In this document: piece by piece, positions 1 to 64,000 of the stretch
How positions within the stretch are numbered: the first letter of the stretch is position 1
Layout: the number at the start of each line of letters is the position of its first letter
From: Antedon mediterranea
Taxonomy: Eukaryota; Echinodermata; Crinoidea; Comatulida; Antedonidae
Direction of reading: 5' to 3'
Assembly (NCBI RefSeq): GCF_964355755.1
Contig: NC_092677.1
Coordinates: 11,368,601-11,432,600, forward strand
DNA length: 64,000 bases
Made by a program: the position numbers and the translations under genes
The notes under the pieces: generated by a model
What the model saw: the letters and a program-made list of their open reading frames with translations, nothing else
Databases searched by the model: none
Told to the model about the DNA's origin: nothing

Positions 1-677
1 ATTAGATAGCCTGCCTTATTCATTTGATAATAAAACTAAAACTTACATCCACAGTAATTAAAGAAACTTTCCGATCTGATTAAAAGTGTTTAATTAAACT
101 CAATAAAAACACCAAACTTAATATCGATTTTAAAAATCTTCACAGTGTAAATTTCTCCAATACACTCCAATTAGCGTTATAATAGCTTATACAGCAGACA
201 AGCCTATTTGCTTTTTAAATATGATTTTTAAGAGGCCTAGCGATAAATCATGATTTTTGCAATGTGACTTTATAACATCAAATATTACTTTGAAGTGTGT
301 GACCGTTGCACGGAATGCGGCCAGTTGGTAATTAATATGCGGTAGGCCGGTTACAACATGACTTCTAACATTAAGGGCCTATCAGAATGCATTATCGTTG
401 CCTTTCACAAATGTACGCCACATTATTATGACATTGTACCTTTTTGGAAATTAAAAACGATTAATTACCATTGAAGCGGAAACATAATTCAAAGTAAATT
501 CGTTAGACCATGGTTAGACACCGTATTTGTGTAGTCTACTCGTTTAAGAAGCGATTCATTATATTTGCCTAGAAAGGCGTAAAATCCATGCCGAGTCTAT
601 ACTCACTCAAATATAGTCTGCGCAATGGATAGCATATCTAATTTACATCTGTAGTGCGAGGATGAAAGACCTAACAT

Positions 678-707
678 CATGGAGTAAAGAATATTCTTTA
701 CTCCATG
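678..707. repeat. Perfect 30-bp palindrome
   Basis: The half-site CATGGAGTAAAGAAT is followed directly by its exact reverse complement. A similar but looped inverted repeat with the half CATGGAGGTAA lies at about 31503-31531, so this may be the remnant of a palindromic MITE family and not a regulatory site. Confidence 0.85.
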
Positions 708-3700
708 CTAACATCCAAGAAAACTGATTTTCGTTGATAAGTAATAAAACAATTATTTAAAACCTGCTTATAGGTTGTCGGTACACGTTTATTTCGATTC
801 GTTCAGCACGACTTTCAAAGTAAAACATACGAATATCCATGAACGAATTTTGATCATGAAATTGTCAAAGTGCAAATGTTGGTTTCTCGTTGTAAATTAC
901 GTCATATTAAAACGCTCGTGGATTCGTTGGTCATTGACCTCTAGGTTCCGACAACCTGTTTATTTCCGAAGAAGACACTGTCTCGTGGTGGGATGTATAG
1001 TATCGCGACATAATGTCGATTACAATGACTAACGCCTGAAATATGATGATGAATAAAAAAATAATAACTCCGGCTCATGAACACGTCTCTTTTGTTCGAC
1101 AATTGCGCAAAATAGATGAGCAAGCGACGGCCTTGTTCTGAACTCACTCGAATTGACATAACTTCGCTCCAGCTCTCGACCACAATAAAAACTAATGATA
1201 TTCCGTAATAATAATTTTCTTATTACATGAATTAATTAAGTGATTTTGTATTATTAAAATGTGTAGTTTAACGAAACTATAATAACCGTGATACGAACTC
1301 AGTGAATGTAATAATATGACATTGTGGCAACCTTTATCTTTATTAAGAACAATCAGACGTTCTAAGTATTATTAATAATACTTTAATTGATATAGTTACG
1401 TACGTTCCAGCCTCTAATGTTGATTAAATGATATAATAATGAAATAGTAACGTTTGTCCGTGTTCAGATGCTAATATTGGTTGTTTAGTTTTCAGTATGA
1501 AATTTTATTTTACAGATTGGGTATTGCTCATGGACACAAGATGGACGACACCACAACATAAACATAGGCTACGACATTGAGTCTTTATAATGTTATTCTG
1601 TATTAAAATCTTAATTTATGATCATCCTCATTTACATAATAATAATAATAATTTATTTGGAAGCTACACTTTTGAAACAGTGGCACACTTCTTGAATGAA
1701 GGTGCGTCCACAGTTAGTAAAATAAAAGTTAGAGAAAATAAATTATTAAAGAATTTCAGTAATGTGGTGTCACTTTTCATAATCGTATACCACTTTTTCC
1801 ATTCAGACATTCCAATTTTTACATAACCCAAAGATGTATTTATAATAATAAATTTGGGGTGAAAACATCACTAAATCTAATTTTAACAGTGGTCATTGAA
1901 AATGCGGTATACGTTTTGTCTTTTAATACTATTTACAGTACAAATGTGTGGCTATTGTTAGCATTACGTGTACGTCGTGTGTGCTGATGAGACACAGCCA
2001 ACTACCGGTTTAGCTTTAAAACAAAATGACAGCTACAATTTGTTGCTAATTCGAAAGGTTGCTGAACTTTCTCTGCCCTCGTTCTCAAACTTGTTACTTA
2101 TGATGTATGATTACATCACACCTTCGATACTATGTAATAGTAGTATATCATGTTTCTACTATGTAACACGTTATGTTGGTTTTTGGTATTCATTAGGCCT
2201 ACTTTGTTAGGTATACTTGTATCCTATATATTTAAGCTTAGAGGTTGCGAATTTTCTTTCTTCTTTTTTTGTTAGAAAGGTTTGCTTTGAATTAAAAGAA
2301 ATTGAATTAATAAAAGTCTTCCCAAATATTGCAAAGTTTTTAATATTTTTCTTCATTATTTTATTTTAGAAAATAGGAGTGAAGAGAAAACCAATACTTA
2401 AGTCATTAGCAAGTTTTATTGTAGCGGCTATAAAGAAACGAACATTTTATTTGGTACACTGATTTAATTGTTTTATTTATGTTTTTAAGGCTACAGACTG
2501 GCCTACATCCAATTTCAAATAAAGCCTCCCTCTGATCTTAGAAGAGTTGAAATATAGGCCTAACAACTAAAAAAAAATATAATAATAATAATATTTATTC
2601 GGTCATCAGTGTAAAAATAACCAGGAATGAGAATAGGCTAAAGCCCAAACAGATTCTGCACTCACTCCATAAATTGAAACTTCATCATTTACTGATTGTA
2701 AAAAAAGGATCAAAATTAATAACGAAGAATTTCCATAATCGACCAAAAATCTTGGAATATTTCTTTCAAAATCTGAAATATGGTGAGATTCCACATTATT
2801 ATATTAATTAATTATGTTAATTATTAATGTTAATTATTATTTATAAATGTTAATTAATGTCTGAGAATGTTATTTAAATAATTAAGAAAACACTTAGCAT
2901 GTATGATGATACTTTACCAGATTTGATCATTATGACAGTTGGTTTTGTTTTAATATGTCTGCATATTAATATGTTTATAACAGACATGATTTACTCTTTA
3001 GTTTATTATATACAATCTTGAATTATTCTCCATAAACATGATGTCAATCTAAATCAATAAAGTAAATTAAATTATTATATATGACGTCATCAACGGCCTT
3101 TTTATTATTGTATTGTTCAAATAATATTATATCAGCCGAGCAAATTGACGTTAGCTGAAATGATTGCCAATCAAATTAGATAATAATTAATGCTGAAAAT
3201 ATTTTCTCTTCTAATTCATAAATAAATATTGATGAATCGATAGTTTAGCTTGATTTCATGTAAAACCCTCATATTAAAAACAGACTAAAGCATTTCGAAG
3301 ACACACAATAAGAGAATCATTCTTTGAAATTACTTAATTGTTCTCCAACTGGTGTTAAAACATAGAATACAATTGTTTTGTTTTTGCCTTTATGTCTTTA
3401 TCGTGTGTTTCAGAAGAGATGAGAATGGGTATTTGATTACACTGCTTAAAAGACACCCGACAATTAATTACCGAACATAGCGCCAAAAGTATACGCGATA
3501 TAGAAATGTATGTTTTCCTTTTGCCTCAATTGACCTGGTTTATGGTTTAACCATGGAGAAATAAAGTTTAACAAATAATTAATAAAGTGTAATACAATCG
3601 CGGTGGTCGTAACGATTTGGTCAAATTACAAGGGAACAGTATTGTAAGGTATCTAATGGTGAAATCATCTTCACGGGATCAATTTTCGAACCAATCAGTA

Positions 3701-4413
3701 ATGGAATTTTGTATTTAACTTGTTCACAGCGGTATTCCTATTCTATAAGTACTCTCATCTGTGAATTCTATTGTGAGAGTAAAGCCTTATTACATAATCG
3801 TCAAAACAGAATGAAGTGAGCCGCGCAAAAAAACTGTCCATATGTAAATTACATTCCAAAGTTTTCTCTCTCTTTTTTTGTCAATGGAAAATAACAGCAA
3901 CAGTAAACATTATTGGTATTTAAAAAAAAAATAATGTCTTACTATTTTCTTTTTAAATCGTATTCGATTAATTATTCGTAGATCTATCCTATACTTTTGA
4001 AACCTAATTTGGAAAATAGCAGAAATTATATTAGTCCAAAGGAAAATTACTGAAAAAATGACAATACTGTATATTAGTTATATGTTCGTTTTTTGTTTTT
4101 ATGATAAAGTTATGTACATCAATACAAAATATTTTAAATCATTATTTTTATAGTAACCTGTATTCCTGGAGATATAGACTACGAAATTTAATTTATTCAT
4201 GTATGCATATATTTTAAATAATGAGGGCGATAACAGGGATGATACAATGGGGTGATTTTGAGGCCATTGTCTAATTACTTAAGTTAAATTCGTTGCCTGT
4301 TGTTATCTGTTCTTTTCAAGAATTATTAAAAGATGATGGGTGTGACCGTGGTGTGACATGTCGAAAACTGAGACATTTCTTAATCACTTTTTTTTGTTAA
4401 TTGTAAAAAGCTG

Positions 4414-4482
4414 TGACGTAACGTCCTTCAATAGAAATGCAACTTTTTCATTGGTAATTAGCGAATAGGCCAATCGGCAGGT
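4414..4482 (+). promoter_or_regulatory. Probable SALL core promoter elements
   Basis: About 130-200 bp before the SALL start codon there is a CRE-like TGACGTAA, an ATTGG box and a CCAATCGG box. No convincing TATA box lies at a suitable distance. The role is inferred from motif and position; the transcription start was not determined. Confidence 0.35.
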
Positions 4483-4613
4483 CTCTGGTAGATGCATGCA
4501 TTATTGATATCATAAATTGTACATGCGCACTGACAGGTGTTTCAATATCCGTAATTTTTGCAAAACTGGGCGAATTTGAAATCATTCCAACTTAGCCTGC
4601 CCACGACGCGAAG

Positions 4614-4686
4614 ATGTCACGCCGAAAGCAGGCCAAACCCCAACATATCGGGACTGATAGGCCACCAACTGAGACGTTAGAAAACG
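4614..4686 (+). CDS. SALL: Spalt-like zinc-finger protein, coding exon 1 (N-terminal repressor motif)
   Basis: This short exon encodes a protein start reading MSRRKQAKPQHI, the 12-residue N-terminal peptide shared by SALL proteins. In vertebrate SALL1/SALL4 this peptide recruits the NuRD histone deacetylase complex. The start codon has a purine at -3 (GAAG before ATG). Two candidate donors exist, at 4687 (GTAGGT) and 4691 (GTTGAG). Only the first leaves one base over, and that base joins the two bases at 22005-22006 as a Gly codon and keeps the long downstream exon in frame. No coding sequence was seen between the two exons. Confidence is high because the peptide is diagnostic and the phase agrees exactly. 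Confidence 0.92.
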
Positions 4687-6977
4687 GTAGGTTGAGTAGA
4701 AAAGGCGAGAGCGAGCAGTAAGTGTGTGAGTGTGAGAACAAACGAGTGTCTAACGAAATGGATTTACCGTGAGCCAAGGGGCAATGCCTGACAGTTCATT
4801 ACTGGTAGTGTAGTTGTTGTTGGGTTTGTGTACATGTTTTTTAATTTTATCTACACGCGAGGACCAAGATATCGTACTGCATTTTTAAACGGATTTTCTT
4901 TTTCTTTTAAAATTAATGTTCTGTAAAAACGTTGTCGTATTTGCTTGTCATATAGTTATAATATATTTACGTATCTAAGTAGGCCTACTAACTAATTATG
5001 TACATTTGTACCGTAGTTATCTTTATCGTAAATATGTTTACTTTAGCTAAGTCTCATACTTAGACATGAGTGGTATTTTCATGGCGTTTTTATGTTCAAA
5101 CCAGAGTAAAATTTTTACAGTAACTAATAACGTAACATTGTTTTTATATGTTAAGGTTCTGTCCAGTTTTTTAAATGTAGGCCTATTTGCCTCATCTTAG
5201 ACATCGTAGGCCTCTCGGTGGAACATTTTAGCATACTGTCAACTCAACTAATCAATGTGGTTGTCTGTGCGCAGTGAAAAGAATTCCTTCCTAATTGTTG
5301 TAGTGTTGTCAACGAACTAAAAATAAAACAGTATAGGCCTACCTTACTTGATATATTTTCTATATATTTTAGCAATTAGATAGTGTTGTTTACTACATTT
5401 TTTGTAAACAAAAGAATTATATGGAGGCAAAGAATGTGCCTATGTCAGGCCATGCTGTAGCCTATGTTTGCACAAGATTAATTACTGTATGCTAGATATC
5501 TTTTTAAAACTAAAGTGTACATTAATTTGTTTTTACTGTTGTTTTACACTCCGATACATATTTATATGATAAAGTAATGTAATATTTATATAAACATGCT
5601 AAGGAAGGAGTTATGAAGAAATAAATTTTTGTTTTGTTTTTTATTAATATTAATAAAATATCTCTTGGCGGGAAATAGTATCACTTGTAAACATTCATTT
5701 TACTGAGGTCATCGCAGACCATTTAAAATTGTTACCCATCATTTTTAATTTTTAATAATTAAAAGATAGTTTTCAGTCCACTTTACAACTAGATTGTATA
5801 ACATTTTTAAACCACATTATTACCAAATATTAAACACCTTTCTGTTGTAAAGATTTAGTTATTTTCTCAAGGAAGTATCATAAAAAGTATTTACTTGGCA
5901 AGAAAAAATTGTTATTCAAAATATATATTATTTACACATTTATGATTTGGTCCCCTAATAACCTTTTAAAATGGCTATTGTTAATGTAAATACATCTAGG
6001 AAGTTTGTTCTATTGAACTCTTTCATACATTTTCTTGTTGTAAGGCTTTTCATAATTTGTATACTATTTTGTTTGCTTTTTATTAGCTTAACTTAAATTA
6101 TAATAATAACGCACTATGACTAATATAGTACACACACCTTTAAAAAGTACTTCTAAAAATCTTTGTAAATTTAGCATTTTTTCTTTATTGCCAAAAATCA
6201 TGGTAATTTTTTCTCATAATGGTAAATAAATCAAGCATTTTAACATATTATCTCGTTTTCTCATAGGCAGATCCAACCAAGGGAGGAAAAGGTAGCATAT
6301 ATCCCTCCACCCCAATCCCCTTCTAAAAACAAATTACAATTAGGCTATTTTTAGGCACCTATCCGCCCTGGACTCGACATGTCTGGAATTTTGAGCATTA
6401 TTAACAAATACAGTATGTTTTAGTTTTTTAGGCTCATCTAAGATTAAGGAGTATAGTACCATACCATATTATTTTAAACATGGACTTTTCAGTTTTTCTT
6501 AGAAGAGTTTTCAGAATTGTTTTCAAACAAAAGGATATATATTGATCAGTCTAATGAATATGCATCATCTTATCACATTATTGTCTCCTTGAATAATTAA
6601 TTGTGAAGTAATTCCAGCATGACTGCACAAGGTAATAAATGCCAATGGTACCAGGGTCTAAATCCTATTCAATTGCTTCGTTCATTATTCGTCAAAGAAT
6701 ATCTTCGGTATTGTTATTTACAAAGGCTAACTCTATTGTTATAATGCTAAAATCATTATCTGTGAATTTGATAATCTCACAACTCAAAGTAGTAGACACA
6801 CAGTAATCTTATTCTTTTACTGCATTACATAACAACTACATAGAAGTAGAAACAATGAAGGGGATGAGTGTATACAAATTCAACTATTAATAACTTCAAT
6901 AGGTCTATCGCCCTTGTATGAACATAATAAGCCTATATAATAAGCCTATATTAAAGTATATATTTTATATTTATTTT

Positions 6978-7133
6978 AAGCTCTGTCTACACTATCAAAC
7001 TTTATGTGACAAAAAATGTGATGTGCCCATATATGGACATGATGAGGTCATACCACAACCATATTTGGGTATATTACTACCATATTTGGGCACATCACAC
7101 TTTTTTTTGTCAAACTAGTTTGAGACAGAGCTT
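6978..7133. mobile_element. MITE family A, copy 1 (SALL intron)
   Basis: Terminal inverted repeats AGCTCTGTCTACACTATCAA and its complement enclose a body with the words TGATGTGCCCATATATGG and CATATTTGGGCACATCAC. This is the only copy I found in the first 37 kb. It has no coding capacity and is a non-autonomous DNA transposon by structure. Confidence 0.85.
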
Positions 7134-7851
7134 AAGATATCATTTCTCCTTCTTCATCAAATTTTAGAGCTGCATAACTTTTAATATTTGCTATTTTGAT
7201 TTTTTTTTATTGGTTATTCAGTAAAAATAATGTTAAAAGGAAAAGAATCTCTCAATTTAACAACAACCATTGCATGGTCAAGGAGCTTTCCAAGGTGTGT
7301 AAATGGTAAAACATCATCCTCATACTGGTATCAATAGTTATTTTAAGTAGAGCCCCTCGACAAAAAATTAAAACCTGGATGTGAAACTAACAATATTTTT
7401 ATTTTGCGCCACTTAAAATTGTTGTTACACAGAAAAAGTAATTTTGTAAACAGTTTACTGTTTTAAGTTTACTGTACACCACTGAATTTAACTTTGTATA
7501 CTTTTACATTTATAATGCCATGTTTGTACCTTTTTGAAATGAAAAAAAAATGATTTAACCCAGAATAACTGCAAGTTAAATCTAGTTATAAAAGATACTG
7601 TTTATATTACAAGTAGTGCTAAATCAGCCAGCAATATTTTTATGGCCCACTTTGGCCCCAGAAGGTTAGAAAGACGCACATGTGCTACTAAAATATTAAC
7701 AAACTGTCTCTTCTAAAAAATGTTGTTTTCATTAAAGCAGTACACTAAAATTTGGAATTTACAAATTGTTTATAATTCATTTCTAGTGAAACCAGATTGT
7801 GGCTTTTGTATATCAGACCGTTTTTACATACTTATAGTATATTTAGTTTAT

Positions 7852-8045
7852 TTTATAGTAGAACATCTATTAGGGGGACACTTACACGACCTAACAAAGG
7901 GTGCGTTCAGGGTTGACAATTTACCCCGGTAAGTTGGTTACTACTACCACCAAAGTTTGCTAAGCCAACTTAGTGGGTAAATTAACTAAGCCTGAATGGG
8001 CGAAAAGTGTCCCCTTAATACGGTTGTCTCCTGAATAGGTGTTGG
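7852..8045. repeat. GGGGACAC repeat element with an inserted inverted-repeat element
   Basis: It starts like the copies at 41479 and 44875 (TAGAACATCTATTAGGGGG then ACACTT) and ends with AGTGTCCCCTTAATACGG and TGTCTCCTGAATAG. Between about 7904 and 8002 lies a different inverted repeat running from GTTCAGGGTTGACAATTTAC to GTAAATTAACTAAGCCTGAA, so it looks like a nested insertion. Confidence 0.6.
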
Positions 8046-9344
8046 GGTTAAAATGTTCCCTATGTTGAGGTTCTATAAATAAGGAATTATCGTAACTCTG
8101 TAGTACACTACAGTAGCTACTGTATATCTATTGTCTGATTTTTCTATTTTGAACTCTCCTTTATATTTTATACATATTTATACACAATATTTGCTTTACG
8201 TTGGTTATGTCAACGTACACAGATTGCACTTTATAATATTGTATGCCTCTTCATAACTTAATAATGCAGATGACCATACAATACTATTTGTTAATAATTG
8301 GTATTGTGGCTTCAATAAGAAGCTAGTGTTTATGAGCCTAGCCTACATAATACATGTATTGTGTGTACCTGTTATATTGATTTCTGCATTTAGAGTTGTG
8401 TGGGTGCCATAATAATTGCTTTTTGAGTGTAATATATTGTTAACAAAAAGATGAAGAAACTTCCTTTCCTAATTCATAATTTCCCATACAATTAACTTTT
8501 TCCTTCGTTAAGAACACATTTAAGTTAAGATATTTACTGAATACCGACTGACGTTAGTTGAAAAAATAATTTCTGCATTCAATTTATTTATGATTTTAGT
8601 AATATAATAATTAACATTCTAACATTGCTTGACCGTCGTCTGCTATTGGATTTAAGACTAGCCATGAAAAAGACCATTTTAACATATTGTATACAATTTA
8701 GTATCCAGAGTTCTTTATTTGCCCAATCTGTTTTTTTTTTCTTACTTATGAATAGTAGTTCTCTGTGAACAACCAATTACTCAACCAAGGCCATATTTAA
8801 TAAGCTACTGTTTACCTTATACTAGCATTTGTTTGCTAAGACTTACATCATGAAAAGACAAAGTACTGTCTTAAAAGTACATATTTTTTAAACCTCATTT
8901 AGTGAGAATAATTAAATCTGCCACAAAAGGATAAAAACTTGTACAATGTAGGAATACAGGCCTTGAATTATGTATATCTTGTTAATATTACTAAATGCTC
9001 TATGATTAATTGCGCTGTATTTCGTCATAAATGTCACTATATTTTTACTGTCCATTCATTTTAATTGAAAATTTAACATACTCAGTTCCGCTGTGTGTAG
9101 TTTTACCGATTGAATCGCATACTAGTCTAAAATGAATAAAATAAAATAAGTTGATCCAAATTTATCTTGCGTGTAAATCTACTCATAAGTAGTTTAATTG
9201 CGCCAATAAATGCTATACTCTAGTAATTATAGGCATTTTATTATCCCTGTATTTGTTAGCACTGAAATCATGATGAATATGTCATATGCCCTAATAATAT
9301 CTTTAAATCTGTTTAAAAGTATGAAAATACAGAAGTTGTTCAAC

Positions 9345-9595
9345 AGAATTCTTACTTATTTAAACTAATATATTTTCATTTGTTGTTAAGTTTCCCATGC
9401 TGCGGAGCTGTACACCCATATACTGATGAAAATAAAGCAATTCTTTACTTATTTAAACTAATCGTCTCTGAATTGTTCATCTGTTGTTCAGTTTCTCATG
9501 TTTCAGAGCTGTACACTCTTATTTGTCTTTTAACCTTAAAAAAAATATGAAAATAAAAAAATTGTTTCAACAAAGTTCTTATTTATTTAAACTAA
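9345..9595. repeat. Imperfect tandem duplication, about 110-bp unit
   Basis: The block TTACTTATTTAAACTAAT followed by TTTCATTTGTTGTT, then a GAGCTGTACAC segment, recurs after about 110 bases, and a third partial start appears near 9575. It is intronic with no coding potential. Confidence 0.55.
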
Positions 9596-12500
9596 TTAGA
9601 TAGATAGCTTTACCCCAAATTGTTGATACTATTTCTCGAATGTTAAATTATTTTGAAGCCATTTTAATTGCAAATATGAACTCTGTGCTTGGTACTTTAA
9701 CTGTTGATTATGCCACAGGCATTCAATTTATGCCCTTCTTTTGAAAGCTTTTGTGAGCGTAAGAAATATTATTTTTCCTTTGGCTCCAAAAGAACGGCTT
9801 GTTTATTCATCTACAGACTGAGAAGAAAATAGAATAGGCATTAATTGTAGAAAATATGTCGTCAGAAGTTTACAAAGACCCTTATAATGCCTCCTTTTCA
9901 ATCTAAGGTTGAATAAACAAAAGCTGATGTCAAAGAATTTTTTGTGAAATTGTTTAAGGCTTATGTTGTATAATGAAAAATTGATCAAGTCTCCAGTGGA
10001 GACCCCATTGTTGGAATCCAAGATTTTTAAAATCAATAAAGTAGTTTGTTTCGCTTGTTAGATTGTACAACATATAGATTTGGACTACAACAAATGAGTT
10101 AGATTATGAAATCTTTCTATTCATACATTGAATTTTGACATAAAAGTACAACCTTATTTTGAGTAGGGGAAACATATTAAGTAACCTCACTATGTTATAT
10201 GTACATACCGTACGACTGGTACCGAAGTAGGCGCTGCATATGTCGTTTTCCTGGTATAATTTATCAAACCTAATTACAGTAATAAGTAATTGCAAGTGAG
10301 AACAGGTTTGAGGTGCAGATGCTTTAACTGCACATATTTAACTATCGTGCTGTTGGATCCATCTTCTTGCTCTGCTCTTACGTCAAGGCAACAGTGTCAT
10401 TTTCTTTTTATTGGGAGGAGAATTACAATTGTTGGAAGAGCTTTGTTATGTTGCATAGCAGCAAATTTTTCAATGGGAACAGATTTTAAAGATGAAAACG
10501 AAAAATGATTAAATTGTTGAAATTTTATGACATTTTTATGAACACCTAAAATAAACACCTGAATAGAGGTTACTTTTTTTTATGCCTTTATTTGTTTCAT
10601 AAAAAGTGTCCCCTTCGAGTCTCCCAAAAATGTTACTATATTTTATAAAATGGTCCACATGCCTCTTAATAATAATTTGTAAAGTTAACAAGTTGAATAA
10701 CAATAGTGGTTGTTCACGCAGGGTAGATAATTAGTGTTCTGCATGAGGCCAACCATTATGATGCCGATCATTGCTTTGTGCAAACTTAACTTTTTCTGCA
10801 AATCTATTTAATATCGTATTACACTATAATAATACTAAATCATTATATTATAAATATTTATAATGATTCCAATTTTTACTAGAAACTGGTCCTCTGCATG
10901 TCATGTATTTAATAGGGTTAAAATTGTTCTTTAAAAGTTTAGAATATTTTTTTTGCCTATAATTTACTATAACTTGTACATTCAACTAATTTGCAGCTTA
11001 AAAAATGACAATTTATTCAGTAATCTGGAAAAAAAATAAAACAATAGATTATGAGAAATTAAATTTTATATTGGAATATAAGTATATAAAGAAAATTGAA
11101 TAGTCATTTAAATGTATTGTATATCAAATATTAAAGAATTTGTAAATATTTTTGAGTTTTCATAATTGATTACTTAACTTAAATCTATTAAGTTTATAAT
11201 AAAATTAAGATAAAACAATAAAATCTAGTTTGGTTTGATTGAAGTTATAATAAATTTAATTTTTATTCAGTTATAGTCAAGCAGTAACTACAATAAATTT
11301 AGTCTTAATAGAAATAAAAATTATTATGAGAGGCAATAAATTAAATAGAATTTGAGAGAGACTTTTATATAGCAATTTTATTGTTGTAAAAAATTAAGTA
11401 ATATTTCTACAAAGTACAGTAAATACGTATTGCATGACTAAGTATCATGTTGCCATTTTGCACATTATATCATATTAAAATAGTTATTGTTTTAATTATT
11501 ATCTTATTATACAATTTATATCAAATTATTGTGCATGTTTTTGGATAAAAATATATTTTAATAATTTAAAAAAAAACCTAATTTATCATGATTCATGATA
11601 TTGATCTAAATCACTCATTTCCAACAAATTTAAAATTTACGCAAGAAATTGAAATTGTTTTTTAAGCTGTAAATGTTGTAAAAAATGAATTAAATAAATT
11701 GTAATGAATGTAAAAATAATTTTAAAAAGATTAGTTTTTACAATAAAGTAAATTTAATGGATGTGAGTTATAGTAACTTTCGCTTTGATAATAATGTTGT
11801 TTGGTTTCAATATCTAAATAATTGTTATAGTGAAATGCACTATCATAATGTCCTCTCATATTTTACTAAGAACATTATTCCCATAAAAGTCTGTTTTCAG
11901 CATTTAGACTGCAGATACATCTTAGCTGAAATTTATACTGCCCATTTTCAAGAGTATAAAGTAATATCTTTATCCTTTTACATGCCATAAGTCGTTTAGA
12001 TTTGATCGCCAAATTGACAAAATTGCATCGTTAGCAGAAATCCGAAATCATAAATTTTAATTATGACTTCTTTTGCCTGTTATCAATTTCAATCTGATCA
12101 TATTCTTTTTTTTTTCTCTCCTGTCTAATGTTTAAAGTTGGAGAGAACAATAAGTGAACATTTAGAGGGCATATTATATACTGTACTGATTTATATCATG
12201 CAATATTTTACTACCAATACTATCTTTTGCATTGCCTCATCCTGTGTGGTCAAAACTGTACAGAACTGTTAATCATGTGAAACTTACTCGTAACTCAAAT
12301 TTGTTGGTGCAGTTCAAATTAGTATTTATATTACACATTCCATTCAACAAAAAAACTTTGCTAATGAACAGCACTTATGATGGATGTGGACCGAGTAGTT
12401 TAACATGTAGAGTGACATGTAAAGCTCAAATCATTGTGGGTTACAAACAAAGGGTTATGACCTATGACAATAACTGGTTTCCTTTATATGGGGTTACTTA

Positions 12501-12744
12501 AGTTCATTGCCATTACTAACACATAATTCTGTTTTAATGATTTTTGGGCATAAATTTTAAAACGCATCTGCTAATAAATTTAACATTTTTACAGTTAAGA
12601 CCTCCAATAAAATATGAAAGTTCTAGTCTTAAAATTAAGTTTCTCTTTTTGTTGATTGTAAGTTGCAAAATATTTTCTTTAGTGGAGAGATTGAAAATGT
12701 TATTGTTTCATTAAAATTGTTAAAAGTTTTAAAAGGTAGGATTT

Positions 12745-12895
12745 AATGATTGGTTTCCAATTGGATGCAACGCAAGAACATTAGCGTAACGCTTGTTAGT
12801 TGACCAATCACAAGCGACAGTTCGGATGATCCATCACATGGCGATTGGTCAAATTGCTTTTGGTGGGCGTACGTGTTGTATCCAAGTGGAAACCA
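12745..12895. mobile_element. Short inverted-repeat element (MITE), copy 1
   Basis: About 150 bp, from TTGGTTTCCAATTGGATGC to GTATCCAAGTGGAAACCAA, with inner inverted repeats around TTGACCAATCACAAGCG. It pairs with the copy at 28088-28220. Two diverged copies with conserved ends indicate a dispersed non-autonomous element inside the SALL intron. Confidence 0.65.
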
Positions 12896-14204
12896 AACTT
12901 GTCAAATGTAATCATAATTTAACATTTACATTTTTTTAATTGTCTGCTTTTATATTTACAGTATTCTTTTTTTTACATTTTTTTCTGTTTTCATGTACAT
13001 TATTGATGTTAATAACCAACTAAAGCAAAAGTTGAAATAGTGTATACAAATTTTTCACAAAACAAGCAAAATATATTGATTTAAAATGAAAGTTCTCTTC
13101 ATTGACATTAAGAGAATGTAGATTGAATTTGATGTGTTTGTCTTAGTATTTCTATAAAGAAACATAAATAACATTTTTCTGCTTTATTTATGTTTCATTA
13201 CGATAACCCAATAATGTTGTCAGTCATAATTATAGATATCAAACAGAATTTATTTTAACTGAAATACAAATATTTAGATTCATATGAATCATAGATTTTT
13301 TGTTTTTTTAAAGTTATTAAATACTTTTCATTTAGCATCTTTAAAAAAGTATGTATGTAAACAAAAATGCCTCGGCCAAATTTCTTTTTTACTGAATGTA
13401 GTTCATACAGCTGTACAGTATTTTATGTTAAAGACCCCTTCCCTGCAATTTTGGACGTTTTTTGGAAAATAATACATATATATCACTTTAAAAACATTAA
13501 ACCATGTCATTCCTTGTCTTAAATGTACGTTTTATGGTAAATTATGATAAAAAGTGAGAAACAATGCACTACCTAAGTAGCTTGCGGCGATCGACCTCTC
13601 GTGGACGGTCTTAGGCCTAGCCTAGCTAGGCTTAGTTTTGTAGGCCTAGCTGGTAAACATCGATAACGTACGAACATTGTACGCTAGCTATATACCTAGC
13701 CTGACGTTGTATAGTTGCTGCATTAATTGTCTTTCTATTTTTGCCAGACTCCGTTGATACAAATTGGGGAAAACCCTGTATTTTCGCTGAAAAGTTAGGA
13801 GTCTTCCATTTGTTTTGGCTTCACGATCGATCGAAAAGTGGGCGAATTACAGGTGAAAAACAAAAATATCAATCCGCGCGCAATGCATTTTGGGATTTAT
13901 AGCGGGCCGCTATAATTATTAGAATCGATTTATTTTTCACATTTTTAACCGTTTAAAGACGAAAAAAGTTATCGCAATAGGACCATATAGTATTATTTTT
14001 ACATTAAATATAGTTTGTGATCTTAAATTAGATCTAAAAAACGTAGGGAATGGGGCTTTAAATATCTGCAACATATAAAAGAACCTCTAAGAAGGCACAA
14101 GACTAAGTAGTATCCCCGTCATAAACGTGTTATCTGTGTCGGAATTGTTATATTGCCCTAGCCTCGTTCATTTCACAGGATAGTGTCCCTTGAATATTAT
14201 AAGG

Positions 14205-14415
14205 GTGTCTCCTTAATAGAGGTGTCTCCTCAATAGAGGTGTCTCCTCAATAGAGGTGTCTCCTCAATAGAGGTGTCTCCTCAATAGAGGTGTCTCCTTA
14301 ATAGAGGTGTCTCCTCAATAGAGGTGTCCCCTTGATAGAGGTGTCTCCTCAATAGAGGTGTCTCCTCAATAGAGGTGTCTCCTCAATAGAGGTGTCCCCT
14401 CAATAGAGGTGTCCC
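14205..14415. repeat. Minisatellite, 18-bp unit
   Basis: About 12 head-to-tail copies of a unit close to GGTGTCTCCTCAATAGA. The same words (TGTCTCCTGAATAG, GTGTCCCC) end the dispersed GGGGACAC element at 8030, 41600 and 45050, so the array looks like local amplification of that element's tail. Confidence 0.85.
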
Positions 14416-17400
14416 CTGAATATGAGGAGTCCCAGAGGGGCTCTGCTGCAGTACATTAACAATGTTTATTTAGCTAGTTTGCTACTATGACGGAATTATA
14501 TATATATATTTTTTTTCTTAAACTCTATTCAAAATGTTAATATACATTATTGTGTGGTAAAGAAAACAAAGTTCTAATAATGTAAACAAATGTTAATAAC
14601 CCTTGCCTCGTATTCTATTACGTTTATGAATAGTAATAGTATCATTCTTATTATATCTGGTGGCGCTACATAAAAAATAAATTGAACTTTTATCAGTCTA
14701 AAGTATTAAATTAACTTATCCCTTGTTACATTTTTACTTCTTAAGAAAAATATTTTAATCATTTATGTGAGTTTACAATTGGTGTTAGTTTTCTGTTTGT
14801 GTTTTAATATGAGTAATTAGATGAAAATATTGATTCAATGGTTCAAACTGTGACACTGTCTTCATCAGTCGAGAAAGATCTGTTGTCTGATTGGTTGTTT
14901 GCATTCCGCACATGCTCAGCAGCTTAGAAAAAAAAAGATAAATTATGTTGAATCATCATCATCATCGAAATTTATTTTACAATACTAAATGTGTAAATTA
15001 TGTTCTGCCGTTAATATCTCTAACAAACATTTAAAAGTAGGTTTTTTATTTTCAGATAAAAATGTTTTGTTTTTTTTTAACTTGTATATAAAATTTCATA
15101 AAAACTATTACATACTCCGTAATACAGTTAAATTACTCACTCAATATCTGGCCGATTTAGTAAGTTCGTCAAAAATTCTTGAATTCCAAATGCGTTTTTA
15201 ATTGTAAAAAAAAAGAATTTAGACATTTTCGTTTTGAAAGATTTCTCGTTTTCAGGGAGTCCGCTTTTAGAAGAGTCAACTTGTATAATAAATCTGTTGA
15301 ATTGACACGTTTAGATGTTTTAAAAATGCAGTTTTGTAAAAATATATTTTTTATTCGTTTTAAAATTGATAATTTTTATTCAGTCGCGTTTAGTATAGAA
15401 AACGCATTAACCTTTGTACAAGTTGAATTAATAACTAGATTTGAACTCGTCACCGTGGCGAGTTAGGTTATCCGCGTTATAATGATGCTGTTAGTAAATT
15501 ATAAATGATTAGAAAATATGAAAATGAGGCAGTTAAGTCGTATGACACATTCCAACAAGATACTGTGATTTAGTATTTCTGTTTATGCTTATGAATATCC
15601 TCTGCAGGTCTACATTGATTGATGATCTGCATAATTGAGGGACTTGATATAGCAAATCACCATTCTCTAATCTCTTAATAAGTTTACCGCTGTTGTTAAC
15701 TCTAGCAAATGTGCTTAAGACAGCAAAAAATACCTCTTATGCTATTAAGCCAATACAATGATGTATCTTGAATATCAAATTACCATTCTTATATTTCCTG
15801 TCCCTTACAGCTATTAAGATTATTTGTAAATCTTGACACAGAAGACAAAAAAATTATCACATAAAATTATTGTTGTATATTTTCTTGTTGTTTAATAATG
15901 TATTTATTTGTTTGATATCATTATGTGCAGCTCAGAACTGGTACTACTCATAAATTAAAAAAACAAAATGTATATATTTTCCATCTAAAATTATTTTTTT
16001 TTAATAAAAAAAATTTAATATATGAAAAAGTCAAAAGAAACACAATTTTTTCAAGATGCATTGAAACATACAAATGTACAAAAAATGATTTAAATTATTT
16101 TAAAAATGCACTTGACACGTCTGAATTTACCATGGTAATTAAAAGATAGAAAGAAAAATATTTTAATTAGAACTTTAAAAATATATTTATAACCTAAAAT
16201 ACTGTACAATAATATAAACAACTGAAAATTTGTAAGAAAAAGGTTTAACGTCGAAAATGAAAAACTACAGCAGTTTAAGGAAATATAATAAACAGATTTT
16301 AAACCGTTACTATATAATAATTCAATTTTGTATAAGCTTTTTATATTTTCCCTATTGTAAAGTAAATTAAATACATCCATCTACAGGATATTCTAAAAAA
16401 TATTTATTTAGTTATTTAAATAAAGTCATACAATCAATTATTATTTTACATACCCTAGGGGGGAATATGCTTTACAATAGAAAACAATTCTTTTATTGAT
16501 TTCCATTTTATTTTGACAGGGACAATGAACTTTCCATAGCTTGTTACCAATTTTAGTAGGCCAAGACATATAGTTAATACCCCTTGGGAACTTATGAGCA
16601 AGAAGAATTAGAATAAGTCATAAAGAGATTTAATTCAAAATTAGACCCTGAACTGGGCCTCTTGTGTAGCGATTCTGTTGATTGAATAGCTAATATAAAA
16701 CTACCAATTTCCTGGCAACTGTATCAATTTCATAATTTGCCCTCCTTAAGTTTTTCATAGGTGAAAAAAGATCCAAAGCTAATATAAACTTTCTGCCTGA
16801 ATTACCAAGCAAATGAAATGTGCTTTGTTATTGAATTACATGTCTGTAGCTCAGGTCTTTGTTAATCACTGAAGCATCACAAAAACATGAATTTACATTT
16901 TACTTTTGTTGAGCATTATTAAATGAAAGTTTTAGATGTTTTCTGAAATGAAACACTTGGCCAATGATTGGTTTAGTCCTGACTCCTACATACCTTGGTG
17001 AGAACAAAATTTAAAATAATTAAAAACAGATATCAGTGTGGTGTATAGACTTCGACTGTAGATTTCAAACATATGCACATCTTTGAAATAATTTGATTGT
17101 CTGGAAAATTAATGATAAAATACAAATTGAGATACATTTTGACTATTGCAATAATAACAGAAACTGATTTCATTAGCAAAAGAAATTTGAAAATTAAATT
17201 TAATGTTGAAATATTGTTTTGTATTTTGCATGGGAAGACAAACTGGTTTATAGGTATTTCTCAACACATTTTTCCCACTTTTGCTTTGCTGGGGTTCTGA
17301 TTTATGCAGTAATAATGTCAATATCTGTTTTAATGAAAATGTGATTAGCCATATATGAGAAAAGCGTTTAATTATTAAGAAATAATGACATTTGTGGTCT

Positions 17401-20400
17401 AACAATTATCTCAAATTACTATTTGCATGAATTTGAAATGAAGAGACTAATTTGATAGCCGACTCCTCTTACTGTTGGTATTAATGCATAATTTCTTTGT
17501 GTTCTGGTTTCTGCACTCTCCTATAGCTCTGAATTACATAAAAACCAGTGTAAATCATATTACTGTATCTTATAACTTAGCTGTAGGGTCAATTATTTGG
17601 GGCCTTTGAGCAGAATCTAAACAACCCAGCAGACACAGACATGCTCCACATCATGTAATCTTTTGTTTAATTACCAGAAACGAACTTTCGGTATCAAATG
17701 AAACCCGATTTTGTTTTTGTTAATAAACTTAATAAACAGTTTGTTCTGACTATGATTCTTCATTTCAACTTGATTAAACATTGAATGTGTTTAATAATGT
17801 TTATGGCACATCTCACCAATTTTCAAAATTTTAAAAGCAAATGAAGGCCAAATAAAAAAAATGTTTAGTTTCACATCACATTTTTTTAATGAGGGTTTTA
17901 CTATAATTAGCTATTGTGATGTACCAACATGAGAATTTAAAAGTCTAGTTGCTGTTTACAGACCTCGGAACGCTTGACCATGTAAAATGTAAATATGGTA
18001 GCTAATCACTTCCATAATTTGCAACTAAATACAACCAATTTGTTGATGATAATAAAAATAAGAGATAGTAAGAATGATACAGCAACAAAAGTTGATAAGG
18101 AAGAGACGTAAAACTTTTTAATTTTTTCTGTTTGGCCAAATTTAATCCAGTAGAAATAATGACCTTCATTCCGAGTCAGGTAAAACTGCATTCCAAAAAA
18201 TATAATAGCATAAAAATTCTATTCATCAACAGAAAGGTCAACACCTATTCTTTTATAAATGCCCATCTCCTTGTCAATATTTTGTCCTGTATATTTCTAT
18301 TGTAATATTTCTGAATTTTGCCGCTAGCATCAGTAATTTCTTTGTGTACGCACAAGGCTGGTCAGTGGAGCAAATAAGTCACAACTAAAAGGCAATATGC
18401 TTTTCATAGATTAAATTGTTATAAAAAAAATTGGTAGGTGTTTTTGTAAACTAAAAAATACCCTGTTTTAATCCTTAGATATTATTTCAATTGAATACCT
18501 CTGAATGTCCTTCATTTTTTTCTTGGTGGCCTTCCTTGCATTCATTATTAAAAGCTTATACCTTTCTGTTCTAAGCTTCAGAACCCTGGATCATCATAAA
18601 AAACTAGTTTTATGATTAAACAGAGATAAATCTTCTTTTTAAAATTATATATTAGGATTATCCCACATTTGTGTTGCCATAAATTTCTAATAACAATATG
18701 ACTAGTACTTTAGAGGCTTTTAAAGCATATACTTATTTTCAAAAAATAGTAATTTTAACGATTTATAATGTCCATTGGAGGTGGAGGTGCTGCTCGGTAG
18801 CCTGTATGGTGCCTCTTGGAAGTTGCTCACTGATTTTGATCTATCTCATTCTCATAAATAAATTCATGTTTATTTTGATTCTATGAAAATTCTTAAAGCT
18901 ACTGTATATTTTATGTAAATGTGACTATGTTGAGTGAACTTTAGAATAAGCCAGCCGATATTTCGTATTTCAACTAACAAGTTGACAAAAAAATAGTTAT
19001 TTCATTGCTCAATAAATGTAAATTAGTATTCACATACTATAATATGGGTATATTTTTAAGGTCATCAAGATTACAGATTTCTGAGCTGTGCATGCACCTC
19101 ACTCACACAAAAATGTATTGTAAAAAAATTGAAAATAATTAAACAAATAAAATGATTTTAATTATTCTTATATTTAAGTTAAGAACTAAATATTGAATAT
19201 GAAAAGTTTCAATTATGGAATTAATAAACAAGCCTAAATGTGCAAACATTTGATGTACTGTAGTAGTATATCAAATATTGCATTGTTGTAGTCGAAAGTG
19301 TTATGCCTGATACATTTTAACGACATTCTGATGGAAGAATCTTTAGCAAATGAGAGACCTTTAGGGTAGGAAATCATAAAAAGTACTATTAATAGGTTTA
19401 ACCCGCCTACAGTTGATATTAAATACACTGCACCTGACAACTCATTTTATAAGAACTCAGTGTTTGATTAACTGGTTCTAGGCCCTATGTATTATTTTAA
19501 TGTATGTAATATTGTATAACATTAGTTACTGTTAATTAATATACATAATTATGAGGTAGAAAAATAGAGATTCTGTATTATATAATATTTCTGGAATCAG
19601 TAGATCTAACCATTAAAGATTAAGATTTATATCTTAATATTGGTATAGTATTTCATTTATCAGTTTATATTTAAAAATTTGAACAGTCAAAATTAGCGGT
19701 ACTTGAGGTTTTTTATGGGGTACAACAAATTGATAATGCAGTACTTGAAGAGGCAAGTTATAGGAGATTATTTGTTACGCTTGTATTGAATAAAGATGTT
19801 ATTTATAATTCCTAGCAGCTTAAAGAAAGCCTTTGTTCTATTGGTCAGTTAATTGTTCCCATGAAATCTTCCAGGCCGTCTTTAGAAATTACATGTCCAA
19901 ATTTCTATACATGTTTTACAATATGAATACATGAGGATTTGAACAGCAATCACCTGTATTTTGCATAATAAGGCTGAACAATTGTTAAGATCCAACCCTT
20001 TTGAATTAGTTTGATAAAATACAGCTTAATATTAAGCCGCTAGTCACCACTTACAAATGTACAAAGCAAACCTTCATTACTACGACCAAATAAGAACAAA
20101 ACAAGAATAATTACTAGCCACTGTCTCATAGCAATGTAATTAAATTAGTTGAATTCAAATTATTCTTAGATTAAGTTTCTAATAATAATGTGGAGAACTA
20201 ATGTAATTTTTTTCTTTACATGCTAAATTAACTGACGGTTTAACTACTTATTGTACTTACATAAATATTTCATTTATATACACTACAACATCAGATTCAG
20301 ATTTATCATGTACTGTTTCATCAAATTCAGTTTTGTAATAACTACATTAAAGAACAAACAAAAAAAATTACAAAAATTAGTGTTTTTCAGAAATATGCTT

Positions 20401-20413
20401 TTTAATTTAAATA

Positions 20414-20625
20414 TTAAATGTAGATTCAAACTAAGAGTTCTTGGAGAAACAGTTTTAACTATATATAACATGTATAGAAATATTTTTTACAAAGCTAAAT
20501 TTAAAATTAGTAATCTAGATTTAAACTAAAGTTCTTGGAGAGAAATTATTAACTATAACTTTTGCCTAAAAATATTTATTTAAAAAGCTAAATTTGAAAT
20601 TAGTAATTTTAGTTTCGTTATGTGT
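20414..20625. repeat. Tandem duplication, about 107-bp unit
   Basis: Two adjacent diverged copies share the order AGTTCTTGGAGA, TTAACTATA, AAATATTT, AAAGCTAAATTT and AATTAGTAAT. It lies in the SALL intron about 1.5 kb before the main exon and has no coding potential. Confidence 0.6.
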
Positions 20626-22004
20626 CAGTGCCTGGTGACATTTCGCCTTGCAGGTAATTATTACATAATATTAAGTTCCTTTATTAAAATTGGATTAAAA
20701 TTGATTGACAGATTCCATTGTATTATTATCAGGATTATCAGAGTTACATGGTCAAAATTATTGAACAAAAGCCTGAATCTTTAGCTTCAGTTTAATTGAC
20801 TTCCTTTGTCAGTCGCAATCATAACATATTTATTTATAGATACAATAATTAGGTATTACTATATCAGCTTTCACTGTAATACTAAAATTCATTTCATGCC
20901 CTTCTTACCCAGATAAACCGAGAATAGCCATCTCTCTCTGAAGAGAGGTGTGTATAAAATGAAAACTTAAGTTAAGCAACCCTATTGGATAATGATGTCG
21001 GCCATGTCATCATTTACTGAATAAGTTTGAAATTGCAATCAGATTTATGGACAATTTGACAAGCCCAAGAGAGAGTTGTATTTTTTAAACCTAATTTATG
21101 ATACATTTTAGTAAATAAAATTTATACTGTACAATAACATATATTTCGGTAATGTATTTTGTAATAAAGAAATCAAATTATAGATGGATATGTAAGTACA
21201 CTAATATACAGAACCATAAAAAGCTCATCACAGTTACCGTAATTAAATTATTCGAGATGTTAATAATAACAAATTTTGAAAGAGAAAAGATTTACAACGA
21301 TCTTTCATCTTTTTATTGAAGCATAATAGATTAATGGCGGGTAAATGAAATGACTACAAAGTGATTGAGTAGAATGGAAACTTGGTAAAAGGTCATAAGA
21401 ATATCATATAAACAAAGCAGATCTCTCTCAAATTCCATGTGGAGTAATTACTAAACTAGCAACTCATGACAGCATAGAAATTGTTTGCCTCCTTTATTAG
21501 TTCTGATTTATGAGATGTGTGCTGTCATAAATTGCATAGCAATTTTTCCACTTGATTGGACATTGGTCATGTTCATGATATAGTTCTGTATTCTGGTCAC
21601 ACTTCAATTCACGTTGGTGATATGATTTTATGTCTATTTCATTTAGCGCAATTTCAATTCCAGACGATGTTTTCATTTTCAGCCCGCATCTTTTAATATA
21701 CTTTCATGGCTTTAAAAATCAATGAAGGACTTGTTTTAAGTGAGAATATAGAATATTAAAATCATTTTAGAGTATAATAAGGAGAGATATTAAAGAGATT
21801 TTGTTATGAGATCATTTACTCAGTTTGAATGAGAGCAGTGAACTGTTAATTCTTTTTTTTTCTGTTTGCATTGTTTTGTAGTTTATAAATCAAATATCCT
21901 TATTTTAGAAAAAAGAATTTTATAATTTTTTTATTGTAATGAAGAAATAATATTATTTTATAAATCAAATAATTTATGATTTCTATTTTTCATTCTTTTT
22001 ACAG

Positions 22005-25000
22005 GAAAAATTAATGATCCAAGTATTTTTTCATCTGGCCAACTTGAAGTTTGTGGAAAATGCCAAGGAGAATTTGCAGATGGACCAGAATTAGAACACC
22101 ATATTAAAACCTGTGGGAAGAAACAAGTTGTAATGCTAGTTGACCCTGGTGTGAATACAACCACGGAAATGGAAGAAGGAAGTGCATCCACAACCACATC
22201 AATTGATGAAACAATGGACAAATCTGACACTGACAAAGAGAAAGTTATACCACATTCAAATGTTTCTCTGACGAATCTTGAGAACACAAATGTTGCTGTT
22301 GCACAATATGTGCCAGCAAACGCGATTGTTTTACCAAGAGAATCTGATGTAAATGCTATCCAAGAACAACTTTATGCTTTGCAGCAGCAACATGTCCAAC
22401 AGTTGCAACTTATTCAACAGATTCAACAACAAATACAAACTTTAGTTGCAAACCAACAGAAATTAAGCAATTCTGTACCAATAACTACACAGGAGTTGAC
22501 TCGATCAGTTCAAACATTTGCGGCAGCATCTCATCCACCGCAGATACCTCTTCATATGCTTTCACCACCAAATAGTTTACCAAGTATTGTGCCGCATCCA
22601 CCAAACTTTGAAACTTTGCATCCTCCACGTTTGCCAGGACCACATGCTACCATTGTCCCACCAACATCTTTTGCACTTCCTCAAAGACCTCCGTTTGAGA
22701 TTTTACAAGCACAGGCAGCCATGCCAACTAGTGGCATTCCGCAATCACCTCTTTACGCTGCCAGTATGTTAATGCATGGAAAGAGGAAGCCACCAAATGT
22801 GTCTGTCTTCGACCATAAGTTCTCAAGCGATGATCCTTTCTTTCGACACAAATGCCATTGGTGTCACAAAGTTTTTGGCAGTGACAGTGCCCTCCAAATC
22901 CATGTTCGCTCACACACTGGAGAGCGACCATTCAAGTGCAACATCTGTGGAAATCGCTTTACAACTAAAGGTAATTTGAAAGTTCACTTTCAGAGACACA
23001 AAGTGCGGTATCCAGATGCAGAGATGGATTGTACTCCTTATCCTCCTTCTCCGCCACCATCACATGAAAATGAACAAGCTTCTTACCACGGACCAGAAAA
23101 TGAGTCTATCCCAGAAGAAACCGACAAGCTTCCTACAGTACCAATGGAATCCAGTAGCCCTCAAGATCAATCATTAAGTCCTGGATTGAGCCAGTGTGAA
23201 ACAGATACACAACCAGATGAAATACCACTTACCAAGCCTACTGAAATTAATGAAGATCCAAATGGTAATAAATATGATCATGAATCGGATACAGCAACCC
23301 CATCAATCCTGTCGGATCAGAGTCCTCCATCTCCAGAGGATTTAGAGAAAATGGCATACACCAATGGAATGCCTCCAACATCTATGGTGCCCTATATGCA
23401 AATGCCATTGAGTGCTGCTATGCCATTGAACTCGCCATTTGCCCCATTGTACATGCAAATGGGAACTTTACCTCTTTCCAGCATGGCAGAACAAAATGTA
23501 CGTGCATCAGAAACATCAAAGTTACAACAACTTGTTGAAAACATTGAGCAAAAGATAACAGATCCTAACCAGTGTGTGATATGCCATCGTGTGTTGAGCT
23601 GCAAAAGTGCCCTTCAAATGCACTACCGCATTCATACTGGTGAAAGACCATACAAATGCAACATCTGCAGCAGAGCATTTACAACCAAAGGAAATCTGAA
23701 GACTCACTACGCTGTGCACAGAGCAAAGCCACCTTCTGATCTTTTTCATGAATGTTCTGTGTGTGGGAAAAGTTTTGGTAATGCAACCATCCTGCAACAG
23801 CACATGCAGAACCATCCAGAAGCTGCTGACATACCTCAGGATTTATCGTTGTGTCATTCTAAAGAAGATGAAGATTTTCCAGATGAAGGAATGATTACAG
23901 AAGTACAGTCCAACCCAGAACATTGTTCAGAAATGGTATCTGAAGCCATGGATACTGAGCGACCAGCTAGTGAGCCTTCGGCTCGAAATAATAGAATGAT
24001 AGACTATCCAGAATGTAATGAAAATGGCATTGACAATGAAGATGACGACAAATGGGAAAACAATGAACATGAAATGAACCCAGAATTTGAGGAAGAACAA
24101 ATGGAAGATAAAGATATGTCTCCTCCAACTCCTCCAGTACAGGATGACTTAAGTTCTGAGCCTCTTCAAATCGACGAGAGTAAGACTGACTGCAATGGAG
24201 CTCTTGATCTAACACCTAGGCCACACTTTCATGAGACACCTGCAGAAAGTGAAGCTGCCTCTAGTACACCGTCATCCCCTGGTAGTCAATCTGCCTCTGT
24301 TGGTTCTGGGTTTACTGAAAAGCAAATCGCAGACATATGTTTAGCTGGACCTGGAAGACGAGCATCTGGTGCTAACACAACCTGCAGTGTCTGCGGAAAA
24401 ATATTTGCTTGTTCCAGTGCTTTAAACATCCACATGAGAAGCCATACAAATGAGAGACCTTTCAGGTGTGGCATATGTGAAAAAGGATTTTCCACAAGAG
24501 GAAATTTGAAGCAACACATGCTCACTCACAAGATAAGAGACCTCCCTTCACAAATATTTCATTCTCAACATCAGCCATTATATGGAGATTCTGTGATGAT
24601 GCCTAATGAGTTAATAAGAATGAATGATCCAGTCATGATTCCAGGCCCCATCCAGGCACTTCAAGCCCAGCAAGCTTTACATGCACAACATGCTTTCCAA
24701 GCTCAGAAAGTGCTACAAGCGCAACAGCAATTAGTTCTTCAAAACAACCAAAACCTTCAACAATCAAGAACACGATCACCATCTCCCTCTCCAGATGACA
24801 ACCACAGTATAGACGACCACCAGCCGATTGATCAATCCACATCTGTTTCTCAGCCTCTTGGTCAAGATCTTTCTGGAAAGCGAACTCTTAGCAATGGCAG
24901 TAGCAGTGAAAGCCCGGCAAAGCGTCCAGCTTACAAACATGCGTGTAATACATGTGGAAAGCAGTTCCAATCAGACAGTGCTCTTCAAATACACATACGG

Positions 25001-25459
25001 ACACATACAGGAGAAAAACCATTCAAATGTCACATATGTGGCCGTGCATTCACAACTAAAGGCAATCTTAAGGTACACATGGGGACGCATATGTGGAATG
25101 GTAGCACGTCGCGTAGAGGTAGACGTCTTTCTCTCGACCATCCTATGATCATGAGCCCAAAAGAAGGAGAAGTTTTTCGTAGTGATCTAATGAGCTTCCA
25201 ACCCGCTTATGATGGTGCCTTCTTCCAGTACCCGCCCTTCATGAATGGAGTTAGTGGTCCTAAACCCAACGAAATATCAGTCATTCAAAACAGCAGCACT
25301 CAGGCCTATATACCTCCTACACATTCAGGAGTGGTGAAATCGGAAGCCGACATCCAACGTCTCCAAAACCAGGCCTACATTCCACCTCTTCACACTGCAG
25401 TCATCAGAAAACCAGACACAAAATTACAACCACCAATGTTATCAACCAATGCTTCTTAA
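22005..25459 (+). CDS. SALL: Spalt-like zinc-finger transcription factor, main exon
   Basis: The exon supplies residues 25-1175 and the stop of a 1175-residue protein. In order: a C2HC finger (41-61), a glutamine-rich segment (about 143-177, the position of the SALL oligomerisation region), a C2H2 pair (308-355), a pair plus a third finger (548-628), a pair (818-865) and a C-terminal pair (1005-1053) ending MGTHMWN and followed by RRGRRLS. This pair/pair+1/pair/pair layout with TGERP linkers is the SALL signature, and the total of nine C2H2 plus one C2HC finger equals vertebrate SALL1. SALL proteins are nuclear repressors that bind AT-rich DNA through the last cluster. A PQDLS motif at 635-639 fits the CtBP-binding consensus. 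The gene appears to be single here, so which vertebrate paralogue it matches is not a meaningful question. Confidence 0.96.
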
Positions 25460-25805
25460 TATCATAAAAAGAGTTTATATATGTATTGACAAATAGTGTT
25501 GTTATTCTTTGAGGTTGAATTTATCCATGTTGCTGTTGGTGCTCTAAGATTATTATTATTGCTTATTTATTAAGTGCTTCCAAATGAACCTAGGTTTGCT
25601 AATGTGTAAATTTATTTATTAACTAATTTAATACAAGAGAGCTGACCATTAATTTGTAACACCTTGTTGTTTTTCGATATTTGTTTGTAAGGAGTTTTAA
25701 TGGGGATCATTTATGATGGAAAACATGATTTAAATGAAACTTCCGTGTTATAAATGTACCATTATATAACTTCCTATTCTCCAATTAATATAGTTTATAC
25801 CAAAA

Positions 25806-25811
25806 AATAAA
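25806..25811 (+). terminator. Candidate poly(A) signal of the SALL gene
   Basis: AATAAA lies about 350 bases after the stop codon. It is one of several A-rich sites in the 3' region and is the first canonical hexamer I noted. It has no independent support. Confidence 0.35.
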
Positions 25812-28087
25812 AATTTAGTGAGCACTTTAGGAATATGATCCAACCAAAGTATAAGCAATACGCTTTTCCTATATTCACAAACATAGTTTATTTAAGTTTG
25901 TTTACCCTTGATATTTTAACTATGCAATTTTTGTTACGAAAGCACATTTTTTATTTAAATGTTTTGTTTTTGATGGATATTCCATATAATTTATAAGATA
26001 TTTTTTACACTTTTATTATTGATAATATAATTGAGTGAGATTGAGCCATAAAGTGACCAGCTCAGGAAGTTGTAAAACACGACTTTGTTTACTTAAGTTT
26101 GATTGATTTTTTTTGTTAGTTTATGTAAATCCATCCAGAAATGTATTTGCCGAGTTTAGGGTCAAGATGTTTTTATAAACATGTGACGTCAACATTTCAT
26201 TTAGTACTGCAGCATATTACTGTACTACTGCTAGTAGTAGATAACTGTATGAAATTAACAGTTTTCATATTAAACTACATACAGGGTTAACATTATTTAT
26301 GTGTACTCTACATTACATTATTAAAGGTTTTATTTTGAATTTATGTTTTTATATTTAGTTTAGATTATTTTGTGTAAATACACTACTACTAGCCAATTAA
26401 TTTGTTTTATTATGCTAAAAAGATCTGCTCAGGGATGTAACCTATGTCGTGATTATTATGGTCTCACGAAGTATTGTACATTGTAGCGATAGATGGCGCT
26501 GCGTAATATCTTGTTTGTTGTAGCCGTAATTATTGTGGTAGATTCGAGCTTCATCGCAATTCCAAAATTCGCTAGTCATGTCTTTCATCCATTATATTCC
26601 ATGCTACTGCTACTAGTTATTATATAATTAAGTAAATTAACCACCGAATAACAGAACGTTGTAGAAGAATTACATTATACTTTTGTAAGAAAATGTAAAG
26701 TTGTAACATTTGAAAGATGACGTCGTAAATGTTTATGCTCAATGTTGAATACTTGTCAAATCGAATTTTTATTAATGTACAGTTAATTTTTAAAAACAAG
26801 CAGATAATATTTTGTCTGTTTATCATATCAAGTTTTGATTGGCGTTGATTTGTAATCCCCTTCCGATAGTGATTACCCGACACGCAGCCAATAAAAGTGC
26901 AGGCCACCTTCCGTATACGTACCACCAAACTCATAAAAGTCGGCACAATCAAAGACAGCCGTGACTATCGAGGAAACGCGGCCATTAATTGAATTTAATA
27001 TCAACTTCTTCAAAACATAAACCATAACGTTTTCAAAGTTATTATCATCTTGAATGGGGTTCATCATTTAGATTCTGAATTCATTTTGCTTTTAACACCC
27101 GTAATAAACATGCATCTGTTAGTCATAACTCGCAGGTATAAAACCGCATTAATTCGCTGCAAAGCGCCACTGCGACTTCCATAAATGTCTCTGCTCGTTA
27201 TTTCTACATATTTGTATTTACACAATATCTTATTTACACTACAGATTATATTTGTAGGCACACAATAATACAGTAATAATAAAACTTAATGCGTGTAGTT
27301 TTGCTTTTGTCCAAGTTCCCTAAATGTATTCATGCGTGACTATATCATTACGTCATCGGTCGGTAGTTATTTTTGTATTCATTAAAATTCTAACTGTACA
27401 TAATGTTTATGGTTACACTACAGATTTATTATTTTGTAATTATTTATTTGTTGCACTGGTTGATTAAAATCAGGGGGCAAAAGAGGCTTTTTCTGATGAG
27501 TTAAAACTAGAAATACTATTATTAATGTTTGAGCATATCATAAACTTATACCTTGTTAAGATTACAACAAAAGAGGCCAGTTGCTTAAAAAATACAATGT
27601 TAAAACGAAGCCGGTCTTCGAATAATAAAGTTAACATAGTAGAACATTGTGTTCAACATTTACCCTATTACTAATGGAAATTACATGTTTTGGACAACAC
27701 AATGATTTAACCATAAGTAATAGATGTATGTTCACATTAATAAGAGTTTCTATGTTGACGGTTGCTTCAGAGAATTCAGAAGTTAGGACATTACTACTTA
27801 TATATATTTAACGCCTTCCAATGTATAACCTATTTAAATGATGTAAATACACCACTACTTATGTGTACGTGGAATATCTGTAAAAAATGTTTGAAAATGT
27901 GCAAAGGCATTTTGGCACAAATTACAAGGATGATGCCACGGTCGTCAAATTAACTGTACTTCATTTTATCAATTATTTATCATGTGTTAAAAGATTATTT
28001 CGTTACAAACCAAAGAGTGAAAATTGACAGAGTTACTTAAGTATTATAACTGGTATTGTAAATGGAACAATTTAAGAAAATCCTAAA

Positions 28088-28220
28088 GCTTGGTTCCTAC
28101 TAGGAGGCAACGTAAGTTGTTGACCAATCACAAGCGAAGGTTCGGATGGTCCATGGCTTGTGATTGGTCAAATCACTTGCGTAGCGCTTATACGTTGCGT
28201 CGTAGTGGAAACAAATCTTA
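28088..28220. mobile_element. Short inverted-repeat element (MITE), copy 2
   Basis: It shares the core TTGACCAATCACAAGCG and the mirrored TGTGATTGGTCAA with the copy at 12745-12895. Both copies end in imperfect inverted repeats resembling GGTTTCCACTTGGATGCAACG. No coding capacity. Type unknown; the length and ends suggest a non-autonomous DNA transposon. Confidence 0.65.
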
Positions 28221-29245
28221 ATATTAATTATACTTAAACAAAATGTTTAATTTCCATATTAATTTAAACGATTGTCTTTCAGTCGACATATTTTTATATT
28301 CATCTTGAATTTTCATCAAACCGTCTTTCTTGGTGACGTTTACAGAGAATTCTACCTATTTAATTTCCCAGAGCTTTCATATTCGTTGTTAATCTTTATT
28401 TCGATATTTATTTTTGTGGTGCTCCTAATTTTATTATTTCCACCTTGAGTTAAAATGGATGCAACCAGTTGAACCAAAGTGTAATATAACCAGAGGGTGC
28501 TTGTAAGATGGTTCCATTTATTTCGTGGGGTGGTTGTCTGAAAAAAAAATCAGAAAACCAGAAATATATTGTCAGTATTATCACATAAATGTATGTTCGT
28601 TGAAAGATGTATTATTATGTAAAAGAGAAAGATGTTGGTCAATGGAGAAATATTTTTGTATGTAAACATTTTTGCCGCTCTGGCAGCACCCGGATGTCAA
28701 TGTATCATCTTGTTGACCTTAGTTGTTGCAAATACCAGACAATTTCTAGATAAATGCGTGTTTATGTAGTTGTGTATTTAAATTCCTTAGTTGATTAATT
28801 GTTGTTGGAAAACTGATTTTGTTTAAAGACTATTCCATTAATACAACTTAAATACACGTTGTATGGTAGAGTGGTCGTTTTCTTTTTGTTTCAACAAAAT
28901 CTCTGTTTCATTAATAAAAGATATGGTAACAACAGATAATTGACCTTTGTTTACTCATTATACTGCTTTGCCCATTGTGTAGTTTTGGAGTGTTACAGTT
29001 GTGATCTCGCTCTATAATGATACATGAGTATTGGTTTTTTTTGGGGGATAGTGATATTTTTATTTTTTCCGTTAGACAAGTTTTCTAGAGTCCTATCATT
29101 TCTTTATCATCCCATTATATCAGTAATTGATAACCTGTGTCGCGCACGGTATACTGTCTTTCTTTCTACTTCTCCATATTATATCGAGAAGTCGACCAAG
29201 TAAATTCCATGTATTAAACTTGATGTGCCGTATACTACGTCACAT

Positions 29246-29430
29246 ATATATAAATCCAAAAGGCAAATTACTGAAAAAATGACAATGCTGTGGGTATCAG
29301 TGGCTGGATCTCAATGGAGATACAAAATAAAAGCGAAAAGCTCAATCAAAACGAGAAGTAAAACAGCCAGAAAAGTTAGCAGAGCTTTCGGGCAACACTA
29401 GAGCCCTTCATCATCACACGTCACATATAT
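29246..29430 (-). mobile_element. Penelope-like retroelement end fragment with a hammerhead-like core
   Basis: On the minus strand this contains TGATGA, a GGGC/GCCC stem around a 9-base loop and GAAA, in the order of a hammerhead ribozyme core. Hammerhead motifs are known from the terminal repeats of Penelope-like elements. The sequence CAGTGGCTGGATCTCAATGG is shared with the tandem block at 57620-57870, and ACTGAAAAAATGACAAT also occurs near 4050. The core departs from consensus (A where the conserved C precedes TGATGA, and one extra A before the stem), so it is probably inactive. Assignment to Penelope is inference. Confidence 0.5.
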
Positions 29431-30618
29431 AATTTTGACAAGCAAAATGAGGACATGAGCATAGATCTTCATAGGTGGTATAAGGGTGCATTCACACGGC
29501 GCCGTCTTCTTCCGTTCTGTTGAACGAAACAAGTGTGAATGAGCATTAGTTTAAGAAGTTTAAGTATGATGATCATGCTCCTGGTGTCCGAACAGCTCGT
29601 CGTAGCGCTATTGTATTGCTTTTCGGAATATTGGAGGACCTGTGCGCAGTATCACTTATTGCTCTGGTCTCAATGAGCTCCCGTGGGCGATTTAAACCCG
29701 TTAAATACAGTAATGGTTCCCCTAAAACGGAAATAATATAGCATGTATAAAGGTAACGATAGGCCTTTGTTTTTTGTTTGCAAAATAATCTTCTCTTGTA
29801 GAGATTTTAACAATTTCTTTACAACCGGTAACACAATGTACCCATAGCTTATAAAGATTTTAAAATTGCCGGCATACGTTAAGTGCTGAATTATAATTTT
29901 TTCCCCCAAATTTTTGGTTGCTGTTATTAAACATACTAAATCAATTACAACATTAAAACGCAGTAATTGTATTACTAATCGCTAATGCTTAAAGTATGTC
30001 ATGTTAATTAAGACCTACTCACCCGTAACATTCACTTGTTGAAAAAGACAAATGTTCTTTTTATCGAAATGAAATAAATAGGTATTTATGAAATTGCCCT
30101 TGAGACAGCAGGCGTCTCATTCATATCCTTACCTAAAACAGGCCTATGCCCTCGAATAACCATGCAAATCATTCGTGGATGATATTTATTACATATGTAA
30201 TTCTTATTTCATTTAACATACTAATTATGAAACTCTACCACACCGTCGGCTCCCCATAGACTGACAAGTGATATCGGACAAGGCTATCATCACTCGTTAC
30301 CCCAGCCTAGCCGAATTAAAATCTCGAAAAATTATATTCCTCTCATTTCCCCGCCCAGGTTATTACCCTGTAGTAGAATTTGTTGGTTGATGACCTAACC
30401 TTTGATTGATCAGAAAAAAGACCTAATTTTATTCAGGATAAAGAAGCGTCCAACAAAAAAAAAATTAAAACAGTCAACGAATTCAGCAAACAAAACTCAG
30501 TCAAGCGAATAATCCACCTATTAATAGAACCGCTTAATTTTCCGCTTTTTATTTACAAAAAAAAGTACACATTAAAATAATATTGTAAGAGTTCAACAAT
30601 TTCTTTCAAACCTGCATA

Positions 30619-30840
30619 TTTTTTTTTTTTTTTTTTTTAATTACAGTATACAACAACATTTATTCAATATTCAATATTTTACAAAGTTTATGGGTTAAGA
30701 TACACAGAAGCCAAAGTGGCTTGTCTTTGTAGTCCTAAGCATAAACATAAAACATATTATACGGACGCATTACATTAACAAAAAATGACATTTTGAGACA
30801 GAAAAAGAAAAAAAAAACACAAACACAACAAAGTGATATT
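30619..30840 (-). mobile_element. Retrotransposon or processed transcript 3' end, reversed
   Basis: A run of 18 T is followed within about 30 bases by TTTATT. Read on the minus strand this is an AATAAA signal shortly before a poly(A) tail, the mark of a reverse-transcribed 3' end. No coding sequence is identifiable upstream of it, so the source (LINE or cellular mRNA) is unknown. Confidence 0.5.
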
Positions 30841-31502
30841 AAGCTAAATGTTTACAACCCCAATTTTGCAGTAGCAATAGTAGCTAGCAATATGTTTCAA
30901 ATATCATCTTTTTAATATTGTACTTCAGCATAGGGAGTGAGGTCATGTGATTTTGTTCTATATATCAAGGTTGCACTTATTATCTGTACAGTACTAGGCC
31001 TACACTTTTTTTGGCAAATTACATAGGTCCTTACATGGCTCCTGGTTGGTTACCAACCCACAAAAGTTCCAGGAAGCCAGCTTAGCGGGTACCGTACGTT
31101 AACTTGTAGTCTGAACGGGCCCTATAAAGCTAGAAATATATGATACATACAATTATTTCGTTTAACATCATAAAGAACAATTATTCTTTGATTTTATTAA
31201 CGGTTATTTGTTACAATTAGTAATTCTATGTAAATTTAGTTAAATTTCTATTGTTAGGCCTATCTATCTGTAATGAATTTGTGTGAACGGCTACTTAAAC
31301 AATATTATTGTTTTCGGCCACCGGGCAAGAATCCGGGCTCAGTTGACGTAGAATCATTTGAGTCAGTTTTGCTACAAAAAAATAGACCTAAACATAATAA
31401 TAACTTCCAAATATTATTATTACTGTATTATCTATCATCGGATTTTTTTTATTAATTAATATTATTGTGTTTTGATTGTTATTGATTCGCTCAACTGTAA
31501 CC

Positions 31503-31531
31503 ATGGAGGTAACATTTGTTTACCTCCATGC
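31503..31531. repeat. Looped palindrome related to the one at 678-707
   Basis: CATGGAGGTAA, a short spacer, then TTTACCTCCATG. It shares the CATGGAG terminus with the 30-bp palindrome 31 kb upstream, which argues for a repeat family. Confidence 0.6.
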
Positions 31532-32151
31532 TGTAACCAAATTGTCACTGTAGCCTACCAACTGTATCGCGAAAAGTTGGGGAACGTTCACGTCCAACGA
31601 CGCGCCAAAATTCAAAATTCATACTTCGAAATATAGATTCAAGATTCAAGACATAGGCCTACATTTCGAGAATTATCAAATAAAATGTGTATAATATATC
31701 GATGCAGTTTATGATTGTTCCAGAAGAGTGTGTGATTTCACTCTTACCTGGATTGTACACCATGTTTGTATACTATTATTTTGTTCGAATATATTCACAT
31801 ATTACGACTTATGATGGCGACATACGTGAAACACCGAATGACCGTCGATCAACTACTACGAAAGTATAATACAAACTGGAATGATGTTAGAGATTTGACA
31901 TTATTTACCACAGTACAGTACGGTAATTGTTTATATTGTCCGTCATATCGATTCTATAAGTGATTTTATTGGATAGACCATGGCGCGTCCAAAATGCTTT
32001 AATGTAATGACAATTTTTTGTGTCACCAGTATCTACCCGTTGCATTTAATGACAAAAATAAATCGCAATTGTGGACATGGGGGTGTGTGCAGGTATTATA
32101 CGCCCATGGGTGTATGGGTGTAACTTAAGCCCGCCACTAATAAGAATCGTT

Positions 32152-32168
32152 GGGGGGGGGGGGGGGGG
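32152..32168. repeat. Homopolymer run of 17 G
   Basis: An uninterrupted G run, followed by TGG. It could form a G-quadruplex, and it is also a place where assembly length is unreliable. Confidence 0.9.
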
Positions 32169-33869
32169 TGGTAATTTAAATCCGCCCGTCACGCCGTCTT
32201 TGACCACAGGTGGTGAAATGCGCTTCCTCAAAATAAGATATCATAATCGTTTATTTCTGTTACTCATACGGCCTTCAAGTAAGAATAAGATACATTCCAC
32301 GTGTAAGTTACATAACAATTAATTAAACCATATTTGTGAAATACTAAATGCATATCGAAGTTTAGGCCTTGAGAGATTAATAATGCTCCGTGCATTACAT
32401 TTGAATAATGCGTTTAATTGAATTATAGAATACACTTGTAGCCTAATTTGCAATGGCTTAAATATGCAAATCAGGAAAGACTAAACTAGTAATTTTAGAA
32501 CTAAGTAAGCTGCCTACTTAATAATTGTTTTAAAAGCCCTTTAGCTAACGCATCCACCAACATAGGGCCTATGTATGTCCTATGTGGATTGCCAATTGCC
32601 CTAATTGACTTTTTACTCGGCGGTTAAAACATAAATAAAAAATACATGAAAAATGTTATATCATAATTTAAATTATTCACGAGGCAGATATTAAAAGATG
32701 CTTAATTGGTCAGTTTGACTTGATCATAGCATGGTGTAAGGATCGTGTCGATATTGCGTGATATAAAATTTTAATATTTTAAATATTTAGTGCAGTAAAA
32801 TGTATTTTGTTTCAGTTTAAAATTAATGTAATGCTTTAAAAAATACTTATAAAATGATTATTATCAAAGCAAGAGCTTAATGTTATATTTTAGGCCCGAG
32901 ATATTTTTTGCAGAAAAAGATTAATGGACGAGGACGGCATATAACTGATAGATCATACTCATCAGAAACGACTGCAAAATATAGCTCGTCCTATGTGATA
33001 TTTTAGAGGGCAGCAAACACAATACCGTATACGTCATAACATTAAAGTTGATAGGAAAATGATGGTTCAGCAGTAATTCCTCCATAATAGGAACCGATTT
33101 TAGTGTATGTTTTTATAATATTATTTAGTTATTTAAATGTTTACCGTGTGCTTGGCGTTATTTGGGCGAAGATAGGCGAAGCACTTGAAATAGTAGACCC
33201 TTAATTAATAAGATTAAGAACAATTTAAAAAATAAATAAATAAAATTATGTAGCAAAAATGAATATACATATGCCATATGTACAAAAACATGAAAAGTGT
33301 ATTATGATAGGATAATACAATAACCGACAAATTATTACAGAAAGAAAAAAAAAGACACAAAATAACATATAGCTTGAACCTATCCGTAATCGTTGACAAC
33401 TAAAAAATACATACTTTAATTTATTTTCGATGAAACATACAGTTAATTTATTAAAAACAAAATTAACTGTAAGACTCAAAAGGATACTTGAATACTGTAT
33501 TATTATTATTGGTAAAGTCGCTAATTTAGATTAGACTAAAAATGTACAATATAATGATTATCTTCTTTGAGTTTGATATTGCAGTATAATCACTTTTAAA
33601 AAGAAGGGTCGCATACTATGCAATAAAATACAATTAATACACATTCATTTTAGACTAAAAATTAAATTCTCAAGATGTGTTCTGTCAATTTGGAATTACA
33701 ATTGTATTTTATTCATCTGAAATTATTCAGTCAGTGGATATTAATTTTTAAGAAGTACTTAGGAAAATTATCCAGACTTGGGCGTCATCCGATATATGCA
33801 GAACAATGTTAAATAAAGAAAAAATGCCTTTAACGCGACAGGACAAAAGACCACCTATTTAGCATAAGA

Positions 33870-34039
33870 ATTGACGCATGCGTAATAGGGTACGCCATAT
33901 TGTAGGCGCTAAAAAGCTATTTCCAGGGCGTGTAAACTATACATTTTACACCGGATTGTATCCATATATAGTCCAGATATTGATTCAATCCACCGTGTTT
34001 TAAAACAAATAGCTTCTATTCTCCATCATAGCTGAGCTA
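33870..34039 (+). promoter_or_regulatory. Probable CTCF promoter and non-coding first exon
   Basis: The stretch contains an NRF1-like GACGCATGCGTA (about 33873) and a YY1-like GCCATATTG (about 33894), both common in TATA-less housekeeping promoters. A strong donor GTAAGT follows at 34040 after GCTGAGCTA. The next exon carries the start codon nine bases in, so a separate 5' UTR exon is required, and this is the best candidate. Its 5' boundary is unknown. Confidence 0.4.
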
Positions 34040-35167
34040 GTAAGTATTTTTTATTTGTTCTTTATAGAAAAACAAGGGAATTTTACATAGCCCGCCCCCT
34101 ACATGGACGGGAAAATTGTTCGGAGGCATAATTAGATATACAGGTAAAAAGTAGAGTATGCTAAACGTTTTGGTAATTTTCTATTAATGTATGCATTAAC
34201 TTGGCTCAAATAGTACCCATATTTGCTCACAAGACACCACTTAAAGGTTCTATGTAAGTTTTAAATGTGTATTTTTATAATTTAGGACTTGGTGGCGGTG
34301 TTTTATTTCGCGCCCCCAATAAAATTTTGGTGTGATGATAGCGTAGGGTAGGTAAATTGGAGGCGTGCTTCCCGCCTGTTCTTTGTTTGCCTCCCTCTCC
34401 TGGTTTACACTGGGCTTAGGTTTTGAAGCTCAAAATAATAAAAATGCACACTTCGAATTAACGAGGGAATCTCGCTATATTGTGTAGGAAACCTGTTGGA
34501 TCTGCCAGTGATTATAACTTTTAAAAAGTACCATGAATTGAAATTATGTTAATGCATTCAATATCCCTCCCTTTTTTTATAATAATGCAGTCATTTTACA
34601 TCATAAAAATAGACCCAAACAATTGTGATTAAAGAGGCTAGACTTTTTAAGAAATTGATCCTACTGTACTACTATTGTCATATTGGATATCCCTTACTAC
34701 TACTAATACTATCCTAGGCTATCCTTCCACTTGTATTCGAATACCATGACCTATTTTAGTGATAATTAATGGGTCAACATTTTTTATAATTGTATTTTCA
34801 ACAATAAAAAAAACCAAAATTTTAGTGCTATATAGACGTCAAAAACATTTAGTAATGTGAAATAAACAGCACAGAATGAAATATTAAATTGGCATTAAAA
34901 AAAAATTCCAATCTGTATTAATTTAAACAACGTGTACTTTTTTTTATACAGGGCCGATTTTACATGCAGGTGGTTGACAAAAACCATATATATTGGTCTC
35001 CGCCCTAAAATATATAGTATGATATCCAATCCAATGCCTAATTAAAAATGAGTGACTAAAATCTTTTGTACAGTAGTTTCAGTTTGACTCCACCCATACC
35101 AGTCTCTCTCTGAAATTCAGAAATTCTGATATGAAGTTTATATGTATATCTTTTGTATCCTCTGTAG

Positions 35168-38100
35168 CTTCTATCATGGAAGGCGGTGGAGACGCAACAG
35201 CTGTAACAGCCGAGAGTTCAACTACTGTTGACCCGGCTTCAATGAACGTCTTAGAGACATACTTGCAAAACTTCAATCAGGAGCTTTCATCAACAACACA
35301 GGTAGCAGAACAGGTAATCATTAGTTAAACCTACTGAAACTCCATGGTGCGAGAAAAAAAAATTTCTATTGATCATACATTCCAATAATTATCAATCTAT
35401 AGTTTCCCCAATGTTTCATAATTTTTGGGATTTTATTTGTGTTGAACACAAGCTTGTTGAAAATAAGCACTTTCATATCAGTTCATTTGATAGTTCAAAT
35501 TTCACAGTAAAATATCTATTCTTTTGTACACAAATTTTGTAAATAGAGAGGCATTTTAAAAAGCTATGAAAAATAAACAGTGTGGTAAAAAATGTTATCA
35601 GATGACTAAATATAGATAATATAAATTGAATTTTACATTTCTGGTATTTTTATTCAACTTCAGATAGCCCCTAAAATTTAACAACCATAAGAATATTTTT
35701 ATGTTTCTGCAACCCAACAGATAGTTTTTATCATTTATGAAATAAATCTAATCTATAATGCTGGATCTGTATATGTTACATATTTCATTTATTTTTATTT
35801 ATGCATTTACTGAGTTATTAATCTTAATTCTTTGTGTTTAACCGCTCGGCCACGCGCTCGTACTGTAGTATGTATCGCTTATTATAGAAAAAGTAATGAC
35901 CAATAGTTTTAATAACGAAATGTGTAATTCTTCAAAACTTCAATTTGCTTCCATTTTTAAGGTAAAAAAACCTGTAGAAACCCAAGTAGCTGTTGCCAGT
36001 GATATTGTACCCTCTGTGCAACAGGAGGTTGACACAGCTGAAGAGGTAACCACAGAACAGGTGACTACAGAACAAATACAGAATCAAGAGATCACAGAGG
36101 TTGTTGAGCAGAGCGATGTGCAAGTTGCAGTACAGGTGGCAGAGCAGGTGACAGAAGCAGATGTACCTGAACAGATAGAAACTGTTGCTATACCTGTGCA
36201 AGAGATTGAGCCAGCACAAGCTATAGCATCTGTTAATGGTAAGATTTGGAAGTCTTATTTCTACTGCTAGAGTAATAGAAAGCTTACAATTTGCTCCCTA
36301 TTCTACAATGACATACAGACCTTTGTACAATATTTATTATCGGTTGCGTTCTGGATTGGATACCGTCTGGGAACATTGCGTTGGATGCTGTATACAGTAT
36401 ACTGAAGAGTGATGGTGTAATGATAATATCGAACTCTAGCATGTCATACCTATCTGTATCATACTGATTGTATCCTTAGGCGAGATGCTTTACTTCATTG
36501 CCTCGTCCTTTGGAGGTGATGTAAAGCTGTTGGTCTTGTGTACATATAGTGCATGTTGAAATTGGTACACTATTTGAAAAGAATAGGGGATGCTGATTTT
36601 GTAGGCGCTGCAGTGCTGGCTGCTGTGGAGGGCTTAATCCGAATTTCCTCAGTTTCCAGTTAAGCTTGAGGAGCACAATAAATACACCTTTACTATCATT
36701 ATGTTTCAGTTGTACAAGGTAACACCCATACAGTTACCCATGATCATGTTGATATGGACATAACTCAGACATTGCAGCTGCTAGCCAACGCATCAGCGAA
36801 CCTCTCAGCTCCAATCACTACAACTATTGATGGTCACACCACCACTGAAACCGTTGCTAATGTACAGACTATGGCAGAGAGTATGGGTCAGGCATTTATA
36901 CAAGGGATTGAGGAGGCTGGGCAGAGTGTGTCACTTAGTACTGCAGGTGAGTTTAACTAGATTAGTTTAGGTGGTAGGTGTCAGTTACAGCTGTGTGAGG
37001 GAAAATGAAACGGTACTGTTCATCTATCGAGAGGGGATTCTCTTTCGGGTTGAAATTAGGCTTAGTGGAAGGCTTTATAATGAGCTGCAGGCTGGTTATG
37101 GACTTTAAGGTGGGTGGCATAACAGGTTAGTTAAAACTTCAGAAATACAACTTGAATTTGCCTTCCTCCCTTTTTTAAATTAGGCCTACTGGACAAATAA
37201 ATATGGTTTATACAAAAAGTAGAAGTTAATATTTGATTACCATATTTAATGTTATAATGATATAGTTGATGCAGTACATTACGTATGTAGTTCTGAAAAT
37301 TAATGTATGCTTACTTGACGATTCAATCAATATGCTTCAATCGTCGTTAAGACTGACACTGCAGGTAGTCCAGAATAAATGCTATTTATTATTTTTAATG
37401 ATATCAAACTTATATTGTTACAGAGGCCCTACAGAGCCTGCAGAGTGGGCAAGGACAACAGGTGGTTATGGTAACTCAAGAAGGTGACCAGGAGTCGACA
37501 CAGCAACAGGTTTTAATGGTTGCCATGCAAAATGATGGTAATGTTAGTGGTGCTCAAGGAGTAGGCCCTCTAGCGTTCTCAGATCCAGTGAACGTGGTTG
37601 GGGGTAATGTTGTCTACCAAACAACCAACCTACCACACCTTGTACCCGTCTCCCAATCTACACAGGTATGTCGCCTTAATACAATATATGTCTGGTCCTA
37701 CTGTGATTGGATATTGCCCAGCTACCAATAAAAATTCCCACCAACAATATGTTTAATACCGTATTATAAAACATACAATCCTTCTTGGTTACCTGATACC
37801 CTATTTCGTATTTAAAAAAATTGTACATACTATTTTCCTTGATTTATGATGAATGAATTTTGTCATATAAAAGCCAAAGAGATATCAGGATATGAAGAAA
37901 TTAGCAAATGGCACCTCAAGGATAAGGCATGGAACCTATATACATTTAGATATGAATTTTCTCACTACCAGTCTGTTACTACTAGTTTGACAACAAAAGT
38001 GTGATGTAATCAAATATGGTAGTGATATGCTCAAATATGGTAGTGATATGCTCAAATATGGTAGTGATATGCTCAAATATGGTAGTGATATGCTCAAATA

Positions 38101-40719
38101 TGGTAGTGATATGCTCAAATATGGTAGTGGTATGACATCATATATGGGCACATCACATTTGTCACATAAAGTTTGATAGTGTCTGTGGCATATGCCTTAT
38201 TGTCAACTACACGTTATTTGAAACAAAATCTACTTTGCTTCAATCTAGGACCAAACGACCACCATCCAGGCTACCGACCAATCTGGCCAGGTTTATACCA
38301 TCATTCAGACCCTAGACGGAGAAACACCAGTAGCAGTGACTGAAGGCCAAGCTCAGTCTACTTACACTGAGCTAGAAGTGTCACAGGCAACTGAAGTTGC
38401 CGGCAAGTCTGGAGAGGTTGTCCATGTGGTTGATGCTCCATCTGCTGATGGAACAGAGGAAGTGCAGACACAGGTAGGATATCGCACACTTAGTCTATTT
38501 CATTTGAATTGGCATATTTGATTGAGTAACCACTGTGCTCAACAGACATATCTGTTTAAGTAATTTTTTATTTAAATGGTTAACATAGATTAGCGCAAAA
38601 CTTTTCCTTGATACAGGGTAGCATTTAGCTCTGTCTACACTACCAAACTAGTTTTACAAAAAAGGTGTGATATGCATAAATATGGTAGTGATATGACATG
38701 GGCACATCACATGTTTTTGTCACATAAGGTTTGATAGTGTAGACAGAGCTTTAGAGGCACCCCCTTTTGACAACTATTTTCGGCTATTTTATTATAGGTT
38801 AACACTCCCCCATTAAAAAATCCTTGATCTGTTTCTGCAAAACACCTACTAATAATTGATTGAAATTGGAAATGTAGTTGTGTCACGATTTTTTTAAGCA
38901 GATTGTTATTGTGCGTGAGGTAGACACCGAAGAGGGCAAAGGTCAAGATCACTCCGTTTATGACTTCTACGCTGGTGAAGATGATGACGCGCCGGTCACT
39001 ACCGCAAGCAAGTCAGACAAGGGTGACACACCGAAGAAAGGCAAAAAGTTTGTTGTTCCGAAATTTGATGACGGCCGTCTTATTGATCAGGTTTTTAATC
39101 GTGTGAAGAAGTCGCCTACCAGCCCACGTCAACCAAAGGTTCACGAGTGCAACATGTGTGGCCGTATCTTCAGAACCTCAACACTTCTGAGAAACCACAT
39201 CAACACTCACACCGGAACCAAGCCGTACAAATGTCAGATGTGTGATAAGGCTTTCGGAACATCTGGCGAATTAGGCCGCCATATGAAGTACATACACACT
39301 CACGAAAAACCCCACAAGTGTCCACTATGCGATTATATCAGCGTGGAAGCGAGTAAGATCAAGAGACACATGCGTTCCCATACCGGTGAGAAGCCGTACA
39401 AATGTACTTTGTGCGACTATGCAAGTACCGATAACTACAAGTTGAAACGTCACATGCGTATTCATACTGGAGAGAAGCCATTCCGATGTGGTGAGTGTGA
39501 CCAGTCCTTTTCACAAAAGAGCAGCTTGAAAGAGCACATGTGGAAGCATACTGGAAACCGGCCGCAGCACAAGTGCGAATTCTGTGAAACCAGTTTTGGA
39601 CGTGTTGCCGACATGAAGACCCACATCAAGAAGATGCACACCCAAGGAGAGGCATTGATTTGCAAATTCTGTGAGAATGGATTTACCGATAGATACAGCT
39701 ATACTCAACACATTAAGATGCATCGTGGTGAGAAAATATTTAAGTGTGGCGAGTGCGGTTATATGGCTCCCCAGAAACGCCATCTGATGATACACATGAG
39801 GGTTCACACAGGAGAAAAGCCATACCAATGTACCGATTGCGACGAGACCTTCAAACACCGTCAGACCTGTATCAATCATGCTAGGATTAAGCATGGTCAC
39901 ATTTTGGAGTTCCCCGACTTGAAGCGTAAGAGATCCGAGTCGGAAGACGATTCTCCATCAAAGCGGGTCTCGCGAAGACAGAAGATGATAATAATGGGAG
40001 CTGTTGGCGCTGAAGAGGGAGGGGATGGACAGAGTATTCCTTCAGAAGTTGTCGAGAATGCTATTGGCAGAGTTCTTCAAGAGACTGAAGGAATGAACGT
40101 GGAAGGTGGTGTCCCAGTGACAATTCTGACTGTGACTCAAGGTCCTGATGGTTCAATGCAACAGGTTGAGCAGACGCTGCATGTAGTTGATGGGCAGTTG
40201 ACATCGATCGAAGGCGAAACATCTACTGTTGTTGAAGGGGAAGCTGAAACTACACAAATTACGAACGAACAATTGCAACAGATCCAACAACAGATTCAAC
40301 AGGGTGAAAGCAGTTCCATTGCTACACCAGAACAGTCTCAAGTAGCTGAACAAGCACAAGGCACTGAACAGGCTCAAAGCACTGACCAGGCTCAAGTAGA
40401 CGCACAAGAACAAGGTGCTATGCAAATTGTGATGGAAATAGATGAAAGTGCTCAGAAACAAGAAGTCGAAGAAAACTTGCCACAGACGAGCTCTGAGCAG
40501 ACAGTGGTACAAGAGGTAGAAGAAGTTGAAGCTGCTCCTCCTGCTGAGACAAGCACACTACAGGAACAGGAGCAACCACCACAACAACTCACAGACGAAC
40601 AACAGGCAGCAGCTAATGTTGACATGCAAGAGGTCACTGAAGTTATTGAACAACCAATAGAAGAAGAGATTGAAGAAGATGGGGATAACACCATTTATCT
40701 TTTTGTTGAAGAGCAGTAA
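35168..40719 (+). CDS. CTCF: CTCF, chromatin insulator protein (six coding exons)
   Basis: Coding exons: 35168-35313 (ATG at 35176), 35962-36238, 36710-36946, 37424-37665, 38249-38473 and 38902-40719, all with GT/AG borders and matching phases; 978 residues. CTCF binds DNA through its zinc fingers and blocks cohesin to set loop anchors. The N-terminal 373 residues are a Glu/Gln/Val/Thr-rich low-complexity region. The last exon carries EEGK then SVYDF (YDF 393-395), matching the cohesin-binding YDF of vertebrate CTCF, followed by nine C2H2 fingers (454-704) equivalent to ZF2-ZF10. A KRKR-containing basic stretch follows, then an acidic, Gln-rich tail. No canonical ZF1 or ZF11 is present. Orthology rests on finger order, helix residues and the YDF context. 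A divergent CTCF paralogue is the alternative, but no second copy is visible here. Confidence 0.9.
36335..36690 (+). mobile_element. Possible SINE remnant in a CTCF intron
   Basis: The piece GGATTGGATACCGTCTGGGA followed by ACATTGCGTTGGATGCTGTA resembles the 3' half of 5S rRNA (GGATGGGAGACCGCCTGGGA then GGGTGCTGTA). It is followed by a CTTTGGAGGTGATGTAAAGC block of the kind seen in deuterostome SINE bodies. The remnant stops just before exon 36710-36946. Weaker than the two 5S-type copies at 44.3 and 59.3 kb. Confidence 0.4.
37979..38184. mobile_element. MITE family A, copy 2, with internal 21-bp tandem array
   Basis: The ends are degraded (ACTAGTTTGACAACAAAAG on the left, AAAGTTTGATAGTGTCTG on the right). 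The middle is about six copies of a 21-bp unit ATATGGTAGTGATATGCTCAA. It lies in the CTCF intron before exon 38249-38473. Confidence 0.85.
38627..38753. mobile_element. MITE family A, copy 3
   Basis: Short copy with both terminal inverted repeats present, AGCTCTGTCTACACTACC on the left and TAGTGTAGACAGAGCT on the right. It lies in the CTCF intron about 150 bp before the zinc-finger exon. Confidence 0.88.
38902..40719 (+). CDS. CTCF: CTCF last exon: YDF motif, nine zinc fingers, C-terminal tail
   Basis: All fingers sit in this one exon. Finger 1 here (39142 on) reads GRIFRTSTLLRNH, the ZF2 pattern of vertebrate CTCF, and the next three match ZF3-ZF5 at helix positions -1, 2, 3 and 6. The ZF7 equivalent keeps the H-x4-H spacing and a long linker. 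The stretch before the first finger (39046-39141) has about the length of a finger but no Cys or His at the metal positions. After the ZF10 equivalent the protein passes directly to KRKRSES. The stop is TAA at 40717-40719. Confidence 0.93.
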   Translation: MVIVREVDTEEGKGQDHSVYDFYAGEDDDAPVTTASKSDKGDTPKKGKKFVVPKFDDGRLIDQVFNRVKKSPTSPRQPKVHECNMCGRIFRTSTLLRNHINTHTGTKPYKCQMCDKAFGTSGELGRHMKYIHTHEKPHKCPLCDYISVEASKIKRHMRSHTGEKPYKCTLCDYASTDNYKLKRHMRIHTGEKPFRCGECDQSFSQKSSLKEHMWKHTGNRPQHKCEFCETSFGRVADMKTHIKKMHTQGEALICKFCENGFTDRYSYTQHIKMHRGEKIFKCGECGYMAPQKRHLMIHMRVHTGEKPYQCTDCDETFKHRQTCINHARIKHGHILEFPDLKRKRSESEDDSPSKRVSRRQKMIIMGAVGAEEGGDGQSIPSEVVENAIGRVLQETEGMNVEGGVPVTILTVTQGPDGSMQQVEQTLHVVDGQLTSIEGETSTVVEGEAETTQITNEQLQQIQQQIQQGESSSIATPEQSQVAEQAQGTEQAQSTDQAQVDAQEQGAMQIVMEIDESAQKQEVEENLPQTSSEQTVVQEVEEVEAAPPAETSTLQEQEQPPQQLTDEQQAAANVDMQEVTEVIEQPIEEEIEEDGDNTIYLFVEEQ

Positions 40720-40984
40720 ATGTATTTCTTCAGAAACACAATTGTATGTACAATACAAATTTTAACATAATGATTCGGTATTATAAATGATTATACAGTG
40801 TATTGCTCTAAATATGCAAATTCCATAACACCATTAAAGTTGATTTAATTGATTTTAGTTGATTTCTAGTGAGCTGGCTGTCCATTGTCCGCTGTCCACC
40901 TGTTAAGATATGCTAAAATCACTTTATCGGGTTCTTGTTTTTAATAGCCAATTGTATCTATAATTTTGCTAGTATCATAGGCAA

Positions 40985-41090
40985 CTAACTAAATACAGAC
41001 ACCATATGTAACACTGTGTTACAGAGTTTGCCTATGGTACTGGGGTGTATTGTACCATATGTGGAGATACAGTACAGAATTGGGTGGAAA
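40985..41090 (+). repeat. Dispersed repeat B, copy 1 (CTCF 3' UTR)
   Basis: It shares an ordered set of words with 53050-53150: ACAGA(T/C)(G/A)CCA(C/T)ATGT, ACACTGT(A/G)TTACAGA, TTTG(T/C)C(C/T)ATG, ATACTGG and GCTACAGTACAGA-like ends. No coding capacity; family unknown. Confidence 0.55.
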
Positions 41091-41478
41091 CAAAATGTAT
41101 TTGTAAATAGTCCTACACTTTCAGTTGATAACATTCACCATTTTGCTTGAGAGCTTCCATATATTGCTAAATTCGTTGTGTAGTGTTTATTTCTGTTCTA
41201 CTTATGTATATAATTTCATTTCTTATGAGCTTCATACTTTTAATAATGTATTTATGTGACTTGATGTCATTTTGTGTGCATTGCTAACTTGTAACATATT
41301 TTGGGTTTTTCGCTTCAATGCTATGTGGAATTTTAAATTATTATTTGTCATGTTTAATAAGAAAATCATCATTGGTATTGTAATTCAGTCTTTTGTATTT
41401 TATGTATAGATATCAATTTTGTAGGTTTTTTTTTTATTAGTTGTTACTGCCACATTAAAAGGGTAGCATTTTCACTAC

Positions 41479-41705
41479 AGTAGAACTCCTATTAAGGGGA
41501 CACCTTCAGGTCCAAACAAACTGTCACCTAAATAGTTTATTGGCCATAGTGGTAAAACATATGTTACCTCATGTTTGATCCACGGGAAAGTGTCTCTTTA
41601 ATAGAACTGTCTCCTGAATTGGGATGTGCCCTGAATTTGGATGTGCCCTGAATTGGGATGTCTCCTGAATTGGGATGTCCGATGTCCTCTGAATTGGGAT
41701 GTCAC
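41479..41705. repeat. GGGGACAC repeat element in the CTCF 3' UTR
   Basis: Begins TAGAACTCCTATTAAGGGG then ACACCTTCAGG and ends in tandem pieces of GAATTGGGATGTGCCCT and TGTCTCCTGAAT, as in the copies at 7852 and 44875. Confidence 0.6.
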
Positions 41706-42363
41706 AAAAAGCCCATCTACTGTATCTGATTAAAATTGTGAAATTGTAAAAGTTTTATTTATGATTTTAAAAATATACAAACTCGGTTATTAAGTGCATT
41801 CCAAATATAATTTACAAGTGATTTAATGTATTGATACTTTCATGTGTAGCAGTGGTGTTAGAAAATGATATGCACACTAGGTATGTAGTCAATAGTGTTT
41901 TTAACCTACCAAATATTTGTCATAAATAATGCAAAAATGTTAATATCATCAGTATAATGAAAAATGGGAACATAACAATTGACAAGTCAGCTCTCCAATA
42001 GATAAATCAGCTCTTCAATTGATTAATCAGCTCTTCAATTGATTGTTGAAAATGTAGCCTGGCGTTTCCTCTGGTCATCGGAGTGATGGTCAATGTGGAT
42101 GTCCAGTATTTTGAATGCATTTTACGTATAGGCATGAATTTAGAATCTCGGAGAGTCTGGTTTGACTGAACACATTTTTGAAAGTTTTTAAAACTGTTAA
42201 GCTAGTGGGTTGTACGTCGTTGTACCTTCTGTTTACTGTAAAGTAAATGTTCATTGAAATTGAATGAAAATATTTGATCGTTTAGAATAAATTTATATAC
42301 TAGTTGTACACATGTTATCGATTTTTTTAAACATTTATGATTTTTAAATGCATTATTATATAG

Positions 42364-42369
42364 AATAAA
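42364..42369 (+). terminator. Candidate CTCF poly(A) signal
   Basis: AATAAA, the last canonical signal before the MTBP start codon at 42624. An earlier AATAAA at 42286-42291 is an alternative. Confidence 0.4.
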
Positions 42370-42623
42370 GTACAACTGGAGTGATTAGGTTTTGATACAG
42401 TTGGTTTTTTAATGTGTCTATAAAATGTATAATATACCGTAATGTCGATGGCTATCCACAAGCACCCCTCCCCCCCCCCGGCCCCATCTAAAAAAGTTCA
42501 GGAAATGTATTGCGCCCTCACATGTGGGAAACGAAGAGAGAAGCGGTAATTTTGTTTTGATTATTTTTTGAAGAGGAGAGGCCAACAAAAGAGACAGCAA
42601 AAGATGACCTTTTGAGACAAAAT

Positions 42624-42675
42624 ATGAACAAATTTAATAAATACATTTTGTTTGTAGATTTGCTACCAAACAATG
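42624..42675 (+). CDS. MTBP: MTBP coding exon 1
   Basis: ATG with A at -3 opens a 52-base exon ending at GTATGT. The one leftover base forms Asp with the AC at 42965. The segment MNKFNKYILFVDLL resembles the hydrophobic start of vertebrate MTBP. An ATG at about 42990 (MDKLVSLP) also resembles it but is out of frame with the rest of the gene and soon meets a stop. Confidence 0.6.
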
Positions 42676-45600
42676 GTATGTATAGATATTGCTAAATCTG
42701 TATAACATGTCAAATTTCTTCTTCGGTTCTAGCTAGGCCTAGGCCCTACCTACTTACCTACCTACTACCCTACTATTCTACTAGGCCTACCTAGTTACTA
42801 GTAGTAGTAGTTAGTGTAGTGCTCGTAGGCCTCACTAGATACTAGAGTAGGGCCGGCCGGCCTACTACTGTACTAGCATAGCATATATAGCTGGAGTAAA
42901 AGGCCTAGCCTGGATTGCATTAAACCTTGGATTTGATTTATTTCCAAATAATTATACAATACAGACATCGAAGTAAATTACGGCTACAATGGACAAGCTT
43001 GTTTCGTTGCCTGTGTTTGTACATGTGGTAGGACTATATCAGAGGCTGATAATATAAATGCCAGTTGGACATGGGTCAGCAACAATCACGAATGGAACAG
43101 TCTTTTAGCATGCAATCCGACAAGTTCTGAACGGTCAGTAAATTTAGCTGTGTGCGACATGAACATGTGAATAAGTATTATTAATAAGTATTTAACTCAA
43201 ATTGCAATAATACTGGAATTTAGCAATGTCTTGTGTCTGAATTCAGCACAAGTTAGAGAGTATTAGTAGAGGGCCCCAATGAAAGCATTGCTGTCAGTGA
43301 TCTGGGCTACTTTTGTAAAAGAAGATTAAATTTATATATACTATATTTTTTTTCCCTTTTTTGTACAGGTCATGTGATGATTCTCTTGTAGCTGACCATT
43401 TACACAACTTGGCAAATAAACTACCTCACGCTGGTAAATATTTGTCATCATTATCTGGTCCTAAAGCATTGCAGACTAAATGGTCAATAGTATTACATTA
43501 TTAATACCACAAAACTATGCCCTTATAAAACCCAGTGACCTGAGTAAATAACTGAACAGAATACATACAATTTACAAGCCTGTAATAAAGAAAAGTAAGT
43601 GAAATAAATATTTAATTGTGGATTACATTACTGAGAATAAATAGTTTTCATATTATTTATTTACTATAATTATTAAGGTTATCAGGTTCAAGTTATCTGG
43701 AAATTGCATAAGGATCGTAAGTTAACACTTTGTTCAAACCTACTCATGTTCGGTGCTCTTAAACGGCTACAATGCTGGCATAATGCGCAGATTGTTTGCA
43801 TTTTACCAAAGGATGACGATATGTCTTTAGTACAGTCTTGGATAGACTATCTAGACATTGAGGTATCTAACAATGTTGAGGACATCTTACAGAGAAGATC
43901 AGTATGGCATGGACAGATGTCTTTAACTGATAGAAAGGTATGCCTCACTGTTTTGTGTTAATCTCTTGGTGTCTACACTATCAAACTAGTTTGACAATGT
44001 GATGTGCCCAAATATGGTAGTAATATGACATCGTGTCCATATATGGGCACATCATATTTTGTTTGTCACAAAGTTATATAGTGTAGACAGCTTAACAATT
44101 GAATATCGATCATATTCAATAATTATTCAATTATCTGTTGTATAATGAAATTTTGATTATTATTATGGCCGACATCTGTCGCAAACGACAATGTGGTTGC
44201 CAATTAGTTTTACATTCATCTGAATGATGGATGAAACTAAGCCAGGACTGTTTAAAGCACATTTGGCTGGTCCTAACATTGACCAAGGGTTTCTCTTGCC
44301 CATTACCCACCTTAACCAGAGGAGAGGCCTAATACGTCTGAGGCAGATACCAGATGCAGGAGTTGCCATAAGAGTCAGCACTACTGATTTCAAATGCCTA
44401 ATGGGACCCCAGCACCTGATATTCCCAGATGGTCTTCCATCCAGGATTTTACAGAGTAAAACATTGCTTAACTTCAGTGATCTGACGAGAACTGGTGTTT
44501 CAACGTGGTTAAAAGTATTTAGTACTATTATTAGTGTGAAAAGATCTGGAAGACCAACGCAGTACACCATGGTGTACCGCAAACCTTACTTAAATTGTTG
44601 TATCTTAACCACGAAGCCAAGACTTTGTTGTTGTCAGGTATATACATTTATTTTCAGAATCTAATCAACTGTGTACTACCTGGTTTCTCATTGGTTGATC
44701 TTGGAACGACAACTGAAGATTACGATAATGATGACAATTTGTTGATACATAAGCGTCAGTACATGTCAGTTGTACAAGTTATAAATAAGGATGATGTTCC
44801 TCTAGCTTATATCACACCTCAACATTACAAGCTGTATCCTTCTATGTGTTTAAAAATTATATTTGTATTACAGTAGAACCTCTATTAAGGGGACACTTTC
44901 AGGACCCAACAATGTGTCTCCCTAAAGCTCTGTCTACACTATCAAAAAAAGTACCTAAATTTGGTAGTGATATAACGTCATCATGTCCATGGGCACATCA
45001 CATTTTTTTGTCACATAGTTTGATAGTGTAGACAGAGCTTTAGTAGGGTTGTCTCCGAATAGGCAGTAGGGTTGTCTCCGAATAGGCAGTTGGGGTAGTG
45101 TTAAAAACATATACAGTTTTTCCCCTCGTTGCTTTGCCCCTCCTTAATAGGGTTGTCCCAAAGTAGGAGTGCTATTGTATCATTGTATTGTCTTGGCCCT
45201 CGGTGGATTGACATAGCACCATTGATTATATAAAGTTAATCAAGAAATAAACTTAAAATTTGTTCTTAACTGACACACCTTCAGATCAGTTATGGCAAAT
45301 AGCTGTTGGGTTGATGTGTCTCGCTGTTTCCTTGAGTCCATAACTGAGGATGAAAATATAGCAATGATAGTAACATTAGAATGCCAAAAATTATCAAAGG
45401 CAATGTTGTCGCCACCAGAATGTAGGTCTACCATCAAATGGAAACGTCAGATTTCAGCTAACCCTATGGATTTTAAAGGTAGATACACATTATTTCTAAA
45501 GGTTTTTTGTCAAACTAGTTTGATAGTGTAGACAGAGCTTAAAAGAATTTAATTTACTTTAAATTTTCAGTTCCCGAAGTTGACTTAAGAGGTTCATGGT

Positions 45601-48600
45601 TTAGTATCAATGTGTTACTGTGTAATGATGGCGACGATGGATGTAATGCGTTTGTGTTGTTATCTCCTTCTGACTTCAATGGACATGTTATGGTTGATCT
45701 AGCCAATTTGGCTAACAAATATCAATCAGGTATGTGTGAACAAGGTTTTAATTATGTACAGAATTATATTTATTCAAACTTTTTAACAATTTAAAAAAAA
45801 GAATATTTACATACAGATTTCTTATATTATTATTGGTATTGGAAAAAACAAAATTTATTCAGCACTAATAATAATAATGATAATATCCTGGATTTATAAA
45901 GTGCCTAATGTTGTGAAACCTCTAAGCGCTGTACATATTATTACCCTCGTTATTTTTTTATCTAACACTAATGGAAACATACTCCCATAATGCAGCTAGT
46001 AATCAGTGCATTTATGCACCTGGGTGGAAAGAGGCAAGCGTGAGTAAAGTGTCTTGGCTAAAGATACATGCATATTGAGCGTTAGATTCATACCTACGAT
46101 CTCAAGATAATTAATCCAACACACTGCGTCACACACCCTTGCATACAATACTATATTGCCTCTATATTAACCATAAATCTATTAGGCACTATTTACACAT
46201 CAAACTCATTTGACTCATGTGCCCAAATATGGTATTGATATTCCCAAATATGTTAGTGATATCATCATGTCCATATATGGAAACATCACATTTTCTTGTC
46301 GCATAAAGTTTGATAGCGTAGAGCTTTATACGAATATATAGACTTCTCTTCCCTGACCATCTTCCACATTTTGTTTTGAAAATGTGTACTTTTATGTTTA
46401 ACTTTAGAAGTGAATGAAGATGAACAGGCAATAGAGAAAATTGCGGAGTTGGATGCTGAGAAAGTTGTCAACAGTCAGGATAACATTCCCAAAATACAGA
46501 TAGACATTCTACAGAGATGGTCAGGTAATTTATTTATAGGATTACGATGCAAAAAAAAAAGCATGATTATAAAAACCAAATAAGATATCAACCTGACCCC
46601 TAGATATCAACCTGACCCCTAGATATCAATCTGACACCTAGATATCAACCTGATCCTTAGATATCAACCTGACACCTAGATATCAACCTGAACCCTAGAT
46701 ATCAACCTAATCCCTAGATATCAACCTGACACCTAGATGTCAACCTGAACCCTAGATATCAACCGGACACCTAGATATCAACCTGACACTTAAATATTAA
46801 CCTGACCCCTAGATATCAATCAGGCCCCTAGATATCAACCTGACCCCTAGATATCAACCTGACCCCTAGATATCAACCTGACCCCTAGATATCAACCTAA
46901 TCCCTAGATATCAACCTAATCCCTAGATATCAACCCTAACCCCTAGATATCAACCCTAACCCCTAGATATCAACCTAATTCCTAGATATCAACCCAACCC
47001 CTAGATATCAACCTAATTCCTAGATATCAACCCCAACCCCTAGATATCAACCTAATTCCTAGATATCGACCCCAACCCCTAGATATCAACCTAATTCCTA
47101 GATATCGACCCCAACCCCTAGATATCAACCTAATTCCTAGATATCGACCCCAACCCCTAGATATCAACCTAATTCCTAGATATCGACCCCAACCCCTAGA
47201 TATCAACCTAATCCCTAGATATCGACCCCAACCCCTAGATATCAACCTAATCCCTAGATATCGACCCTAACCCCTAGATATCAACCTAATCCCTAGATAT
47301 CGACCCCAACCCCTAGATATCAACCTAATCCCTAGATATCGACCCTAACCCCTAGATATCAACCTAATCCCTAGATATCGACCCCAACCCCTAGATATCA
47401 ACCTAATCCCTAGATATCAACCCCAACCCCTAGATATCAACCTAATCCCTAGATATCGACCCCAACCCCTAGATATCAACCTAATCCCTAGATATCGACC
47501 CCAACCCCTAGATATCAACCTAATCCCTAGATATCGACCCCAACCCCTAGATATCAACCTAATCCCTAAATAAACTAAGCCTAAACGTAATGATGCTGTT
47601 ATGAATACAGTTTTGAGTAAATTTCTGTCTTTGCACATGTTTATATTTCAGAAGACCAGAAGAATCAGAATCAACAACCTACAATTACGGATGAAGATAT
47701 GAAATGGTTTTTGAATTCTGTGAGAACACAATATTTTAATCGTGCAATAGTTCAAGAGATTCAGTCAACAAGTAACACTGTAAACCAAGATGAAGAGGTT
47801 ACTACAGGTCAGTTGGTTTTTAAATTGTAGTATTACTATATATACACTAAAGCACTGTACATAATGCAACTATGAACCCTCAAATCTTGTGTTTTTGCAT
47901 AATGAGTAAACAAACTGTGTACATTTCATAGGAAATGCTGGAGCACAAGAAAGCTATTTATTACTATGATGTGGTTTAAGTATTACTGAATGTATTGAAT
48001 CGGTGTCATACTGGCTTAATGAATATTATTGAGTACAGTATTGTCTATACTTGGAAATACAAACAATGAATTTATATTTTATTATATTGTCTGATTATTT
48101 TTTCATATTGACTCACTGTGTACCCTTTTGTTTGTTTTTCATTCTAAACCTTGAATAATTTGCCGTCATCATAATCACCACCTTTCCCACCATTTTGTTT
48201 CAGAATTAGATTTGAGTCCGTCATGCTGGGTGGAGCGACAAGCCCTGCAGAGCAAGGAATCTTACATTCGTAAAATGAAGCGGTTCAAATCCTCTGACAG
48301 GTCGCTGGCTGGTATTTCTGCACCACCAGTTGATAGCAGTAAGTACAGAATTTTCCAGCACGCTAACGGCGCACATTGTGGGGAGGTGGGTGAAGGACCT
48401 CAATACATTTTTAGCACCCGCTCCCCACCTCTCTTTCTAATAATTTATAAGCAGCAAATTTTGTAGGACTCCCGCCATACTGTCAAAAACCCTGTTTTAC
48501 TTACTACAGAATTGTATGTCGTTTTGTCTTTACTGTATTATCCTTGTCTTATAGTCTTTATATATATTATTTTTCTTTCTCATTCTTTCATTCAAATTAA

Positions 48601-51206
48601 GGTCTTATCTTTTTGTTTTCTAGAAATCACACTAGATGCAAAAGAGTTTATAAAACATTTTGGTAGAGATGGTACGGCATTAGCAGAGGAGCTTTCCCCA
48701 ATTGCAGTCGTTAACGGTTCTGGCAGATGCACGTCCATTTCTATGTCTGGAACACAGGGACTTGAAGATGTTAGCAATGCACCGTTTAATGAGGCTCTCA
48801 AGTACAACTACTATGGAATTAAGTACGAAATCTACGTTCCTCTAAATAATAATTTAGCCTTCATCTTTTTTAAACTGAAAAAACTACATTTACAAAATCA
48901 GTGTAGAACAAAAATATGCTTCACAGTCAACTTTCTTAGGAAATTCTCTCAAAAACAGAATTTGGTTCGTCCCTACTTCATTTTTAATTTTCAAAGTGCA
49001 TTTTGAAAACCAATGACTATATTTGGCCAATCATATTTGAACTTAAATTTTAAAAATTCTCCTAAGTGTAAGTAATTTAAAGTGTCATTGATGAATATGG
49101 ACATTCAGGTCCAGCCTATATAATAGGGTGTATGGTTTTGATACAGTTCAGTGAACAACACTGCAATGCAATTTTGAAACATTATTATTGTTATTAATGA
49201 TTTAGCTACTGCTTGGATTCAAGAAATGCAGTATATTATGATGAAAAATATCAGAAACTTGAGTGTAGAATAATTTGCAACGAGACCGCATCAACTTGTA
49301 CAATTGAGCAGGTAGATTCACCAGCCACAATGGCTATAAACCCTGTAAGACGGTCGCCTAGAAAACGCCTTGCAAGAACACCGGTGTCAAAAAGTAAAAG
49401 TCACAGAAAATACCAGTCGCCAAGGAGTGCAAAGAGAAGGGCAAACATGAAACTGGAGACAAGTTGCAAAAGGTGTGGTATTTTTATGAATTTACAATGA
49501 ATATTAAATCATTTACACCCACCAAAATTACACGGATTTATCTATCTGTATCGTAACCCTAGATAATAGTCAAAGTAAACGAATACTTTACACATTTATA
49601 GGCCTTCAAGAAGTCCAAGAGTCTCCAAAGCATGCAAAGGGCCATCTTTAGCAGGGAACACAAGTGTTACGAAATCAGAGGAAGTGATTGCACCTTCACA
49701 AGCGGTGGCTACAGTACCAAAGAAAAGTCAACAATCTGAGAAGACTGCTCAAGTTAAAAAAGGCCAGTCACGATCAGAAAGACATAAAAGAGTAAATTGT
49801 TTTAATTTTCAAATATTTTGCTTGTTAATGCCAAGTATTATAGAAAGAAAAAAATTTTCATAAAATACCGTCACAGTTTGTATAACAGTTTCATCACATG
49901 ACTGTGCAAACACAAGTTCATTTTCATATAGGTCCGGTTCCCAATGCCTACTTGTGGTTCCAAGGACATCTACCTACGGTCAGAGAGCCTTTGCAGTGGC
50001 AGCGCCAACTTTGTGGAACACCCTACCTATCACAATCAGACAGTGCACTTCCCTTAACTCATTTAAGACTCAACTCAAGACTTTCCTTTTCCAACAAGCT
50101 TTTCATTAATTTAACCTTTCCTGTTTTTATTTTTGATGTTCAGCGCATTGAGAGCCTGCTTATATGCGCTATATAAGAACTGACTATTATTATTATTATT
50201 ATTATTTATACAGGGTCAATTTTTTATTCTGTTTATAGAAGCTGAAATATATTGTTGACAATACATTAAAGTCTAAAGGAATTGCAAAGAATGATGTGTG
50301 CTATCCAGGATGTGCACAACGGCTGTTTTCATTGACCAAAAGCTTTGTACAGGTAAATCTGTTTAGATCATAGAGATAATATTTACCTACTAGAGGGTTA
50401 ACTAGGCTAGTGATGCCAACATTTTAAGCATGGATCGAAAATAATTTTCCCAAAGACTTTCTCTGAAAACCCGAAAGAGGGCGTCCCATTTTAGGGAGCA
50501 TTATTATGAATATGCATTATGTTTTATCTGCTCTGCGCTTGCCCTCTGAATGAACTTTTTAATACGCTTTCTGTAAAGCCATCTGTGTAGTTGAATGTAT
50601 TAGACTATGGGCTTTGCATGTCGAAGTATGGGGTTCAAATCACATGACCCAACTTCTTTTTACTTTATAGTGAGAGAGATTATTTAGAGGGTTAGGTTTA
50701 GTTATATTTAGGAAGTAGTTCAGCTATCTTTGACATACAGTATTTTTCAGAGAAAAGAAAAAATGTACGCATTCAGGGACTTCTTAAAATGGCGGCTGTG
50801 TGTCTGTTGAAATAAAGCACATATTTTTTAGAAATCAACTCATTGTTAATGGCAATGAAATTATTTAAGTATAAATATATGTTTTTGTGTTGATATGCTG
50901 AACACACAGTGTAGTGGTGTGTGACTGTGTACGTGACATGACCTTTAACTGGTGTATGTGATTGGCCCATTGCAGCAGCCATTTTGTTGAGTCCTTGCAT
51001 CCACAGTGAATCACTTTTGAACTGTGATTTTATTTTGCCACACACACAAAGTACAGTACCAAAATGATTGCAATGGGTTGTTTAATTTAATATTAATATT
51101 TCTTTAGGATTTAAAGTCTTCAAAAGGACTAGACCAACAGATGCGAAACATAGCAGAAAGCAATGTTGACCAGGTTATCAGTTTTGAAAAAATGAAGAAA
51201 ACATGA
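42624..51206 (+). CDS. MTBP: MTBP, replication-origin firing factor (15 coding exons)
   Basis: Exons: 42624-42675, 42965-43133, 43369-43433, 43678-43937, 44658-44833, 45285-45478, 45571-45729, 46408-46524, 47652-47807, 48204-48338, 48624-48822, 49206-49472, 49602-49791, 50239-50352 and 51108-51206; 783 residues (human 904). All phases agree. MTBP partners Treslin/TICRR in loading CDC45 at origins and was first found as an MDM2-binding protein. The translation follows the family from KYILFVDL (human RYLLLVIW) through VPEVDLRGSW, ITLDAKEFIKHFGRDG and YYGINYCLDSRNA to the C-terminal CAQRLF...DLKSSKGL block (human CSQRLF...DLKTSRGL). A basic Ser/Arg-rich stretch (RRSPRKRLARTP) precedes the C-terminal domain. 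The first exon rests on start context, donor GTATGT and phase and is the least certain part. Confidence 0.9.
43970..44093. mobile_element. MITE family A, copy 4
   Basis: Left end TGTCTACACTATCAAACTAG, right end ATATAGTGTAGACAGCTTA. It lies in an MTBP intron about 30 bp after exon 43678-43937. Confidence 0.85.
44166..44512 (-). mobile_element. 5S-rRNA-derived SINE, reversed, in an MTBP intron
   Basis: The reverse complement opens with AACCACGTTGAAACACC, then CTCGTCAGATCACTGAAGTT and GGATGGAAGACCATCTGGGA, following the 3' two thirds of 5S rRNA (CTCGTCTGATCTCGGAAGCT, GGATGGGAGACCGCCTGGGA). A body shared with 59181-59523 follows and ends near GTTTCATCCATCATTCAGAT. Two copies with the same head-body join in opposite orientations establish a SINE family. 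The long open frames across it are incidental. Confidence 0.75.
44875..45180. repeat. GGGGACAC repeat element interrupted by a MITE
   Basis: TAGAACCTCTATTAAGGGG then ACACTTTCAGGACCCAAC at the left and repeated TAGGGTTGTCTCCGAATAG at the right, split by MITE copy 5 (44924-45041). Confidence 0.65.
44924..45041. mobile_element. MITE family A, copy 5, nested in another repeat
   Basis: Both inverted ends are intact (AGCTCTGTCTACACTATCAA and its complement). TA flanks both ends, compatible with a TA-type target duplication. It is inserted inside the GGGGACAC element. Confidence 0.88.
45503..45540. mobile_element. MITE family A, solo right end (copy 6)
   Basis: Only the right terminus remains: TTTTTTGTCAAACTAGTTTG followed by ATAGTGTAGACAGAGCTT. 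It sits between exons 45285-45478 and 45571-45729, so this 92-bp intron is almost half transposon. Confidence 0.8.
45890..46140 (+). mobile_element. Degraded LINE/SINE 3' tail
   Basis: It contains the ordered words TATAAAGTGCCTAATG, CTAAGCGCTGTAC, GCAGCTAGTAATCAG, ACCTGGGTGGAAAGAGGCAA, AAAGTGTCTTGGCTAAAG, ACGATCTCAAGAT and ACTGCGTCACAC. I know these as a conserved tail common to many L2/CR1-related repeats in marine animals. Family assignment is from memory of the pattern. Confidence 0.55.
46184..46328. mobile_element. MITE family A, copy 7
   Basis: Degraded ends (CACTATTTACACATCAAAC and AAAGTTTGATAGCGTAGAG) with the family body words ATGTGCCCAAATATGG and TGTCCATATATGG. Confidence 0.75.
46582..47570. 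repeat. 1-kb satellite array in an MTBP intron (19/20-bp units, 39-bp dimers)
   Basis: Head-to-tail units of the type TAGATATCAACCTGACCCC (19 bp). From about 46920 onward they alternate with TAGATATCGACCCCAACCCC (20 bp), giving a regular 39-bp dimer to the end. The left third is irregular and mostly monomeric. Because 39 is divisible by three, repeated-peptide frames appear on the minus strand; these are not genes. Confidence 0.95.
49930..50210 (+). mobile_element. 5'-truncated LINE, last 45 codons and tail
   Basis: The frame at 49975-50109 reads YGQRAFAVAAPTLWNTLP, then IRQCTSLNSFKTQLKTFLF and a stop, the C-terminus typical of the reverse-transcriptase polyprotein of CR1/L2/RTE-type LINEs (AAPTLWNSLP ... 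F+ +LKTFLF). It is followed by AGCGCATTGAGAGCCTGCTT, GCGCTATATAAGAAC and an (ATT)n tail at about 50189-50208. It is an inactive fragment in the MTBP intron between exons 49602-49791 and 50239-50352. Confidence 0.85.
50590..50665 (+). repeat. Possible tRNA-like SINE head
   Basis: TATTAGACTATGGGCTTTGC, then TGGGGTTCAAATCACATGAC, resembles the second half of a decayed tRNA-derived promoter with a B-box-like GGTTCAAATC. The A-box is not convincing. Confidence 0.3.
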
Positions 51207-52028
51207 CACTGTTACACAATGTTTAAAATCATGTGACAGTGTTTATTTAATGGGTGAGTGATGTACACTAGACCAACGTTAGTGAACATGCCTATTCATT
51301 CATGGGAAAAATTGCAAAAGGCTTCCTACTTTCTAGGAGTTTTATCAGATAATCTATATTGTTTTGACAACTCTTGTAACATCACCAGAGTGCTGATTTT
51401 GCCATTTCCCCTACCTGTATTGTTTGATCTACACATGTAGTACAGACTAATAATTTAATAATTTTTTTTTTAAGTACAAAATTTATATTTTGCCTGTTTA
51501 AAAAATTAAATATAAACTTGTAAGTGTGAGGTAGTAGATATTAGATAGAGATATTAAGCTCTGTCTACACTATCAAACTTTATTTAACAAAAAAATGATG
51601 TGATGTACCCATATATGGACATAATGACATCATATCACTACCATATTTGGGCACATTACAGTACTACCATATTTGGGCACATCACACTTTTTTTTGTCAA
51701 ACTAGTTTGATAATCCAAGCAAAGTAATTGATAATAAACATTTCTATCAAGATGTATCGAATTAAATTAATCACATTATCAAAATATATATTTATCAAGA
51801 ATCCCATTGCTTCTAATTATTAATTTAACTAATTATTCTTACTATTTTTTCCCTTTAAATGATAATTAATTGGTTAAATAATTTTATTTTCGATTACATT
51901 TGTTTGGTCAAAGACATTATTATTTAACATTAAAATGGCCTATTCAACAAATTCTTTTTATATATATATATTTTTCAGGTGGACAATACATCTTAAAAAT
52001 AACAATCACTGTTTTTTTCACCATTCTT
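51207..52028. other. Convergent intergenic spacer between MTBP and ACOT8
   Basis: About 820 bp holding the 3' regions of both genes and MITE copy 8. ATTAAA at 51505-51510 is a possible MTBP poly(A) signal. TTTATT at 51883-51888 (AATAAA on the minus strand) is a possible ACOT8 signal about 140 bp after its stop. Confidence 0.5.
51555..51715. mobile_element. MITE family A, copy 8
   Basis: Left end AGCTCTGTCTACACTATCAA, right end GTCAAACTAGTTTGATAATC with the outer bases changed. Body words ATGTACCCATATATGG and ATATTTGGGCACAT are present. Confidence 0.85.
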
Positions 52029-55000
52029 TCATAGTTTATGACGTAGCACTACTTCTTGTGACACTGTCATCACCAGCCTGCCATCCTCTGTCCATATTTT
52101 TCCAGTTGCCATTCCTCTGCCATTACCTTCATTTGTAAAATAGAACATATTACTATGTATAAAAGTCATTTATTTTTTAATAGGTTATATTGCATGATAG
52201 ATATGCACTATCATGCAATAGAACATTATTATTATACAGATATATACATATATACTAATTAAATTAAATAGGACCAAAAGTGTCCAAAAGCAGGGGTTCT
52301 ATGGTATATCCAATTTTTAGTAAATATTTCTTCACCTCATGAAAATATAACCTTTCATAATTTACCTCATGCCATTATTTGTACCATTACACTCATAAAC
52401 ATTCATTATTTGTATATTACCTGACCAGTGACTATCAAAGTCAAATAATAACCAGTCGTCCGCACGGAATGGAGCATGGAACCAAATGGTGTGATCCAAG
52501 GAGGTTAACATTCCCACTTTAATCTTGATATTGCTAGCATATACGCATGTCGTTGCTAGGTAGTTGTCGGACATGTAGGCCGCTACACATCTGTGCATAT
52601 TCATATCATCACCTACAAAGAAAAGGATATTATGATAAAGTCATAATACAAAACTTCCTAATTTCTCCAAAAGCGCACCTTTGGCATGAATTAGAATATA
52701 GTGTATTCGATGAACTTCAATTTCAACATGGACTTTCTATCAACAAGGCCATATACATGGCTGCAGTCGCGTGCTCAAGTTAGTGTTTACCAACCAACTG
52801 ACCGACCAACCAACAAAATGCGCTGTAGAGAGGCGTTGCACGCGACTAAAAACACATTCATCATAGAGAATTGCACAACCATCATGTATTTTACTTTGAG
52901 AGAACTCGCCAAGTTTTTTTAGCACTCTTTGTAAAAATAGTGCTTAGTTTAATGGTTGCATTGTACTAAATAGTGTTATATAATTTGTCCTATATTATTT
53001 TGTGATGTATGTGCATGTATCATAAGTCATAAGCCTAATTTTAACAACATACAGATGCCACATGTGATGCATACGTGACACTGTATTACAGAATTTGTCC
53101 ATGATACTGGACAGATAATGCCATATATGCAGAGCTACAGTACAGAGGATGAGGATCTTTTATATCCTTAGTACTTAAAATTGTTATTATTACCAATGTC
53201 GCCTATAGCTCGTACCCATAACACGATTTTTGATGTTTTATCTGTTGGTTTAACGAGTGAGACCGGATCAACACGTCGATATTCCATAGTTATTGCATTT
53301 TCAAAATGAGACCGCACTCTATCCTTGACTGCCTGCGGTACACCCGGAGTACTAGATTATAAAAAAATACAGACAAATTTATTTAATAAATAATAGTAAA
53401 TATATTCAATTGTAGTCAAACATTATTTGTTAATTCATGCTCAAAATTGCACTTTTACAATAACCAAATATTGCTATTTAGCATAATTCAATTTGCTGTG
53501 CACATATATATATATACATATATATATACATATTCAATTTTCAGACAGTACTCTTTCGATCTTATTTGAAATGATATGTACCGCAGAACTGGCACTGACA
53601 AAAAATGCATAAATTCAACGAACATGCTATGCAAAATGATAATACTGTAGTATTCACAACAAAAATGCACAGATTCGAAATAAAGATTACTCCACAAAAC
53701 AACATACTATGTATATAGCAGTAGGCCTATATATAGTAGCCTAAGTATGCAATTTGTTGATAGTACTAACTGTATATATAATTAATATGTATGTTAGTGT
53801 ATTCAAGTAATAGCAAACCTACGCCTCTAGTTTGTGCAGAAGTTGCTCATCTGAGAGCAGATTTGAAGGTAGCGGAACATCTGGCATCTGGCATTGGTGT
53901 TGAAAATGAGATACCTCTTGACGATGGAATGATATAATCATGGTAAAGATAGACTTGCCATTCTGCACAGCTTGAACAAGTCTAGTTGCATAGCTCTGTC
54001 CATCTCGTAGATTCTCTACTTTGTAAACAATTGGTTTATTACGATCACCTGCAAAAATAATTTTTAAAAATTGTAAAAATGACAGCTGAGATGAAATTAA
54101 ATAGAATATGATTATTATTATGATTCAAGTAAAATACTGTATATAACGAGTTAAGAATGATAAAAATTATGATTAAAAAGTATAAAGTTATCAAATATCT
54201 TTGTAGTAGGCACACAAAGTGCCAAAATATCTAGGCACCCTACATAAGAATCGTAGACAAATGGAATGCACTACATTAGACAGTTCTACTACTGTATAAA
54301 CAATTTAAATCATATGACAAACACATTCACACATCCAAGAGAGGAGGCAGTTAACATGAGTATTAACTCACTTGCGTCCTAATTCACTTAAAAGGTAGAG
54401 TATTAACAATTTGCATTACCTGCTCGCAAAAAGTAACAGTGTAAGGAATGAACAGATAGATTACTGTCAACTGTATTACCAGCGGCAACCTGTGCTTGCC
54501 CCACCACTTGCCCTCCATAAACACGTTGAAGATTACTTGATTTCCAACTATGATGTGCTCTGTTTAACACATTTTTGAAAAGAAAAAAGGTGTCAAAATA
54601 CAGTATCAGTACTACACTATACACAGTCTCGTACTCGTGAGTCGTAGTAATAACATAATAATACTAATAGTATTATAATTATAATTAATAATAATGTGTG
54701 GCTTAATATTAATAGTTTTTGCCCAGTAACTGTCCTGAATCCAGGCTGCCAATGGACGGCCGGAGGTGTCCAAATTTCTAGGCACAACTCCTGGTAGTTT
54801 GAGATAGTGCGATCGGTCTACAGTACAGGCGTTGCCTAACGGCCTGGAGTGAGTTGGCCTAGCCTAGGCTAGGCTACGCATACACTTTTGTAGGCATTAT
54901 TTAACTAATACTATTATGCTCATAGGAGGCCTATTCTAACCTGTAAATATTCTCTTCTATTTTCTCCAGGTTTAAAATACAATTTACTAAATAAGACCCT

Positions 55001-55056
55001 CCTTGAGACTCTTCATTTACATAAGATCTAGGCCTAGCTGATACGGGTACGTCCAT
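52029..55056 (-). CDS. ACOT8: ACOT8, peroxisomal acyl-CoA thioesterase (six exons, complete)
   Basis: Exons in coding order: 55056-54941, 54559-54420, 54048-53823, 53351-53194, 52612-52421 and 52126-52029; 309 residues (human 319), with GT/AG borders and consistent phases. ACOT8 hydrolyses a wide range of acyl-CoAs in peroxisomes, including bile-acid and dicarboxylic acyl-CoAs. The translation follows the TesB-type double-hotdog family: VYGGQVVGQAQVAAG, VHSLHCYFLRAG, GDDMNMHRCVAAYMSD, TSLDHTIWFHAPFRADDW and GKIWTEDGRLV. Residues aligning with the E. coli TesB triad Asp204/Thr228/Gln278 are Asp229, Ser251 and Gln301. The C-terminus is HKL, a variant of the peroxisomal SKL signal. The start has AAA before ATG. 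The acceptor of the last exon (TGAAG) is weak but phase and homology support it. Confidence 0.93.
52760..52853. repeat. Repeat with GTCGCGTGC inverted ends, copy 1
   Basis: GCAGTCGCGTGC at the left and GCACGCGACTAAAAA at the right enclose CAACCAACTGACCGACCAAC. A related block is at 57133-57230. It lies in an ACOT8 intron. Confidence 0.5.
53050..53150 (+). repeat. Dispersed repeat B, copy 2 (ACOT8 intron)
   Basis: Same ordered words as 40985-41090, including ACACTGTATTACAGAATTTG and GAGCTACAGTACAGA. Confidence 0.55.
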
Positions 55057-56437
55057 TTTTCTAAAATACACAAACCACTCACCACCACTGTCCACCGTCG
55101 GATCGGATCGTACGATCTCTGTTTGAATAAAGAAGGCGGCCTAGCTATGTGTTGGCCAATGTGTGGTCACGTGCACTTGTGCACGGGTATTTCCCACAAG
55201 TCGATCTCTGCACACTGAAGGGAAATACCCAAATCTGCTAGGGAGTAGAGTCCAGTAGTTCGTCGGGTACATTTATTAAAAGGATTGTAATGTAAATAAC
55301 TAAAGCCATGAATGGCATTTATTTTAAATAAATACTAACTACTGTATATTGAATGTTGAATATTAATATTTATTATGTTTGGTCCACTAATATAATATTA
55401 GTTTGATAATATTAAAACCCCGACGTATTTGATCATCTTTATTCGGTTTTCTTAAAATATGTGCTAGTATAGTTAGTTTAGTTATAATGGGAAAGTTTAG
55501 GCGATGCCTTTTTAACTTTTTGCTAGTGCAACTTGTCTCTCTTTGAATGTGCCTTGTGGTAAATAAAAACCATAGACACAGAGTAACTATAATTACTATT
55601 ATGATAATATTTTTTGGATATAATAATATATTTTGGAAATGATATTAATATGTAGTGGTGTGAACTAGTACGACATGTTACCTGGCTTGCTGCTTCATTC
55701 ATATTGAAATGTATTCTACTACATTATTGGTATTTATTATTTATAAACATATTTTACATCGATATCATTTCCATATAATATAAATGTACTAACACATGAT
55801 CCATAATTAGTTATTTTAGTTTTTAAATGATATATGCATATTATGAGAAGCGCGTGAGACGAGTTGATTTTGATGTAAGGGGTTTATTTTTGGTATAAAA
55901 TATAGCTCGATGAGGGCTCTTTTCGAAAACACACATTTAACACCCACCACAAGTGAGTAGGCCCATTAACCAGGACCTCTAAAGTTATTGATGTTTTCTA
56001 TACACAGAGTAACAATCGGTAAATATAAAATAGTTTTTATATTATTTAATGATTATTAATTTGAATTTAATATAAAAATAGGACCGAGGTCATGATCCAT
56101 CCACTGTATAAAATACTAGCTATTAGGTACTTATACTAGGCCGTTACGACGACGATGCTAGCTAGGCTAGCCTAGGCCTAGCTAGGAGGTATTATTTTAG
56201 GCCTTGGTGTGTATAGAAGTGGTTGGTTGTTTTTTTAGGCCGGCCTACCACCTGCTGGGTGATGAAGGTTAGCTAAGCCGGCTAGGCTAATAATAATATT
56301 AATTATACCTGTGCCTACCACACGCCATCAAAGCCAACATGATAGAGAAAGGTAGTAAGGTATAAAAAAATATATTTTGTTTATTTTAGTTTTGATATTA
56401 TTTTTAATATGTAAGCAAAATAATCTTTTTTTTTCAG
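55057..56437. other. Divergent intergenic region between ACOT8 and ADCK5
   Basis: About 1.4 kb separating two divergently transcribed genes, so it probably carries both promoters. Near ACOT8 there is a GATCGGATCGGATC run and AAGAAGGCGGCC, the latter resembling a YY1-type site. Between 56140 and 56350 there is a cluster of TAGGCCTA/GCTAGGCTAG words and a possible non-coding ADCK5 exon ending near 56350 (GAGAAAG before GTAGTA). A 5' UTR exon is required because the start-codon exon opens with an acceptor at 56437. Confidence 0.45.
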
Positions 56438-56463
56438 AATCAGTGTGATCAAGTGAAGACACC

Positions 56464-59400
56464 ATGTTACAAAGATTACAAAACTGTCTTCTAATTTCAA
56501 GTAAATCGATTCAATTATTAAATACTTCAAGATTACCCACGACGTCTCCTCTTCGGATAAAAAGTAGTTTTCGACTTTTTAACGGTTCACGGCCAAATTC
56601 TTCATCTATAAAATCAAGAAAAACCCTGAGGTTGTTACTGTTGATCAGTTTGCCATTGGCAGCTGGTGGTTTAACATTTCTGACCCTCAGTGATGTCCAA
56701 AGAAGAAAGCAAAGATTTATGTTAGAAGGTGTAGGCCGATTTATTAGGTAAGCAGAATTAAACACCGAAAAAATATCAAAGGCACAACAACAACAACTGT
56801 ATATAATTAGTAAAAGTTAAAATATAAACATATCTCCTGCTTGACTTCATTAGTGGATATGGCTATTAACATGGCAATATATATGTTGCCATGTTCAGTG
56901 TTGTAGCCACGAGAAATAAAGCGGTGCTGATTTTGCAAAAAAAGGGAACAATCTAAGGCCTATGTGTAAAAGCGGTTAGGTTAAAACCTTACCAACCGTA
57001 CTGGTGGCTACAGCCCTGAGGTTGACGGTTGTACTCCTCAGCAACCTACTACACATGTTCCCGGGTGCTAAAGAATTTTATAAACATATGGACAATAACA
57101 ATCGAATGCCGCTGCATGTTTTTTTAAACACTTTTTAGTCGCGTGGACGCGACTCTTTAGTTCACTATGTCTGTCTGTCGGTCTGTTGTTCTGTCCGGTA
57201 TCACTATGCGTTTTAGCACGCGACTAATGGCTGTTGGCCTTGTTTTTTCACAGACCAGCCATAGACATTGTCAGACGGAACTATTTTTTTGTTATATTTT
57301 AACCATTCTTTAAATTTGTTTTCCTTTTAGATCATTATCTGTTGGGATCACAATTTCTCTTGATTATTGGTGGACATTTAGAGGTCTATTTGAGAATGGT
57401 GAGATGTACGATTTAAAAATCAAGGAATGTCATACGAGAGCAGCGGATAGAATAGTTGATTGTGCAATTGCTAATGGTGGCCTGTATATTAAGCTAGGCC
57501 AGGGTTTGGCAGCAATGAACCATATACTTCCTGAAGAATATACTAAAAGATTACATGACCTCGAGGACATGGCTTTAACTAGAAAATCAAATGAGGTTAA
57601 TAATATTTCACAATGATATATAAATCAAACAGCAAATACTGAAAAACGACAATGCTGTGGGTATCAGTGGCTGGATCTCAATGGAGATACAAATAAAATA
57701 AGCACTGAAAAACGACAATGCTGTGGGTATCAGTGGCTGGATCTCAATGGAGATACAAATAAAATAAGCACTGAAAAACGACAATGCTGTGGGTATCAGT
57801 GGCTGGATCTCAATGGAGATACAAATAAAAATAAGCAAGATCAGTGGCTGGATCTCAATGAAGATACAACAATAAAACTTTTATTTTACTTTACTAAGTA
57901 GTAAAGTAAAACAACCAGAAAGAAATTTAGTTTTATATATATCTACTGTATATTATATGTGCAGTTTTTTTGTTTCAATTTTTGCACTACTACTATACTA
58001 GATATAACTAAAAGAAAATAAAAATCATCAAAATCAATCAAAAAAATTAATTGTTTCTAGTCTAAAGCTCTGTCTACACTATCAAACTAGTTTCATGAAA
58101 AAATATGTGCCCAAATGGTGTAATGATATGCCCAAATATGGTAGTGATATGCCCAAATATGGTAGTGATATGCCCAAATATGGTAGTGATATGCCCAAAT
58201 ATGGTAGTGATATGCCCAAATATGGTAGTGATATTCCCAAATATGGTAGTGATATGCCCAAATATGGTAGTGATATTACAACATTATGTCCATAATGTGC
58301 ACATTTTTTTTTCACATAAAGTTTGATAGTGTAGACAAGGCTTTAGGTTGGTTATCTAAGTTTTGTCATAATCTTGCCAACTGACAAATAGATAAACATT
58401 TTTGATTGTATAACCTCCCATGGTGGTGGGGTAGTAATAATAGAATAATATATAAAAAAATCTCTTGTAATTCAGATTTACCAGTTATTTAATGAAGATT
58501 TTGACGTAAGTCCTGATGAAATGTTTGCAGAGTTTGACTATAAATGCATTGCAGCTGCAAGTTTAGCCCAGGTGTACCGAGCTGTTACTCACGACGGAAA
58601 GAAAGTTGCTGTTAAGGTGGGTGCATTAATAATTTTTGATAATCATAATTTTTGACATGTTGCCAATGATAGTCACAAGGTGGCAGCCCTCTTTACAAGA
58701 TGCTCTACACAAAGTCTTTTGGAGTAGAGCTTTTTTGAAATTGTAAGAAAACATTCTGGGATTGGACAGGATTTAAACCCATGACCCTTGAATCACTTAA
58801 GCTCTGTCTACACTATAAAAAAATGTGACATGACGTCGTCGTATCATATTTGAGCATATATCAAACTAGTTTGATAGTGTAGACAGAGCTTTAGCTGTGT
58901 GGATCTGACCACCAAGCTACAACTCCCATCTTCCAGCATAAATGCCACACAATAAACAAACAATTATTCAGATCTTTGCTAATTCTATTTTTGAATTTGA
59001 ATGAATTTGAATTTTAAAAATTAACAGAGCATTTTATTGTTTAGGTACAGTACATTGATTTACGTGATAGATACAAAGGTGACATTAGAACATTGGAGAT
59101 ACTCTTGGATTTGATTGGTTGGATGCATCCATCGTTTAACTTTAGATGGGTGTTAAAGGTATATTATTTAATTACTTATTTAACACGTTGAAACACTCAT
59201 TCTCGTCAGATAACCAAAGTTAAGCAACGTTGGGCTTTGTTAGAGCTTCGATTGAAGACCATCTGGGAATATATGGAGCTGAGGTTCCATTAGGAATTTG
59301 AAATCTGCATTGCAGACACTTATGGCAGCCCCTGTATCAAGTATCTGCCTCAGATGTATTGACTTATGCCTTTCCTCTGGTCAAGGTGGACACGGGAAGG

Positions 59401-62400
59401 GAGAAGCCCTTGATCAATGATACACCAATCAAGGTTTCTTAAACAGTCCTGAATCTTAGTTTCATCCATCATTCAGATGAATGTAAAACTAATTGACATT
59501 GTCATTCATGACAGACATCAGTCAAATACAAAAAAAACTTAAAAGACTTATTCATTGATAATTCAAAATGAGCTATCCTACTGGACAATGATGTGTTATC
59601 AATGACGCTATATTTTTTCTTTATAGGATATGAAATCCACATTAGCTGAAGAATTAGATTTTGAAAATGAAGGACTGAACAGCGAGAAATGTGCGTATGA
59701 TTTGCGTGAACTTCCGTACGTCTATGTTCCAAAGATCTTCTGGAAATTATCAAGTAAACGTGTGCTGACTGCAGAGTACATTGACGGCTGTAAAGTTAAT
59801 GATGTTGAAGCGATAAAGAAAATGGGCCTAACGGAAGCAGATGTAAGTGATAAAGTTTCTTTTTAAAAGAGTGGCGTAATGCACAGAGCAAAGGCCCCTG
59901 GGTTTAGCACTCCTAAGGGCCCTCCAACGCTGGGTAGTTGCATTGGGCTGCTCATGCTCTGGGGCCCCTGGGTTTAGCACTCCTAAGGGGGCTCTCCAAC
60001 ACTAGGTAGTTGCATTGGGCTGCTCATGCTCTGGGGCCCCTGGGTTTAGCACTCCTAAGGGGCTCTCCAACGCTGGGTAGTTGCATTGGGCTGCTCATGC
60101 TCTGGGGCCCCTGGGTTTAGCACTCCTAAGGGGCCCTCCAACACTGGGTAGTTGCATTGGGCTGCTCATGCTCTGGGGCCCCTGGGTTTAGCACTCCTAA
60201 GGGGCCCTCCAACACTGGGTAGTTGCATTGGGCTGCTCATGCTCTGGGGCCCCTGGGTTTAGCACTCCTAAGGGGCCCTCCAACGCTGGGTAGTTGCATT
60301 GGGGTGCTCATGCTCTGGGGCCTCTGGGTTTAGCACTCCTAAGGGGCCCTCCAACGCTGGGTAGTTGCATTGGACTGCTCATGCTCTGGGGCCCCTGGGT
60401 TTAGCACTCCTAAGGGGCTCTCCAACGCTGGGTAGTTGCATTGGGCTGCTCATGCTCTGGGGCCCCTGGGTTTAGCACTCCTAAGGGGCCCTCCAACACT
60501 GGGTAGTTGCATTGGGCTGCTCATGCTCTGGGGCCCCTGTATGTTTATACAGTAAAGTTTTTCAGTAGCACAGTCAACTCTCCCAAACTTTTTATGTCTA
60601 GTGTTCAAGAAACACTGTGTTTTTAAGGTTAAAAATTAGGATCGTTATTTAATTATCATTTAATCATAGTGCTGGTTTATCAATGTTTAATAATATAGTA
60701 TAATTTTAATGTTAATTTTGAATATGTTGAATAAATATATCACATTTTAAAATAAACATTATCTATATTTCAGATTGATACAAAATTAATTTGGTTGTTT
60801 TCGAAGCAAATTTTTCACACAGGATTCTTACATGCTGATCCCCATCCTGGCAATGGTAAGATTACACAATTTTTTTCTATTTCTTATTCACGTTACAGGA
60901 AATGACAAAACTATATCATGCTTTTAAACCAAGTCTCATTTGAGGCTTAGGGAGTGGATTAGTTACAGCTGTGACCCTAGGTCACTATTGAATCCTGGCG
61001 CTAAGTCACAATTGAATCCTGGGTCTTGGGATTTAAATAAAACAACACCTCTAAACTCTAAAGCTTCTTTTTTCCTTAGTTTTTGTGCGAAAGAATCAGT
61101 CTGGTAAGGCAGAGTTGGTAGTGTTGGATCATGGTCTCTATGAAAAACTTATTGACAAGTAAGATTATTAAATAGAATGGCTAATTTAATGCGAGAGAGG
61201 GTAAGAATATTAAATAGAATGTCTAATTTAATGTGAGAAAGGGTAAGACAATTAAATAGAATGGCTCATTTAATGTGAGAAAGGGTAAGACTATTGAATA
61301 GAATGGCTAATTTAATGTGAGAGAGGGTAAGACTATTAAATATAATAGCTCATTGATAATGTTTTGTTTGTTTTTAAGGGATCGAATATCATTATGTAAT
61401 TTCTGGAAAGCAATTGTTCTCAAGGATACTGTTGGGATGGAAAAATATGCTAAAGATTTAGGGGTTAAAGGTTAGTTTAGAATTATACTTTTAGTCACGT
61501 ATATTCACTGATGTCGAATGTGACCCACACCCATACTACTATTCCATATCTAGAAAAATCATAAATTATTAGTTTTTGTTAACTGTATGGATAGAACTTA
61601 TTGAGGAGGGGAGAGAGGGATTGATGTAAAGTTTATAATTTACCTCATTTGAATAATAGAGTTGAGGATATTTGTGGATTTTGGAACAAAAGATGTGACT
61701 GATTGATTTTTATATAAGCTTTTTAATTCAACTGTACTGTTTTTTAAACCTAAACCTGTATTTGTTTAGATTATATGACCTTTGCCATAGCTCTTACTCA
61801 ACGTCCAATCAATATGCAAGCTAGACCGGGAATGCATATAAGTGCAACCTTAGATGAAAAGGCAATGAAAGATATGCAGACAAGTGTGAGCCAAGAGTTT
61901 GATTCGATCATGCAAGTTTTAAAAGAAGTACCGAAGGCTATGTTACTTGTTTTTAGGTAAAAAAAAGTCTCTCCTGAATGGGAAATATCTTTATTTGTCC
62001 TTTTTTTTCTATTTAATGTAGATTTTAATTTTTCTATTGTATCTTTAATCACGCAATTCAACACTCAAATACACTTAAATTATTTTAATATTGAAATCTA
62101 CCCCTTGTCTAGCTGGTTAACCGAGTGGAGCTGTAGCTTGGTGGTAAACATGTACAGGGTTCAATCCTGACATAGTGCCATGGTTGGCACTCACGACTCT
62201 TTCAACTTCACTCCCTAAAGGCCAATTTACACAGACGAGCGGTAAGCGGTAATTGTAAGCGAAAAACCGCGTTGCTTTTCCCATTTACACAGCGCGCGGA
62301 GTTCGCGAACAGAGTGGTGGAAAGTAGGTGCGTGTAGGCCTCGAGGCTAATGCATGTTACAGTCACTGCTGGCCTGGATGTGACTGACTGTCAGTAGGCC

Positions 62401-64000
62401 TAGCACACACAGGCCTAAGTTTTAGAGGGAATTGTTGCCTAATAACGTACTAAAATGTATATTTTCTTTTCACTATCCTTATACGAACATTAGTCACGTC
62501 GTAGGTGTTTGTATTTCTGAATAAAAAGAAGAAGAAACTATAGGCTAGGCCTACTACGGCACTCGTATTTATTGTCGTCTTTCACTCGACGGACGCAAAC
62601 AAAATTTGTTGATAGATGACGTCATTTCAATCATGTCGTTGGTTGGCCAGAATCCATAATTACCGCGCGGTATTTTCACAAAATCAAATCTGTTTCGATC
62701 CTGAGCGGATTTCCGGTCAACCGCTCGTCCGCTCCGCGTTCTGTGTAAATGGTCATAAGAAATAACATAGATTCTATTTTTGCGTTTTCCGCTCAACTTT
62801 ACCGCTTACCGTTACCGCTCGTCTGTGTAAATTGGCCTTAAGCCTCAAATGAAACTTGGTTTTAAGCATGATAAATTATTAAATATTTTATCCATCCTGT
62901 ACTTTGTGTAGAAGCCTTATATTTGTATTTTGCAGAAATGTAAACACGATAAGGTCCATAAACAAGGAGCTAGGGATGCCTGTTGATCGCTATACACTCA
63001 TGGCTAAATGGTAAAGCCCTGTCTACACTATCAAACTTTATGTGACAGAAAATGTGCTGTACCCATATATCGACATGTTGATTTCACATCACTACCACAT
63101 TTGAACATATCACTACCACATTTGGGCACACACACATTTTTTGTCAAACTAGTTGAAGTTTATAAAGTGTTTTCATATAATTTTTTTATCATCATACTTT
63201 AAAAGGTTGTTTATAAATTTCAATGACTATCAGCATGAATGAGAGGTACTACAAAGAAAAACACCTAAAAAATGTTTATTTTTAGGAGAAAATAATAAAA
63301 AATTGCCATCAGTTTGAAGGTTTTGTCTTTGTGATATAACTTTTGTACAGCATGTTTTAATTTCTTACACGTTTTGCTTTGCATATGCTTAACCTGTTTT
63401 TTTCATTCTAGCGCTGCCTCAGGTGTTGCGATACAGAAGGGACGTAACCATGTTGTTAATTACGCTCTCTCATTGTATGGCAGACTCCGGTTTGATTTCC
63501 AACTACGGTAAGTTTAATGACGTTAAAAGTTTTTCATTATTATGCCTTGTTAAGTACCCTTTTCACATCTTTGAGAAAAACTCACGCACACTGGGGTGCA
63601 CACCATACGAAACACTGTGTTGAAGCCCTGGTGTTTTTAAACTCTAGTTTGCTAGGCAATGTGAAAGAGATATAGTTTCAACAACCACCAATCTTAAGCT
63701 CTGTCTACACTATCAAACTATATGTGATGTGCCCATATATGGACATGATGATGTCATATCAATACAATATTTGGGCATATCACACTTTCATTGTAAAACT
63801 TGTATAGTGTGGATAATTTTGGGTGTGGATAATTTTGGATGTAAATTATTTTGGAAGTTTTTTTACTTGATGTCTCTGTATGAAGAGTAGAGTCACAGTA
63901 AACCTAAATAACTGTACTTGTACTATGTAGTATATTCCTATCCTTGGTATGCTAAGAATTTGATTCCAGGTTTTTTTTCTTTATTCATAGGTTAAATCAA
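56464..64000 (+). CDS. ADCK5: ADCK5, mitochondrial UbiB-family atypical kinase (12 coding exons, 3' end cut)
   Basis: Exons: 56464-56747 (the exon itself begins at 56438), 57331-57595, 58476-58616, 59045-59158, 59627-59842, 60774-60855, 61080-61158, 61379-61470, 61770-61956, 62936-63010, 63412-63507 and 63991 to beyond the window; 547 codons seen of about 580 expected. UbiB/ADCK proteins are atypical kinase-like ATPases; the substrate of ADCK5 is not settled. The N-terminus is rich in Arg/Ser/Leu without acids (mitochondrial targeting type), followed by a membrane segment (about 54-75). Family motifs: KLGQ (149-152), the Ala-rich loop AAAS (209-212), VAVK Lys230, [16 protein letters not shown] (360-367) and DHG (384-386). 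The translation matches human ADCK5 more closely than ADCK1/2 ([40 protein letters not shown]). Introns are full of repeats. Confidence 0.93.
57133..57230. repeat. Repeat with GTCGCGTG inverted ends, copy 2
   Basis: TTTTTAGTCGCGTGGACGCG at the left, TGTCTGTCTGTCGGTCTGTT inside and AGCACGCGACTAATG at the right. Related to 52760-52853. It lies in ADCK5 intron 1. Confidence 0.5.
57620..57870. repeat. Tandem block of about 64-bp units related to the Penelope-like fragment
   Basis: Three near-identical units, each containing ACTGAAAAACGACAATGCTG, TGGGTATCAGTGGCTGG and ATCTCAATGGAGATACAAAT, followed by a partial fourth. The same words occur once at 29258-29330. The repeated peptide frame on the minus strand is not a gene. 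Confidence 0.85.
58064..58345. mobile_element. MITE family A, copy 9, with internal 21-bp tandem array
   Basis: Left end AGCTCTGTCTACACTATCAA, right end GATAGTGTAGACAAGGCTTT, TA on both flanks. The middle holds about eight copies of a 21-bp unit ATATGGTAGTGATATGCCCAA. Confidence 0.92.
58735..58950 (-). mobile_element. tRNA-derived SINE head, reversed and split by a MITE
   Basis: On the minus strand, GGGAGTTGTAGCTTGGTGGT (A-box-like TAGCTTGGTGG) lies right of the MITE and GGGTCATGGGTTTAAATCCT (B-box-like GGTTTAAATCC) lies left of it. Removing 58799-58892 restores a tRNA-like spacing. Confidence 0.65.
58799..58892. mobile_element. MITE family A, copy 10, nested in a tRNA-type SINE
   Basis: Short (94 bp) copy with both inverted ends intact, flanked by TTA on each side. 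Confidence 0.88.
59181..59523 (+). mobile_element. 5S-rRNA-derived SINE, forward, in an ADCK5 intron
   Basis: Head: CTCGTCAGATAACCAAAGTT, AAGCAACGTTGGGCTTTGTT and GAAGACCATCTGGGAATATA, following 5S rRNA through its internal promoter region. The body matches the reversed copy at 44166-44512, including GTATCTGCCTCAGA, AAACAGTCCTG and CATCCATCATTCAGATGAAT. The 5' third of the 5S sequence is missing. Confidence 0.8.
59893..60539. repeat. GC-rich minisatellite, 70-72-bp unit, about nine copies
   Basis: Near-identical head-to-tail units with the words CCCCTGGGTTTAGCACTCCT, GGTAGTTGCATTGGGCTGCT and CATGCTCTGGGG. It starts 50 bp after exon 59627-59842. It stands out by base composition from its AT-rich surroundings, and its copies are nearly identical, so it expanded recently. 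Confidence 0.95.
61159..61368. repeat. 42-bp tandem array starting at the exon 7 splice donor
   Basis: Five units begin with GTAAGA at 61159, 61201, 61243, 61285 and 61327, exactly 42 bp apart. Each reads GTAAGA, TATTAAATAGAATGGCT, AATTTAATG, then GAGAGAGG or a close variant. The first GTAAGA is the real donor of ADCK5 exon 61080-61158. Confidence 0.92.
62108..62200 (+). repeat. tRNA-derived SINE head fragment
   Basis: TGTAGCTTGGTGGTAAACAT (A-box-like) is followed after a short gap by CAGGGTTCAATCCTGAC (B-box-like). The A-box matches the split copy at 58735-58950. Confidence 0.5.
62217..62839. mobile_element. Inverted-repeat DNA transposon remnant, about 620 bp
   Basis: The ends are AAGGCCAATTTACACAGACG followed by AGCGGTAA, and at the right the exact reverse complement, TTACCGCTCGTCTGTGTAAA followed by TTGGCCTT. 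Subterminal copies of the same words (CCATTTACACAGCGCG near 62280; CTGTGTAAATGGTCAT near 62740) form a second inverted pair. It is richer in CpG than its surroundings. No transposase frame is recognisable, so it is non-autonomous. Confidence 0.85.
63013..63154. mobile_element. MITE family A, copy 11, abutting an ADCK5 splice donor
   Basis: Begins AAGCCCTGTCTACACTATC immediately after the GTA of the donor at 63011 and ends TTTTTGTCAAACTAGTTG, with the outermost right bases lost. Confidence 0.88.
63695..63812. mobile_element. MITE family A, copy 12
   Basis: Left end AGCTCTGTCTACACTATCAA, body TGATGTGCCCATATATGGAC, right end degraded to CTTGTATAGTGTGG. It lies in the last visible ADCK5 intron. 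Confidence 0.85.

Follow-up and report, generated by a model that had tools for sequence, protein, structure and literature searches.

The 64,000-nucleotide stretch of Antedon mediterranea DNA that we have analysed (the window) contains what is very probably the CTCF orthologue of this genome, apparently the sole one and of the nine-finger echinoderm kind, in which the zinc fingers ZF2 to ZF10 stay, ZF1 and ZF11 are gone, and a YDF motif would dock cohesin. The lack of two fingers is not a new trait in the echinoderm lineage, as echinoderm CTCFs have already been described as having lost two of the eleven fingers and hemichordate CTCFs one (PMC13317027), and the locus is a well-supported example of it. 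The architecture proposed in the initial annotation (ZF2 to ZF10 only, with the YDF motif kept) holds.

Nine fingers in a single exon

Nine C2H2 motifs lie between positions 39148 and 39894 of the plus strand (Table 1), within an open frame of 613 codons (38878-40719, plus strand). The top PDB match of the protein encoded by this exon was human CTCF (chain 7w1m_H, 305.7 bits), and the alignment places the fingers, one after another, on its residues 294-546, which correspond to ZF2-ZF10 (297.0 bits for that stretch). In a register test, where each finger was compared with the human ones leaving the zinc ligands out, the ordered ZF2-ZF10 register scored 317, three shifted registers scored 75, 107 and 99, and 317 was reached by one of 200,000 random finger assignments. 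Both the alignment and this test bear out the ordered correspondence that had been claimed from the sequence; the span then given to it (38902-39905) was correct for the end of the finger array but not for the end of the exon, which is at 40719.

The human counterpart was the best match in seven of the nine fingers, the exceptions being those at the ZF6 and ZF7 positions. In the case of the last finger, which scored 24 against ZF10 and 23 against ZF11, the name ZF10 was given because it is placed after ZF9 and not by its own letters. The helix positions -1, 2, 3 and 6 are the same as in human in four of the nine fingers (ZF2, ZF3, ZF4 and ZF5). Each of ZF6-ZF10 departs from human at these positions, although for ZF9 the difference is limited to a single one. 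It has been described that the core site is read by ZF3-ZF7 (PMC7021899), and the contact residues of these fingers are identical to the human ones in ZF3-ZF5, while ZF6 carries QSSE (QGTM in human) and ZF7 carries RADT (RSDV in human). Furthermore, the linkers that follow ZF3, ZF6, ZF7 and ZF8 are not of the TGEKP type. A generic tandem C2H2 array (ZNF) was ruled out by the finger-specific, ordered match together with these linkers, and the array found on contig C9 (see below) shows the contrast. Human CTCF (7w1m_H) and the protein described here thus share the order of ZF2-ZF10, the helix contacts of ZF2-ZF5 and the TEEGK-SVYDF context, and differ in the absence of ZF1 and ZF11 from this locus and in the altered contacts of ZF6-ZF10; beyond the motif and the fingers, there was no alignment within the stretch searched. 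The Pfam analysis of the CTCF exon returned generic C2H2 models only, plus weak sub-threshold matches, and nothing for the open frames 44224-44661 and 48467-49003.

The exon encodes, in this order, TEEGKGQDHSVYDF, a 60-residue spacer, the nine fingers, a basic stretch, a Q/E-rich tail and the stop. A splice acceptor is located before 38902, and the open frame that precedes it has a donor at 38474, the two being compatible in phase 0 (phases were assigned by hand). Four upstream open frames, between 35.9 and 38.5 kb, can be joined in phase (also by hand) and are likely to code for the N-terminus, with no first coding exon recognised. The single exon 38902-40719 codes for the complete finger array and for the entire C-terminus. 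In vertebrates, the CTCF fingers are distributed across several exons. A PDS5-binding KTYQR-like motif had a single match in 25500-39200, placed amid many stop codons, and was discarded as due to chance; since the first coding exon was not located, the lack of a genuine match carries no weight. In the intron located 5' of the last N-terminal exon there is a short tandem repeat with a unit of about 21 bases (ATGGTAGTGATATGCTCAAAT, window positions 38010-38130). The window also contains an open frame of 1159 codons (21980-25456, plus strand), whose nine C2H2 motifs come in small clusters and which we take to resemble a spalt/SALL gene. Human chromosome 16q carries SALL1 and CTCF, and 20q carries SALL4 and CTCFL. 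A SALL-like gene near CTCF may perhaps reflect an old linkage, which would support orthology.

Table 1. Features of the CTCF locus (window coordinates) and genomic positions of an inverted repeat with a CTCF-like core
Feature	Position	Strand	Evidence
Upstream CTCF exon, probably coding (Q/E/V-rich part of the N-terminus); 5' end uncertain	35962..36238	+	Open frame 35869-36270; donor 36239; phase fits next exon (by hand)
Probable N-terminal coding exon	36719..36946	+	Open frame 36682-36960; splice sites listed; phases by hand
Probable N-terminal coding exon	37424..37665	+	Open frame 37402-37731; donor 37666 and acceptor
Probable N-terminal coding exon directly 5' of the finger exon	38249..38473	+	Open frame 38249-38521; donor 38474, phase 0
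Large CTCF exon: YDF motif, nine fingers, basic stretch, Q/E-rich tail, stop	38902..40719	+	Open frame 38878-40719
SVYDF, cohesin-docking motif (human Y226/F228)	38953..38967	+	Alignment, translation
60-residue spacer at the expected place of ZF1, no Cys, no finger	38968..39147	+	Motif scan, composition
Finger 1 = ZF2	39148..39210	+	Alignment, motif scan, register test
Finger 2 = ZF3	39232..39297	+	Alignment, motif scan, register test
Finger 3 = ZF4	39319..39381	+	Alignment, motif scan, register test
Finger 4 = ZF5	39403..39465	+	Alignment, motif scan, register test
Finger 5 = ZF6 by position; diverged, closest human finger ZF10	39487..39549	+	Alignment, motif scan, register test
Finger 6 = ZF7 by position; diverged, closest human finger ZF2	39574..39639	+	Alignment, motif scan, register test
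Finger 7 = ZF8	39661..39723	+	Alignment, motif scan, register test
Finger 8 = ZF9	39745..39807	+	Alignment, motif scan, register test
Finger 9 = ZF10 by position	39829..39894	+	Alignment, motif scan, register test
Basic stretch LKRKRSESEDDSPSKRVSRRQKM, C-terminal to the fingers	39919..39987	+	Translation
Inverted pairs of the 76-base stretch (G000)	C10:19513476-19518728, C8:1327185-1332432, C4:6316968-6322197, C3:25023314-25028549, C1:34793734-34799728		

The terminal fingers and the search for a second CTCF

The 60 residues that separate the YDF motif from the first finger contain zero Cys and one His, and because of this composition there is no ZF1 between them. The spacer aligned to human ZF1 with a score of 14.0, shuffled sequences giving 13.0 +/- 7.9 and scoring as high in 877 of 2000 cases. 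In a predicted structure of 39028-39906, no finger fold was present in the 40 C-terminal spacer residues that it covered, 35 of which had a pLDDT under 50; this prediction, made from a single sequence with no alignment, was weak (mean pLDDT 62.3, pTM 0.21) and was used only for the spacer. ZF1 could have decayed in place, losing its zinc ligands while the length of the spacer was nearly retained, and we hold this as a tentative reading, suggested by the distance from YDF to ZF2, which is 60 residues here and 67 in human when about 39 would be expected after a clean deletion of one finger. Linker lengths are free to vary, though, and both the shuffles, which make the spacer unlike human ZF1, and the lack of a finger fold in the modelled part of it (40 of the 60 residues) speak against such a decay.

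At the other end, the 274 residues from the last finger to the stop, which begin GHILEFPDLKRKR, contain no C2H2 motif, and the basic stretch starts 8 residues after the last finger. In agreement with the initial annotation, the protein therefore lacks ZF1 and runs into a basic tail with no ZF11. An additional 3' exon coding for fingers, whose search had been advised, was not present either, as the motif scan of the plus strand gave no C2H2 motif in positions 39895-64000 of the window, nor in 25091-39147. It is hardly credible, given these scans, that an exon or splice form still to be recognised adds further fingers to the nine: one open exon carries YDF, the whole array and the stop, and a separate exon could insert a ZF1 between YDF and ZF2 only if this frame hides an intron.

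When human ZF1-10 was compared with the genome, the top match was exon 38902-40719 (306.8 bits, 54% identity), and this match begins at query residue 27, where ZF2 begins. The next one reached 169.8 bits (137 bits lower) and corresponds to an ordinary array on C9. In the search with the window protein, the match to itself gave 850.4 bits and the next best listed 190.9 bits (41%). The locus thus has what is expected from a CTCF orthologue, an ordered finger match and the best match in both directions. The C9 array was rejected as a CTCF paralogue, as six of its helices (QGNR, RSSV, QSSV, EGTS, RSSV and QNAV) differ from the CTCF ones; for the remaining runner-ups, among them the 190.9-bit match, the judgement was made on score, in a genome rich in C2H2 arrays whose best candidates were scored. 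Among the genome matches listed for both queries there was no second CTCF-like array, so that the separate, full eleven-finger CTCF whose existence had been contemplated was not encountered, and, on the strength of the matches listed, it is likely that the genome has no CTCF paralogue, though one could sit beyond these matches.

The divergence of ZF6, ZF7 and ZF10 could be explained if the locus were a CTCFL-like duplicate, a diverged paralogue, with the complete eleven-finger CTCF located elsewhere. We consider this very improbable, since among the matches listed for the window protein and for human ZF1-10 there is no second one close in score, the runner-up of the human query has generic helices, the YDF motif is retained, and published echinoderm CTCFs are also devoid of two fingers (PMC13317027). 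The count of nine instead of eleven does not oppose an assignment to CTCF, because eleven fingers are typical but not defining, ambulacrarian CTCFs having lost one or two (PMC13317027). As in the CTCFs described in that report for S. purpuratus, P. miniata and H. pulcherrimus, two fingers are missing here, and there is a cohesin SA orthologue in the genome; compared by description and not by sequence, the missing pair here is ZF1 and ZF11, and YDF is intact, while the text passages of PMC13317027 leave the lost fingers unnamed and its main text does not contain the term 'YDF'. This term was not found either among the literature matches listed for CTCF in sea urchin and echinoderm evolution.

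The docking motif and the cohesin pocket

A cohesin-docking Y-x-F precedes the fingers, in the form SVYDF and in the context TEEGK-x4-SVYDF, where 11 of the 14 positions are identical between TEEGKGQDHSVYDF and human TEEGKDVDVSVYDF; the initial annotation had described a vertebrate-like EEGK context. In human CTCF, residues 226-230 bind RAD21-SA2, and the Hi-C defects of the Y226A/F228A mutant resemble those of the deletion of the whole N-terminus (PMC7645679). The interface pocket is formed by Y297, W334, L366, F367 and F371 of SA2 and I337 and L341 of SCC1, residues that PMC11182772 names in relation to CENP-U, a motif of which binds in the manner of CTCF. The better of the STAG loci of this genome (L011, on C5) keeps W334, L366, F367 and F371 (according to the alignment, with the numbering of 7zjs_A), and the RAD21 locus (L016) keeps I337 and L341, with a change of S334 to G. 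The open frame preceding the STAG locus ends in HRYR, which presumably fits human Y297. There is also a second, diverged STAG-like locus (L012, G000:C4:1414115-1414240), with N at the L366 position, which is possibly a meiotic or decaying copy, and a second and weaker RAD21/REC8 N-terminal match (L015, G000:C8:13622406-13622525), on the same contig as CTCF, which is possibly REC8. The change at S334 and these two additional loci are points against our preferred reading.

The 25-residue window around Ser224 (the S of SVYDF) has been reported, from the eLife alignment in PMC6361588, to show conservation within vertebrates that does not extend to echinoderms or arthropods, and the SVYDF stretch kept here (11 of 14 positions) speaks against that statement for echinoderms. 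One S. purpuratus entry was wrongly annotated as CTCF-related according to PMC3784565, where the loss of CTCF in some echinoderms was left possible, which may perhaps have a bearing on this discrepancy. In the case of Drosophila CTCF, the N-terminus has likewise diverged while keeping the cohesin-binding stretch, and this same stretch binds SA-Vtd cohesin in vitro (PMC7880997), whereas for the protein described here the evidence comes from its sequence.

These data suggest that this CTCF would bind cohesin through YDF. The initial annotation went further and proposed that the cohesin-blocking part is kept. At the sequence level this agrees with the motif and with the pocket residues of one STAG and one RAD21 locus, but blocking itself finds less support, as published echinoderm boundaries show no motif orientation and loop anchors no motif enrichment (PMC13317027) and the core motif is in no clear excess in this genome (see below); cohesin blocking by this CTCF is a putative function.

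Site recognition, boundaries and the separation of the two parts

From the residues that are kept and changed we infer a putative way of working, which concerns the DNA target, cohesin binding and any loop effect of this CTCF. ZF3-ZF5, with their contact residues unchanged, would read the central core site as in vertebrates, while ZF6 and ZF7, with altered contacts, may read their part of the core differently. The fingers that flank these have roles at the DNA next to the core, including ZF9-ZF11 upstream of it. With ZF11 absent, ZF9-ZF10 would reach upstream only partly, the contacts on either side of the site would be shortened, and the ZF1-based contact with RNA would be missing, with YDF docking on cohesin in the STAG-RAD21 pocket. 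Binding of RNA by vertebrate CTCF involves ZF1 and ZF10 (PMC7566886), and the ZF1 mutation H288R leads to insulation defects (PMC7645679).

The exact vertebrate core motif CCASYAGRKGGCRS has 91 matches in the genome and its one-letter controls have 80 and 82, so that there is no clear genome-wide excess over these controls and no sign of a wide use of that exact site. One repeat family supplies 17 of the 91 matches (overlap determined by hand), and the controls were counted with repeats included. Controls read backwards gave lower counts (22, 12 and 17) and were not used as evidence because they contain fixed CpG. The repeat family that supplies the 17 matches is a 76-base stretch with the CTCF-like core CCACTAGAGGGCGC, which has at least 41 genome matches, among them several inverted pairs about 5.2 kb apart and one 5.9 kb apart (Table 1), like the terminal inverted repeats of DNA transposons.

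In echinoderms, the enrichment of CTCF motifs at boundaries is present but far below that of zebrafish, the motifs show no orientation there, and loop anchors have no CTCF-motif enrichment (PMC13317027). It is therefore worth considering, as a possibility to which we give somewhat less than even weight, that this protein is a CTCF by descent that is no longer a cohesin-stopping boundary factor and has mainly another role, for instance in mitosis. The work of Watanabe et al., as cited in PMC11457506, suggests for sea urchin CTCF a role in mitosis rather than in interphase, and the boundaries without orientation, the loop anchors without enrichment and the lack of a clear core-motif excess in this genome point in the same direction; the retention of the docking motif and of the pocket residues, together with the enrichment that echinoderm boundaries do show, argues against it.

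Starting instead from our preferred reading, a nine-finger CTCF that would dock cohesin, the loss of the core-flanking fingers, and above all of ZF1, the finger that separates YDF from the DNA-binding fingers, might have uncoupled docking from the direction of the site, so that a cohesin-binding CTCF would halt extrusion without orientation. We regard this as an unlikely explanation; if it were true, it would account for the orientation-free boundaries of sea star and sea urchin with YDF and the pocket intact. Drosophila CTCF has eleven fingers, and that they are kept in an orientation-independent protein stands against the uncoupling by ZF1 loss. Fly CTCF binds cohesin in vitro by the same stretch (PMC7880997) and yet it has been described as orientation-independent (PMC13317027), which weighs on the same side.

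Orientation-dependent CTCF loops may be an invention of vertebrates or may have been lost elsewhere, and both options are discussed in PMC13317027. A CTCF with YDF, in a genome with the pocket, but devoid of ZF1 and ZF11, offers a natural separation of the two parts: if this CTCF still binds cohesin, the lack of orientation would not be attributable to a lost YDF.
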